This document shows, in pieces, positions 1 through 64,000 of a DNA stretch of 64,000 nt (positions within the stretch are counted from its first letter, which is position 1; every line of letters begins with the position of its first letter). The translations under genes and the position numbers were made by a program. The notes below the pieces were generated by a model, which did not search any database, was not told the origin of the DNA, and saw only the letters and a program-made list of their open reading frames with translations. This DNA is from Manis javanica (lineage: Eukaryota; Chordata; Mammalia; Pholidota; Manidae), in NCBI RefSeq assembly GCF_040802235.1, contig NC_133161.1, positions 149,783,121 through 149,847,120 of the forward strand, in the 5' to 3' direction.

Positions 1-1439
1 GGCCTCACGGGTACCAAGGCCAAGAGGGGCTGCTGCCCTCCCCAGCCCCCGAAGCCACCTCCAGACCTTTCCTCTTCCCCTTCCTGCAGAAGCCAGCCAC
101 ACAGCCACCTCCGCCTCTGGTCTCAGCCCTGACGATCAGCCCCCACCAGCCACCAGGGACTGGCAGCCCTCCCCCCTGCTCCACACGCACCTTCTTACTG
201 CACAACCTGGGAGCCCAGAACTCCCCCAGCGCAGGGTCCCCAGCTCACAACGTCCCCAGGCCAGTGGCCGTCTTCTCTTCTCCCTCAGGCTTTCCCACAG
301 CCAGGACTCTCGGCAGAACTGCCCCTCGTCAGAAATCTCAAACCCAGCCGCCAGACCCCAGAGGACAGTGCCTGCACCCACTCCAGACCACCCCGGCCAC
401 ACCAGCAGCTCAGCATCACGAGACCCCGGCCCTGAGCCCTTCATTTTCAGCCTGGGCTGACCCGCTGAACCATTCTCTCCCAAGCTTCTACCTTGGATCC
501 CGTGTGTCTGAGAAAATCCAGCCTAAGGAACCCCACGATTTTCCTCCCACCCTCTGACGCGTGCTCTGCAGGCCATGTCTGCCACCCGCCTCGGGACCTC
601 GGGGGCCACTCCAAGCCGCACATCCCGCTTCAGCCCCCCCGCCCCCGCACAGCCCAAAGCCCCTCCATCCCAGAAGGCAGCATCTCTTCCCATTTTAACG
701 AGAGTATTGAGGCCATAAAGCGACAGATCCCTCAGCCTCCCTGTTTCCGCTCCACAGGCTGCGGGGTGAGATCCCTCCTCCCACCCCAGACCCCCATGGC
801 GTTTTCCACCCTTGGAGCCTGTCTTGGCACTGCTTATCTTTCCACCTCTGCCTCTCTAGGGGGCTTCTCGGCCCATAAATACACCCAAGTTTTGCAACAT
901 TAAAAACAAACCGTAAAGTCCCTCCCCCAGATCCCCAGCTTCCTTCCTTCCCTGCGGAAACCTGCACAGCTCCCTGTCCGCTCCCCTGCCTCCGGCCCGC
1001 CACCTGCCAGGGCTCGGCCATCCTCCCCACTGCCGAACCCAGTGGTGCCTCACTGTGTGTCCTGACTGCTGCGTTTGACCCTGTGGCTCCGTTTCTCTCT
1101 TGAAACTGTCCACTCCCATGCGGCTGCCCACACTCGCTGAGCCCGTGTGGGTCTGCACCTCGATCCCCTCCGCTCACCGCTTACCCACTGGGGCTCAGTC
1201 CTTAGGGGGTGGTTTTCTGCGCTCCCCAGTAGCATCCCTTGCTGAGGTTTTCGCCACCACCTATGTTCTGGGAACCCTAACCTGGCTTCCAAGCCGAGCA
1301 TCGGTCTGCAGCTGTGTGACACACGCCGCCACTGAGGCATTCAGCGCACCTCAGACTGGACCTTCTAGACGAAGCTCCTTCTCCACGCCTGGCCCACACC
1401 TGCTCCTCCCGTGAACCCTGTCGTCACCCGGCCAGGCAC

Positions 1440-1960
1440 GCCAGATGCCTGGAGTCATCCTTCACTCCATCCACTCCTCAGCAACCCACCTCGAGGACCT
1501 GCCCTTTTTATTGCCTCAATTTTTGAAACCTGTCCCTTTCTTCCCGGCCTAGGCCTGTAGGCTCTTCCAGGAAAACGAACTGTCACCAGCTGGGCTACGG
1601 CAGCCGGGCCCCTGATTCTCTCTCACGTCCCTTCCTCACATAAGCACCAAAGTGACCCATCTGGATCCATCTGTCCGCATCACCGTCCTGCTCCAAAGCC
1701 CTGCTGTGTAGGAGGCAGCCCTAAACCCCGGGCACAGCCCGCAGGGCCCCTGGCAGCTGTCCGGCCTCCTGGCCCTGAACACGAGGTGGCAGCGACCCCC
1801 TGCTCCCATCGTGCTATCTCGAGCCCCCGCCCTGCCCTCTCGTTGTGGGCAGGCCCCCCATCTACCAGGGGCTCTTATCTGCCACCCACTTCAGAAAGCA
1901 TCCCTGCCCTCTGTCCTAAGTCATCCTGTGCTTGCCTCTATCTCAGGATTTACCCGTTAT
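1440..1960 (+). repeat. Probable degraded L2 LINE fragment
   Basis: The text follows the typical L2 3' region in sense order: a stretch like 'ggagtcatccttcactcc', then the block about samples rich in cct and ccc, then 'gccctgctgtgtagg' and a decayed tail. The copy is very diverged, so the boundaries are approximate and the call rests on remembered consensus. Confidence 0.35.
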
Positions 1961-3564
1961 TTTGGAATTATGATTATGGGCCGACCTCCCAACACTAAAC
2001 CAAATTCCGAAGCCAGGCCCAGCCCTGGGTCCCAGTCCTTGAGCCCTGACCCCAGCCCCACCCACAGGCTGAGCACAGCGCTGATAATTACTCACATCGC
2101 TGATCATCACGGCAGGGCTACAAGGCAGGCGTCACAAATGAAAGACCTCAGACTCAGGCGGCAGGCTCCCTGCCAGCAGGTGGGAGCGCGGCAGGTGGAA
2201 AGCAGCACCGAGGCCTGTCCAGCTGGGAAACATGAGCTAAGCACGGAGATGGAGATGAGAACAAGCTGGCCACCAGCCTGCAGTGACAGCGGGTGTGGGC
2301 AACCCAGGGGCGTGAGGCGAGCGAGACCGGGGGCCTCCAAGGCCTGGCGTTGCCAGCCCCATGCAGAGCCCTGATGTCATAAACTGCTGGCGATCCACTA
2401 GCTTAGTCTACATGCCAGCTCCGAGGAAGCAGTGTCCTTGGTTACGCCCAACTCCGCTTCACAGTCATCTTCTGGGTCCTGCAGGTACCGCCCCCCCAGA
2501 AACAAGCCTCCAGGCGGTCCTAGGGCAAACGAAGGAAGGCAGGGGACATCCGAAGGATATTAGAAAGGAAGTAAACATGGACCAACGTGAACAAGAGCTG
2601 CTGTGTCCCTCGGCCTCTCCTGAAAGGTCCCCACCCGTCTCCCTCCCACCCTCCAGCACCTTCCCTACAGCCTGAGACACAGAAGGTGGCCCACATAAGG
2701 GGTCAAGGGCAGACACAGGAGACAAGCCAAGGAGAGCTCTGAACCCGAGGGTGGAGGGGCAGCGGCGTGAGACGGCCCCGTCGGGTGTAGCCGGCCCCAC
2801 ACCTGCGTCAGAACACGGCCCTGCCCCGCACGCCTCCCTCTGGAACACGGGGCTGGAAAAGGCTGCTCTGGGCAAGAAAGGCACGTGCTCAAAGGCTGGA
2901 GTAATGCCAGCAAAAGAAAATTAAAAGTTTTTCCTATGTAAACACAGGAAAATGCAGCAGGGAGTGGATGACAAAGGGTAGAGATGGGGTGTCCTTCTCT
3001 GGTAAACTCCATGTAAACAAAGGCCGAGAGCCGACGAGCTCGCGGGCAGAGAATCGGGCAGGCATCCGGGGCGAGCGCATGCCCACCCCCTGTCCTCGCC
3101 CCGGTCTCTGGGGGCCAGGCCGGAACAGCACCCCCTCGACGGGTTCTAGAAGCAGGGGCTCACTTCCCGTTGGGGACAGACACCAGAGCAGCAGCCGTGG
3201 CTCTGAGGCAAATGGAGACATTCACACACCTGCCCCCTCCTTTCTTCTGCTTCACAGGCCAAGACAATGACCTTAGTTCACAAAGTTTCACAAGAAAAAG
3301 GAATTTGCTAGCCTCCTTCCTGCTCCCCCCCCTTTAACTGGCCAAGCCTGGCCAAGCCCGGCTTAGCCCTGTGGGTGACTCACTACCAGCCATTACGTCT
3401 GGAAGCCCAGGTGACGGGCTTGTCCCGGTGACTCACTTCGCATCGTCCCAGGAGGGAAGGAAGGCGGGGGTCTCGGACAGGCCGCGAAGGCGGCGTGGGC
3501 GGCTCCCAGGCCCCCCTCCGACACCGTCTCTCCCACAGTGACCGCAGCGAGAACACGGGAGCTC

Positions 3565-3700
3565 GAGGGCTTCCTCCTGCCAGGCACTGCGCTTTCCCTG
3601 TTCTCGTAAAAACCTCCCAACAGCCTTATTGGGTGGGTGTGACCATTATCCCCATTTTGTGGCAGAAGACCCAGATCAGGTGAGTATATGGCCTGAGGCC
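3565..3700 (-). repeat. MIR SINE fragment (antisense)
   Basis: It contains the reverse complement of the MIR core: 'ccaggcactgcgctttccc', then 'accattatccccattttg' and the 'agaagacccagatcagg' section. Only part of the element remains and divergence is high, as expected for this ancient mammalian family. Confidence 0.55.
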
Positions 3701-4855
3701 CACTGGTCAGCACTGGACAGGCAGGGCCCCCACACATCCTTCTGGACCTCAGGAGCCGGTCCCTGCCGCCCGCAGAGGAGGGGCACCGTCCTTCCCTCTG
3801 TGTGGACCGACCATCATTTCCCCCTTCTGAGAGCTGCTCGAATTTTCAGAACTCTCCTAGTTCCCCACTGGACCGTGAGCTTCCTGTGGCCGGAGCTCAC
3901 TTCTAATGGCGCCTTGGAAATGATACCAAGAACACAAGTGCTGACGGGTTGAAGGGTTCAAAACACCGTGTGTCACAGTGTTATTTATTGGTCGTTACTA
4001 AAACCATTAAATCTCACACTCCAGGCACTTCCCTCCTCCAGAGCCTCGGCGCCGTCGGCACTGGGCCGCCTGAGTCTCCGTTCTGTCCCTGCAGAACGTT
4101 CCGCTGCGCCCCTGGCCTCCGCCCGCTGTGCCAGGAGCCCCCCTCGCCCTCTAGTCCTGCAGACCCAGCTGAACGCCCCAGGGCAAAATCGCCCCCAGCT
4201 GGGAGCACCTGCCCCAGAGCAAGCAAATAAACCCTGCAGTGCTCACTGCCTCAAAGTGAAGCGGCAAGGAGGCTTATTTCCACCTGCAATAAAAGCACTC
4301 TCATTGCTCACAGTTAATAAGCGTGAGCCCAAGAATTACATGTAAAAGCCCCAGAGCACCAGTTCCCCGAGACTGAGCTACGTTTCTGTCGTGTCTGAAC
4401 CATTTCACCCTCTGCTTGTGGGGCCTTGTGTTGCAGGCTGTCATGTCAAGGGCTGGTGGGAGCCCATGGCCAAGACCCGGGTTCACACTGCAGCTCGTGC
4501 CCCAGCTCACGTTTTGCGACAAGATGGAGCAGGTGTAAAATACCTTGAACCTCAGCTCTCTCACTTAACTGGCTTTTGGTCAGAGCCTGGGCAATTCAGG
4601 GGAGAGAGTTCCTAGCTCAGGATGTCGTGTGGATTTAACACACGGCTGGGGAGCAAGCCCTGCCTGGGGTCTGGCTCGCTGCCCTCTCTGTCCCACTTGT
4701 CGCCAGGGCCCTGGCAGCACCATGTACGTCTGGTTTCTCCGCATCACCCAGCAGAGGGGCTGTACCTGAGACTGGCACAGCTTGCAGAATGCAGACGTCC
4801 CGGTCCCACCGCACACCAGCCTCACCAGGACCTCAGGCTTGACGGTACATACGGT

Positions 4856-4921
4856 AACTGTTCAAACAATTATTCTCAGTAGAGGTGAAACTGTTCAAAC
4901 AATTATTCTCAGTAGAGGTGA
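4856..4921. repeat. Perfect 33-bp tandem duplication
   Basis: A 33-base unit that begins 'aactgttcaaacaattattc' occupies 4,856-4,888 and is repeated without mismatch at 4,889-4,921. The identity of the two copies implies a recent event. It sits at the border between the GC-rich block on the left and the AT-rich DNA on the right. Confidence 0.9.
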
Positions 4922-7079
4922 TACATTATCTTTCACATAATTTTATTTGGTGCCAAAAATAAAGTAGTCATAATATTTGCATGAGTTCTTAAAATATGGT
5001 AATATTACATTAATCACTAATAATCAATAAATTATAAATAACTTAAATAAATCAGTACATCTCCAACAGCATCTATTTTATTCTCAGATTCTTAGGATCA
5101 AGTTTCACTGGAATTTTTAGATTTTTACATATTAATTTAAATGATCACTTAAAAATAGCCCTTACACGTTACTTAACAAAACCTTTGAAGTGATCATTCT
5201 TGACTGAGGAACATGTTCACAGACTAAGACTTCAATTTCCTAAGTTAGTGTTTCTCAAAGTTTCAGGAAACAGTGCTACAAATCATTCTGAAATTACTGT
5301 ATCAGTAATAAATTACATAAGTGATGAAACTACATTTGTAATTTGTACTCATTTGCTATTTTTAGGAACTATAAGATGCTCATAGTATACAGTAATGATA
5401 TTTAAATGACACTGCATGGTATCAAATCAGTACAATGTAAAACATCACAGTTCATGGCTCATGGTAGGAGTTAGTAGCATCTAAGGGAATTAAATAAAAT
5501 AAAGGATGTTCCTGTGACTCAAGTAATGGGATGATACTGAAAGGGGAAAGTTAGGGGGCTGGACTCCGGGCTGTGTTTCGGCAGCCTTTTTGTGCACATT
5601 AGCACATCATGAACTTCTGTCTTCCTCTCCTAGTGCCTACCACAGAGACATGCAGCAAACATCTCTGAAATAATGAGCCCCACCTCCCTTTAATCTTATT
5701 CTTCCTACACCTACTTTCCCTATATCCTTAACTTCTTACTTTTTACACCTTGTACTTCTGTAAACTGCCTCCAATCCTACGTGAATAAGGTAGGATATTA
5801 GAAAATCAATTCACTTTAAAGCATCAGTTGTAAGGGAGTTCCGTCAGCGGCAGGCCCCCCAGTTCGTCCCGGAGAGCGGTCTGCACCGCCCTCTGCTCAG
5901 ACCCCACACTGACCCAAGGCTCATGCCAGGAGCCCCGTCCGTGCTCGCTGCTGTTCTCACTACTCGCCTGTCTGGTCACATAGTAAGGGCGATGCGTTTG
6001 CATTTCTTCATAAGATCTATGCCCTCCAAAGAAATTTCAAAGTGTAACAATGGGTGGACGGCAGCCATTTGTTTCCTGAGGCAACCGAACTGGGCTTGCT
6101 AAGCTCTGCGCAGGTGCCCTGTAGTCCGGGGAAGAACTCAGGGTGTCGACCCTGCGCCCCTGCTACGGAGGCCTGTTCCAGTCCATGTGTTTGGGAACTG
6201 GGAAGCCCTGAGCCCTGACTCCCCTTCTTGTCTCGTTCCTCTTCCTCACCCACCGACCCACTCTCTGACAAGACCACTAAGTACCCTCAACACTTCTGCA
6301 TATTTCTGCCTGAAAATGGATGAAATCAGCTTCAACTTGGAGAGGTCTGGCGTCCAGTGCAGCAAGGAGGAGCTTAAAAGGCCCGACCTCTGGCTCAGGG
6401 AGAACGGGTCCCCGAAAACCCTCCCCGAGTCAGCTTCCGGCCCCCCTCACGAGCCAGCGGTCCTGCTCCTCGCCAAGTGACCCCGCATTGGGGGACTTAC
6501 AGCACAAAGTGGTCTGTGTAGATCCCTGGATTCCAGGCTTTGGATTTCAGGGACCTAGACTGGGTGCCAATTTTTCATTTTGCCAACTGAGGACACTAAC
6601 AAGTAAACAGATGAAAGAGGGAACCTACTACCTACAGTCTACAATGACCACAGTTTCATGAAAGATTGGCTAACTTAACAACAAAATGTCAAAAAGCTGT
6701 CATGTCAGAATAATCACAAGCCTTCAAACTGAATAAATTTTTGCATTCTCTTTTAAAATCTTAACATTCTGCTCTTGTTTCTCTCAATCCATGAAGACAA
6801 GTGAACAGCTGATCAAGACTGGCCAGCCTGGAGTTTGGCCACGACCGACTGTAAGGCAGCAGTTATTTCCCTAAAGCTGTGTAAGCTGCTCAGCGCCCCC
6901 TAACACTAGTCCACTGACCAAAGATTCCAACGAGGCCGTGTGGGTAAAGCAGTGTGCCAGTCCAACTGTGCCCTTGACTCACAGTTTGGGATTAATTGAC
7001 TCCACAGGTGTGACCAGGAAGTCTTGAGGAACAATACAATAATCAACTATTGCAATAGTAAACGGCTCTCCAGAGTTCT

Positions 7080-7310
7080 CTAAGTATCGGCAAACAGTAG
7101 AGTCATCTACAGGGACCTCTGAGCCTCAGGTCTCTTATTCATATCACGGGGATAACAATACCAGCCTTGCAGGGTTGTGTCACCGCAACACATGGCCAGA
7201 GGAAGCAGAGGTGTCCCAGCCCCCACTCGGCCATTAAGTGGGTCTATAGCCTTAGACAAGTTCAATCTTTCTGCGTCCAGTTTTCTCAGACATAAATGAG
7301 AATGCTCTCG
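7080..7310 (+). repeat. MIR SINE fragments (sense)
   Basis: Two neighbouring blocks match the MIR core in forward order. The first has 'gagcctcaggtctcttattc' followed by 'ggggataacaataccagcc'. The second has 'gccttagacaagttcaatc' followed by 'cagttttctcagacataaa'. They may be one element with an internal rearrangement or two separate copies. Confidence 0.5.
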
Positions 7311-7699
7311 GAGGGCCAGTTCACCTTGAAAAATCTTAATGTCCTATATAATAGTGTGTCATCTCCCTGGGGTTAGTAAGCCCCAAGGTATGAGAAGGGT
7401 GGCTTGCATCTCCTAAACAGCTGGCCACTAGATTATCCTCTTAAGGATGCTTAAGGACCCACCACCCCAAACCAAAGAGCCAAAGAGTATGACACAACTA
7501 GTCCCTAAATCAACATGTGTTGACTTCAGTGTCCATGTGGACAAACCAATGAGACCGAATGACCTGCAGGCACCCTGCACCCCCACCCAGTGGCCCTTCC
7601 TCTTAGATTCGCATGTGACCTCCCACCATCTGCGGCTAAGAACCGCCCCCTCCGGAGTGCAGGCGATGACAAGCATGTTGCCTGCAGTAGCTCTCAAAC

Positions 7700-7830
7700 C
7701 TGACACAGTCAGTGGCATCGTTATCTCCATAATATGAATAGGAGACCTGAGGCTCAGACAGGCTAAGTCCATTCCAAGGTCACAACTGAGGGGCAGGATT
7801 TAAATGGAGGCCTCCCTGATGCAAAAGCCT
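7700..7830 (-). repeat. MIR SINE fragment (antisense)
   Basis: The segment shows the reverse-complement MIR order, with 'gacctgaggctcagacagg', then 'ctaagtccattccaaggtca' and 'gggcaggatttaaatggag'. These match the antisense core and upstream part of a typical MIR. Confidence 0.6.
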
Positions 7831-8199
7831 GCACTCTTCTCCCCATGGTGGTCTTGTTGCATCCCTCACACCTCTGACACACTCAGGAGGCTGGACCTCA
7901 AACCCCAGAGCCTCAGACTGATGACTCCTGCATCTTCTGGGGACTCTCAGGGAGCCCGCTTTGGACTTTGACTCAAAACCAGCTGCTCTCTCCTCTCTGA
8001 CAGCTCTTTCCCAGAGACCAGCGAGGCACTGAAGTGCCCACCAGACTTGCTACAGCCTGAAGAATCTCAGCATATAAACTCTAGGCAGGCTGGCAACTTT
8101 GGGGTGCACGGGACTGTTACAGAGCCCAGCTTTCCCAACTTTAACAATTCTTCTGACACTCGAGGTTCAACCTGGCTTTACTCAGATCAGCTGCTAAAC

Positions 8200-8342
8200 C
8201 CTTGCTATTCAAGGAATGGCCTGTGGACCAGCAGCATTGGGAAACCCCTGGGAGCCTGCTGGTTCCACACCAGACCTACATGCAGGCTGGCGGAGCGCAC
8301 CAGGTAACCGGGGTGCACACTCGCGTTTGAAAAGCGCTGTTC
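8200..8342 (+). mobile_element. MER5A-like hAT-Charlie DNA transposon fossil
   Basis: The order of 'ggcctgtggaccagcagcat', 'tgggaaacccctgggagcc', 'ccacaccagaccta' and 'gtttgaaaagcgctgttct' matches the non-autonomous MER5A/B element, which is common to all placental mammals. It is a short, ancient, immobile copy. Confidence 0.65.
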
Positions 8343-8849
8343 TAAAACCAACTTCGGAGCTTTTACAAAGTGTGAATTCCAGGAACTAGAGTCCAGATTT
8401 CCAGAGAAAGGGATGGGGGAGCAGAGGAAAGCCCAAATATGTGTTGTTGTTTTTTTAAACTAGTTTTCTGGTGGTGCCCTGTCCTCAAGAAAAATCAGGT
8501 CTTTTCTGGCTGGAATCAAAGATCAACTTTGTTTCGTCAACAGCTGTCCCTGCAGCCAACACACAGCCCCTACCTGCCTAGAGGCAGTATTGTGGCTCCA
8601 CACGGGCCTTTCCTTCCCCAGAGAGCCACACTGCAGTGAATGGATGGACCGATCGAGCCTGACCAGGGTCCCCCCACCCACGTTCTTCCCTATCCCCCCA
8701 ATCTTCTGACCTCAGTTCATAGTGAGATTTAGACTATCGTCTCTGTACGACCGGCAGGACTCCAAAATTCTCTTTTCTCCTGATCCACTGCCTTAAAGGA
8801 GGAAGGAAATTAATGTTATATATCTCGTATGTCAGACCCACCCATTCCC

Positions 8850-8965
8850 CACAACAGTTTACATATATTTCTCATTTAATACTTATAAGAATACATAAGA
8901 GCGGTATGTGCCCCAATTTTCAGAAGGGAAGACTAAGGCTTAGATAGGTTCAGACTCTCCCACAG
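8850..8965 (-). repeat. MIR SINE fragment (antisense)
   Basis: The segment contains 'atttctcatttaatacttat', then 'gccccaattttcagaaggga' and 'gactaaggcttagataggtt', the reverse-complement MIR core. Divergence is high. Confidence 0.5.
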
Positions 8966-9039
8966 CCAGTTTTCTGAATATAATCTAATAGTAATGTTTC
9001 ACCACATTCTTTTAACAACCCCAACTTACCTACATAGAA

Positions 9040-10150
9040 TATTATAAATACAAATTTTTACTGGTATAATTCACATACCATAAAATTCAATTCACATTTC
9101 TATCACCCCAAGAAGAAACCCTAAACCGAGGAGCAGTCACTCCCCCCACCCCCCAGCCCCGTCCCCTTGGCCCCTGGCAACCACTGTCTGTCTCTGTGGG
9201 TTCGCCTCTTCTGGACAATTCATAAATACATCTATATGTCTATTTTTACACCAGTACCACTCTGTCTTGATTACCATAGCTCCGTATTAAGTTTTGAAAT
9301 CAATCTAAGTATGAGTCCTCCGACTTTGTCATTGTTTTCTTTTTTAATTGAAGTATCATTGACATACAGCCTTGCATTGGTTTTCAAGTATACAACACTT
9401 TCCCACATTATTAAATCCTCACCCCCACTAGTGTGCTTACTATCTGTCAACACAGGGAGATGTTACAGAATCATTGGCTATATTCTCTGTGCTGTATTAC
9501 CATCCCTGTGACCAACTTACATTATGATTGAGAGTTTTTGTGCCCCTTTATCCCCCACCCACCCACGCACCCCTTTCCCTTCCCCATGGTAACTACCAGT
9601 CACTTCTCAGTGCCTATGAGTCTACTGCTGTTTTCTTCCTTCTGTTTTGCTTTGTTTTTATATTCCACAAGTAAGTGAAATCATATGGTATTTGTCTTTC
9701 TCTGCCTGGCTTATTTCACTGAGCATAATACCCTCTAGATCCATCCATGTTGTTGCAAATGGCAGAATTTCTTTCTTTTTTATGGTTGAATAATATTCCA
9801 CTGTATATATGTAGCACATCTTCTTTATCCATTCATCTCAATTATCAATGGGCACTTAGATTGCTTCCATATCTTGGCTATTATAAACAATGCAGCAGTA
9901 AACACAGGGGTACATATGTCTTTTCAAATCAGGGATTTTGTTTTCTTTGGGTAAATTCTAGAAGTGGAGTTACTAGGTTGTATGGTATTTTCTGCATTTT
10001 TTGAGGAACCTCCACACTGCTTTCCACAGTGGCTGCACTAAATTTACATTCCCAGCAACCGTGTATGAAGTTCCTCTTTCTCCACATTGTCGCCAACATT
10101 TGTTGTTTCTTGTCTTTTGGATGGTGGCCATTCCAGCTGGTGTGAGGTGT
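9040..10150 (-). mobile_element. Antisense L1 LINE 3' segments
   Basis: Two L1 pieces appear to abut, both reading 5'-3' on the minus strand. The first (about 9,040-9,330) is an older L1M-type 3' region. The second (about 9,340-10,150) begins with the antisense 3' UTR ('aattgaagtatcattgacat') and continues into the antisense end of ORF2, recognisable by 'gaataatattccactgtat' and 'gcttccatatcttggctat'. The element is 5'-truncated with no intact ORF, so it is a dead copy. Confidence 0.75.
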
Positions 10151-10760
10151 ATTATTTTTTTCTCAAGATCATTTTGCCTATTCTGGAGTCCCTTGTTGTG
10201 GTAGTTTTCTGTATTTATATGCAGTGTTTATATGTAGTTTCAGTATCCAGTACAAGTCCAGCAATTCTTCTGTTAAATTTATTTGATATCTCCAGTGACT
10301 GTCTGCAGGTTTACTGATAATTTCTTCTGCCGGCTCAAATCTGTTAAGTCCTTCTACTAAATTTTTCATTTACTGTACTTCCAACTGCAGAACTTCTAAT
10401 TGGTTCCTTTTACATTCCACCCCTTCATTAATATTCCTTATTTGGTGAGATTTCATTCTTTAGACATGGTGTCTATTAATCCTTTGAACATATTTATAAT
10501 ACTTGAGTTAACATCTTTGATTATAAGTGCAACGTCTGGCTTCCTCAGGGGCAGTTTTTGATGCCTGGGAGTTTTTCCCTGTGTATGGACCATACTTTGC
10601 TGTTCCTTTGTATGTCCTCCAATTTTCTGTGGAAAACTGAACATTTTTTTCAGATGTGGCCTTTCTGGATCGCAGGTTCCCCTCCTTCCTGGGTTCCTCG
10701 TAGGGCCCGTTGGTGGTGACTGCTGCTTGACTTTTTGAATTAAAGTCTATATTCTCTGTC
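10150..10760 (-). mobile_element. Probable older L1 or HAL1 LINE fragment
   Basis: The T-rich text, including 'ttcttctgccggctcaaat' and 'tccaactgcagaacttctaa', resembles antisense LINE sequence of the L1ME/HAL1 type that often sits beside antisense L1 ends. I cannot assign the subfamily. It has no usable ORF. Confidence 0.4.
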
Positions 10761-12313
10761 ATGTGTGGCCCCTGAAGTCCCTGCTGTTGGCTGGGTGGCC
10801 AGCTCATGAGTAGAAAGGTTTCCTTGGATGCCTTGGGCTGGTAAGTGTCCCAGCCTTTGCCAAGCTCCCTGTGTGTGCATTTGGGGACAAGCCTTCACGG
10901 GCTGGCAGGCAGGTCGCAGCTCCACCTTAGCCTTCAGCACACGCTTGTGCAGAGCCTCAAGGTCAGCCAGAGGTGAGAAGTTAGCGCTTTCGTGGGTCTG
11001 TCCCGGGGACGTGCAGAGCCCTATACGACCAGGTGGCCTTCCAGATTCCCAGGAATTTGTCAGAGATTTTCAAAGCCCCCAACACACATTTCCCACCCTG
11101 GCTTTTTCTTTCACAGTTTTTGCCCAGCCCCTTCTTTGTCCCAGTTGAAACCACTGCCTCAGGCAGCTGCAATGTTAAAGAATTCTGATTATTTTCAACA
11201 AATACCGCAGCAGTAAGGCTGCATGCGCACAGAAAGTTCTGAGGGCAAAGAAACACAAGCTCTGAAAATTCAGCTTCATAGGCAATTTCCAGACGGGTTA
11301 CACAGTGGCAGCTCTTTGGAGACAGAGCTTTCCAGAGAGCTCCACGCCCGTTCTGCCCCTTCCTCTGGCTGCTAGCTTGCTGGTCTTCACAGCTACTGTG
11401 GTCACAAAGCTGCTGTTTCTAAGGCTACTGTAGAGGTGGGGTGAAAGGGGTGGGAACAGGGCAAGTTACAGCGCCGCAACACTCAGTGTACTTTAACAAA
11501 TGCTCCTCAGATTTCTGTAAGCCTTTGGTTAGTTTCTAGAGTTCTAACGAACTTAACTTTGATTGTTTTTGCCTAATTTCTCACTGCTTTTCTGGAGGAA
11601 TGGGTTTATTCTGAGGTTCTTAGGCCACCATTCTCTCAGTGCTTCTCTTAAACATTTATAAATTTCACCTTGATTCAACTCTACATTTTGGGCTTTTTTT
11701 TTCCTGTTCAGAATACTTCCCTCTTTTCTCCTTCAGTGAGTAAATCATAAAAATCAAGGGATATGAAAAACATATTTTCTGATTTTTCTTAGTAGTTTCC
11801 TTGTGCTGTGGAGGAAAGGGTCAAGAGCAAGGTAGGCTAAAGCTGTTTCTTTCCAAAGAAATAAATCTGAATCTAGAAACACGGTCTTTCTTGTTCAATG
11901 CTAGTCACAAAATGAACTGGGAACGGAGACATGTTCAATTAAGAAGAGTTAGAAAAGGATGTGTAATATTCCAAGAAAAAGGGGCTTTTATAACTGAATT
12001 TCCTGCAGGGAGAAGAGTGGAACTTCTAAACGGGCCAGGTATGTGATGATTACTAAACTCTGAATTTCACTCTGTGGCATTTACCCTTTCTCAACAGCTT
12101 TCCTCAAATAGATACTGAGATGAATGAGATACGGCCGTGATCAGAACAAGTACACGCCCCTTCTTGAGCAAAACTGGAATCATGGTGACCAGTACAAGGC
12201 GATGCATCCCTGGTGGCACCTTGGGCCAAGTTCCAGAAGCCAGTTCTCGTCCAGGAAGGAGTGGGACGGACATTTGCACGTATGACCTCACGCAGGAGCT
12301 CTGGCCTGGAGCA

Positions 12314-12319
12314 TATAAA
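12314..12319 (+). promoter_or_regulatory. PLET1: TATA box of PLET1
   Basis: TATAAA lies 61 bases upstream of the PLET1 start codon, in the context 'gagcatataaacgggtc'. With the usual 25-30 base spacing, transcription would start near 12,345 and give a 5' UTR of about 35 nt. The region is not a CpG island, which fits a tissue-restricted epithelial gene. Confidence 0.65.
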
Positions 12320-12320
12320 C

Positions 12321-12337
12321 GGGTCAGTCAAAGGTCA
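12321..12337 (+). promoter_or_regulatory. Candidate DR5 nuclear-receptor (retinoic acid) element
   Basis: GGGTCA and AGGTCA lie in direct repeat with a five-base spacer (gtcaa), the classical RAR/RXR DR5 layout. The site starts two bases after the TATA box, so it lies between TATA and the likely start of transcription. Binding has not been shown, and chance occurrence is possible. Confidence 0.4.
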
Positions 12338-12379
12338 CACCCAGTTCCAGGCCCAGCAGTTTCCGCGGAGAACAAGACC

Positions 12380-15300
12380 ATGGCAGCACACGGGTCCACG
12401 CTCTTCCTGCTGGGCCTTGGGCTGTGTCTCGGAGTGCTGTTCGCCTCTGCCAGCTCTGCAGAGAGGAATGACGCCTGCCACTTCACTGAGGTCTTCACCA
12501 CCGGCCCTGGCATCAAGGCCAATTCGGATGTCTACAAAAACAACACGGTCTACACAGGTGAGCAGAGCCAGGCTCTTGTGAGGGGAGTAGCCAGGATGGC
12601 AGCCCTCCATCCCTGCTCTCAGTTACACAAAACGAGGTCTGGATGGGGTGTGGGGGCAGAGGGAGAACGAGAAAGGGGGCGGAGGGACTATTTCTGCTCG
12701 TTCCCTGTGTAAATGGGAGTCTTGGAGTGATTAAGGCCTAACACCCAGGCCGACTGGGTTCTAGCAGGGCCACATTTTTATTGTTTTGAGGGATAATAAT
12801 CGCATCCCATCTGTAGTCATTTCACGTCCATCTGATAAAGCAAGGCAGCCAGAGATGATGTACATTTTGCTCAACTCCGGGAGACACTGTTCCCATTTTA
12901 GCCCATGGTGGAAAATCTAGTGAGCCAGACAGGGGAGGTATCACCATTCTGCCTTATTTATTAGGAGCCCAAGGCTGAGAGACGCTAAATGACTTGCTCG
13001 GCGTCTCTCTGCTGGTGAGGGACAGAGCCAGCTCCTAACTCTCGGTCTTTTCATTCCTGATTCAGTGTTTTCCTGAGAGTCACCTAGGAATATTTTATAA
13101 ACATCCCATTTCGATCAGCCAAACCTACAAGTCAAGGCAATTGCTTCCTAATTATTTGCATAATAACAGCAACAGCATTCAATGTGCGGGTTTTACATTA
13201 TTAATGCGTTTAGTTAGTCCTCATAATGACCTGTCAGGCAGAAACCAGTTACTCCTGTTCTGCAGGTGAGCCAAGCTAGCGATTGCTCAGGTCCCAGGGC
13301 TCCTAACCAGCTGGGCTGCATGTGAACCCGGGCAGTGCAGCCTCAGACCCCACCCCCATTAGTCAGGGGAGGGAGACCTCTTACTCTGTGCTGGGCCCCG
13401 TTGTAGGGTAATGCTCTGATCTTCCTCATTGCACAGATGAGGACTGAGGCCCAGGGAAGCTCAGATGTACCCGAGGTCACCAGGAAGCACCACCGCTGGC
13501 ATCTGTCCGGCTCCGTTCAGCCAGGCTGCCCAGCCTCAGCACCTGCCCTCTCACCTTGCCCCGCTGCCTTTCAGAATGCTGACCAACTTCTGCAAAGACA
13601 ACAGGGCGCTATCCCTGCCCGTGGCCTGCAAGTCCGGGCTTTGGCAGAACAACTGTACCTGCCTTCACCACTCACCCTGCTCTTCTCGTGGGGGTGTCAC
13701 CAACGGCCTCGGGTGTCACTATGTGTCACTCTGCCCCACTCCCTCAGAGGATCCCATCCTGCCAGGGCAGGGACACAATCCTGTAATTCAAGATGAGGCC
13801 CGAGAGGCGGTCCAGGAAGGGCCTGGAGGGCCAAGGGCCAGAGGGACTAATGCAAAAGATTGCAGATACTCAACTTAGCATGTCAGGGAGCCAGGACCCT
13901 GCACTTGAATGTAAGAGGAACCTGTCTTGTGAAGCCTCTGGGGTGGGGGTGGGGAACCAGGATCCTTCTGGAAGCAGGAAGGTGGGAGAAAGGAGTCAGG
14001 AAGACCATCCATTAAGGCCCCTTGAAAGGGAACATGCTGGGTGAGAGGGAAATTGCATCTGATTTCATCTTGGAACAGAAATGTGCAAAAGCTCCCAGGG
14101 ACTCATTATAGGAAGGACTTGAGAGCCGTAATCCTATGCCTGCAGAGACGTGAAGTGCCAGCTTTCACACCCAGGGTCACACAACAGGCTCCAGGGTTTC
14201 TGTGGACTGTCACTGCAGCGCTCTGCTGGGACCCAGGACTTCAGGGGAGGCTGAGTGGACGCCCACACAGGCCAACTGCCTCTCCTTATTTTAACTTTGA
14301 AACTTTTTAAAATTTCAGGTTTTGTGTCAACATTGGTTAAGTCATGTATAAACGGCTCAGCAGGCCCCAAGCTCAGGCAGGATCTTAGAGCAGGTTCCTG
14401 GGTCTGTCTGGACACGGGAGAGAAGGCTGTAACCCAGTGACATTCATATCAAGACTGTGTTTACGAGGACTGGCCTCCGATTCTTACTTCAGTGGGCAAG
14501 AGGGTGGGACTTGTTTCCCTAAACCTTCAGCTTTAAGAGTTAATACAATATTGGATGCACAACGTTTAAATCAATCAGTGGGCAGCTATCTAGTGTCCTC
14601 CAAGTGACCAGCACTGGGCTGGCCAGGTACTTTCACAGATGAAGCCGCCATATATAGTACAAGTCACAACATAGTTACGACTCTCACGTAAGTACACGAC
14701 TCTCACAGTGAAAAATGCAAACGTTTCAGGAGAGGAAAGGAGGGCTGACCTGCCCGTGGTGGGACATGACCAGGACCCCAGAGCGTCTGTAGGGATGGGA
14801 TGTGCGGTGAGGAAGGGCCCCAGACAGGCAGACAGACACGAACAAAGGCCAGAGGTGCAGGCTGAACTGGAGGCTGGCTGACTACCCCTCAAGAGAAGCT
14901 CAGGTGGCAGAGGGAGCCGGATTACAGGGCTCATAAAAGCCGTGCGCTGGGCACTGTGACTGACAGGGCAGAAGGAGAAATACTCAGATGCTCTATAAAG
15001 AAGGGCAAGGCTTTGGAGAGGACTGTGTCAGGCTACAGACACCCAGATCATACAGATGCCTGGGAGGGAAGAGAGGCACAGGCCAGAGCAGGACAGAAGG
15101 GGGGACAGAGACAAGAGCATGGCCACGGGACAGCTGGTGGACTCAACGGCCCTCTGATGACACCACCTCCTGTCACCACATCCAGGCATTAGGACAAACA
15201 GCAGTTCCCCCTGATCAAGTCAGGGCCTGCGGGATTTGGCTCAGCCCAGCGTTGAGTGGCAAAACAGACTGAACAGAGAAATGTTCTATGCTAAAAATAA

Positions 15301-18300
15301 TAATCCCAACTTACCTGACACCCACCATGAATTACTGTGTCTTCACATTCTTCTCCTTACTCCTCCCAGGAACCTTTTAAGATAAGATATCTTATTTCCA
15401 TATAAAACAAGGGATGATGTCATTCTCTCCCGACATAGAACTGGTCCTGGAGCAAAGTGGGCATCCAATAAACATTTATGGAGTGAATGATGGACGATAA
15501 AAAAATCGAGGCTCAGAAGTGAAGTAAAATTCATACCCAGAAGGAGAAATCTTTGAAGGAATTTTGGGTGGCAGAGCGCCCTGGAGAACACGACAGCACT
15601 GAGACATTCACCCAGGAGGTTCTCCCCACGGAGGAAGCAGAGCCTGAACTCCCCCCCATTACACATCAGAAGGCTGCGATGTAGGTGTAGCTCCCTCGGA
15701 GCACAGGGAAGGCTCACCTGAGCTTAGGGAACCTAAGGGTTACCCGCAGGCCCTGGGTTAAGGCCCCTGGGGGTTAGAGGCCCCCTCCCCTTACCCTCAA
15801 CAGCAGAGATTAAGAGCAGCAGCATTTCTGGGGCTGGGAAACAGGCTGTGCCTAGACTCAGCAATCACAGCCCCGGATTTCAGGAAGCACCTCTCACGTG
15901 CATCAGCCCCTCCCCAAGAAGAGGGCAGAACAAGCTTATCCCCCTTATGCGGCAGATGGGAACCGCCTTGAGGGAGAGAACGGGCCAAGACCTCACCCCT
16001 GCTAGGTGGCAAAACCTGGGCCAGAGGACTGGTCTTTGTCCACTTCCCAATGTAGAAAACTTGGAAAACACCAAAAGAGCCCTAGAAAGAAAGTAAGTCA
16101 TCTATAACCCCACCACCAAAAAATCCCTGGAGTTAAGATCTTCATGTATATCCTTTTGAAAAAAGTTGGTTTTCAAATCTGTATAAAAATGGGGCCATAC
16201 CATATGTAGCCAGCATGTGTAACTATGTTTCTTCCCACCCGAGTTCACTGCCCTCCCTTGTCTTCGGCAGACGGCTGACTGCTTCCTCCCCATTCCTTCC
16301 TAGTATCCGTTCCTGTGAACAGCAGCATCAGCTCTGTGGTCCTGCGGGCACTGGACACGAACCACCACCCTGTAGGCCACTGGCAGAAGGCGGATGAGTA
16401 CTGCAACAGCAGCGCCCTGTACCACACGAAGGACTCCCACTGGGGGCTCTTCCAGGCGGACTGGGTGTCTCCGAACTCTACCAACGTGACAACGGTTGAA
16501 CTACAGTAAGAACCCAGCCACACGCTGTCCACTCTGGGCTTCCACAGTCTCATACTGGGTCTGTGCAGGTTTACAGTGACTCGGAGGACTCAAAACACAA
16601 TCGAGGTGCACACAATCCAGGTGCACGTGACACAAGAGAATTCAGGCGCTGCACCCCTTCCCTGCCTCGCCCTTCTCTGCCCCACCTCCCACCTTTCCTC
16701 TAAAGGGGCTGGCACACACACCACGTGTGCTCGCTGTAAACAGAACGAGCTAGTGTTAAAGAAACTGGACAATAGTTAAACAAAACACAGCTGGACAGTA
16801 AAGACAGATAGGTAGATAGATAAAACAGATTTTACTCAGAACTACTGCGATAGGAGAAAAAGAGACCTCTGTAGAGATCCAGGCCCAATTATAGATACAA
16901 CCTGGGCAAGTGGGAATTTATAGCTAAGGGGCAGGGTGAGGGTCAGTGGATGGGAAATTACCAGGGGATTCTGGCTAAACTGACCTAACAGGATCCTAAC
17001 TGAAGGCAGGCCAGGGTGACAAGACACCACCCGGGGCGGTGGAGGGCGAGGAACCCACTCCGGGAGCAGGCAGAGCTGCTGGCGGGGAGGAGGCCCTCAC
17101 AGAACCGACTTAGGGTTCTTGTCCCAGCTGGACTTCATGAGGAAGTGTGGCCTCCTTACCATGGAGTTCACACTCCAGTGTTTAATCACCTGCCAAGTGG
17201 GCCATAGAGAAGTAAGTGCAGAAGCGATTAAGAGGCTGGGATCCTCCGGGAGGCAGAAATGCGAGCAGAACCGTGCGCCCCAACGTCCTCCTCACCACTG
17301 CTTCTCGTTACCCCTCACAGAGCCTTCATGGTCAGTCTCAACAACATGGCGACACTTTCTTCTCTGAAGCTGACAAGTATAGGTAAGTTCCTCTGCAGCC
17401 TGTTGACATATCTGGCAGTGAATTCAGTCTAGAAAATTACTTTGTGGGCGCCCCAGAAAAGTCTCCTAATCACGCGTTACCCAGGTATCAGTTGAGTCTC
17501 CCAGCACCTGGAGACCTACCCCCGGTTAGCACAACCCCTTACCCTACGCTGGTGGAAAACAAAAGCCATCCCCAAGGTTTCCGTCAGTTCCCAGGGCCCC
17601 TCTGTTCTCACCATCCCCGGGGGCTCCAGACTCCTGCCTCCGGAGGAGCCATTGCTATTCCACATCATGTAAACACCAATGGGAAAGCTGGCTCCTTCCT
17701 CAGTTTCCCCAAGGAATTTTCACTCACACAAAACCTTCACAGGTATCGCAGTCTGTGGCCAGAGGGCCTATGGGCAGAGGGGAGCAGCTGGAACAAAGGT
17801 GGGCTAGCAGCACAGACACCCACACTCCTAGTTCTGAGGGCGTCCCCTGCCTCTCAGGCTGCTGCGAGCTTCAGACCATCAGAGGCTCCTCATCCCCCCT
17901 CCTTTCGTTTCCCTCCAACAACGTGAAACAAATTCAAGGAGCTGATATTCAGAAAACATAGGTGACTTGCCTAGGACCACACAGACAGCAAATGGGAAAC
18001 CGGGACTCAAATCCCACATTTTATACTTTTTCCACTTTTCTTAGACTTACAGTGAAATTATAAAGACAGTCCCCTTTTTTTTTTGAAGTTTTTAAATACG
18101 AGGTTCAACCAAGAATAGGACGCATTATCTTCTCAATGTCCAGATAACAGGTCTTCCTGAGGCAAAAGGAAGCGATTTTCCAAACCCTGAAATGCACCCA
18201 TGCGCGCCCACTTTCCGCTGGTCAGGCATCACGAATGTGGGCAAAGGGGCATCTGGGTTTGACAGAAAATTCTGAAGTGATTGTGCCTAATGAAGCTCTC

Positions 18301-19548
18301 CTCTGCAGCTTAGCTGGTTTCCTCTGAAAGACTGGAGGGTTATTTTCTTGCTCAAGGACCTTTTCAAGATGTTAAGTACTAAGACAGAAAGTTTATTTCC
18401 AGTCAAGACTCCTCAGTCCCATGCTAATAAAATCCAGTGTAAAAAAGAAAACGTGGCAGAGTTCAGACCTTCTGGCTCAGTGGGATGTTAGAGAAACATC
18501 TGCCCTGGGGAATGCTGATGAGGTAAGACAATCCGAATGTAAGGGCCTGAGCCACTGGACATTTCTCTTCTTCTTTCTTAGTCACCTCTGTGGTTCACTC
18601 AGACCCTTGGAGGTGTCATTGCCAAACTCGTTTTTCTAGGGTCAGACAGCCCTCCAGAGTACAGGCCTGGTAGCCTCAGAGAAACAATGCCCAAGACAAG
18701 TCCCTGCGTGTGAGAATGACTAGTGCCCCAGAAACCACAAAGATTCAGGGCTTCAGGGGCCTGGCCTGAGCCTCTTTCCACTTCCTTCAAAGTAGGGGTG
18801 GCCATTCTTGGGTCCAGATAGTATCTAGTTATTTTAAGCTTTATATGCTACCTTTGAAATTAGCAACACAAAAATAAAATTGTGCCATTCTGGATCATGT
18901 TTGCATTATTGGTTAAATATATGAAGGATGCAAAGACATCTGGGTGCAGAGTACCCAACCAACAACAAATTCAGTGCTTGTGTGAATTCAGCATAAAGCC
19001 CTTTCCCGTAGGTCTCTCCAGACCTTCAGGGTGTAGTGTTTCTTCTTCTCTGTTCCTCGCTGTTCTGTACCTGCTTGTTTTCCCCCTCCTCTAATACTCT
19101 TCCCTCTTAGGAGTGTTTACTGAATTTTGTTCATGAATGACTGGTTTCTCCAGAGCCCACTCATCATGCAAGAGGTTCTGATGCCGTTTTTTTTCCAGTG
19201 ACAACCACAACCTTGACCTCCACACGGCGCACCTTGACCTCCACACGGCACAGGACCTTGACCTCCACACGGCGCACGGCCTTGACCTCCACACGGCACA
19301 CGACCTTGACCTCCACACGGCGCACGACGTTGACCTCCACAAGGCCCACGACCTTGAAGTCCACAAGAACCACAGCCTTGACCTCCAGAAGAACCACAGT
19401 CTCGACCTCCACAACCCTCAAGAACAAGCCATCCACACACCCCACCCCACCCACAACCAGAAGCTTGGCCAACAGCATCTTCCTTGGCCCAATGAGAGAC
19501 GCCATTCAGCTCCTGCTCGTCTTTCTCACCAGCAAACTCCTCTTCTAG
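12380..19548 (+). CDS. PLET1: Placenta-expressed transcript 1 protein (PLET1), intact, 4 coding exons
   Basis: PLET1 is a GPI-anchored surface glycoprotein of trophoblast and epithelial progenitor cells. Coding exons are 12,380-12,557, 16,304-16,505, 17,321-17,382 and 19,199-19,548. All introns are GT-AG and the frames join to 264 codons (263 residues). The first ATG opens a clear signal peptide (hydrophobic core LFLLGLGLCLGVLFA, residues 8-22). Exon 2 carries the conserved core with HWQKADEYCNSSALYH and DSHWGLFQADWVSPNST. N-glycosylation sequons include NNT, NSS (twice), NST and NVT. From residue 149 a tandemly repeated Thr/Ser/Arg-rich stalk follows, then a hydrophobic C-terminus (DAIQLLLVFLTSKLLF) fitting a GPI-attachment signal. 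The stalk makes the protein longer than orthologues I remember (about 210-240 residues). The identification rests on recalled family sequence and on its place next to PTS. Confidence 0.9.
12935..13560 (-). repeat. Cluster of antisense MIR fragments in PLET1 intron 1
   Basis: Three antisense MIR copies lie close together, at about 12,935-13,050 ('gagagacgctaaatgacttg'), 13,150-13,340 ('tagttagtcctcataatgac') and 13,385-13,560 ('cattgcacagatgaggactg'). All are old and diverged. Further MIR-like text occurs in this intron near 14,600-14,760 and 15,885-16,025. Confidence 0.55.
16030..16215 (-). repeat. Old LINE-like fragment in PLET1 intron 1
   Basis: The words 'ttggaaaacaccaaaagagc', 'tcatctataaccccaccacc' and 'aaaaatggggccataccata' follow the pattern of a common antisense L1-related repeat that also appears at about 61,020-61,420. 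It ends about 90 bases before PLET1 exon 2. Confidence 0.4.
17900..18015 (-). repeat. MIR SINE fragment (antisense)
   Basis: 'ggtgacttgcctaggaccac' followed by 'aaatgggaaaccgggactca' is the reverse-complement MIR core. It lies in PLET1 intron 3. Confidence 0.5.
19199..19548 (+). CDS. PLET1: PLET1 last coding exon with mucin-like repeat and GPI signal
   Basis: The exon opens after 'ttttttttccag' in the frame that completes Val148. It codes TTTTLTSTRRT, then repeated TLTSTRRT-type octads to about residue 220, then a Pro/Thr-rich linker and the hydrophobic tail up to the stop at 19,546-19,548. The Thr/Ser density suggests an O-glycosylated stalk lifting the conserved domain away from the membrane. 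The regular arginines are unusual for a mucin stretch. Confidence 0.85.
19208..19418 (+). repeat. 24-bp coding minisatellite in PLET1
   Basis: Nine head-to-tail units share the core 'ttgacctccacacggcgcac'. They start at 19,213, 19,234, 19,258, 19,282, 19,306, 19,330, 19,354, 19,378 and about 19,402. The period is 24 bases except for the first step, which is 21. Units 1-5 are nearly identical and units 6-9 progressively diverge, which suggests recent expansion at the 5' side. All steps are multiples of three, so the reading frame is kept. Confidence 0.9.
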
Positions 19549-20095
19549 GAGGAAGCGAGGGAAGCACACGCTCCTGCCTCACTGCATCCGCCGATGTTCA
19601 GTTCCGATCCAGCACTCCGGACAGGTGTGACTGAAGGCACAACCTTGCCAACACTGATGAGGGTCCCCCGGTGGGGGCAGCTGGTCTGTGGCACAGGCAC
19701 GCAGATGTTCATCCAGATCTCTCAGGACACAAACTAGGTTCTTGGTAACTGAGACTTGGTCTGGGTGGAACCTGAAATTCTGGCTCTCGGTTTAACATGT
19801 TGACAAGCCAATCTAAACTTCTGCTTATGGCCAAATGATTCCTCTGCACCTCTGGGTCTCTGTGGGAAGAATCTTTCTCTACTTTCAAGATGATCTCAAG
19901 ATCTCTCTCTGACCAGACCCACACAGGTTACACAGAGCTTCTGTGACTCCTGTGACTCAGCCAGGAAAAAAGGAAGTGCTCGGATGCTACTGGTCACACC
20001 AGCAGCGTTTGAAGGGCAAACAGGAAGGAACCGCATCTGAGCAGCCAGGGGCAGGGATGCACTACAGAATACAAGCATTATTTTCTGTCACACCA

Positions 20096-20101
20096 AATAA
20101 A
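20096..20101 (+). terminator. PLET1: PLET1 polyadenylation signal
   Basis: AATAAA lies about 550 bases after the PLET1 stop codon and is the first such hexamer in the 3' flank. It implies a 3' UTR running from 19,549 to about 20,120. Confidence 0.6.
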
Positions 20102-20899
20102 CTATGCTTCAAACAATAATAATGAACCTGTTAGATTCAAATGTCTTTAACGTGATTAATTTACAATACAGAGAACGTTATCTTATTCACTTATGTGAGC
20201 ATTAAAAAATAGAACAATGAAAGTGTGTATGTTTTTAAAACCAGGTCTAGGGGTAAACTTTTCTCAAATATTCTCAAACACTGGTCATGTTTCCCCAAAC
20301 AGTCACTTCCACTAAGAGAAATGGGCAAAATACCAGTTAACATCCATAACAGCGTAAAACCAGGAGGCACAGTGTTTCCTGTAACAAACTCCTTCAGTAA
20401 CTACACTAAATTCAAGGGCACCTGCGATCAGTGACTGCGATCCTTTTCCCTGTGAATACACCATACTTCCCTATTTTGTAGGTCTTGCATCTTTGCTGAA
20501 ATCAGACAGTTTGAAAATCACAATCTGGTGACTCAACCTCAAATTGTCCCTTCTCTGCGGGGCAAACTGTTGCTCCTTATGGAGGGCTGCAGTCACCTGT
20601 TCGCTTAGTGATTCTCAACCATTTTTGCAAAGACTGCCTTCCTTGTTGAGGGTAGTCCCTGACATCTCTCTGCCATTATCTCAGCAGCCAGCCGATGACC
20701 TGCAGATCTCCTTAATGTCAGAATGTAGCAGCCTTTCCTCATTAAGCATTCTCCTCCAAACTCCAACATTTTTTTTATTAGATTCTAAAGTCCTGAAAAA
20801 TGCTGTGTGTTTGCCAGCTTAATGGTTGTGTCAGTGGAAGGACCAGTTCTCAGGGCTCCTTATTCTGCCATTTCTGTGACACCTGGTAGCCAGTCCAGG

Positions 20900-21070
20900 A
20901 CCTCCCAGGCACTATGCTCAGCTCAGCCCTTTACACCCGTGGCCCCACTTAGTCTTCACAGCAAACCCTACAAGCTACAGCCAGTTTACAGATGAGGACA
21001 CTCAGGAAAATAACCTGCCCAGTCACCCCGTAAGTCCTAAAACTGGGCTTTGATGAGGGTTTAAACCACT
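20900..21070 (-). repeat. MIR SINE (antisense)
   Basis: A well-preserved antisense copy: 'cccacttagtcttcacagc', 'tttacagatgaggacactca' and 'aataacctgcccagtcaccc' follow MIR order on the minus strand. Confidence 0.7.
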
Positions 21071-22359
21071 TCAGAGGCCACACCATTAACCAGGACACCC
21101 AAAGGGCTCCCTGAGCAGCTCCCACATCCCCTGGGACCCCCCAGAACAACTGGCTCCCATGGGTCACATGACAAGAACACGCTATGGGATCCCTCACTTA
21201 TCCCTCACCAGCAGCCCCACTTCTCTGCTGTGTCTCCAAGATAAACTGTGTGTGGCTGACCCAAGATAGAAACAAGCTTCATAGTTAACCTTTCATGGCC
21301 CAGTCTGGCCGTCACCTCAGGTCCAGTGAGGAAGGTGTGGCAAATATTGGAGCAAAGATACTCTCTGAAGCTGGAAAACTTTCAGACTCAGAGAGACCTG
21401 GGTGGCTGAACTTAGACAAGCAACTCAAACCTGCTGAACAAAAACCCTGGATTAGGAGGCAGGCAGGAAGCCACTGCCAAAAAAGATGACCTTAAAACAA
21501 GGTTAGTACGTTCCGCCCCATCTTTAGATGAAGGTTTAGCCAGATAGCATCTCAGCCCTCCTTAAGGTCTGTTTTGATTCTCTGTCACACCCAGATCTAC
21601 TTCTGAGGGTCTGGTCATCGATGGCAAGTAGATGTCACCTTCTGCCACATCTGACTGATGACAGAGGCGTCTGGGTGCACTGAAGAGAATTCTGGTGCAA
21701 AATCCAGGCTCAAAAGCAGTGTCCTACTCAGCGGGGCTCCAGAGCCAGAAACTGCAGCAGGACAGTTACCTGTCATGCTGTCACTTGAGTGAGTCCAGCA
21801 AGGGGCACACAGGGTGGGGAGCAGAGTGACAGTGAAGGACTGAAGATGTACACCTGTGGTCTCAGGTGCAGCTACTGCTCCTCGTTTACAACGCCCGGAT
21901 GCTCACTAATGATAAATGACACCAGATGACGGCAAGGCAAGCCGGCGGCCGTGAGGAAGCCCACAGGCTGCACTCCTGCAGAAGAGGATGGCAGCACCCG
22001 GGCTGTCTGGCACTCCCACACTCAACCTTGTTCTCCCACTTTTGTATTTTCTTGTTTCAGTGGCATGATTTGTAAATTCAATGCATTTACGATGTTAGGC
22101 TCAGAACTGCCTACCCATTTGAGAGAAGTGATAATTCATTCGGAGAAAGAAAATTGAGTCTTCCCAATCCCACTACCTTAAAGATCTCCACACACCACAA
22201 AGAGTCCCAAACCTGGTCAGTCCACCTGCACCAACCATTCAGAGCAGGAAAACAATTTGCAACAAGCAGAAATTTGAACAATCTTATTATCTATCAATGC
22301 CCATGTTACTTTTTAAAGCCATTGTTAAAAATACTAATAATCAAGTAAAACTTTATAAA

Positions 22360-22560
22360 CTCTGGAGCCAGACTGCCAGCTGCGCTTGAGTTTGCCCCTT
22401 ATTAGTTTGGGACCTTGCACAAGCTACTTAGCTTCTGTGTGCCTTGTTTTTTCATCTGTGAGTCAGTGAACAGCAGCCACCCACAGGCTGCTGTGGAGAT
22501 TAAATCGGTTCATGTATATAAAGCACCCAGAACCGTACCTGGTACAAAGTATGAAGTATC
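22360..22560 (+). repeat. MIR SINE (sense, nearly full core)
   Basis: The segment reads 'ctctggagccagactgccag', 'gggaccttgcacaagctact', 'ttcatctgtgagtcagtg', 'gattaaatcggttcatgtat' and 'aagcacccagaaccgtacct', in consensus order for MIR. It is one of the best-preserved MIRs in the window. Confidence 0.8.
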
Positions 22561-23039
22561 TAACTATTTAATGCCTAAAAACAGCATCACAAATGATACA
22601 CTGATGTACAAGAGAGCCAAGTATTACAGCATGCACGGTACACAGCGAGCAGTTCCCTGCTACCCGACTCTCCGTGCACGTGCTGTTCCTCGCTGGCAGC
22701 TCATGGCCGCACTCCGCGGTGCGTGCTGACGCTGCAGTCCCTCCATGTGTGAGCACTCCTCTAGGAAGCACCGCCTCAGAGGACAGACTTTCAGGGAGGA
22801 TGCTTGTGCCTTTAGCATAACCAACAGTAATCAGGGGAACTTTATCTACTAAGAAATATGCCATTTATGTTTCCAGATTTTGTGGTTAACTCTATTTTTT
22901 CACAAGATTCACCTACATATTTATAAGCCTAACAAATATTTTTTCCAGTTCTATTATACCAAGAAAAAAATGAATACTAAAAATGAGATAATGAAAAAAA
23001 TGAAGATTTCTTTTGCTTTCAAATTATACACTAAAACAT

Positions 23040-23045
23040 TTTATT
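23040..23045 (-). terminator. PTS: PTS polyadenylation signal
   Basis: TTTATT on the plus strand is AATAAA on the minus strand, 275 bases beyond the PTS stop codon. It gives a short 3' UTR, as expected for this compact transcript. Confidence 0.55.
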
Positions 23046-23077
23046 GAAAATGAAGTGATATTTAATCTACAGATAAA

Positions 23078-23119
23078 ACTCTCTAAATAATACACAGGAC
23101 TCTCTAAATAATACACAGG
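23078..23119. repeat. Perfect 21-bp tandem duplication in the PTS 3' UTR region
   Basis: The unit starts 'actctctaaataatacacag' and occurs at 23,078-23,098 and again at 23,099-23,119 with no mismatch. It lies between the PTS stop codon and its putative poly(A) signal. Confidence 0.85.
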
Positions 23120-23319
23120 ATACATTACAAAATTAGATTCTGAAACAGATTTGAATTTAAAACAGATCTTACTCACAATGATTTCAGTAGCTCAGGTGCT
23201 CCAGAACACACTGTGGAGGTACAACCATTATGTGATAGCTTCTAAATTGTCCAAGGGGATAAAGGCCTTTTCAAATATGGGAAGAAATTAAATCTCTCCA
23301 CAGTAGTAAGCCCTAAGAG

Positions 23320-26300
23320 CTACTGTCCCTTATAGACCACACTATTATTGTCAGTTTCATAGACTTTTACTTTATAAAGAACTCCCACAGGAAGTAATTT
23401 CTGGAGGCTTTCCCAGATATATACAGCTACATTTTCAGTCGTGCTGCAGGAAAAAGGAGAGAAGATGAAAAGGTAAATAAAACTTCAGGATGAATATTTA
23501 CAGAGCACAGAAATTCTAGTTTTAAAAGATCATGTTGAATTAAACTTTGGAAATCACACAGCAATCAGATAAAATGTGACATCAATCCACCTTTCTTACT
23601 CTTCCTGAAAGGCAACATCAGCACTCACCTTACGGTGTCTGTAAAGTACGGCACATCCAGGTCCAGATTCTTATGATCAAGAGGCTTCATGATTGCCTCC
23701 TACGGACAAAAGAAAGGGAACCTCATGACCCCATTCACACTCGAATTCCAAAGTGCTCCATCTCTGCCCCTCGACCTTGTCGTGAAGATGCCTGAGCATA
23801 CCCGTGTCTTACAAAGCGACCTCAAAGTTTGAAGCTGTAAAATGAAGTAAGGCCCAGCTCTCCGTAATGACTGGTCACTCATTACTGAATGCAAAGTAAA
23901 AAGACCAAAAACTAGAGAATCCACTGGAGCTTTCTTGTAACAAGCCACTGTGTGATTCAGTAACTCAAGTGTAATTCCCTTCCCAAATTCTGTCCAAAAA
24001 GCTGCAAAAAACACTTCTCCATGACAATCTCACCTTCTGCACATTGCCACATTGTCATTAGGACAGAGATCCAGTGACTACTACATTTTCTAAAGGACTA
24101 AGATTAAATTATGTAAGTAGTTCGAAATTTCCGTTATGGGGAGTAATTTAAAGAATGATTTTGGCACTTCAGAGGAAAAAATAAGTATGCGAAGACTGTT
24201 TGTTTCTTGATGCTTATATATATTAACATAGTTTTTTTCCTTGCCAATAGGAAGAATTGTAATTGCCTTATCCTTTTTAATGTCTTACTTTAGCTATTTC
24301 TCAAAGCATCTGTGAAATAATCTAATTTTCCATATGGCATGGCTTCAAAGGGACCGTAATAACAGCAGTTATTTTTTGAGGCAAACATACAATCTTATAA
24401 AAAGAGTAAGTCCTAAAACAAACAGCCTTTAAAATGGATCAAATAAAGGGCAGTTCCACACAGATTATCAAGAAAATAAGTATCTTTATTTTATCTTCGC
24501 TTACAGTTCAGGTATCAGGTTTTCCATTGAGGCTCCCTCTACAGGGCTCTTTCTGACTTGTATACCACGAGGAGTCACTTTTACTGATGGGAGTGTGTGG
24601 GGTCCTTCAGGTATACAAAGGTGGGGAAAGCAGAGAACCACTCCTCTAATATCTAATCATATGCTTGTTAGGGACATTTCATTTGTTGCACTGTACAATG
24701 CTGTGTATGTATTTTATGTCCCCAGTAAATGCAAAGCTGTAGTTTTCCTTAAGTGCTATTTGCTCATTCACTCACTCTCTTACTCACGTATTACCAACAC
24801 TTACTGAGCACTCTTACTACTGACCTTCTAGGAAAAGCAGCAGAAACACTCTAGGTCATGCTATGTCCCGCTCATTTTTGTAGCTGAAAGACTGATGCAA
24901 AGCAGACAAATTTGTTGAATACATGGGTGACAAGTAATGTGTTAGTAATGATTATTAATAACAGCGATTTTATGAAACAAATGTCACATTTTAGAACAAA
25001 AGAAGGAGCAGAGCTTAAGTGAAGAACCAAGTAAACACGTGAAATGATGGCATAATAAAACTAATCTGGACAGGAGGAAATGTGCTCCCAACTTTGTAAA
25101 GGACAAATCACATAACCTGGGGCAACCTGGTCAAATGGTCAGCATCTCTCAATCTTAATCTATGGAATGAAGAAGTTGTCTTAGACAATCTTTAAGATCT
25201 CTTACAATGCAAAAATTCTACAACGATACAATCAGCAAGTCCTTATCAAAGAGCTGCATCATCCCTAAGATGAACTGCCGCAGAGAGCTTCTCCTAAAGC
25301 TAGAGTGACTGTAACAGTACCGGCAAATCTATGATCCAAAGCATAAGGGCGATTCAGAGAAGAAGCTGTATCTTGAAAGAAGGGTAGAATTTGTTAAAGG
25401 GAGGAAATGAGGATATGCCAGCAAGGAATACAAGGTGAACAGGCTACAATTACTCCCAATACAGAAATACAATGGTGCTAATTTCCATCAGTCACCCGAA
25501 CATCTTTAGAAGAACCTGAGAGTACTTCCTCCAGCTGCTCCCCCCCTCCCACACCTGAGTCCACTCACAAGGTCACAGAACCTCTGAGGATACTTGCTTG
25601 GGGAACGAAAACGAGGTCATCAAATATTACAGTTAGAGGACAGCACATTATAAAAACCCAACATGGCATTACCTCCATATGCTTTTTGAGGTCAGTCAGA
25701 TTCATAACCATTCCTGTGACAGGATCAATCTAAGGAATAAAAAAGGTGAATATTACTATGCTACACTTTTCACACTTAAACCTCTGGTCAATTAGTCAAG
25801 GTTGTATGATGTGCAGAAACTATGGCCACATTCACCTTCATGGATCTCAGCAGGGACACACCAGTGCTGAAGGCACCCCCTGCACTGTACTGCCCTTCCA
25901 CCTGTCCCCATACGTACGGCACATGAAGCTAACACTTGGGGAGAGCACAGATCTAGAATGGCAGCTGCTCACCAGACACAAAGGCCAAAAATGAAGCAAT
26001 ACTGAACTGAGCAGAATTTTTCAACACAGACTCCATCATGTTGGCTGAAAAGGGCCCAACAGTCTGCACAAACCACAGGGGTATTTTTGTTCAGCACATA
26101 CCTCTCCATGTACTGTCACCTCAACTGTGGGGAAGAAAACAAAATATCAGTAAAACAGCATGACTGTCAACAGATTGGCATCCAAACCAAGTTAGCAACA
26201 TATATTAAGTGTTAGACCTCTGCCCCACAAAACTGTCTTTATATTTTCCCCAAAAATCCGTTATTTTAGTTAAGATCATTTCATAAACCAAAACAAGACT

Positions 26301-28026
26301 CAAGCAAGACAGAGGGGCTTAGCCAAGGCCAAAAGGGTGTCAATTCTGCTTACAGTGTTGACACACTAGGGTGGGACTCTCCACTAGGCTCAAGATGCTG
26401 CTCAGCCACTGCCTGTAAAAGCAGAAAATGAATGGGAAGAGGTCCAGCTATCCATCCAGCTGGTCCAATTCAGGGCAGTACCTCTCTGAACAAGCAATTT
26501 GCTTTACCTACATGAATGTATAAAAGTTTACATAATGCTTGGTAAATTAACAAGTGCTTATATGAAGCATTTGAAAAATCATGGTGACCAGTGTTTTACA
26601 AATTGACAACTTTTCTTTTTCAGCTCCATGAGCAAAAGAAGAAAAATCAAGTAAGAGGCAGCAACTCAACTAGAAATCGTCATCTTCTGATGATGCTTTT
26701 TCTGGTTTTTCACTCTACCATAAGCACACGCTGTGGTACCTACCCTATGGCTACCATAGCTGGTTTCTGAGACATCAACTATATCTCAAATAATCAAGTC
26801 TCTTATGTTTGCATAAATTACTTTCTTGGAACACCACTGGCAACGTTAAGACCTGCTCCACCTTCCTATCATGCAGCATATTCCTAAACAATATTCCCCT
26901 TTTGTCAGTCATTATTCAAATAATACGATCTAGTTTTAACATTGGCCTCAGTAATACCTAACCAGAAAACACGGTGCCAAAAAGATCTTATGCTGCTAGA
27001 GACTAAGGAAAAAGTCATTTGCACCATTCACTGCTACGCGCTGTCCGTAACAGAACGATACAAAGTGAAAACGACACACGCGGCCACCGCAGACGGTTTC
27101 ACTCCGAATCCCACGTAACTCCTCCCTCAAGGCCCAAGGCCTCCGGCCCCTTCCCCGAGGCTCGTAACTCTAAAATCTCCGGATTTGAGGAGCCCTCTCC
27201 CACCCTCACTGGAAAGGCCAAACTTCATCCGTTTTTCTCTCACCTTTATAATTGTGACCATGGCCATTTGGATTGTTACATTTCCCAAACAGTCTCAAGT
27301 TTTCTTGATTACTCAGAGATTTGCTGACCAAAAAAAAAAAAAAAAATGTCAGCGTGGACAAGCCCAGCCGCCTCCTCTCCCCCGCCAGCTGGTAGCTGCT
27401 CCGGCCTTTGAAAACGGGGAGTCCTCGTCTGCCTGCCCGGCTGTGGTGTGAACCGGGGCGCGCCCCGCATCAGACCGGGCACCGCACCGCTTGGCACAAA
27501 TCCCACAGCCGGTTCCGCCCTCCCGCCCGTCTCGGCCCTGCGCACAGCTTCCTGGCCGGGCGAGGACCCGACCCTCGGGGCGCCGGCGGGTGCGCGGGGC
27601 TGGGGGGGGGGCGCTCCTTAACCGCCTCCCGGTGCCCCAGGGCGGCCGAGGGCCCGGAGTTTAAGCGACACATGCTGGGGGCTCGGAGCCGCCGCCGAGG
27701 GCCCCGGGGGCAGCGCAGCCCGCCCGGCTGCTCCTCGCGGCCACACCCAGGGCCGCAGGGCCCCCACGGAGGAACCGCGCCTCCCGGGAGCGCGCGAGGC
27801 CGTCGCCCGCAGTCACGTTCCCGCCTCCCCCGGCGCTGGCGCGACTCACACCGCTACCCCGCGTCATAGGGCCCAGCGGCCGCTCCCCGACTCGCACGCC
27901 AGGCCCCAGTTCCCTGGCCTGAGGGCACCGCGGCACAACCCACCTGTGCAACCGGTGCGTCGCACTGAAGGAGACGAGGCGGGTCACCCGCGCCCCGCGG
28001 GAACGGCCCGAGCCCACCGAGTTCAT
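23320..28026 (-). CDS. PTS: 6-pyruvoyl-tetrahydropterin synthase (PTS), intact, 6 exons
   Basis: PTS converts 7,8-dihydroneopterin triphosphate to 6-pyruvoyl-tetrahydropterin, the second step of tetrahydrobiopterin synthesis in the cytosol. Exons in transcript order are 28,026-27,944, 27,323-27,244, 26,124-26,102, 25,729-25,673, 23,699-23,629 and 23,443-23,320. They join in frame to 146 codons, giving 145 residues, the same as human. Zinc ligands His24 (SATHRLH), His49 and His51 (NGHGHNYK) are present. So are the catalytic Cys43 (FGKCNN) and the DH pair at 89-90 (PLDHKN). The C-terminus reads [16 protein letters not shown] and keeps the conserved Glu of VYETDN. All splice sites are GT-AG. The start ATG lies in a CpG island. 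The N-terminus is diverged from human, as usual for this family. Confidence 0.96.
26102..26124 (-). CDS. PTS: PTS exon 3, a 23-bp microexon
   Basis: The 23 coding bases (VEVTVHGE together with neighbouring exons) lie between 'ttccccacag' and 'gtatgtgctg' on the minus strand. The human gene, to my knowledge, also has a 23-bp third exon. Skipping it would shift the frame. Confidence 0.9.
27244..27323 (-). CDS. PTS: PTS exon 2 with a T-run acceptor
   Basis: The exon codes the segment ending in [15 protein letters not shown], which holds the catalytic cysteine and two zinc histidines. Its acceptor polypyrimidine tract is a pure run of 17 T (plus-strand A at 27,330-27,346) followed by 'ggtcag'. 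Such homopolymers vary in length, so splicing strength could vary between alleles. Confidence 0.9.
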
Positions 28027-28400
28027 CGCGTCAGTCGACCGCGGCCGCCAAACCCCCTCTGCGGCTGCGCAGCGCGAGAGGGTCGGGGCCAGGACCTCCT
28101 TCCGCGGCTGCGCACTGCGGCCGGGCGCCCTCTGCCGGCCCTGGGGGCGTTGAGGGCCCGTCTGAGTGTCGGGCCGGCCCGCGTGCCGGCGGCTCGGGTG
28201 GCGCCGCGGTGCGCCCCGCCTGCACCGCGTCCGGCGCTGCGGAGGGCTCGGCAGCTTGGAGAGATCGGGGGCCCCCGGGCCGAGCGGGGTCGGGTAGGGC
28301 CCCACCCGTCGGGGCGCTAGGACGAACTGTGCCCGCCTCTCCGTACGCGGACACCGGCCCAGGGGAAGCGCGCCAGCCAAGGCCTCCCTCACCGAGTGAA
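27360..28400. promoter_or_regulatory. PTS: CpG island over PTS exon 1
   Basis: The stretch is very rich in CG dinucleotides and has no TATA box near the PTS start. It covers the 5' part of intron 1, exon 1 and several hundred bases upstream. This is the usual housekeeping promoter type for PTS. Long overlapping open frames on both strands here result from the GC content and are not genes. Confidence 0.8.
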
Positions 28401-30035
28401 ACTGAAAGCATCCGTAACACCAGGGGCAAAAGGTGGAATTTCTGGGAAGCTGCTTTACTTACTTGCTTTGGTAAAATATGCCTCCACATGTGCAAAGTTC
28501 TTCCTCTAAATTTTTTAAAAGCCACACTGGCCAGTGGCGAGCCGGGCTCAGGAGGGCCCTGCAGACGATTGGGGACTTGGTCATGGGCCAGTTTTACCAG
28601 AACTTTCTGCTCTGCGTTATGAGGCATATGCAGCTTAGACCTGCGTCACTGACCCTCCCTCAGTGACCCTGTAGACGCCAGAGCCCTGTGGTCCCACGGC
28701 TGGCCTCGTCCCCTGGCGCGAGGGGGGCGTGGAGGCCTACAGGTCTGCGGACCTGCCCGAGGGCAGCAAGGTCCGGCCCGGGGGGGGGGGGGGGGGGGGG
28801 GGGTAACACGCCTTTCCGCGGACGTCCGGGAAACATCCGGGGCCTGATGTTCCGACGGTTACCTCGGCCCTGGGCTCCCACGTCTGCGGTATTAGTTCTC
28901 TTTAGGCGTCTCCTTGCCATTCTGTAAGCACTGCTTTTTCTCCGTATCTCACTATCCCAGGCACAAAACTCATAACTTGTACTTTCTTGCCCCAGTATAA
29001 ACCCCAACGTGTGGCGCCTGCAGCGTGGGAACGCGACATAAGGAACCACCTCTACAGGGAAGCAGAAGTGGGCCGCGCTGGTCCAGGACTGGGCAGTAGG
29101 CCGTGTTCACAGCTGCCCCGAACCACACTGGGGGGCCTTCTGCAACCCCCAACGCGCAGAGGGAGTGTGGACCGTCTGATCGGCCCAAGGGTGGGGAGGA
29201 CGGGCGTAGAACGGAAGGAAAAGGCAACACCGGGTTTCGAACTTGTTATTGAGTGGGTGGTTTATGTAAGCGACAGACGTAGGCTGATTTTCACTCTTGG
29301 TAAGAACCAGTAGGGCTTAAAAATGTGGGGATTATATGGTCCCTAGTGTCACCTGTTGCCTAATGAAGAACTAACAAGTTTTCATCAATCGAGAGAACTA
29401 TATGCCTGGACATAGAAGAAATGCCTGGTTTCTGCAACGTCCCTCAGAACAACAGCCTCCCAAGGCTAAACGGGGGTCTGGCTGGGAGGTGGCCCAGCAG
29501 CTCTGGTGTCTGCTGAGGACAGCAGAAAAACAGCCAGTTTAGACGGAGCCTTCAGGCATGACCTTACTGGCTCCCTCTCCTCTGGGAGCACCTTGGGACC
29601 AGGGGCCACAGGCAGAATGTGGGGAAAAGTCCAAGGGTGCTTTTCAGATCTGTATTCATGTCCTACTATCTATGATCACGTGTATTCTCCCCAAGTGTGA
29701 GGATCTCGGTCACCCACCTATTTGGTGGTGGCAATGACCCAGTTCTGGTTGTTCTTTCATGTATTTTTGGCACCTAGAGGAAGACACAGCTAGTAAATGT
29801 AAATTCAGAACTCTTCAAGAGTTTGTGCCAACATTTGCTTAATGTTTTAGAAGGAAGAGCCCAAAGAAAACATAAAACCACAATTATCTCATGAATTCTG
29901 ACTTAAAACCCACTTGTCTATGGCTTGGAAAGCAGTCCTTGCACTCCTTTTGGAGGGCTTGCCCTCCTTTTTGCTTTCTCTTTTGTAAGAGCACATTCAT
30001 TTTACGCCTAACTTGCGGAGCTTGTGGTTGTCCTT
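28400..30035. other. Intergenic DNA between PTS and BCO2
   Basis: It holds the distal part of the PTS CpG island, a second small CG-rich patch (28,680-28,900) with a long G run, and then ordinary sequence without a recognisable gene or a clear repeat. Confidence 0.5.
28781..28803 (+). repeat. Poly-G tract of about 23 bases
   Basis: Twenty-three consecutive G sit in a CG-rich patch about 750 bases upstream of the PTS start codon. The tract could fold as a G-quadruplex. Its exact length is doubtful because such runs are poorly sequenced. Confidence 0.8.
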
Positions 30036-30194
30036 TCAGATGGTAACGAAGGTGCCATGGAATCCATAAGGCATTTTCACAGGCACCTCTGCTCGGCCCA
30101 GTTCTTCAAAGTTCTTGGCATCCAAGACTAGAAGAAAATTGCTTTCATTCTAGAAGAAGAAAAACAATACTGAAATTTCTTTTCCTATCAAAAC

Positions 30195-30315
30195 TGTCTC
30201 TACTGGGCTGTAAAATCCCTAAGGAAGAGACCAAGCCATCTCTATATCCATCCCCAGCACCTAGCATGGTGCCTCCTGTCTGTCCCTACACTAAATTTTT
30301 GCTGAATTGCTGAAC
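30195..30315 (+). repeat. L2 LINE 3' end fragment
   Basis: 'gctgtaaaatccctaaggaa', 'ccatccccagcacctagcat' and 'ggtgcctcctgtc' follow the sense L2 3' end. It lies in the last BCO2 intron. Confidence 0.55.
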
Positions 30316-30839
30316 TGGACTGAAAAGGAAATTATGGCTAGAGAAGTTCATACCAACAGGAAGAAATTAAGTTGTTTATATCAATCACCTTCATAGGATG
30401 TCTTTGAGTTTAAGGGTCTTTTTACCTGCCCAATTTTAATCTCTAAGAAAAAATAGATATTCTTTCTCCCAAATTAAAAATGCCTCCATTTTGTGTTACT
30501 TTGGAGCTTTTCGAAAGGTGGCCTTGCAAGGCCAACTGAGGTTTGGCCTGGTCTAATTACAGGAGTGGCAAGTGCAAGATATGAAGACTAAGTCCTCCTA
30601 GGCCCATGGCAGACATTACTAATTGCACACAGCACCTTTCTTAACAAATCCTTGTAAAAGCCTCAGAATCCTACACCCCAGGCAGCCACAAATAACGGAT
30701 ACAAGTTGAAGTGAACCCATTTGCCAAAAGATAGCCCTTGACAAGAAATTAGATATCAACATTACTGAGACACTAATTCAGGGCTTGTGACCTAGTGACC
30801 CACATTAGACTCGGGTTAATCAGCTGAAACTGGCAGCAC

Positions 30840-31015
30840 AGATGGTGGTCCTGAGATTTAAGTTCTGGCTGTACCATTATGAGATCTGATATAAGTCCCT
30901 TTCAACTTCTTTAGGTTACAGATACTACATGTGTAAAATGGTAATCTACAAAGTTGTTTTGATGACAACTAATAAGCTAATATGTATGAAAGTAGTTTGT
31001 GAGTCAGCTGTGCAA
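30840..31015 (+). repeat. MIR SINE fragment (sense)
   Basis: 'aagttctggctgtaccatta', 'ataagtccctttcaacttct' and 'tgtgtaaaatggtaatctac' occur in MIR order. The copy is diverged and lies in the last BCO2 intron. Confidence 0.5.
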
Positions 31016-32029
31016 ATGTGAATTATTATATGGCTCTACGAATAGAACTTTAAAATAACAGTCAAGTATGGATTATGATGAAAGGGTATGTATATAGTAA
31101 AGAGAGGGAGGAAGGGGAGAAGGTGCCATCTTGGAATCAGACTTAACTATCAACAGCATCACTAAACACAACCTCACAGGACTCAGTGCTACCTTTCTGA
31201 GAAGTAACAGGGAAATACATTTACCTGGTTGGGGGTGATCACTGTAGAAAGAATAATCCCACCATCTTCTTCATTGGCTCCTGGTACTGTAACAAAAACA
31301 GGCTCTGAGGGATAAAAACCATCTTCTCTCCAAACCTGTAAGTCCCAAAGAGACTGTGTGATTAAAGGTTAGTTATGAGCTAGACGCCTTCCATCGCTTT
31401 TGCTCCCAGCATGAACGTGGCTGTCGGTGTGATATTCCAGCAGTGAGACAACCATGCCTGGAGCCTTTCAGCTTCAGATCCCACTGCCATCAAACACAGG
31501 TGTTCCCTTAACCTGAAATACAGGTGTCCCAGTACTCTCCAGATAACACCAAACATAGAAGTATTTTTCTGGGCTTGTAGTACATTTAGATTCCCTAGAG
31601 GGAACATACCCTGAACCTAGGTGATTCCATGGTTCACAAATTTAATGAAAGTAAATGACAGAGCTGCTTAAATATTAAAGAATCTAAAGAGCTACCTTAA
31701 AAATGAAACTACTTGAAGTTTAAGACCTATACATGCTTATGTTACTCTACAAGAAGATATGTCAAAGAAATAATCAATCTTCCCATGTTTTCTTCCGTCT
31801 GCTACTTCTATAGCTTTTCTTCTTCCTTCCTAATTACAACCCTTTGGTGGAATTCGTGCCTCATATCAAAAATTACCAAGTATCATAATTCTTCCAAGTG
31901 GTAAAGATACCTCAAGACAAACGCTGGGCATAGAAGCCACAGGGCATAAATCTGCAAAGAAGTAAAAAGCTAACCTTTTCAAAGAATATTGCTTCTCTCT
32001 CTCACTTACCAACTTTACATTTCCCTGTA

Positions 32030-32680
32030 TGGCCCCGGAAGATGGCTGGTCAGCCAGAGACGGGTAAGATTCCTCAAGGGAGGAACAACCTAAGACAAGC
32101 ACAGTCGCAGGGGGGCCATCAGGTGAGAAACTGGGGATCAACAGAGGTGAGGCTCAGAACCTCACCCCCCTGTTTTGAGAGAAATCTTCTGCATCCGTGG
32201 ATGTTTTGTTGCCCTTGTCTAGCTTGGATTAATATTTAGTCTTTAGGCACACACCTGATCATCTACAATTGCCCTCTTACAGCACTAAATTATGTTTTCT
32301 ACCTTTATCTTGCATCTACCTACCACTTCAGCATTTTATTTAAAAATAATAATAATAGTAATAAGGGAGAAATGTGGGATTCACATATAAATCAAGTATA
32401 AAAATCAAACGAATAATCATATCTGACTTGTTTATAGTTCATGATGTGTGATCAAAACCAAAAGTTTCTGTGATATGACTGCCCTTGTACTGTTCACCAT
32501 GTAAGAACTTGTTCACCATGTAAGAACTTGCTCGTTATGCTTCAGAAGATTGGAGACTGTTGAGAATTGGGCTTGGAGTTGATTAATGATTGTGCATTGA
32601 GTCCCCTGTACAGAATTTTATAGTTGTTAACAACCATTTGATCAATAAATATGAGAGATGCCCTCTCAAAAAAAAAAATT
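32030..32680 (+). mobile_element. Poly(A)-tailed retroposon with an LTR-like 3' part (fossil)
   Basis: An inserted unit ends with AATAAA (32,644-32,649), a short tail and poly(A). Its 3' third (about 32,373-32,668) begins TG, ends CA and follows a purine-rich stretch (aagggagaaa), as an LTR and its polypurine tract would. The upstream part is unrelated and may be a spliced leader. This is the architecture of an endogenous-retrovirus-derived transcript copied by L1, similar in principle to the SINE-R part of SVA. A 5'-truncated copy of the same 3' end lies at 46,200-46,285. The family name is not known to me. Age looks moderate, because the tail is still clear. It is a non-coding fossil. Confidence 0.6.
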
Positions 32681-32949
32681 AAAAAAAATAATAATAATTA
32701 CAAAAAATAATACATAAGAATTAAAATTGATGAGTATGACAAATAAATAAAATAACAATGTAACAGAGAATGTGATCTGTGAATATAATCAAAGTAAATT
32801 AGGACTTAATTTGTAAAAATAAAAAATAAAAAAAATAAGCTGCTTCCATGTGCCAGACAGTGAACTCCCCCATATTTGTTTTCTGCAGCATTCTAAATTT
32901 CCTTTACTTACAATCTTAAAAATTCAAGTTTAAGAAATACACACTGAGA

Positions 32950-33365
32950 ATCCCTATCCTCTTACAGGAGACGACCCCATCTGAGTTCCCTTTCCTCCTC
33001 CTCCCCGTCTCCATTGAGGCTACGCAGGTCCTGACCTGCCCGTGGTCCGGGGTGGCCATCCGCCTCAAGAAGCCAAGCAGAGGGTTTGTCTTCTGGGAAG
33101 ACAAAGTCATCGTCTACTCTGAAAAAGCCTCCTACCTCAGTGGCTTTGGCATCTTCCAGGAAAGGGAGGGCAGGGGGTGAGGCCTCCTGCATCTGGGCTT
33201 TCAGTTGAGGTAGAAAGAGAAGAGAGTGGCTGTAACAAGAGGCTCCAGAGGGGGATGCAGTGACCCCCAGAACTTGCCACTGTTGACCCGCCCCGGGCTT
33301 CATGACAGTCCTAGCGGTGGATTCCTTAGTGATACAGTAACTATGACTTCCAAAAAAAAAAAAAA
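32950..33365. other. Unidentified GC-rich segment ending in poly(A)
   Basis: This 400-base block is much richer in G and C than its surroundings and ends in 14 A (33,352-33,365). It could be a retrocopy read on the plus strand, but neither strand gives a protein I recognise. A 164-codon minus-strand frame crosses it without familiar motifs. It lies where BCO2 exons are missing. I saw no clear target-site duplication. Confidence 0.4.
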
Positions 33366-35614
33366 TCCCCATGATGCCTGTGAGCCAAAAGCACAATGAA
33401 ACTTGGGTCGTGCTAAAAATGTAACACAGAAAACCAGCTGCTAAGCATAGGTGCAAAAGTACCGCAGAGCATACTTACTGTTAAATTACGTGCTTTAAGT
33501 TCAGTAATGCCACTTTGGAGATTTCTTTCCGACCCTGCAAATGCAGTTTCCTATGTTTCCATCTTATAATGGAACCCTAAGAAGACAGTTAACTCCCAAT
33601 TATTTTAAAAAGATCTCCCTCCCAACTTTACCGTGCGGCCCATAGGAGTTGCCCATGTTGAATGTGGTTCCATCTGGGTCATAATGAGGATGTGCAGTTG
33701 CACCACTCACAGCGATGAATTTGCTCCAGTTGACCTGCAAGTGCAAGACCATCAGAGACATTTACTCTCTACTCAGATGCAGAGACAGTAGATGTGTCAA
33801 TTACATTTAAAATAAGATATGAAAACTACAGTCTGAGTAAGCCCTAATATCTCACCTTTGAGAAATCATAATTACTTTTGCTACTAAAGAAAAAGCAACT
33901 AAGACCAAAAACAAAACAAAAAAACCACTACTACCAACAACAGAAAAATGATTACCCAGTAAGGATATTTTTTTGCCGAAGATTACAGAGTTCAAAAGAA
34001 TAAGAATGTGACATTCTGGTCTAAAGTTTTATTTTATTTCTAATTAAGGTGTTAATAAGCAAAGGCAGCAGGGCCTAGACAATCTCCAGCCCAGTTCTAC
34101 CTGTAACCTGGAAGAACTTGAACTGGCCAAGTAAATCTGTTCTACTATTTCTCTTTTACCACAGCATTCAGGTATTAGGGCTCAGGAAGCAGAAGTCCAG
34201 AATTTCTTTAAAGAAAACCAACCCCACAGGCCATTCTAACCAGGACAGAGGCGCACAATGACCTCAGTCAGTGGGTAACTCTCTTTTTCTCTGGTTAAGG
34301 GGAAAATGTCTTCTTTAGATATCTACTACTCTAAAAAGTATTCTGAATGGCAAAAAATTTTAGGGCCTATTTTATTCATTTTTAGCCTATACCTTACCTT
34401 TTCTGTTTTTTCCAGGGTTTCAATGTCCACTTTATTCATAAAGTTGGTCTCAGTACTAACGTAGTAATCACCCTTGTACCGCACGTAATTGACATTGGTG
34501 TTGTCTGTCATTGCTGAAACAAACCCCAGAGTTATTTAAAAACACTGTAACTTACTGTGTAGCAGACTCTAAGCACACTGTCAGAGGGAGAATGCAGTTT
34601 AAACATCCTCTCATGCCAAAAAAATACATTAATTTCAAAATTTATACTTATACAGGTTGCCATATTTCATAATAATTTAAATAATCACTATCACCTGCAA
34701 ATTCTGGGTATATTAGAGGCTGCTTACCAGGCGGCTCAAACTTTGACATGAAATGCTCAAAAACATTCTTGCATGGGTCAGGAAGAGCCAGTGTGCCAAA
34801 TTCTGAGATCACAATTCGATTATGAACACTGTTGGCCTCATATGTATCACTCTGTAGAAACTTGCTCCTGTATGTCACAGTGCCCTTCTCCATGCTGAAT
34901 TGGTGAAGCAAAGCCATTCCATCAAACCAGTGATTATACCTTCAAATTGGAGCAAAAATAGAAAAACAAGTATTAGTAAGAAAAGCATGGGGTCAAAATG
35001 AGAGATTTCAAACTTAAACAAGATCGAGATAGGTTTCCAGTACAACCTGACCATCCAGAGAACTTGAAATTAAGAGGTGATAACTTTTGAGTACATACTG
35101 GACTACAACAGGAAAAGCAACTTACATTCTCCTGATTCTCATACCCTTTCAAAAAGCTCCCACTTTAGAGAGCTAAAGAAAAACCTTATGGTGACTTCTA
35201 AGTTCATTCCAATCTTTACCCTGTAGGCAGAAGAACAGCATGAGAGGATATGGGATGCTTGACATTTCCCAAATTAAAATGGGTTCCTAAGATTTTAGAA
35301 ATCGTTATCTTCATATTTAATATGTATTACATCTTCCATTTACTTTTAAAATTTTCAAATTTATCAAAATTATGTCAAAGTAATCAAATAGGATGACTGT
35401 CCTTACTGGATCATCATTTACGTCCATCTGCTCACACTAGAATGAATGACAGAACATCGAAAACCTGTAAGGTAATATTTGTGGCTTTACCTTTAAAAGG
35501 GTCTACATCATATAGCCTTTTCTTTTCATATCCTTGAGAAACTGAATGCTTAATATCTTCAGCATGGAAAAGCAAGGCTAACAAATCATTGTTTTACAAG
35601 GCAATGTCCCTTCT

Positions 35615-36033
35615 AGAGGCTATTATGCTAAGTGAAATAAGGTAGGCAGAGAAAGACAAATACCGTATGATTTCACTTATTTGTGGGACATAAAAGCAAA
35701 ACAAAACAAAATGAATGAAAGAACAGTAGATTCACAGACACTGAGAACTGGCTGGTGGTTATGACAGCGGAGGAGTTGGGGTGAGTGGGTGGGGAGGGGG
35801 AGAGTGATAAAGGGGCACAAAAATTCTCAATCATAATGTAAGTTGGCCACAGGGATGGTAGTACAGCACAGAAAATACAGTCAATGATTCTGTAACATCT
35901 TCCTATGCTGATAGTAACTGCACTTGTGGGAGTAAGGATTTAACAATGTGGGTAACTGCTGAACCACTGTGTTGTATATTTGAAGCCAATACAAGATTGT
36001 GTAACAATGACACTTCAATATTTTAAAAAAGGT
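35615..36033 (+). mobile_element. L1 LINE 3' end (sense)
   Basis: The piece starts in the terminal ORF2 region ('gctaagtgaaataaggtagg', 'accgtatgatttcacttatt') and runs through a 3' UTR with 'gggagagtgataaaggggca' and 'caagattgtgtaacaatgac' to an A-rich end. It is 5'-truncated and dead. It lies in BCO2 intron 2. Confidence 0.8.
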
Positions 36034-36035
36034 AA

Positions 36036-36530
36036 TGGTCCTAAAAGCAGGGACTCAAAAGAGATATTTGCACACCCATGTTTATAGCAGCATTATTTAC
36101 CACCCACCAAAAAGTGGAAGCAACCCAAGTGTCCATCAACTGATGAATGGATAAATACAATGTTCACATACAATAGAATATTATTCAGCCTTAAGAAGGA
36201 AATCCTGTCACATGCTACAACATGAACATTAAGGATATGCTAAATGAAATAAGCCAGTCGAAAAAAGACAAACACTGTATGACAGCATTTACATGAGGTA
36301 TCTAATAAGTCACTCAAAGAAACAGAAAGTAGAATTGGGCTACTAAGGGCTAGAGGAGGGGCAATTGGGGAACTTTTGTTTAATGGGTATAGAGTTTCAG
36401 TTTTGCAAGATGAAAAAGTTCTGAGGATCTATTTCACAGCTATGTGAATAAACTTAACACTGACATGTACATTTAAAAATGGTCGAGATGGCAAATTTTA
36501 TGGGGTTTTTTTTACCACAATAAAAAAAAG
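36036..36530 (+). mobile_element. Older L1M LINE 3' end (sense)
   Basis: Typical late ORF2 text is present ('tttatagcagcattatttac', 'aagtgtccatcaactgatga', 'gaatattattcagccttaag'), then a decayed 3' UTR ending in 'ttaccacaataaaaaaa'. It directly follows the preceding L1 in BCO2 intron 2. Confidence 0.75.
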
Positions 36531-36544
36531 GCCTACTTTTTCCA

Positions 36545-37355
36545 GTGATTTGAGATGCCATCTGTGCCATAAACTAAATTTCCATAAACTGTTGGGTCTA
36601 TTTCTGGGCTTTCTATTCTGTATCAACTGACTATTTGTCTATTCGTGCACCACTATCACTATTAATTATAAAGGCTTTATAGTATATCTCAATGTTTGGA
36701 AGGGCTAGTCCTCCCACTGAAAGTTGTCTTGTCTAGTGTTTTCTTCACTATTATTACATGTTTGTTTTTCTAAATGAACTGTAGTGTCGATTTTACCATC
36801 CTTAAAGAACCTTTGGGAATTATATTAAGATTGTATTAAATTTAAAATTTAACTTAGGGAGAACTGACATCTTATTGATGTTGAATTCTCCTATTCAAGA
36901 CCAGAAGACGTCTTCCTATCTGTTTAATTGTGTCATCCAGGAGTGTTTTAAAGTTTGCACATTTCTTGTTAAGTTCATTGGTAAGTATTTAACCTTCTTT
37001 GTTGACACTGTAAATGAGATTCTTTTCTACTGTTACATTACCTAACTGGTAATTTTTCCTATATATGAGGGCTATTGATTTCATCATGCTATTACACCCT
37101 GTCACCTTGTATTGACTTACAGTTTTGTCATTGATTCTCTGGTTTTCCAAGGTTACTACAATCCTCTGCAAAAAGAGATAGTTTAACTAATCCTTGGGCC
37201 TTTGACCAATTTCTTTAATCTAATTGCATTGGTTACATCTGTTGAACTGCAGTGGAAATACTGACCATCCTTTTCTTGTTCCTGACTTAGAAAAAATACT
37301 TGAAGTGTTTCCCCATTTAGCATTACTGATTTAAGGACTAAGATTAATATATATG
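36545..37355 (-). mobile_element. L1 LINE ORF2 fragment (antisense)
   Basis: Antisense ORF2 text includes 'tataaaggctttatagtata', 'cctatctgtttaattgtgtc' and 'tgcaaaaagagatagtttaa'. No 3' end is present and the frames are broken. It is an old internal fragment. Confidence 0.65.
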
Positions 37356-37465
37356 AATGTGTATACAGACACACACACACACATGTATTATGTATGCATG
37401 CATATATATACATATACAAATATATGTGAATATATGTATGCATGTATATATACATTGTACATATA
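37355..37465. repeat. TG/CA and TATG microsatellite tract
   Basis: Alternating (CA)n, (TATG)n and (TA)n text covers about 110 bases between two L1 fragments. Length variation is likely. Confidence 0.75.
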
Positions 37466-37815
37466 CACACAATGGAATATTATTCAGCCATTAAAAGGAA
37501 ATCTTTACTATTTGTGGCAATATGGATAGACCTGAGGGCATTATGCTAAGTAAACAAGTCAGACAGAGAAAGATAAATATTGTATGATCTCACTTAATTG
37601 TGGAATCTAAAAAAAAAACCTGAACTTGTAGATAGAGAGAAGACTGGCTGTCATAGGTAGGTGTGGGTGGTGGGAGTGAGCAAAATGGGTCAAGGGGGTC
37701 AAAAGATACAAACTTCCAGTTATGAAATAAATACGCCATGAGGATGTATTGTCAGCATGGTGAGTACAGTTATGTCCCTGGTAGATACAGAAAAGTGATG
37801 CACTGAAGAGTTACT
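37440..37815 (+). mobile_element. L1M LINE 3' end (sense)
   Basis: 'ggaatattattcagccatta', 'gtatgatctcacttaattgt' and the 3' UTR words 'gatgtattgtcagcatggtg' identify a truncated L1. It completes a cluster of four L1 pieces in BCO2 intron 2. Confidence 0.75.
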
Positions 37816-37819
37816 GTTT

Positions 37820-38100
37820 TTTTTTTCATTTATTTACATATATTTATTGAGTGCTATTTAAGGGCAGAGCACTGTCCGCGGTGTCAGGGATAAGAGGTGA
37901 GTAAGAGAAAGTCCCTGCCCTGTGGAATTTACACTCTAGTGGGGAAATACAGCTAATAAATAAACAAGCAAAAAATAGTAGACATTGACAGTGCTGTGGA
38001 CAATTACATAGGTAATACAGTAAACAATCACATTTTAGATTGGGAGGTCAGAGGGCTTAAAGGATATGAGATCCAAGCTGGTATCTGCATGACAAGAATC
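37820..38100 (-). repeat. L2 LINE fragment (antisense)
   Basis: 'tttattgagtgctatttaag', 'gtccctgccctgtggaattt' and 'acactctagtggggaaatac' form the familiar antisense L2 block. Boundaries are approximate. Confidence 0.5.
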
Positions 38101-38557
38101 ACACTTGGGGAGACGGATGGGAGGACCAATGCCAAGACCCCCTGAAAAAGTAAGTGGTGCCTGGTTTGAGGAACTGAAAGAGCCACTGCGTCTGGGAAGT
38201 ACTGGGTAAGGGAGTGGTGTGAGGTGAAGACACTGCTACGTCCTAAAGGAACGTGTGGTGAAATAGAGCTAGGAAGTCACAGGCAGTTCCTGACACACCT
38301 CTTTTGGCCTAAACCTTTACAGGGCTTCAAATTCGTAATACTCTGCAGGGAAGAAAAGTCAGGACTTTTCAAAAGAATTAAGTATTTTTTTTTCTATAGA
38401 CTACATTTTCCTCACCTGTCATCAAAGAGACTTATCAATCAAAGGGACTGTAATCATGGCAGTATTAGCCTCGGATCGGAAGCAGATATTAATGCATATT
38501 CCAGAGAAACCAGCCCTTGCTAAGAAATCCAAATTGTTCCCCAAAATCAAGACTTAC

Positions 38558-38759
38558 TTGTCCTTCCCAAACTCAAATTTCCCAGGTCCAATTCGAAGCA
38601 GAGAACCATTGAGCCACTTAGGGAGATGTCCTCAGACTCGAGCAGAGGTCCACAGAGTCTCCTGCACTGTGGCCAGTAGTGGTGCAATACATGGAAGATT
38701 CTGTCGTTTACTAAAAATGGCTTTTTTCTGATGAGTGTTTTCTGTGTACTTCTTCAAAA
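38558..38759 (-). pseudogene. BCO2: BCO2 exon 2 with in-frame TGA
   Basis: Both splice sites and the reading frame are kept (phase 1 in, phase 2 out), and the residues after the stop still match the family (GHLPKWLNGSLLRIGPGKFE). The TGA at 38,634-38,632 replaces a conserved Trp codon, so one G-to-A change suffices. Any product would stop after 71 residues, before the catalytic domain. Confidence 0.9.
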
Positions 38760-39784
38760 CTGTAAAAGGAAATCAAAAACGCAAAAAATTATACCCATTT
38801 TGTATAAACATGCCTGCTTTTCCATAGACAGTAATTGTATCTACTGCTAAGGGAAATGTAAAGCTAACACCAAACATAGCTTCCAGATTCCTCTCTCTCC
38901 TTCCTCATTCTCAGACCATCACCCTCTGGTTCTCCATTTTTGAACCACAATCCTTTTTATATTTTTGCAGTACAAACCTGCCTAAGAATTAATTCAGGAC
39001 TTTAATTACTATTATCATTTCTCATACTTGAATAATGCTCATCTTTTCAGAAGACTGACTCTATCTATGCTAAGCCTAAATAGCAACTTCATTATGATAA
39101 AAATAACCACCATTCAATATATTTAAACTTGACCTCAATACTTTAAACACACTAGAATGTGATACCAAAGGTTTCATAGTGATTTACAGGAATTTGGCAA
39201 GACTGACAATTTAATTTCTTCTATTTTAATGGCATACACATGAATGTACATGGCATTTTCTGAAAGGGAGTCATAAATTAAGTTCTGCAGTGGCACCTGG
39301 TCTGAAATTACTTAAGAGTTCAAAAGCCTCAAGAAGAATAAAATCATAATTACATAATAAAGAGCTAAAAATTGTCCCTATTATTTCATACTAATTTTGT
39401 GTTAACAAGGCAGAGGGTGGTCAAATATATAATTAACTAGATACTATAAAATAGTCCTTTATTTCATAAAATTTTAATAGTGATATAGAAGTCTAAACTG
39501 GAAAAACATATAGTGATATTATTCCTCTGAAGAAGTGAGATTTACATTCTTCTGGCAGAGTAGTTTGTATTTTATCTATCACCCCACTTCATTTAAATCT
39601 TTCAAAAATTCAGTTTAGAGCACAAGACCTCCTACTTTCCTGTATATAACAATTCAGTCAAACCCAACTATTTCCTGATTTCCCAAATTAAATTCACTTC
39701 TACCCTGAATGCCCTGCCTACTTAAATCTATCCCTAAGAAAACTGTTTAAAGTGTGTATCAAATGCTAATCCTTTTAACAGGCA

Positions 39785-40035
39785 GTGCAGTGTAATATTT
39801 AGGAACAGGGACCAGGCTCTGCCTAGCTGCAGATTTCTTGAGTTCAAATCTTGGCCTGCCATTTTCCAAATAAATAGCCTTGAGCATGACAATTAACCTC
39901 TCTGTGCTGTATTACCTCCTTTCTAAAACGAGTATAATTATTCTTATTGTTCTTAAGACTTTTATATTGTCATTTGTAAGTAACAAATGAGTTTGGTTAT
40001 GTAAAGTTCCTAGAACACAGTAAATACTAAAAAAG
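39785..40035 (+). repeat. MIR SINE (sense)
   Basis: 'gggaccaggctctgcctagc', 'gagttcaaatcttggcctgc', 'tgacaattaacctctctgtg' and 'ttcctagaacacagtaaata' lie in MIR order across nearly the full element. It lies in BCO2 intron 1. Confidence 0.75.
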
Positions 40036-41139
40036 TGAGCCATTATTACTTACGTAGTTTTTAATGATCAATCCAACAAGATGTAGTCTTCTTTCTTTGA
40101 ATTATTTAATCGTTCTACAAAGTAGTAGGCGTTACATTAGATCCCTGATGTAAAGGAGCTCACTGCCTAGCAAACAAACATACAAACAGATCATTTCTAC
40201 TGCGATCGGTGTTGTTGGACACATTACTGATCACTCTGAGCCTGAAGTTTCTCAGTGATGAGGTAGGGATAAAAGGAGGATAATACTTCCATTCATGTCC
40301 ATAATCATAACCCAGTATAATAGTAGCTAACTTCCAAGTGTTGATTCCCGTGGCTCCTCTTCCCTTTGTCACCTTATGAATGTGCTCCTAAGGACTGACC
40401 TTGGATCTGTACTCATTAACCTCAGCACCCTTCCTTGGTAATCTCTTTTAGTCCCATAATTTCACCATTACTTCTTGCAGGTGACTCAGTATGTCCAGAG
40501 GGAATTCTTCATTGTCTCCCTTCCAAATCAGTTTTCCCACTTGCTAAATCACCTAACTTCAACATCTCTGTGGGCCCTGAATTCATCTTTCTTTGCTGTC
40601 CCCACATTCACAAATTAAATTCTGCTAACTAGACCCACAGGGCTAGGAAGAGGATGCTCAGGGGCTGACAGAGGGCAGCCAGGATGCCTCACTAGGGATC
40701 ACAAGTTTGCAAGGGTACCTGGGGCAAATCCTCTGTAAAGATTTTTACCAGTGCACCAATCCTGAGAAGCGCCGCCCTCCCCCCATTTTCCTGCTGGCCC
40801 AGAACTGTCCGCATCAGCTCTGATGGTTCAACTCTTGCCATCAGTCCCTTCCTTCCTACTGTCCCAGGTTAGGCCCCCCACAACTTTGTAATGGGTCTGA
40901 TCAGAAGGAGAAACTAGACAGAGTAGCCAGAGATTCCTAACTGGTGGCTTCTTGGTCCCTTCAGCCCCTGGGATGGCCAAAGGCCCCAGGTCAATCGCTC
41001 CCAGCTCTAAGCAGCTCATCTGGACTCCAGCCACCACCAGGTCTACTCTAATGTGAGGTAAAAATATTATCACTTTCTACATGTGCTCTGATGTGAAAAC
41101 AGCTGGGAAGGACTGTTACTGAATTAATCTCCTAAGTAC

Positions 41140-41685
41140 AGACATGACTGTATCATGTATTCCCCCAGAAAACCTTTACAAATCTTTACAAATGACTCCC
41201 CACTGTCTACCAAGTAAACTCTAAACAGCTTGGCCAGGTACGGATGAAGGCCCTGAATTCTCACACCGCCCCACTCATCCAGTCCAGCCACTCACTAATG
41301 CCTTCTGCCCCAGACAAACTGGGCCACTCCGCAATCTCTTCTCCTTATCTAACATACCCTTCTCTTCACTAGGATATTTCCCACCTCCTTCAGGTAAAAC
41401 CACTTCCCTACTCATCCTTCACGATCCAGTACCCATGTCACCCGCTCCCTGACACAACACTCCCATTTCCTATGGCAAGAACTGATTCTCCTTAGCTTGA
41501 ACTCACACAGCAAATGTTTAGCTCTCTTATGGCACTTATTCTGTGTTGTGAAATATGAATATACTTTGTAAGGTCTACTGCCAGTACTCCCTGAGTACGG
41601 GGTCTTGGTTTTTGTCCCACCCCAGTACTTACCACACTGCCTTGCAAACTGCAAACACTGAATTATTGAATTAAATAATTGTAAA
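41140..41685 (+). repeat. L2 LINE 3' region (sense)
   Basis: The string of L2 markers includes 'tgactccccactgtctacca', 'ccactcatccagtccagcca', 'ggatatttcccacctccttc' and 'cttattctgtgttgtgaaat', ending 'gaattattgaattaaataat'. It lies in BCO2 intron 1. Confidence 0.65.
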
Positions 41686-42299
41686 GTGTAGACTACATAT
41701 CAGTATGATTTTTGATAGCTCTAATGAACCAATTTCAAGAATAAAATGATGTGACAAAATGAGCTGCAATAAAAAGCTACAAAACAGTAAGCAAAAAAAA
41801 AAACAGAGGCTCTAAGGCAGTCCTCCAGAACACAAATGGAACCAAACACATACACTGGAATGCGCAGCAGTGATTCTCATTTGAGGAAGGTCTGAACAGT
41901 GAATGTTTTTCCTATTGCAGCTCCAAGAGAATTCCTAACCCTGAATCCCACCCTACATGTTGTACAAGATATACAAGTAGAAAGGCTGTCTCCCTGGCGA
42001 CAAGTAAACAAATCCTGACTCAGTCCTCTTCAGCTCCCAGCTCTGCAGTCTCGCTGCCTGTGTATCTGCTCCACACAGAGCAGAAACCTTCAGAAGCCCC
42101 CAGCGCTCTCCAGGAAAGAGGCACAGAACTCTTAAGTCCAGACTGGTGGGAGGAGGAAGAGGAGGGGGGAGAGGGACAGATCCCTCACCTGGGACCCGCC
42201 ACATCAGAACAGAAAGGAAGCCCACTGCAGTGGCCGGAAGATTGCTGACAAAATGGAGAAGGATTTGAAAGAACATTTTTGTATTGAGCTCAGCAGCAG

Positions 42300-45085
42300 C
42301 AGATCTATGATTTCCAAACCCTCACACTCACTGGCAGCAACACTCACTTCCTGCCTGCCCCTGGCTCTGCAAAGCGCGATCCCTATTGGTCTTATTTCCA
42401 GGACAATTATTCCAACAACCTATCTATACTGACGAGCTGTTTGAATAACTGAAATTGGATCAGTAGTGTCTCCCTCCAATCTGTTCTCACACTAACAATG
42501 AACTCAGCTGGTCCTGGTATCCATTTCATTACATGACTCTTCTCTAGAAGAGTCAGACCTCCTATTTCCTTACAGAATAAAGTCCAGATTTAGTCTTTCA
42601 ACAGAGCACTCAACAATCTGGCCACAACCTAGCTTTCATCCTTTTTCTGCTTTTCTAGCCTTTCACTAGCATTTCCTTTTCTTTTCTATTCATTTACTTC
42701 ACAATAATTATCTGACAATCTAGTAAGAAGAAAGGCCTGTGAAGGTGTGCTCTTAAAACACTTATATCCACATATAATGCTACTGATTTAATGTTTTGGC
42801 CACAAGTCATCAAACACCGCACTGCAGACTGAGCAAATTAAGACACAAGATTCAGTCCCTGCTCTCTAGCAGTTTATTACCCTTTGTGAATTTTTAGCCA
42901 GTGAAATGACTATCAAACATAACATGTTTTTTGTTCTTTTGTGCCTTTGAACCAACTTTTCCCTGCCTGAAATATCCTCTTTACTTTTCAAAAATCCATT
43001 TCAAAAATCTACCTTTGCGACCCCTTCCCAAACGCCTCCTAGTAACTCCCACTAGCAGTTATTAGTAATGCCACAGAGACACTGTAACATTTACATATCA
43101 TGTCTTCTCAGCAAAGACATGTAAGTGTATTTCAAGAAAAGAGTGGTTAAAATTGTCAGAAGGGAGAACAAAGAATATCCTGTACTATTCTGTTTTCCCT
43201 ACAGTGCCTAGCAGAGGATGATGTACAAAGATATTCAATATGTATTTTGATTTGTAATCAGTGAAAACAATTTATAAACTTGTGCAACTGTATTAAAATG
43301 GAGTGATATTAGAAGTGTAAATTTAAGGGTAATGGTATTTCTGTAAGCCTATTTCCAGCTGTGAGAGACAATCATTCTTGTTCATGAGGATGGTGCCAAA
43401 GACATCCAAACTTGAAGGAAAATAAGTCTCAGTTAGGCTTTCAGGAACTTTTTTTACCTTGGGAGGCACCTGTTCTGAATAGTAAACACATTGTGACTAA
43501 AAATCAGTTTCCTCATCTTAATCATATCAAATGAACGGATCAAATCAATTCTCTACATCTTCACAGGGAAGAACCAGATGCTCAACAATGGTGACAGCTT
43601 CAAGATAGAAGCCGTATGTTATGAAATCCACTCAGAAACAATCTGTTAGCCTTAGTCTCACAATTATAAATGCTTAGAGAAAAGAAACTCATGAATATTT
43701 CTTTATGATGATGGGCCAAGTTATCTTTGTATTTAGAATATCACAAAACTCTTTAAGGTAACAGCAAATTCAGGTGACATAACGTATCAACTCAAATACA
43801 GTCTTCTGGATGCATTAGTATTTAATAATCCCATTACTAATTGTTACTTCACTGACCTCCAACCATTAGTAAATCCCTCTACAAACCTAGTAATTTTTTT
43901 CCACTTATAACCAGTATTTTCAGTAAATATTTTATTGTTTTCAATCCTATCTTATATAAACATTTCTGTTATGTGGTATATAAGCCTTAAAATGGTAATT
44001 TGATAAAATGAGATTTTAACATTTAGAAGACCAGGCACATGCTGTCCACCTAAGGAATATCAAATTCCCCGTGGAACTATGCATAAATGTGTCCAAATCT
44101 GTGATTCTTATCCTAGCAAAATACACATCTAATAGATTGCATTATTTATGACTGAAAATGGGTGGTCTGTTTAAAATATGATTAATATACTTATATTTAA
44201 TTATGTAACACATCGAAAGTTTTCAATAAAATCATAGAAGTACCTTTCATCAAAGGATTTTTTTTAGCTAGATGAGTCTCAAGAGATCCTCTAGTCCAAA
44301 TTCTATTTCTGAGTTATAACAGGATTGAAGTGACTCACCAAGTCTGTCTTGCTGTTGAGCCAGTCGCTTTACTTCTGGACCACTAATCTCATACCACACA
44401 GCTGCCAAGGCTTCGAAATGTAATTCATTAACTGCACCACTGATATGGTTGATACATAAAAAAGCCAACTTATGTAAGGTTCTGGTTAGTAATTTCTTGT
44501 TTTTATTTTATCACTGTTACCACAAGAAAACAGTTTTAAACCAAGAATTTTTATTGGCAATGTATAATAAAACTTACAGTGAAAATAATCCAATGGTAAT
44601 ATTAAATAGCAATAGCAGTTATATCTTATTACATATTGAGAAACTGGACAAATTACCTTTAGGTTTTAATTTTTTTTAAGTAATACTGACCATGAAAAAC
44701 ATTTTAAAATTATCTCCAAAGCTGTGTCTCTTTTATTTAAACAAAATATTCTAAAAGAAAAAGTGTGACAGTATTAAACATTATCAAATTAACTCACTGA
44801 GTCCTCTTTTAGAAGTTTAAGAAAGGCTAGGAGAGTTAAGAAAAAAAAAGAAAGAAAATAATCCATATATAATTTAAATAATTTACACTTTTATAAAATA
44901 TGCCAAAAATTTGACCCTCAAAAGAAAAGTTACATCATATCAATGTCTGGTTTAAAGCCCCTTTTAAATCTAGAAAAGAAATTCACCGTTTCCCCTTCAA
45001 TATTTAAAATCCACATTTTTTTAACAATCAGAGAGTTTTCATAGCATGTCATTCTTTCACTACAACAAAGGGCTTAAATTCTCAA
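42300..45085. other. Intergenic DNA between BCO2 and TEX12
   Basis: It holds a decayed sense L2 (about 42,540-43,260) and AT-rich unique sequence. No gene or RNA gene is recognisable. Confidence 0.55.
42540..43260 (+). repeat. L2 LINE 3' region (sense, interrupted)
   Basis: L2-type words ('cagaataaagtccagattta', 'caatctggccacaacctagc', 'ttttccctgcctgaaatatc', 'cagtgcctagcagaggatga') are spread over 700 bases with unrelated text between, so the copy is broken up by later changes. Confidence 0.5.
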
Positions 45086-45091
45086 TTTATT
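45086..45091 (-). terminator. TEX12: Possible TEX12 polyadenylation signal
   Basis: TTTATT reads AATAAA on the minus strand, only 15 bases after the TEX12 stop codon. That is unusually close, so a later signal further left may be the one used. Confidence 0.35.
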
Positions 45092-45105
45092 TTAAGTACA
45101 CAATT

Positions 45106-47233
45106 TTAATTGTGCAGTGTGTTTGCAATCACTGTAAACCTCTGTCTGAGGAGTTCTCTTTTTTGTATTAGAAAGTTTTCAATAGCACTGGCTTCTTTGA
45201 AGAGTCCATCTATCTCGACAATGTAAGATGCATCTACTGCTGCTCTTTCACTAATGAGGAAAAAAATGTTTTATGTCAAACTAAATCATTATAATGTCTA
45301 AACACACTATCAGTGACGTTCTTTATTACGCTATATTTGTTACCTATTTTATACAAATGGCTTTGTGCATCAGAAACCTTCATTAAATTACAAATACTGT
45401 TCAGTAAAAGGTAAATTAGTCCCACAGTATTTTTGACTACTCAGTCTCCTGAGATAGCAGAATGCGTATCTCAAACATAATTCTAATATTAAACTATGCA
45501 CACTATTTTAACAGCCACACAAGACATTATTCAGATACAATGACTGACCAGTAGTTTAAAAAAACACCTTATAAAACATGACAGTCTCAGGCCAGTAAGA
45601 TATTTAAATCCAGCCTTCAACTACACAAAGGTAATATTTGAACTATTTCATAAACACATTTATCTTCAATATCAGTCTATTATTGTCACTACCCTCACCA
45701 AATGGCATTTTTCTCAAAGAGTTTTTTATTTTCATAAAATTTTAAATGTTACATCATCTAATTAGAGACCAAAATATATTCAGCCTCATATTAGCTCTGG
45801 TAAATAGCAAGACCATGGATGTTGAGTAGTTGAGTAGAAAAGTTGGGGTTATTCTTTCAAAATAACCAACTAATCTTTGGTTGGTATAATCTAATAATTA
45901 TAAGAAAGTGAGAAATTTTAAGAAACTAAAAAAGTTCCAATTTGTGACTTCTGGGTAGCCTTTGCAGCCACTGAACTAAGCTTCCCATTATGGAGTTTCC
46001 AGAAGGAAACTTCTATTTCTAAGACAAATATTCAAGAGCATATACTAAAAGTACTTGCCTTAAGATCTTCGCATATGTAGACAACATTAGATTAATTTCT
46101 TTGCTCAAATCTGTTCAAAAAAACAATCACTAAGTAAGTTATGAACTGCAAGAAACTTTCTGGATTATAAAATTAATGTATAGAAATATAAGTACTTTCA
46201 TTGAGTCCCCTATACAGAATTTAATTGTTAACAACCATTTGATCAATAAATACGAAAGATGCCCTCTCAAAAAAAAAAAAAAAAAGAGAGAAATATTAGC
46301 AGTTTATACATCACCATTCAAATCCTTCTCCAGGGCTTCATCTTTATAAAATAGTCCAGAGCTTTCAGAGAAAGAGGAATCTGATTTCCCCAAAGAGGAC
46401 AGTTGTGGACTATCTGGCATTTGAGGCTAATGGCAGAAAGTAAAGAAAATAGGCAAATAAGTAACAAAATCATTAGGACATATGCATTCTGGGAAAAAAA
46501 AAAGGCAAATAAAACATCTTTGAGAAAAAAGCAAATATACTAGACAGTATATGCTCTTGCATCCTAATTAGCCATTTGGAATTATATTATCAAGGAAACT
46601 CTGAGGTCCAAGAAGCACCTTGCTCAACAAATGAAATTTTTTTTGATTTTACATTAGACTTTGAAAATGGTATTAATTCCCTGACAAAAACGTTTCCTGT
46701 GTCTTGAACCAGTAGGTATTTTCATAGCAATACAGCAAAACTTTCATTTAGACGGTACCCAAGAGCTCACAAAACTTTGCAACATAATCTTTAATGGAGC
46801 AAATAACGTCCCAAATATAAACAGATTAATCGGTGGGGGCAGCAGCGAAGGCCAAGATACAGGGCTCTCCACCTACAGTTCGGAAGCACCCGACGTATTT
46901 TTAGCAAAATACTTAGAGTGCCATTTATGACAAAAGCTTGTATCCACCTCGGTCTTTTGATCACAAATCACCACCAAGAACTCTCCCCCCGTTTCCTCGA
47001 GGCCTTTACACGCTTGGTCGGAAAACGGGGAATCAGCAGAGTTCCTGCCGGGGCGATTCCGGCTCTGGGAATATGAACCCATCTAATTCCTTTTATCAAA
47101 AGAACTTTCTTACACGTTAGAAACTTGAGAGGAATATACAATAAGAGATTAGGGCTCCAGGAGCAGAGATTACCTCCAGGTCTCTCGGCCTCTTGCAGTT
47201 TCTGGCATCAGGTTTAACCAGGTGACCCGCCAT
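45106..47233 (-). CDS. TEX12: Testis-expressed protein 12 (TEX12), intact, 4 coding exons
   Basis: TEX12 is a meiotic coiled-coil protein that pairs with SYCE2 to form the fibrous central element of the synaptonemal complex. Coding exons in transcript order are 47,233-47,174, 46,426-46,315, 46,110-46,059 and 45,250-45,106. They join to 123 codons, giving 122 residues (human 123). The N-terminus is [20 protein letters not shown]. The helical core reads [15 protein letters not shown], then [16 protein letters not shown] and [20 protein letters not shown]. The C-terminal helix is [19 protein letters not shown], ending IANTLHN. Human starts with two Met codons. Here the first is GTG, which explains the one-residue difference. 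Intron 3 has a GC donor. A non-coding first exon probably lies in the CpG island upstream. Confidence 0.95.
46059..46110 (-). CDS. TEX12: TEX12 exon 3 with GC splice donor
   Basis: The exon codes [16 protein letters not shown] and ends AAG before 'gcaagtac'. The first two intron bases are GC, with an otherwise perfect donor consensus (AAG|GCAAGT), as expected for functional GC-AG introns. No GT donor nearby preserves the frame. Confidence 0.85.
46200..46285 (+). mobile_element. 5'-truncated copy of the 32-kb retroposon family (fossil)
   Basis: Only the last 70 or so bases of the element at 32,030-32,680 are present, including AATAAA (46,245-46,250), the ending 'agatgccctctc' and a fresh poly(A) run. 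The 5' truncation and tail fit copying by L1 machinery. It lies within TEX12 intron 2, about 30 bases from exon 2, and is non-coding. Confidence 0.7.
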
Positions 47234-48800
47234 CACACGTCGGAGGCAAGAGCTGCGAAATCGAGAGCGAAGCCCAGTGGGGACGCGGCCTCGGCGGCGC
47301 GGCCCCGATTCCTGCCCTGAGCTCCGGCCCTCGCCCCCCACTTGCCCCGCCGCCGCTTCCCCGGGCGGCTCCGACCCCACGGACGCAGGGGGCCGCCGGG
47401 GCCGAGCACGTCTGCCCGGCGCCGGCCTGGGCTCGAGGCCCCCCTGACCTTCACTGAACCCCAACGCTAGCAGGTCTTGCAGTTCATCTGATTCCGTCTC
47501 ATTCGCACGCAGGGCTCGGAGGGCTGGGCGAGTTCGAACACAGCGGAACCGGGCCGCCGAGGGCCAAGACGCACCGGCCCGGGGGCTCCCGCCGCAGGGC
47601 AGCGCCGGACTTCACTTCCCCGCCAAGGGCCAGGGAGGACCCGGCGCGCACGGCCCCCGTTCGCCCTCAGGCCCGCGCCTGCCCTGCTCTCCGGGCCTGA
47701 ACACCCGCGCCCACGGGGCCGGGCAGGGCAAATGCGTGGTGCCGCCGGCACCGCCGCCCGGGCCTCCCGGCGCCCTGTCCTCGCCCTCGCGCAGGGCACG
47801 GGATGGGTGGGCAACTTCCAGAACCGGGTCGCTCCGTTTCTGTACAACTACATTAGCCTTCCTGTCAGGGTGGCAGGGGAGCCCAGGCCTGGCCCGGAAG
47901 CGGGCCTCGACGCGGCCCAACGCCGCCTCCCGCCGCGGCCCAGGCCGCGCAGGCGCAGGCTTCGGTGGCCGCACTACTAAGCGACTTGGCCTCACGCAGC
48001 CTCCCTCTCCTCACCACTCGGGACGCCCCGGGCCGTTTCAGCCCCCATTCTCCTCACTTCCCGGCCCGCTCTTTCCTCCATGCCTGTTCCGGCCCCACCA
48101 AAGCCCCTCAGGGCAGGCGCCCGCCGCCTCCCCGGGCCTGCTCCTCGCCTCACGGGCCGCCTCCCTCCAGCCCCACCCCGAGACCAGGCTACACGCGGCC
48201 GCGGGACCTTCTCGTCAGCGGGGGCGCAGGAACTGAGACGCCGCGCGTGCGAGGCCGCAGAACCCGCTGGGGCGGCGGGAGGCACGCGAGCTCCCAGCGG
48301 GCCGCGCGGGCATCACGTGACGGGCCGTGCGCGCCTCCCGCCCGTCCCCTCAGCGGACAGTCGTCGTGAGACGGGAATCTCCGCTGAGCGCACGTGTGCG
48401 GGGGTGGGGGAGGGGACATCCGAGCCCGGGCTCTCCCGGCAGGGCAGGGGGAGTCGCCGGGGCCCGGCCGGGGTGTTCCCGCCGCCAGGAACCCGTGCAG
48501 GGGCCCGCACGGGTGCGCCTTCCGCCGACTCGGGAGGGTCGGTTTGAAGGAAGGCGCGGCCCAGCGGCGAGCCTCCGGGACCCAGGGCCCGGCGCCCTCC
48601 GCCTCCTCCCGTGGCACCGGCCTTTCGGCGGCCTCTCCGCGGCGCGTCCGCAGGCAGCTTCCAGGCCCGGCCCACGGGCCGGAGCTCAGCCTCGCGGGGC
48701 GCCGTCGGCTGCCGACTTTGCCCTGCAGTTTCAAAGACAGGCGCCCCGGGCCCCCGCCCGGTCGGGGTACACGGGCACCCAGAGCCTATCGCTCGTAAAA
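47220..48800. promoter_or_regulatory. TEX12: CpG island at the TEX12 5' end
   Basis: About 1.6 kb of very CG-rich sequence starts at the TEX12 initiator exon and extends upstream. A plausible acceptor ('atttcgcag' on the minus strand, before 47,252) would join an upstream non-coding exon to the exon with the ATG. Many long frames overlap on both strands and none resembles a protein. For a meiotic gene the island is probably methylation-controlled, but that is inference. Confidence 0.75.
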
Positions 48801-50660
48801 CAAAGGTCAGGAGCGCCCGCCGTAAATTCCACGGCGCAGAATGGCATCCTAGCGAATCACCTGGCAACATGGGCTTTTCCCTTTGGCTCGTTTAAACGTT
48901 GGTTGTCACGGAGATTTCTAAGCACTGTGTGTATGTTTAGTGGCTGCTTGTGGAAAAGCCAATTTTTCAAGTCAGTTTCCAGAAAGTAGGTACTTCAGTT
49001 TGTTGAACTTGATTTGCTACCACTGTGAAATGCAAGCCACCCACTGAGACGAGGCTAATGGCTGCCGCCGCTCCTGCTTCGGGAGGGCGGTCGGCACCGC
49101 CTGAGGTCTGAGCCGCCGGCCGCACTTCCCCGACCCCTGGTAAAACGACGAGACAGGTCGTGGGTTTTCATACCGCGTTCACTTGGAAGGGTTGACCTTT
49201 ACTCTGATACTGTGTCCTTCCTGACTTTTTGGTGTTAAAGTGTCCTTTCATTAAATAAAAATATAAAGATTTCTAAGGTTTTTTTATGTCTTCGTAAAAT
49301 ACGAAGTTGTCCACACAGTGTTTGTTTATTATTGTTGTTATTTTTCTTAATGGCCCATTAAATCCAAAAGCCTGGGAAAAAGCTGATCTAATTCCTCTCC
49401 CAGCCTTCACATTGTATATCAGAATACGCAGTTGTCTAGTTCTTAAAATATATCCCAGAAAAATGACTCCGCCTAAATACCTAATTGTTTGCATCAAATT
49501 AAGACCATGATGGACTTTTTTTTGGTATTAATCTACAATTACATGAGGAACATTATGTTTACTAGACTCCCCCCATCACCAAGGCCCCCCCACAAACCCC
49601 ATTACCGTCACTGTCCACCTGATGGACATTTTATGTTCAAAATTTTTATCTCCATTGTATGAGCTAAATGAGTAAGAACAAGTGAGAAGTTATGAAGGGT
49701 TAGAGATATCTAGTGCCTTAAAATATCCAAAGGGCTGTCATCACCTCCTTTAATCTTCATGAACAACCTCATGAAGTAAACAGGACATGGACCAGTTGGG
49801 TTGCTGTATATCAAATTTTAAAAAGTTTGTTCCTAGAACTAAGATACGAGTCAATTGTGCATTCTGCACCTATGCAGTGGAGAAAAATAACTGGCACTGG
49901 GCCATTTAAATCTCATTCGTTCGGGGCTCTGCTTCTGGTCACCGGTTAGCTGACCTGACTGGACACTCCAGTTGGAGAATGAACACTTGGTATTTCAATG
50001 CCAATCATTTGTATATTCTTATCGAATACTTCTTAAATGTGCCGTTTCTTTCTTGCAGTAGCCACCACATCTAGCACCCCGCCCACGCTGCCACAGAGTC
50101 CTTTGCAATCACTGCTGTGGCCATGGTGTTTTATGACCTTATCAAATGAAAACGCTGTCTAGTTAAAAACAGACAGACAGAAAAAAAAAATCCAAGTAGC
50201 TGCTTATGTAAGCATTGTGTTTCCTGACTTCAGAATCCGTCTGTTTCCGTATAGTCTCTGTAGCGGCAAAAAAGCAAAAAAAGTCAACTTGCAAATAAAT
50301 TCCTTTGCTATTAGGTTAATACAGGTTAGCCCACATTTAAGAGAAAACTGAGAAACTTTGTTTCTGCTAATTATTTTCATGGCTGTGACATTTACACTCT
50401 GCTTTTTAAAAGTTACATTTTAGGTGCTATGCTTATGTTACAGAAAAATATTCTAATAGGGCTGATAATTCACTCTCGTGCTGCAGTGAGTAGAAAGTCT
50501 CAAAACAGAGATTTACATGAGAAAAGATGCTTCTAACTGACCAAGCAGGCGCTTTTTCTAAAGAGCTTGAATATACTTCTGAACGAGGTACAAGCTTTGG
50601 AAGGGCCAGATTTCCAACTTTTATGGAGAAATCATCTCATTAAAACAGTGCTTTTACACT
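48800..50660. other. Intergenic DNA between TEX12 and the next CpG island
   Basis: AT-rich unique sequence with a weak antisense MIR near 49,740-49,800. No gene is recognisable. Confidence 0.5.
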
Positions 50661-51070
50661 AAAATAAGTCTGCGCGTCCCCGGACCCTTTACTTCGGGCT
50701 CCGCTGCCCTAGGAAGGGGCCCAGCCTGGAGGCGGGCCGAGCAGGCTCCTCCCCTCCGCCCGCTTCCTCGTTCCGCGAGCGCTTCGCCTCCTCCCCGGAC
50801 GCCGCGGGACCCGGTGGGCCGCCCGCTCCGGTTCCTCCGCTCTCCCGTTCCTGGCGGCCGCCTTCTACCGTCCTCACGGCCCCCGGGAGAGAAAAGGGCG
50901 TCGGCCTCCAGACCGGAAGCTCCTGAGCACAGGTAAGAAACACCGTCGCTGTTCCTGTGCTGCCCGGGCACGGAGACGAATAGGCCCGAGAGGCGATCGA
51001 GAGGAACCTGGGTCCTCTGGCACCGTGATCCGCGCCCAGTGACAACGCAGGGAGCGCGGCGAAGGCGGGC
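50660..51070 (+). promoter_or_regulatory. Small CpG island, candidate IL18 first exon and promoter
   Basis: A 400-base CG-rich patch stands about 6.5 kb before the first IL18 coding exon and about 3.4 kb from TEX12, near where the human IL18 first exon lies relative to TEX12. 'gctcctgagcacag|gtaag' at 50,932 is a good plus-strand donor that could end an untranslated exon. I could not match it to the human IL18 5' UTR, so it may be an orphan island or a promoter for a non-coding RNA. Confidence 0.4.
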
Positions 51071-51109
51071 TACAACTCTCCCTGCTTTGGCCGGCACTGA
51101 AGATGATCG

Positions 51110-51560
51110 CCTTAGAGCGAATGTTCTCAGAATTTCTGGGCTCATGACCTCTTATGGTCCTAAAAGTTATTGAGGACCCTGGAGAATATTTGTTCCTCAA
51201 GGTCATTTACTGTTTTACTGCCATTCACTGCATTAGAATTAAAACTGAGAGACTTTAAAAATAGTAATCTAGTAATATATTTTTAAATGACAGTAAGCGT
51301 ATCATATGTCAGCATAAATAATTTTTAATTATAGATGACTGTATGTTCCCAAAAAAGTCTACTGTGAAGAATGGCACTGATTTTCATTTTTTACAAATTT
51401 GTTTAATGTCTGGCTTCCTAGGAGACAGTTGCGTTCTCACCTGCCTCCACATCCAGTCTAAGCGCTGTCACCCAGAATGTAGCCACCCATGAGAGAATGA
51501 GAATGAAAAAGACAAATTGGGTCTTAGACTTATTATGAAAATAGTGCTGACCTCGTGAAT
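51110..51560. repeat. Unclassified old interspersed repeat
   Basis: The phrase order 'attaaaactgagagacttta', 'tttgtttaatgtctggcttc' and 'ctaggagacagttgcgttct' is familiar from a widespread mammalian repeat, but I cannot name the family. There is no coding potential. Confidence 0.3.
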
Positions 51561-51959
51561 TGCTGCTTTAGGGTGATAAATAAGCTGCTCTTTAAAGGGA
51601 GTCTCAACTCTGAGTTATTTTAAAAGCAAACACAACATTTGCAAAAGGGGGATTCTTGATGAATCTGCGTGGGCACCCTTAGGCTGGGCTACAGTGGGAC
51701 CATATTATCCCCAGGAATTTTACTTCACAATGAGAAAAGGGCTGAATAAAGATCTCTCTGTTTTCAGGTATGAATAACAATTAGAACCCTCTTAACCTCT
51801 TTTCTTTCTGCCTATATCCAGCTATTTCAAGTTCTGCTAAATCTTCCTTCAAAATATCTTTTAAAATCTTGCTTGATCATAACATCCATACACGAATATT
51901 GTGAATTCCTACATGAACTCTTAAAATGGTTTCATAGTCTGTTCCTAGTCTTTTTCATG

Positions 51960-52640
51960 CACTCGTCAGTTTAGTAACCTGCTTTCCCATTGCCTGTGAG
52001 ATCACATTTAAATTCCTCTACTTCCAAAACCTTCCGTAGCCCAGCCCCACCCCACCTCGTGTTCCCTGCGGGACAGCAGGACGGTTCCCCTACGGCCCAA
52101 AAATGGCGCCACGACCGCAACTTTGATTTAACCAACCGTACAAATGTTCTTCCATGCCCTTCTCTATCTATTCAAATCTTAGGCATCCTTTAAGGTTAAA
52201 TTCAGTTCTCCATTCCATTTGGGCTTCTCGCTTTGAGTCTGTATTGAGCAGTTGATTACGTAGATTTCTATTGCTGTTTCGGGGAGTGTTTACCTGAGTT
52301 GTCTTCTGGCCCCACCTCCAGCACACCCACCTGCGTACATGGCTAACGTGGCAGTGCCCTGGAGGACAGTGATCCGTTAGGTCTGATCCTGCTATGGAGA
52401 TGGCACCCCCCCTGATCTGGGGGGGTCATGCAACACGCTTCCTCGTCCCATCCCATTCCCATTCCACAGCATCGGAACCATGCATGGCAAGGATAGACGT
52501 GATCCTGGTTGCTTTACAAATTCAAGGCATTTTTTCTTTTGATCTAACAGTATGTTTTTAGTGGCTTACCGATGCTGGTTATATAATAAGTATTCAATCA
52601 GTATGTGTTGTTTCAGAATAATGAGGAAGTGTTACTTGGG
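51960..52640 (+). repeat. L2 LINE 3' region (sense)
   Basis: Worn L2 words occur in order: 'tcctctacttccaaaacctt', 'ccttctctatctattcaaat', 'ggcatcctttaaggttaaa', 'tccattccatttgggcttct', and near the end 'ataataagtattcaatcagt'. Confidence 0.45.
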
Positions 52641-53329
52641 CTTTTGCCACATACAAATAGTTCTCTCATTGCAGCTTTAACTGGAACCTGGAGTTACAGA
52701 ATACTGGAGTCCAAAGATTGAGGCCCTCAGAATTAAATGACTTGCCCCAGGCAAGATTAGAAAGCATGGCCATTTCCATCACAGTTTTTTACCATTTTGT
52801 TTACAAGCCTCTGGCTGGTTTCCAACACTTGTGTAAATAAAACTTTTTTGGTTTCAAAGAACCAGTTGTTGCTGCATATTCCTGGGGGGATCCTTCTGAA
52901 GTGGTTTATGACTCTTTTCCAAAACCTTAAGTAATTTTAGAATTTCAGATGAAATATTCAAAGTATTTTAATCCAACGGGAACTATAATTATCATAGACT
53001 AGAGTTAAGAAAGCAAAGGAATATGGATGAGGAAGGAAAAGAGGGCAATTAGGGGAAGAATGAAAGTGGGGACAAAACTTGTAATCATAGAAATATTGAG
53101 AGCTCACAAAGAGTGGTAAGAAAGAATTCAAAGTAAACACTCACATGAAATAAACCACTAGAAAAAAACATTACAAGAAATTATTCTATTATTTTAATGT
53201 GTTTTCAGACTTGCCTCACTTTCTCTTTTTCATTGCCTTTCAGATGCAATGAAAATTTCAAGACAAAAAAATTCTACCAGTACTTTTATATACTGTTGTC
53301 ATGGTAACAAAACTTATAGCAAACATTTA

Positions 53330-53930
53330 TTCATTTACCATTCATTAAGCTCCTGCTGTACCCGACTTCTTTCCAGGTGTTGAAAGGACAATTCATTGGC
53401 TTAAAGAAACTCAAGACTGAAGCTGGGAAGGCCTATTTGTAATCAAAATAATCCTAATTTGTGGTAAGGGCTATTAGAGCAGCAGGAACTAGGGGAAGGG
53501 GGCACTAAGGAGAGAAGGATGAGGTAGGAATGGAGGAGTCAGGGAAGTGTTCCTAGAGGAAATGTTTGAGCCGGAACTTAGAGGACAGAGGATGAAGATG
53601 CTTTGGCGGGAGGCAGGGAAGTTCCGGCCTGGCAGGGAGAGTAACGCGCGCACGGTGGTATGGAGCTGGGTCGAGTCTTGTAGCAAGGAAACCAACTAGA
53701 GGGGTATTAAAATAGAAGCTGCCAGAAGTGACCAGGGCCGGGGTTAACAGTGCTGGTGCAGATAGCGAGGAGGTGCCAAATTCTAGAGACATTTCTGAAT
53801 TACAATCGGCAGTATCTATGAAATAGGGGAAGGGTTAGACAAAGGAATTGAGGAGGACTCCCAGGTTTCAGTTTTGGACAGGTTATTTGGACATGTTCTG
53901 GAGTGATTGATTAGTAAATCTTACGGTTGG
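53330..53930 (-). repeat. L2 LINE (antisense)
   Basis: The order of 'cattaagctcctgctgtacc', 'gggaagtgttcctagaggaa', 'gccagaagtgaccagggcc' and 'ggaggactcccaggtttcag' is that of an L2 read backwards. It lies in the presumed IL18 intron 1. Confidence 0.55.
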
Positions 53931-54179
53931 AACTGTGCATCTGGAGCCAGAAACTGAAATTTGAAGCTATATATCACCAAAAACTAACACCTACTCTTCA
54001 CTTTATAGCCAGACTTTCTAAAAGAATCATTTGTATTCATTGTCTACTTTTTCCCAATCCCATTGTCTCCCTAGACCTTTGTCAACCTGCTTTCTGCTTC
54101 CTCCACTTTCCCCAAACTGTTCTGTTGATACCAAAACTTCCTAATTGCCACATTCACTGAACACATTTAAGACTGTATC

Positions 54180-54780
54180 TTTATCATGGGCTCTGCAGCT
54201 CCTGATTTCAAGCAGTCCCTCAAAGCTCCTTTCTCCCTTGACTTCTGTGACACCTAGATTTGCAAAAATGAACTGATTTTTTCCCACTCAAGCCTGTCTT
54301 AGTTAATGAGGTAACCACTCAACGAATTGCTCAAGCCAGAAACTTTGAAGTCATCCTCAGTTCCTCCTTCTTCCATTTGACCTACAACTAATCAGCTAAA
54401 AAAAGTAGGATTCTGGATCGTACAAAAGTAGTTCAGTGCCTTTTGAATCCATCCTCCCCCTTTCATCCCACAGCCACTACCTTAGGTTATAGCCTCATCA
54501 ACTCTTACCGTAACTGTTAAAATTGCTTCTGAGGTTCTTTTCTGAACCCTGCATTCTTGCCCCATTAAATCCATTCTCTACAATGCTGCCAGAGTGAGCT
54601 TTTTGAAATGTAAATTTGACCTTGTCTTTCTCCTACTTAAAATTAAGTCAGTATATTTTCAGAAAAAAAGTTCCAACTCTTTAGCCTATCTGAACAAGGC
54701 TCTTATAATGTCTGTCCTTTCTAACCTTTTATCAAACTGAACTACTGTGCAACTGCATTTAATGTGAATTGTGCTAGGCA
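54180..54780 (+). repeat. L2 LINE internal region (sense)
   Basis: 'gaagtcatcctcagttcctc', 'tttgaatccatcctccccct', 'tgctgccagagtgagctttt' and 'actctttagcctatctgaac' follow the L2 order. Divergence is high. Confidence 0.5.
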
Positions 54781-54803
54781 GAATCAAATTAATGTAATAT
54801 AAA

Positions 54804-54927
54804 AATAATAGCCTCTGTAATGGGGCTTGTGGGGGGGACTTGGTGAAGGGGGAACCCTAGTAAACATAATGTTCTTCATGTAATTGTAAATTAATGATAA
54901 TAAAAAAATAATAATAATAATAGCCTC
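54804..54927 (+). mobile_element. Recent 5'-truncated L1 insertion with 12-bp target-site duplication
   Basis: The insert (54,816-54,915) is about 100 bases of an L1-type 3' UTR ('gggggggacttggtgaaggg', 'cataatgttcttcatgtaat') with an A-rich end. It is flanked by perfect copies of aataatagcctc at 54,804-54,815 and 54,916-54,927. The intact duplication indicates a young, lineage-specific insertion by target-primed reverse transcription. Confidence 0.8.
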
Positions 54928-55499
54928 ACTTTATAGGCATGAATTCCTTCGAATTAAATAGTTCTAGAATGATGTAAATGCAAAGCTGGCAGGCCACGTG
55001 ACTGTGAACTGTTAACACTATTGTCACATGGAATTGTCTCTTATACATGTAGAACCATCTGCTGCTTCTGTGTCAGTATGATGTAAGGGAGGCTATTTAA
55101 GTATCTCAGAAGTTCTTGAGATACACAGGCTAGTACTTCTTAACATTCACTACTATTATAATTCTAAATATTTTTATATCCGAGAACAGTATTATCAAAG
55201 TGCTGAAGGAAATTATTACTGCTTGTAATAAACCTCCAAATAAGTTGGAAAAAAAGTTAGATGCAAGAAAACAATAAAAAGGTCAAAGTACCACCAAGAT
55301 AGAATGTGTGGAGACACTGCTAAACGTTAGTAATAATGCTGAGCAGGTTGAGAAAAGAAGGAAAGCAAGACGACACTGGTCATAGATTTGTGCACTTCAA
55401 GGGTATCTCCTCACACTACTGTATTTATTCCTAAGTAGAGTTAATTGGAACTATGTGCAATCTTGAGAAATTCATTCTTCCTATAAAATATTAATTATG

Positions 55500-55855
55500 G
55501 TAAAAATGAGGCTGCAGACACCTCAGCCTTGTGCTTCCTGGTTCTTGCTCACATTCACTCTCTCTGGAGCGCTCTTCCCCTGCCCTGGACAGGCCTGCCT
55601 CGGTCAAGGTGGCATGATCGTCGCTTCCTCTGAGCCACCTGCACCCCACCAGGCAGAGACGGGATCCCTTGTAAACCCCGCTCTGCAGCGCGCATCAGAC
55701 TGTTTTGTGATTGCTTATGTCTCTCTCAACCACTGCACTGAGTGATCGGAAGTAGGAACTAAGCCTTATCCATGTGTGTTCTGTCAGCTTTCTAGCCTGG
55801 TGTCTGATGCGTAGTGGATGCTCAATGATTAAGTGATGAATGAATTCAAATATGG
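55500..55855 (+). repeat. L2 LINE 3' end (sense)
   Basis: 'ggagcgctcttcccctgccc', 'ctttctagcctggtgtctga' and 'gtagtggatgctcaatgatt' with the terminal 'gatgaatgaattc' mark an L2 3' end. Confidence 0.65.
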
Positions 55856-56399
55856 TGGAATATTACTGTTTTTTAAGGTAAATGTGTCCTCTAAATCCAT
55901 TCATGTATCAGCTAAATATTCAGTCTAGTAAACACTAGTAATTTCACCCAATTCCTGGACATACTACCTTAGTACTTTTCAGGTGAATTACTTTAAAAAA
56001 ACATGTGTGCATTACGTAATATTAAAGTTTGTAGAGAGAACCACCCTAGTAATTATGTCACCAATATATGCTGTGTACTATGTATCTATGTAAGTTTAAA
56101 AACTATTCACATTTGTATGTGTGAAAGGATAAAACTGAACCTGGATAAAACTGTTAAATAGCCACCTAAAAAGTGTTAGGATTAGCTTAATTTGTATTAA
56201 GTTTTTTCAACAGGATTTTAATTCACTGCTTCCTCTCCCATATACATTTGGCTTCAGCAGGCTACGACAGAAAAAAACTGAGTCAGCTCTGTACCTGTGA
56301 GCACAGACTTACCCCCCACACATGTGTACTAACGAAACTGACCCAGCAGCCAGCAGCCTTCCTTGGAGCCCCCACCCTGACAGCCCTCAGGGACTCAAG

Positions 56400-56620
56400 G
56401 CACCACTGACCTCTAGACGAGGGCTTCTTCATCCTTTCTGTGGCAGGAACCCCCGTGGGCAATCCGATGAAGTCTGTGGACCCCTTCGCAGAAAACTGCT
56501 TTTCCATGCATAGAATTAAATACTTAAGATTATAAAGGAAGCCCATTATATTAAAATAGCATCTAAAATTTTTTAAACAAATTTTTATATACGTGCTTCT
56601 TTATTAACTTCTTGTAAATA
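56400..56620 (+). repeat. Unclassified repeat, possibly an old DNA transposon
   Basis: 'gaagtctgtggaccccttcg', 'gcatagaattaaatacttaa' and 'aggaagcccattatattaaa' follow a pattern I associate with an ancient non-coding transposon fossil. The family is not certain. Confidence 0.3.
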
Positions 56621-57614
56621 ACAAAAGCTACTGTGGGACTTATAACTTCCATATATTTCAAAGTAGTAAAGAGTGTAAACCATTTTTCAAGATCTCTGTA
56701 ACAATTATAATAGGAAATATGTATATTTATTATTACTTCCAATAATACTGTGGCTTGTTCACTACACTATAATAGATGCTAAATTTCAGTTAGTTGGTGA
56801 AGTTAAATATGTAATTTTTTTCCCCATTCAAATTCACAAATTTCCCAGATTTAAAATCCCTGCTCCATAAAGGTCTGGAAAGATGCCTATCATATTGGAG
56901 TAGGGTAGAGTGAGGTGGGCCAGAGAAAAAGAGACAAAAGAAGAATTTTTAAACATTTTCTAGGCCTGTATTATTTGATTTTTTAACAGGAAGAAAACAT
57001 ATATTCTTGTGTAAAAAGCATAGTATAATCCAGCCTCCAGATTAAAGCTGATGCCACTCAAGTGGAAAGAGAGCCATTGGATGTCAGTGGCTGTCAGCCT
57101 CTCCCGCCCGCGCCCCGACTCCCAGGGGAAACCCCATTTTTGTCCTTGCCTCACTTGTAGCTCTTCAACAGTGGAGTCACAATCCTTCAGTCTCTCACAC
57201 ACGGGAACCCATTAGTTGTAAGACAGATGTAGAACGAATCCATGCTTAAAAGACAGGATTAGGTGTGTTTCTAACATCCTAGATTTATACTGACAATATA
57301 TTTATTTTTTCCCAAAAATACTAGGGCAATAGTTCAGTTCAATAGTGGACCACTTATTCACCCATTATAACATTGCTCAATGAGAAAATGTTCTCTAGAT
57401 GTCAAATATCTGATGGTTTGCAAGGGAACATTTGAATGTATATATTCATAGGCTGATGACATGTAGCATTTATTACCCATCCTGTGTCCATCTGCACACT
57501 GGGTAACATACTGACTTTGGAACATGTTGGTGGTACTAGGCAGTGAGTAGTAAGATTCCTTTCATGTAATGAAATGATCACTACCTTTTAACAAGAAACT
57601 CTTCGCTTCCTTAG

Positions 57615-60600
57615 GAATGGAGATGGCTGCTGGACCAGCAGACGACAGTTGCATCAGCTTTGTAGAAATGAAATTCATTGACAACACACTTTACTTTGTA
57701 GGTAAGTCTAAAGCATAGGCCAAATATAGGACTATTCAGATAAATGTATTCTTCTGGAAAAGATGTTGTAAGGTGAACTGTCAAGTGACTCCTTTTTGTC
57801 ACCAGATTCCACTGTAATAGTGAAGAACTCTTCTCTGAAAAAAGAATATTGGACCTCTAGGAATTAACCATAATATACCCAAGGCTCTAGCACCTTGTCC
57901 CACATGTCCTGATACTTTAGTAAACAGTAACCCACTCACATCAAGAAAATCCCACAAAATTGGGTACATTCAGGGAATTATTTCCCAAAGCAAATTGGCA
58001 AATTATATAAGAGATACCTTAAATCTAGAGTTCTGTGAGTGAATTATATCATTTTATGTAAATATACTTGACAAATAAAACTAGATTCTTATGATTAATT
58101 GTGTGGGGGCAGTTTGGCTTCATAGAAAGGCCTTAGGTGACTTTCCATTGAAGCAATAAATTTAAGAGTAATTATATCACTTTATAAAATTTCTTTTTAT
58201 CTACTAATTTAGATTTATAAATGCTGGATTTAGGTTTTATATCTAACTTAGCTGAAAACACTAAAGTCTAATGAGTTTCATTTTTATGGGATCTTCTGGA
58301 TGATTATACAGTATTTCTGATGGAGGTGAACAAAGGCCATCAACAGTAAGACAGGGGTAAATAATGGAGTGGCAGAAGAGAGTAATGAAAGGGTAGGGTG
58401 AGAGGAGATTCTGAATTGAAATACAGAATTTAATATATTTTGTTTCTTTTCTTTCCCCTTTAGCTGAAAACGATGGTAAAGTATAAATTTATTTTTCTTT
58501 CTTTAAAAAAATAAGTAGCTACTTGAGTAAGCATCCCACAGACACACCCACATCACCATTCTCAGCTGAGAAACTGGTACTCATCTATTTGAGAAGCTGA
58601 CCTTCCCTCAAAGGAATGTGGACTAAACTGCAGGGCCTTGGAAAAAAGATGGCAATAAGGGTACAAGAACCGCTAACAAAATACGCGTTTCTACACCTTA
58701 GGGAATTCTCCAGCTCTTAGAATCTACAAAGTAGACTCTGCTCATTACATAGCCCCTAAGAAGCCCTGGACTCTCTGGAGAAAAGGCAGTACCACCCTGG
58801 GGGTTGCCCCAGTCAAGGTCATCATCTCATCCAACACCCCCAGAAATGCTTTCAGGAGAAGCGTGGGAGGCCCCCAGGGTGCAAAGATGAGGAACGTGGA
58901 GCAAGCAGGGCTTGAGGCTGAGTCACTAAGCCTTCTGCCCACTTCCTTGGGGCATTCGGGGAGGTCATACCCATACCTAGCCTATGATCCTCAACCAAAT
59001 GTCCAGTTATTAAAGGTCATTAATTTCTCACACTTTTCCTTAAAAATAGCCCTTTCCCCATTCTTAAGGTAAACCTGACTGGACTAAAAATAGAAAACAG
59101 CAACTTAAAAAAAAATACTATTCCTTGTGTTTCATTTTTTTCCCCAGCTTTATTGAGATGTAATACCTCATGTGTCTTAAAGGTTGCCCTACTCTCCACT
59201 TATTTAATTCAGTGAATATTGGCATCTGTATCCCAGGCACTGTTAGGCATTAGGTGAGCAGTGAGCAGAACAGAGTTCTACAGGGAGAAAATAGCACGTA
59301 AGGGAAGCGACTGAAGTGTATGTGTTAAGTGCCACAAACGCACAGGATGGCCTGGGAGAAGGAAGGGGTACCTAGTTCTGTCCAGCAGATTCGGGAGGCC
59401 ACTTCGAAGGAGGGACAGGTTTGCAGAGTGAACAGGAGTCAGCCAAGGGAAGGCGTTCTGGGCAGAGAAGAACGATGCACAGGCCAAGATACGAAGGAGA
59501 GCATGGCTTGCTTGAGGGACTAAGTGTTCCGGGTGGGAGTAGAGTGGGAGTGGGGGTCATGAGGGGATGGTCAGGAGGGCGCAGATCGAGAAGGTTTTCT
59601 TATTCCAAGATACGGAATTTGGACCTTATCTTTGGGGTAATGGGGACTCACTAAGCACAATACGTAAGATTTAGGATCCAGTTTACTTTGCTGTAACAAA
59701 GAGATCCAAAAATACAGTAACTGAATAAGATAGAAAATATTTCTTGAATTCAAGTGCAAGCAGGCAGGTCAGGACCAGTACGTCTGGATGCAGCGCGGCG
59801 TTACGGGATTTCAGGTTCCTGCTGTCATGTTTTCTACCACCCCCTGGTTGCAGGACTCATTCCGTACTTGAAAGAATCACCATCCCACATCCTGGGTCCT
59901 AATCCTAGCTGGCAAGGAAGGGCTCAGAGTAAGAGGCAGACAGTCCCGTTCCTTTCGGAGGCTCTACGTGGAAGCTGCGCACCTCAATTCTGCTCATAGT
60001 CCATTAACTAGAATTCAACCACACGGTCACCCCAGCGGCAAGGAAACCTGCAGAGAACCGTTTTCACTCCGGGTGGCCTCGTGACTCATTACAATTCAGA
60101 GATAGCATGACCGGGTACCTGCGTTTCACTTTAATTCCTCTGGCTTTAGTATAAAGAATGGATGTGGGGACAGAAAAGGGGGAATGCGACAGACATGTTT
60201 ATTTAGTCCCTTAAGAAATGATGGTGACTTGAATTAAGTAGGCACAGTGGGGTGCCAATAAGAGCTTTGAGTGGATCTTAGGAATACTTGGAAGAATCGA
60301 CAGGACACGGGTTAGGGACGGAGTTGGCAGCAGATGGAGACGAGGACAGGGTGCCTGTTTCTTCAGTTACGAATTCGTACCGTTCAGTGAATTAGAAACA
60401 CGAGAGGGAGAGCAGGATGACGAGGTGTTCGGGGCAAAGAAGATCAGTGATGAGTTTAGTTTTGCGCCTTGTCTGCGGGACACCCAGTGGCAATGTCCAG
60501 TGGACTTGTTCCAACATCCAGTAGGCAATGTCCAGCAGGAAAGTTTGGACATGCAGATGTAGGAGGCTTATGCATAGAAATGGCATCTGAAGCTATAGGA

Positions 60601-63600
60601 ATAAAAAGACAAATGAGAGGAAATGTGTGAAGTGAGGAAGTAAAAGCCAAGGACTAAACACTGAGGAAAGAAGCGAATGCAGAGCGGAGCACGGCAGCCA
60701 GAAAGAAGAGGACACGCCGCGGAATCAGGACACCGACGCGGGGCGGTGACCCGAGTCCGACTGTGGCCTTGGGAGCCGAGAGCCAGAAGGAGCCTCTTGC
60801 ATTCAGGGGTGGGAGCCTGGTGGTCCCAGAGGAAGCAGTCTGATGGCAAAAGGAGATGGGGGCAGACAGCAAAGAGAAGAAGAGTAAACGGGAATTGGGG
60901 AAATGATACAATTCTTGCCAGAAGCTTGGCTATGAAAAGGTGGGGAGAAAAGTCTCCGTGCAGAGCGGGACTTGGGTGCCGAGGAGCCGTGACTCAGGAT
61001 GAAAGGAGTGTCACGCTTTCCTGATTATAAAAATAACATATTATATATAAGCAGTTCAGACAATGAAGAGTGTGAAGAAAAAGTAGATATTAAAATAACT
61101 CAGTCACTGCTGTCATTCTGGTGTAGTATTTCTATACCTTCACTACATGTATTATACTATACCCGGGCTGCTTTTTCTAGTTTAATAAGCATGGGCATCC
61201 TTCCACTGCAATGAATAATTAGTCGTACGTAATAAATCCATGCTATTCCACTGTAAGGGCATAGCAAAGCCTATTTAATCAGTTCCCGATTGTTGGACAT
61301 TTAAACTGTTTGTTGTTATAAAGGGCGCTCCCATAGCATTCTTGTAGAGAAATAGCTACACGTTTGACTGATTGCTTCTTTACGGTAAAATCCAGGAAGT
61401 AGAATTGCCGGGCTGGTGAAGAGGGGGTTGGTTGGTGAACCAGGTTTCAGCAGGAACTTTACAGATACAGGCTCAGATACCAGCCAGGCACCTTTCCCCT
61501 GTGACCTTGGGACAGCAGGTAGGGGAAGTAACTGCTGGGGCCACAGTTAGGCTTCTGCGCGGAGTAGCTGCAATCATCTGCGAAGGGGAAGGCAGACGTG
61601 AGGACGCAGAGAGCCCGAGGACAGCGGAGGTCTGACGTTGCAGATGAAGGGGCTGGGTGCTGAGCTGGAGAAACACGCTGACAACCAATGTGTCGGAAAC
61701 GCCCGTCTGCACATTTGCGTGATTTTTTGCCAGCAGCCAGGTTTGGAGTTTTCTAGGAGAAATGAGTTCAGGAAAAGTGTAGGCGAACTGAAAGGACAGG
61801 AGACTGTGGTCAGAAAATAGGCTATCTGAGCAGTATTTCATTGGTTAAGTGGTCCTGAGTGATCATGAGAAACGGTATGCCCTCGGGAGTGCGTCAGAAA
61901 GCACTGTGACTTCTCGGAGCTGCTTCTCTAACAGAGACTCATGATTAATAGTTACTGAAAACTGAAACATATACTGTGCTTGTTTCTAAATCGAGGAAAA
62001 AACTTACTTTTTTAATGAGACTTAATGTGCTTTGTAGAAAACCTGGAATCAGATTACTTTGGCAAGCTTGAACCTAAACTCTCAATCATACGAAATTTGA
62101 ACGATCAAGTTCTCTTCATTAACCAGGGACATCAACCTGTCTTTGAAGATATGCCTGATTCTGACTGTACAGGTATTTTTCTTACATATATATCTTCAAA
62201 CTTAAGAATGACAGACTACTTCCCATTCCACTCAACTGCCTACATTTTTCTATAAAAGGCCTAATCAGTTGAGAAGTAATAAGTCTCACAAGAAACTTTG
62301 TAGGGTACCCATATTTTTTAGTCGAGGTGAGAAACTGATGTGATAAAGATATCATTAGGGGGCTGTGCTGCTCTGAGCCTACACGTGGATCACCTGTCCC
62401 TTCACGGTTGCACATGAACGTGGAGGATCTCTGCACAGCCTGAGTCTTAATACCCGGTGGCTATAGCTGAAACTGCTGATGGCATTTCAGCCTTCAAGGT
62501 AAATACACAAGCATTTCAAATGTCTGTCTTCCTCCAGAAATGTACAGTGCCTTAACAGCGGGTAAATAGTTTGGGCACAGCTGAAACAGTAAATGTGCAC
62601 ACTTGAAAAATACTGAATTTTTACCTCAGCAGGTAGATTTTTAATACTATATTTAGCACTGAAAGGCAATTCTTTTAGAACCCCAAACACCTAAGACTCA
62701 AAAAGTTGGTGCGTCTGTGCTGTGAACTTGTTGGAGTGTGTTTCAAAGAACGTGAGCTGTGAGCTGCCGTCTGCTGGCCACTGAACCTCAGAACGTGGGA
62801 TCGGCACTGGGCCTGCTAAGGGTCACCTTTTGGCTGATTCCCACAGATACCGACTCGCAAACTAACTAGCGTCTCATTGATCAATGTCGATTTCAGAGAA
62901 TGCACCGCACACCGTATTCATCATACATATGTACAAAGACAGCCTCACCAGAGGCCTGGCAGTGACCATCTCTGTGAAGTGCGACAGAATAGCCACTCTC
63001 TCCTGCAAGAACAAGATGATTTCCTTTAAGGTAGGACTGAGCCTTAGTTTGTTTCAGTCATATTTACGTGCAAAATTAGAAAACCCAAATAGCCTCAGTC
63101 TAACTTCTTGTCTAGAACAAGAATAGCAAGAACCAAGAGTGGTAAAAATTGTCAAGATAATTGTGTGACTAAGAATTGTCAAGCCCCCTAACCTGCTAGA
63201 GTGACCGCGTGGTTTCTCTGAGCCTGCCGTAGGAGGGGGGGACACAACATGGCCCCAGTCTTCCAAATGATTAATCTGTAGCTAAGTAATAATACAGAAC
63301 ACACGAGTTATCATATGTGTTTAAGAACTGCATGTGATTCACAGAATAAGCCCTGCTATATGGAAGAAAGCTAATTGTCCTTCTGTAAACCTTCCACTTG
63401 GTAAAGTATGATGATAATATTTATTCTGTAATTTTTTGTTCTTGCTTGTTAGCCTAAGTCTTGGCTACATCTTTCAGCTGTAAGTTGCTGTACATTATTT
63501 TTATGTTAGTTTAAGTGAATAAGATTAACAAGATTAGCTTAAAAGCAACGGTACAATGTGTCTCCAATCCAGGTGTAAATCATGTCTGGCCATGGCTTTT

Positions 63601-64000
63601 TATCCCTATGTGTCATTTTTTTAATTTTCTCCATTCTGATTAGATAAACAACCATTAACTATAGTACAGATTGACTCAGAAAGCTTTTCTCCCAGTGAAA
63701 GTAACTGGTTTACTTGCAACAGAAGGCAGGACAAAAGGAAGGAGGTGGCCAGGCTCAAGCCATGCGGAGTAAAGGAGAACGAATTCAGCTGCAGGGACAG
63801 TCAGAAACTCGGATGAGCCCAGCCTACACATGGATTCCCACTGAGAGAGACAGAGAGAGTGTTAAGAAGATGCAAGTAGTGTTGGCATGTAGTAGGAACT
63901 GGGTAGCTCCAGGTTTAGGGAAGCCTGAAGCTTCGTAGAACTTGGGCAGCCTTTTTAAAGAGAATATAAAGTTACCAAAGGCATCAAGTTGACTCTTTAT
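57615..64000 (+). CDS. IL18: Interleukin-18 precursor (IL18), partial: last coding exon beyond the window
   Basis: IL-18 is an IL-1-family cytokine, made as a precursor, cut by caspase-1 and released to induce interferon-gamma. Coding exons seen are 57,617-57,701, 58,464-58,475, 62,038-62,172 and 62,897-63,030, all with GT-AG introns and joined frames. Counting from the ATG at 57,623, the protein begins [18 protein letters not shown] and passes the caspase-1 site LESD|Y at residues 36/37. It continues [20 protein letters not shown] and FEDMPDSDC, then [16 protein letters not shown] and NKMISFK. This covers residues 1 to about 128 of about 193. The final exon (EM.PPD onward in relatives) was not found by 64,000. 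An earlier in-frame ATG at 57,617 would add Met-Glu. Upstream non-coding exon(s) are not certain. No disabling change is visible. Confidence 0.93.
58464..58475 (+). CDS. IL18: IL18 microexon of 12 bp
   Basis: CTGAAAACGATG lies between 'cccctttag' and 'gtaaagtat'. With the flanking phases it gives Ala-Glu-Asn-Asp-Glu, matching human AEDDE just before the LESD caspase-1 site. To my knowledge human IL18 also has a 12-bp exon here, and its skipping yields a delta-3 form. Skipping keeps the frame and removes four residues. Confidence 0.9.
59210..60690 (-). repeat. Long antisense L2 LINE, interrupted
   Basis: Antisense L2 text starts 'tcccaggcactgttaggcat' and continues through 'acacccagtggcaatgtcca', 'tccagtaggcaatgtccagc' and 'gccaaggactaaacactgag'. 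Between about 59,660 and 60,100 a different old repeat breaks it ('ttactttgctgtaacaaaga'), implying nested insertion. It lies in an IL18 intron. Confidence 0.55.
61020..61420 (-). repeat. Old antisense L1-like fragment
   Basis: 'ctattccactgtaagggcat', 'gttcccgattgttggacatt' and 'tccaggaagtagaattgccg' are antisense LINE words. The copy is heavily diverged and lies in the intron before IL18 exon 62,038. Confidence 0.5.
63031..64000. other. IL18 intron sequence at the right edge
   Basis: The intron starts with a normal GT donor. No IL18 coding sequence, repeat of clear family or other gene is seen before the window ends. Confidence 0.6.

Follow-up and report, generated by a model that had tools for sequence, protein, structure and literature searches.

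In the pangolin Manis javanica, the gene of BCO2, a carotenoid oxygenase that degrades yellow carotenoid pigments, can with high confidence be regarded as a unitary pseudogene, because its locus is the sole BCO2 locus found in the genome and its function appears to be lost. It lies on the minus strand at 42,276-30,036 of the window, i.e. the whole 64,000-nt stretch of DNA that was analysed. The two independent disabling lesions that a sequence-only reading had proposed were both recovered, namely a TGA at codon 72 and the loss of residues 247-505, nearly half of the coding sequence. Judging from the stop, the missing of two of the four iron-binding histidines and the broken frame, 9',10' cleavage by BCO2 is very likely lost, as that reading had suggested.

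As reference proteins for all comparisons we used human BCO2, BCO1 and RPE65 sequences. The iron-binding histidines of BCO2 are residues 226, 286, 357 and 573 according to PMC9693266, and the four ligands in our human sequence land on these numbers. Using tblastn, human BCO2 was matched exon by exon over residues 1-246 and 504-579, and the RPE65-family profile PF03055 hit the locus with E-values of 7.4e-44 and 8.4e-23. Seven coding exons are kept, which correspond by position to human exons 1-5, 11 and 12, all on the minus strand. Exon 1 (42,189-42,276) has 88 coding nt with the ATG start and the donor gtgagg and covers residues 1-29 in tblastn, while exon 2 (38,558-38,759; 202 nt) contains the TGA. 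Exon 3 (34,728-34,939; 212 nt), exon 4 (34,398-34,513; 116 nt), exon 5 (33,632-33,734; 103 nt; phase 1 at its end), which holds the His226 equivalent, and exon 11 (31,225-31,335; 111 nt; phase 0) are lesion-free as seen. Exon 12 (30,036-30,149) has the His573 equivalent and the normal stop. Where exon 4 joins exon 3, it is four residues shorter than human BCO2, which has GKAA there; altogether, 255 of 314 aligned residues are identical between the kept exons and the human protein. According to tblastn, TEX12 and PTS flank the locus, as they do in human. Being the closest family match to BCO2 between these two neighbours, the locus can be taken as BCO2 by descent.

The TGA at 38,634-38,632 could be read directly as codon 72 of the spliced frame, which stops there ahead of most of the catalytic fold. 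Apart from this codon, exon 2 resembles BCO2 (69.6% identity with residues 30-98 of the human query), and human BCO2 has Trp at the site, at position 73. The earlier claim that the TGA replaces a conserved Trp holds with regard to the stop itself, but conservation of the Trp is restricted to BCO2: human BCO1 and RPE65 carry Thr at the aligned position, for RPE65 also in a PDB alignment.

The second lesion concerns the interval expected to hold exons 6-10, i.e. human residues 247-505 including His286 and His357. This interval (31,336-33,631, minus strand; 2,296 bp) contains no N, as does the entire window, and no BCO2 trace. The best tblastn match of human residues 247-503 in the window had an E-value of 0.35. 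When the central query (residues 247-505) was compared with the interval, 18.1 bits were obtained, which 57 of 100 shuffled queries reached as well, and the best score in the whole window, 25.0 bits, was reached by 11 of 100. The search for the missing exons was extended, as previously proposed, to the assembly of 2,559,957,944 bp in 63 contigs, in which N stretches are not searchable; all five matches with E up to 10 belonged to the paralogues BCO1 (C17) and RPE65 (C4) at 33-56% identity. Only the best candidates get scored in such a search, here seven of seven. Since paralogous exons were found at 33-56% identity, BCO2 exons at approximately 80% should be detected. The proposed absence of the central exons is hence confirmed in the interval, the window and the assembly, and a location elsewhere in either of the latter was rejected, because the central query finds paralogues only. 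The earlier estimate of about five missing exons fits with the seven exons found and the 12 of human BCO2. Positions 173-399 of the 469 in the RPE65 profile, nearly half, are unmatched at the locus. With respect to the iron ligands, His226 and His573 are kept, whereas His286 and His357 map to the missing part in the PMC9693266 numbering and are gone, in agreement with the initial claim. Moreover, exons 5 and 11 do not match in phase (1 at the end of exon 5, 0 at the start of exon 11). Joining them directly therefore puts translation out of frame, with a stop at the 21st codon onward; this additional defect is absent from the sequence-only reading.

The profile PF03055 gave 19 matches with E up to 10 across the assembly, which fall into three loci: five on C6, the contig of the window, eight on C17 and six on C4. 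These loci represent BCO2, BCO1 and RPE65, and no intact BCO2 copy was found elsewhere, N stretches being not searchable; most of BCO2 exon 3 has a single match in the assembly. A retrocopy or second copy of BCO2 was considered and rejected, because only one locus was found and its seven exons are separated by introns with canonical splice sites. BCO1 in the same assembly is open over 543 codons and keeps all four histidines, and for all ten of its junctions a script placed a GT donor and an AG acceptor, having been set to accept only GT or GC donors and AG acceptors close to the ends of the matches. RPE65 residues 83-145 and 217-224 remained unmatched at E 1e-3; on C4, N runs at 56334843-56334903 and 56339959-56340264 abut matched exons.

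The central exons 6-10 were presumably deleted. Any transcripts would encode a 71-residue fragment and would probably be cleared by nonsense-mediated decay. Mitochondrial carotenoid 9',10' cleavage would then be absent and xanthophylls such as lutein would escape breakdown, while the intact-looking BCO1 should still make retinal from beta-carotene. We tentatively consider the pangolin as a natural BCO2 knockout that keeps BCO1, in which selection preserved the making of vitamin A from beta-carotene but dropped xanthophyll breakdown or even favoured its loss, and in which an L1 insertion made or sealed the loss of exons 6-10; this combination is possible rather than probable. In Bco2 knockout mice, xanthophylls and other carotenoids are described to accumulate (PMC12225734); that state was engineered, and the same state is predicted for the pangolin. 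If true, this pangolin would be a wild mammal that has BCO1 but lacks BCO2, and would offer a natural test of whether the main role of BCO2 is to remove xanthophylls and protect mitochondria or to contribute to the vitamin A supply. Lutein and zeaxanthin would be predicted in pangolin fat, plasma or retina, and their accumulation could bear on diets for captive and rescued animals.

With regard to the cause, the sequence-only reading had pointed to a diet poor in carotenoids. Pangolins eat ants and termites, which would be consistent with relaxed selection on a carotenoid-free diet. Furthermore, there is a precedent in the sperm whale, for which beta-carotene scarcity is given as the reason for the loss of BCO1 (PMC5865188). 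However, BCO1, an enzyme for the same class of substrates, has an open frame of 543 codons in the same pangolin genome, so that the species has not given up carotenoid cleavage altogether, and no measurement of carotenoids in the pangolin ant diet was found in the open-licence literature. The dietary inference is thereby weakened and not supported by our results; we regard it as rather unlikely, and a loss affecting carotenoid cleavage more broadly was rejected owing to the open BCO1 with its four histidines. The sperm whale case resembles the present one as a carotenoid oxygenase loss in a mammal with a narrow diet, there at the species level, but the sperm whale lost BCO1, whereas the pangolin has a broken BCO2 and a kept BCO1; it is also named as the only mammal without BCO1 in a data set that includes a pangolin (PMC5865188). 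The main text of that gene-loss screen does not name BCO2 (0 occurrences), which we counted against the unitary pseudogene. In the open-licence literature, no paper mentioning both BCO2 and pangolin was found, and among those on BCO2 and gene loss none, by title, deals with BCO2 loss in a wild mammal.

The loss was also thought to be recent, since the exons are hardly decayed. In favour of this, the kept exons show 0 frameshifts, one stop and 12 of 12 canonical splice sites, with boundaries set by us; of the family-invariant columns, 4 of 98 are changed in BCO2 vs 3 of 98 in BCO1. One lesion in approximately 940 kept coding bases suggests less than approximately 12-19 Myr, at an assumed substitution rate. 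On the other hand, identity to human at the same columns is 81% for the kept BCO2 exons versus 92% for BCO1. Hence, a recent loss is plausible and supported in part, its age depending on the assumed rate. The good preservation would also suit a situation in which both lesions are real but still segregate, i.e. the assembled haplotype is null and other animals have a working BCO2. Sheep BCO2 nulls indeed segregate without reported harm (PMC2828402; a second allele in PMC8247158). The sheep allele c.196C>T, a stop at codon 66 of 575 associated with yellow fat (PMC2828402), is similar in that a nonsense codon in exon 2 truncates the protein, only six codons apart from codon 72 here, and it speaks for a loss of BCO2 cleavage in the pangolin. 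It differs, however, because it segregates in a breed and no deletion is reported in that account, whereas two lesions occur here, with no second copy in the assembly. Since one copy carries two unrelated lesions, the gene has probably been broken long enough to gain the second, and no further BCO2 copy was found among the 63 contigs, which makes segregation improbable.

It is very unlikely that the shortened gene yields a new, non-enzymatic product, for example by using a start further downstream or by skipping exons: the preserved frames and splice sites could suggest residual use, but a short time since the loss accounts for them, skipping the 202-nt exon 2 shifts the frame as does joining exon 5 to exon 11, and nearly half of the profile is unmatched. 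An assembly artefact, in which repeats caused exons 6-10 to be collapsed or misjoined and the TGA is a base error, has equally little probability. Repeats do fill most of the interval, but the window is without N, single-copy sequence lies on both sides, the missing exons were not found in the assembly, and the gene would have to contain two separate errors. If the assembly analysed here is the published one of the Malayan pangolin, it is based on HiFi reads with a base QV of 55.08 (PMC11825179). Furthermore, PTS, TEX12 and IL18 (residues 1-28, 31-74 and 76-120) nearby are stop-free within the exon parts of their tblastn matches, which counts against a generally error-ridden stretch; one TEX12 match reaches stops where it extends beyond its exon, and for PTS exon 3 there was only a non-significant match of 9 residues.

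The BCO2 pseudogene shares with the sheep enJSRV insertion in intron 1 a mobile element at the site of a disabled BCO2; in sheep the element is the cause by hijacking splicing, whereas in the pangolin it is a possible cause and exons are missing (PMC8247158). In the window, scans for Rfam families and tRNAs gave 0 matches, and none of eight young SINE families was matched, compared to nine matches for the MIR control. This lack of young SINEs agrees with the Malayan pangolin, in whose published assembly SINEs make up 0.96% (PMC11825179). The stretches adjoining exon 5 (33,370-33,631) and exon 11 (31,336-31,715) each have one match in the assembly and represent remnants of introns 5 and 10. Between them, a dispersed element (32,958-33,362, plus strand) has six further copies at 70-80% identity; a 70-residue open frame at approximately 32,965-33,180 (plus strand), without match in PDB or Pfam, falls inside it. 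A 5'-truncated 3' end of a high-copy family, which we take to be L1, occupies 31,717-32,690 (plus strand); of 6,173 candidates the best 40 were scored, and the 39 other than this copy share 90-96% identity with it. Viral contigs searched with the L1 end gave 0 matches. No target duplication was recognised at its ends, where the best local score was reached by 61 of 1000 random intronic stretches. Partial repeats away from these ends comprise at most 18 bases with two mismatches (31,639/32,782) and 10 exact bases (31,716/32,926). Past the A-run of the L1 lie approximately 130 bp (32,689-32,822, plus strand) that also occur at two other sites without the L1; here a second A-rich tail comes after them, and they are probably a 3' transduction.

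BCO2 lies on the minus strand, from its ATG at 42,276 to its stop at 30,036, which are exactly the limits (30036..42276) that the sequence-only reading had set. TEX12 lies upstream, with IL18 beyond it, and PTS downstream, the same order as on human 11q23. PTS (23,323-28,026, minus), TEX12 (45,112-47,236, minus) and IL18, represented by its first coding exons (57,623-63,030, plus), show no stops within the exon parts of their matches. Seven coding exons of BCO2, numbered after the human gene, could be located, all on the minus strand and with boundaries set from sequence: exon 1 (42,276-42,189), exon 2 (38,759-38,558), exon 3 (34,939-34,728), exon 4 (34,513-34,398), exon 5 (33,734-33,632), exon 11 (31,335-31,225) and exon 12 (30,149-30,036). 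With these boundaries, 6/6 donors are GT and 6/6 acceptors AG. For comparison with the RPE65 family, the exons were concatenated into two stretches, one of exons 2-5, in which X replaces the stop described below, and one of exons 11-12. These aligned to profile positions 9-172 and 400-469 of the 469 in PF03055, and to residues 16-198 and 459-530 of the PDB sequence of RPE65.

The reading frame is interrupted in exon 2 by a TGA at 38,634-38,632 (minus), codon 72 of the spliced frame. Human BCO2 has Trp in this column, and BCO1 and RPE65 have Thr. The TGA had been described as replacing a conserved Trp codon; the stop was indeed read there, but the conservation of Trp does not extend beyond BCO2. 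Since exon 2 comprises 202 nt, its skipping would shift the frame. A stop in the same exon, at codon 66 of sheep BCO2, is associated with yellow fat and was homozygous in 16/18 yellow-fat individuals (PMC2828402).

The second lesion concerns exons 6-10, expected at 31,336-33,631 between exons 5 and 11. A protein query of human BCO2 residues 247-505 found no counterpart in this interval, in the window or in the whole assembly (2,559,957,944 bases, 63 contigs). Its scores were at chance level, reached by 57/100 shuffles in the interval and 11/100 in the window, compared to 138 bits for the N-terminal and 75 bits for the C-terminal query. Across the assembly all five of its matches were BCO1 or RPE65 exons, and the family profile gave 19 matches at three loci. 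The Malayan pangolin HiFi assembly is reported with 2.56 Gb, 62 scaffolds, 19 pseudo-chromosomes and a base QV of 55.08, the Chinese pangolin in the same paper with 2.64 Gb and 89 scaffolds (PMC11825179). The iron ligands of BCO2 are His226, 286, 357 and 573 by published numbering (PMC9693266, Figure 3 legend), and each of the four numbers coincides with a His of the human query, which serves as a check on the query sequence. Equivalents of His226 and His573 are present and His286 and His357 are missing, as the claim of two lost ligands had it. Direct splicing of exon 5 to exon 11 would shift the frame and reach a stop at the 21st codon.

What now fills the interval is largely repetitive. Single-copy stretches, each with one match in the assembly, adjoin exon 11 (380 bp) and exon 5 (262 bp). 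Between them, an L1-type 3' end (31,717-32,690) shows 90-96% identity to the 39 best copies elsewhere (of 6,173 candidates, 40 were scored). After its A-run follows a segment of about 130 bp (32,689-32,822), and then a second A-rich tail. The segment recurs on two other contigs, at C7:132671686 (94%) and C3:170157077 (87%), with no L1 in the preceding 6.7 and 5.3 kb, respectively; it is probably a 3' transduction whose source L1 lies at neither place. A dispersed element at 32,958-33,362 has six other copies (70-80% identity) and long open frames on both strands; its plus-strand frame matched no Pfam family or PDB chain. A search beside the L1 ends found no target-site duplication. An L1-associated deletion of the central exons is thus possible but unproven.

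The loss had been called recent and the kept exons hardly decayed. If 3.3% of substitutions create stops and indels occur at an assumed 0.08-0.16 per substitution, 80% of them damaging, one lesion in 942 coding and 24 splice bases puts the 95% upper limit at 0.027-0.041 substitutions per site. This corresponds to 12-19 Myr at a mammalian rate of 2.2e-9 per year, or, by our own division, about 2-3 Myr at the 1.47e-8 per generation and one-year generations adopted in PMC11825179. Family-invariant columns also fit little decay, with 4/98 altered in BCO2 and 3/98 in BCO1. Against it stands the identity to human, 255/314 (81%) for the kept BCO2 exons versus 239/260 (92%) for BCO1 in the same columns. 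Part of this gap is due to the leader, which BCO1 lacks, and relaxed constraint could add to it; by exon, identity is 52% in exon 1, 70% in exon 2 and 78-89% in exons 3-5 and 11.

A carotenoid-poor diet had been suggested as the cause. However, 11 BCO1 matches at 58.2536-58.2835 Mb of contig C17 can be connected to a 543-codon open frame, with 461/547 positions identical to human and all four His kept. All ten junctions had an acceptable join, each with GT, but canonical sites and openness there arise partly by construction, since the script demanded a GT or GC donor and an AG acceptor close to the match ends, and stop-free joins. No stop lies within the exons; one of the 11 matches overruns its exon into a stop. 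RPE65 on contig C4 gave 11 matches, nine at 90-100% identity to human and two (78% and 65%) that overrun into intronic sequence. No match there covered residues 83-145 and 217-224, and two N runs in C4:56316001-56356000 adjoin matched exons. Hence, BCO2 is the only one of the three genes shown to be broken, with RPE65 matched in part, and the apparently whole BCO1 counts against a simple absence of dietary carotenoids. The kept BCO1 agrees with a published gene-loss screen, which had a pangolin in its data set and names the sperm whale as the sole mammal there to lack BCO1 (PMC5865188).

The BCO family has been called prone to gene loss (PMC5643517). BCO2 is unnamed in the main text of that screen (PMC5865188) and in those of two papers on gene losses in mammals or ant-eating mammals (PMC7671337; PMC12906968). 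BCO2 and pangolin did not occur together in any paper of the literature searched, which leaves aside supplementary tables and most subscription journals, so the loss may already have been listed elsewhere.

Eight young SINE families (carnivore, horse, bat, cetartiodactyl, pig, primate, rodent and xenarthran) had no match in the window at E 0.01; the same search gave nine matches to ancient MIR. The reported SINE content of the Malayan pangolin is 0.96% (PMC11825179). A tandem array with a 24-bp unit at 19,207-19,446 was found by repeat search as eight overlapping 72-nt copies and has open frames on both strands. Finally, an open frame at 12,137-12,712 (plus) contains a signal-peptide-like stretch and may, judging by its place in the gene order, be PLET1.
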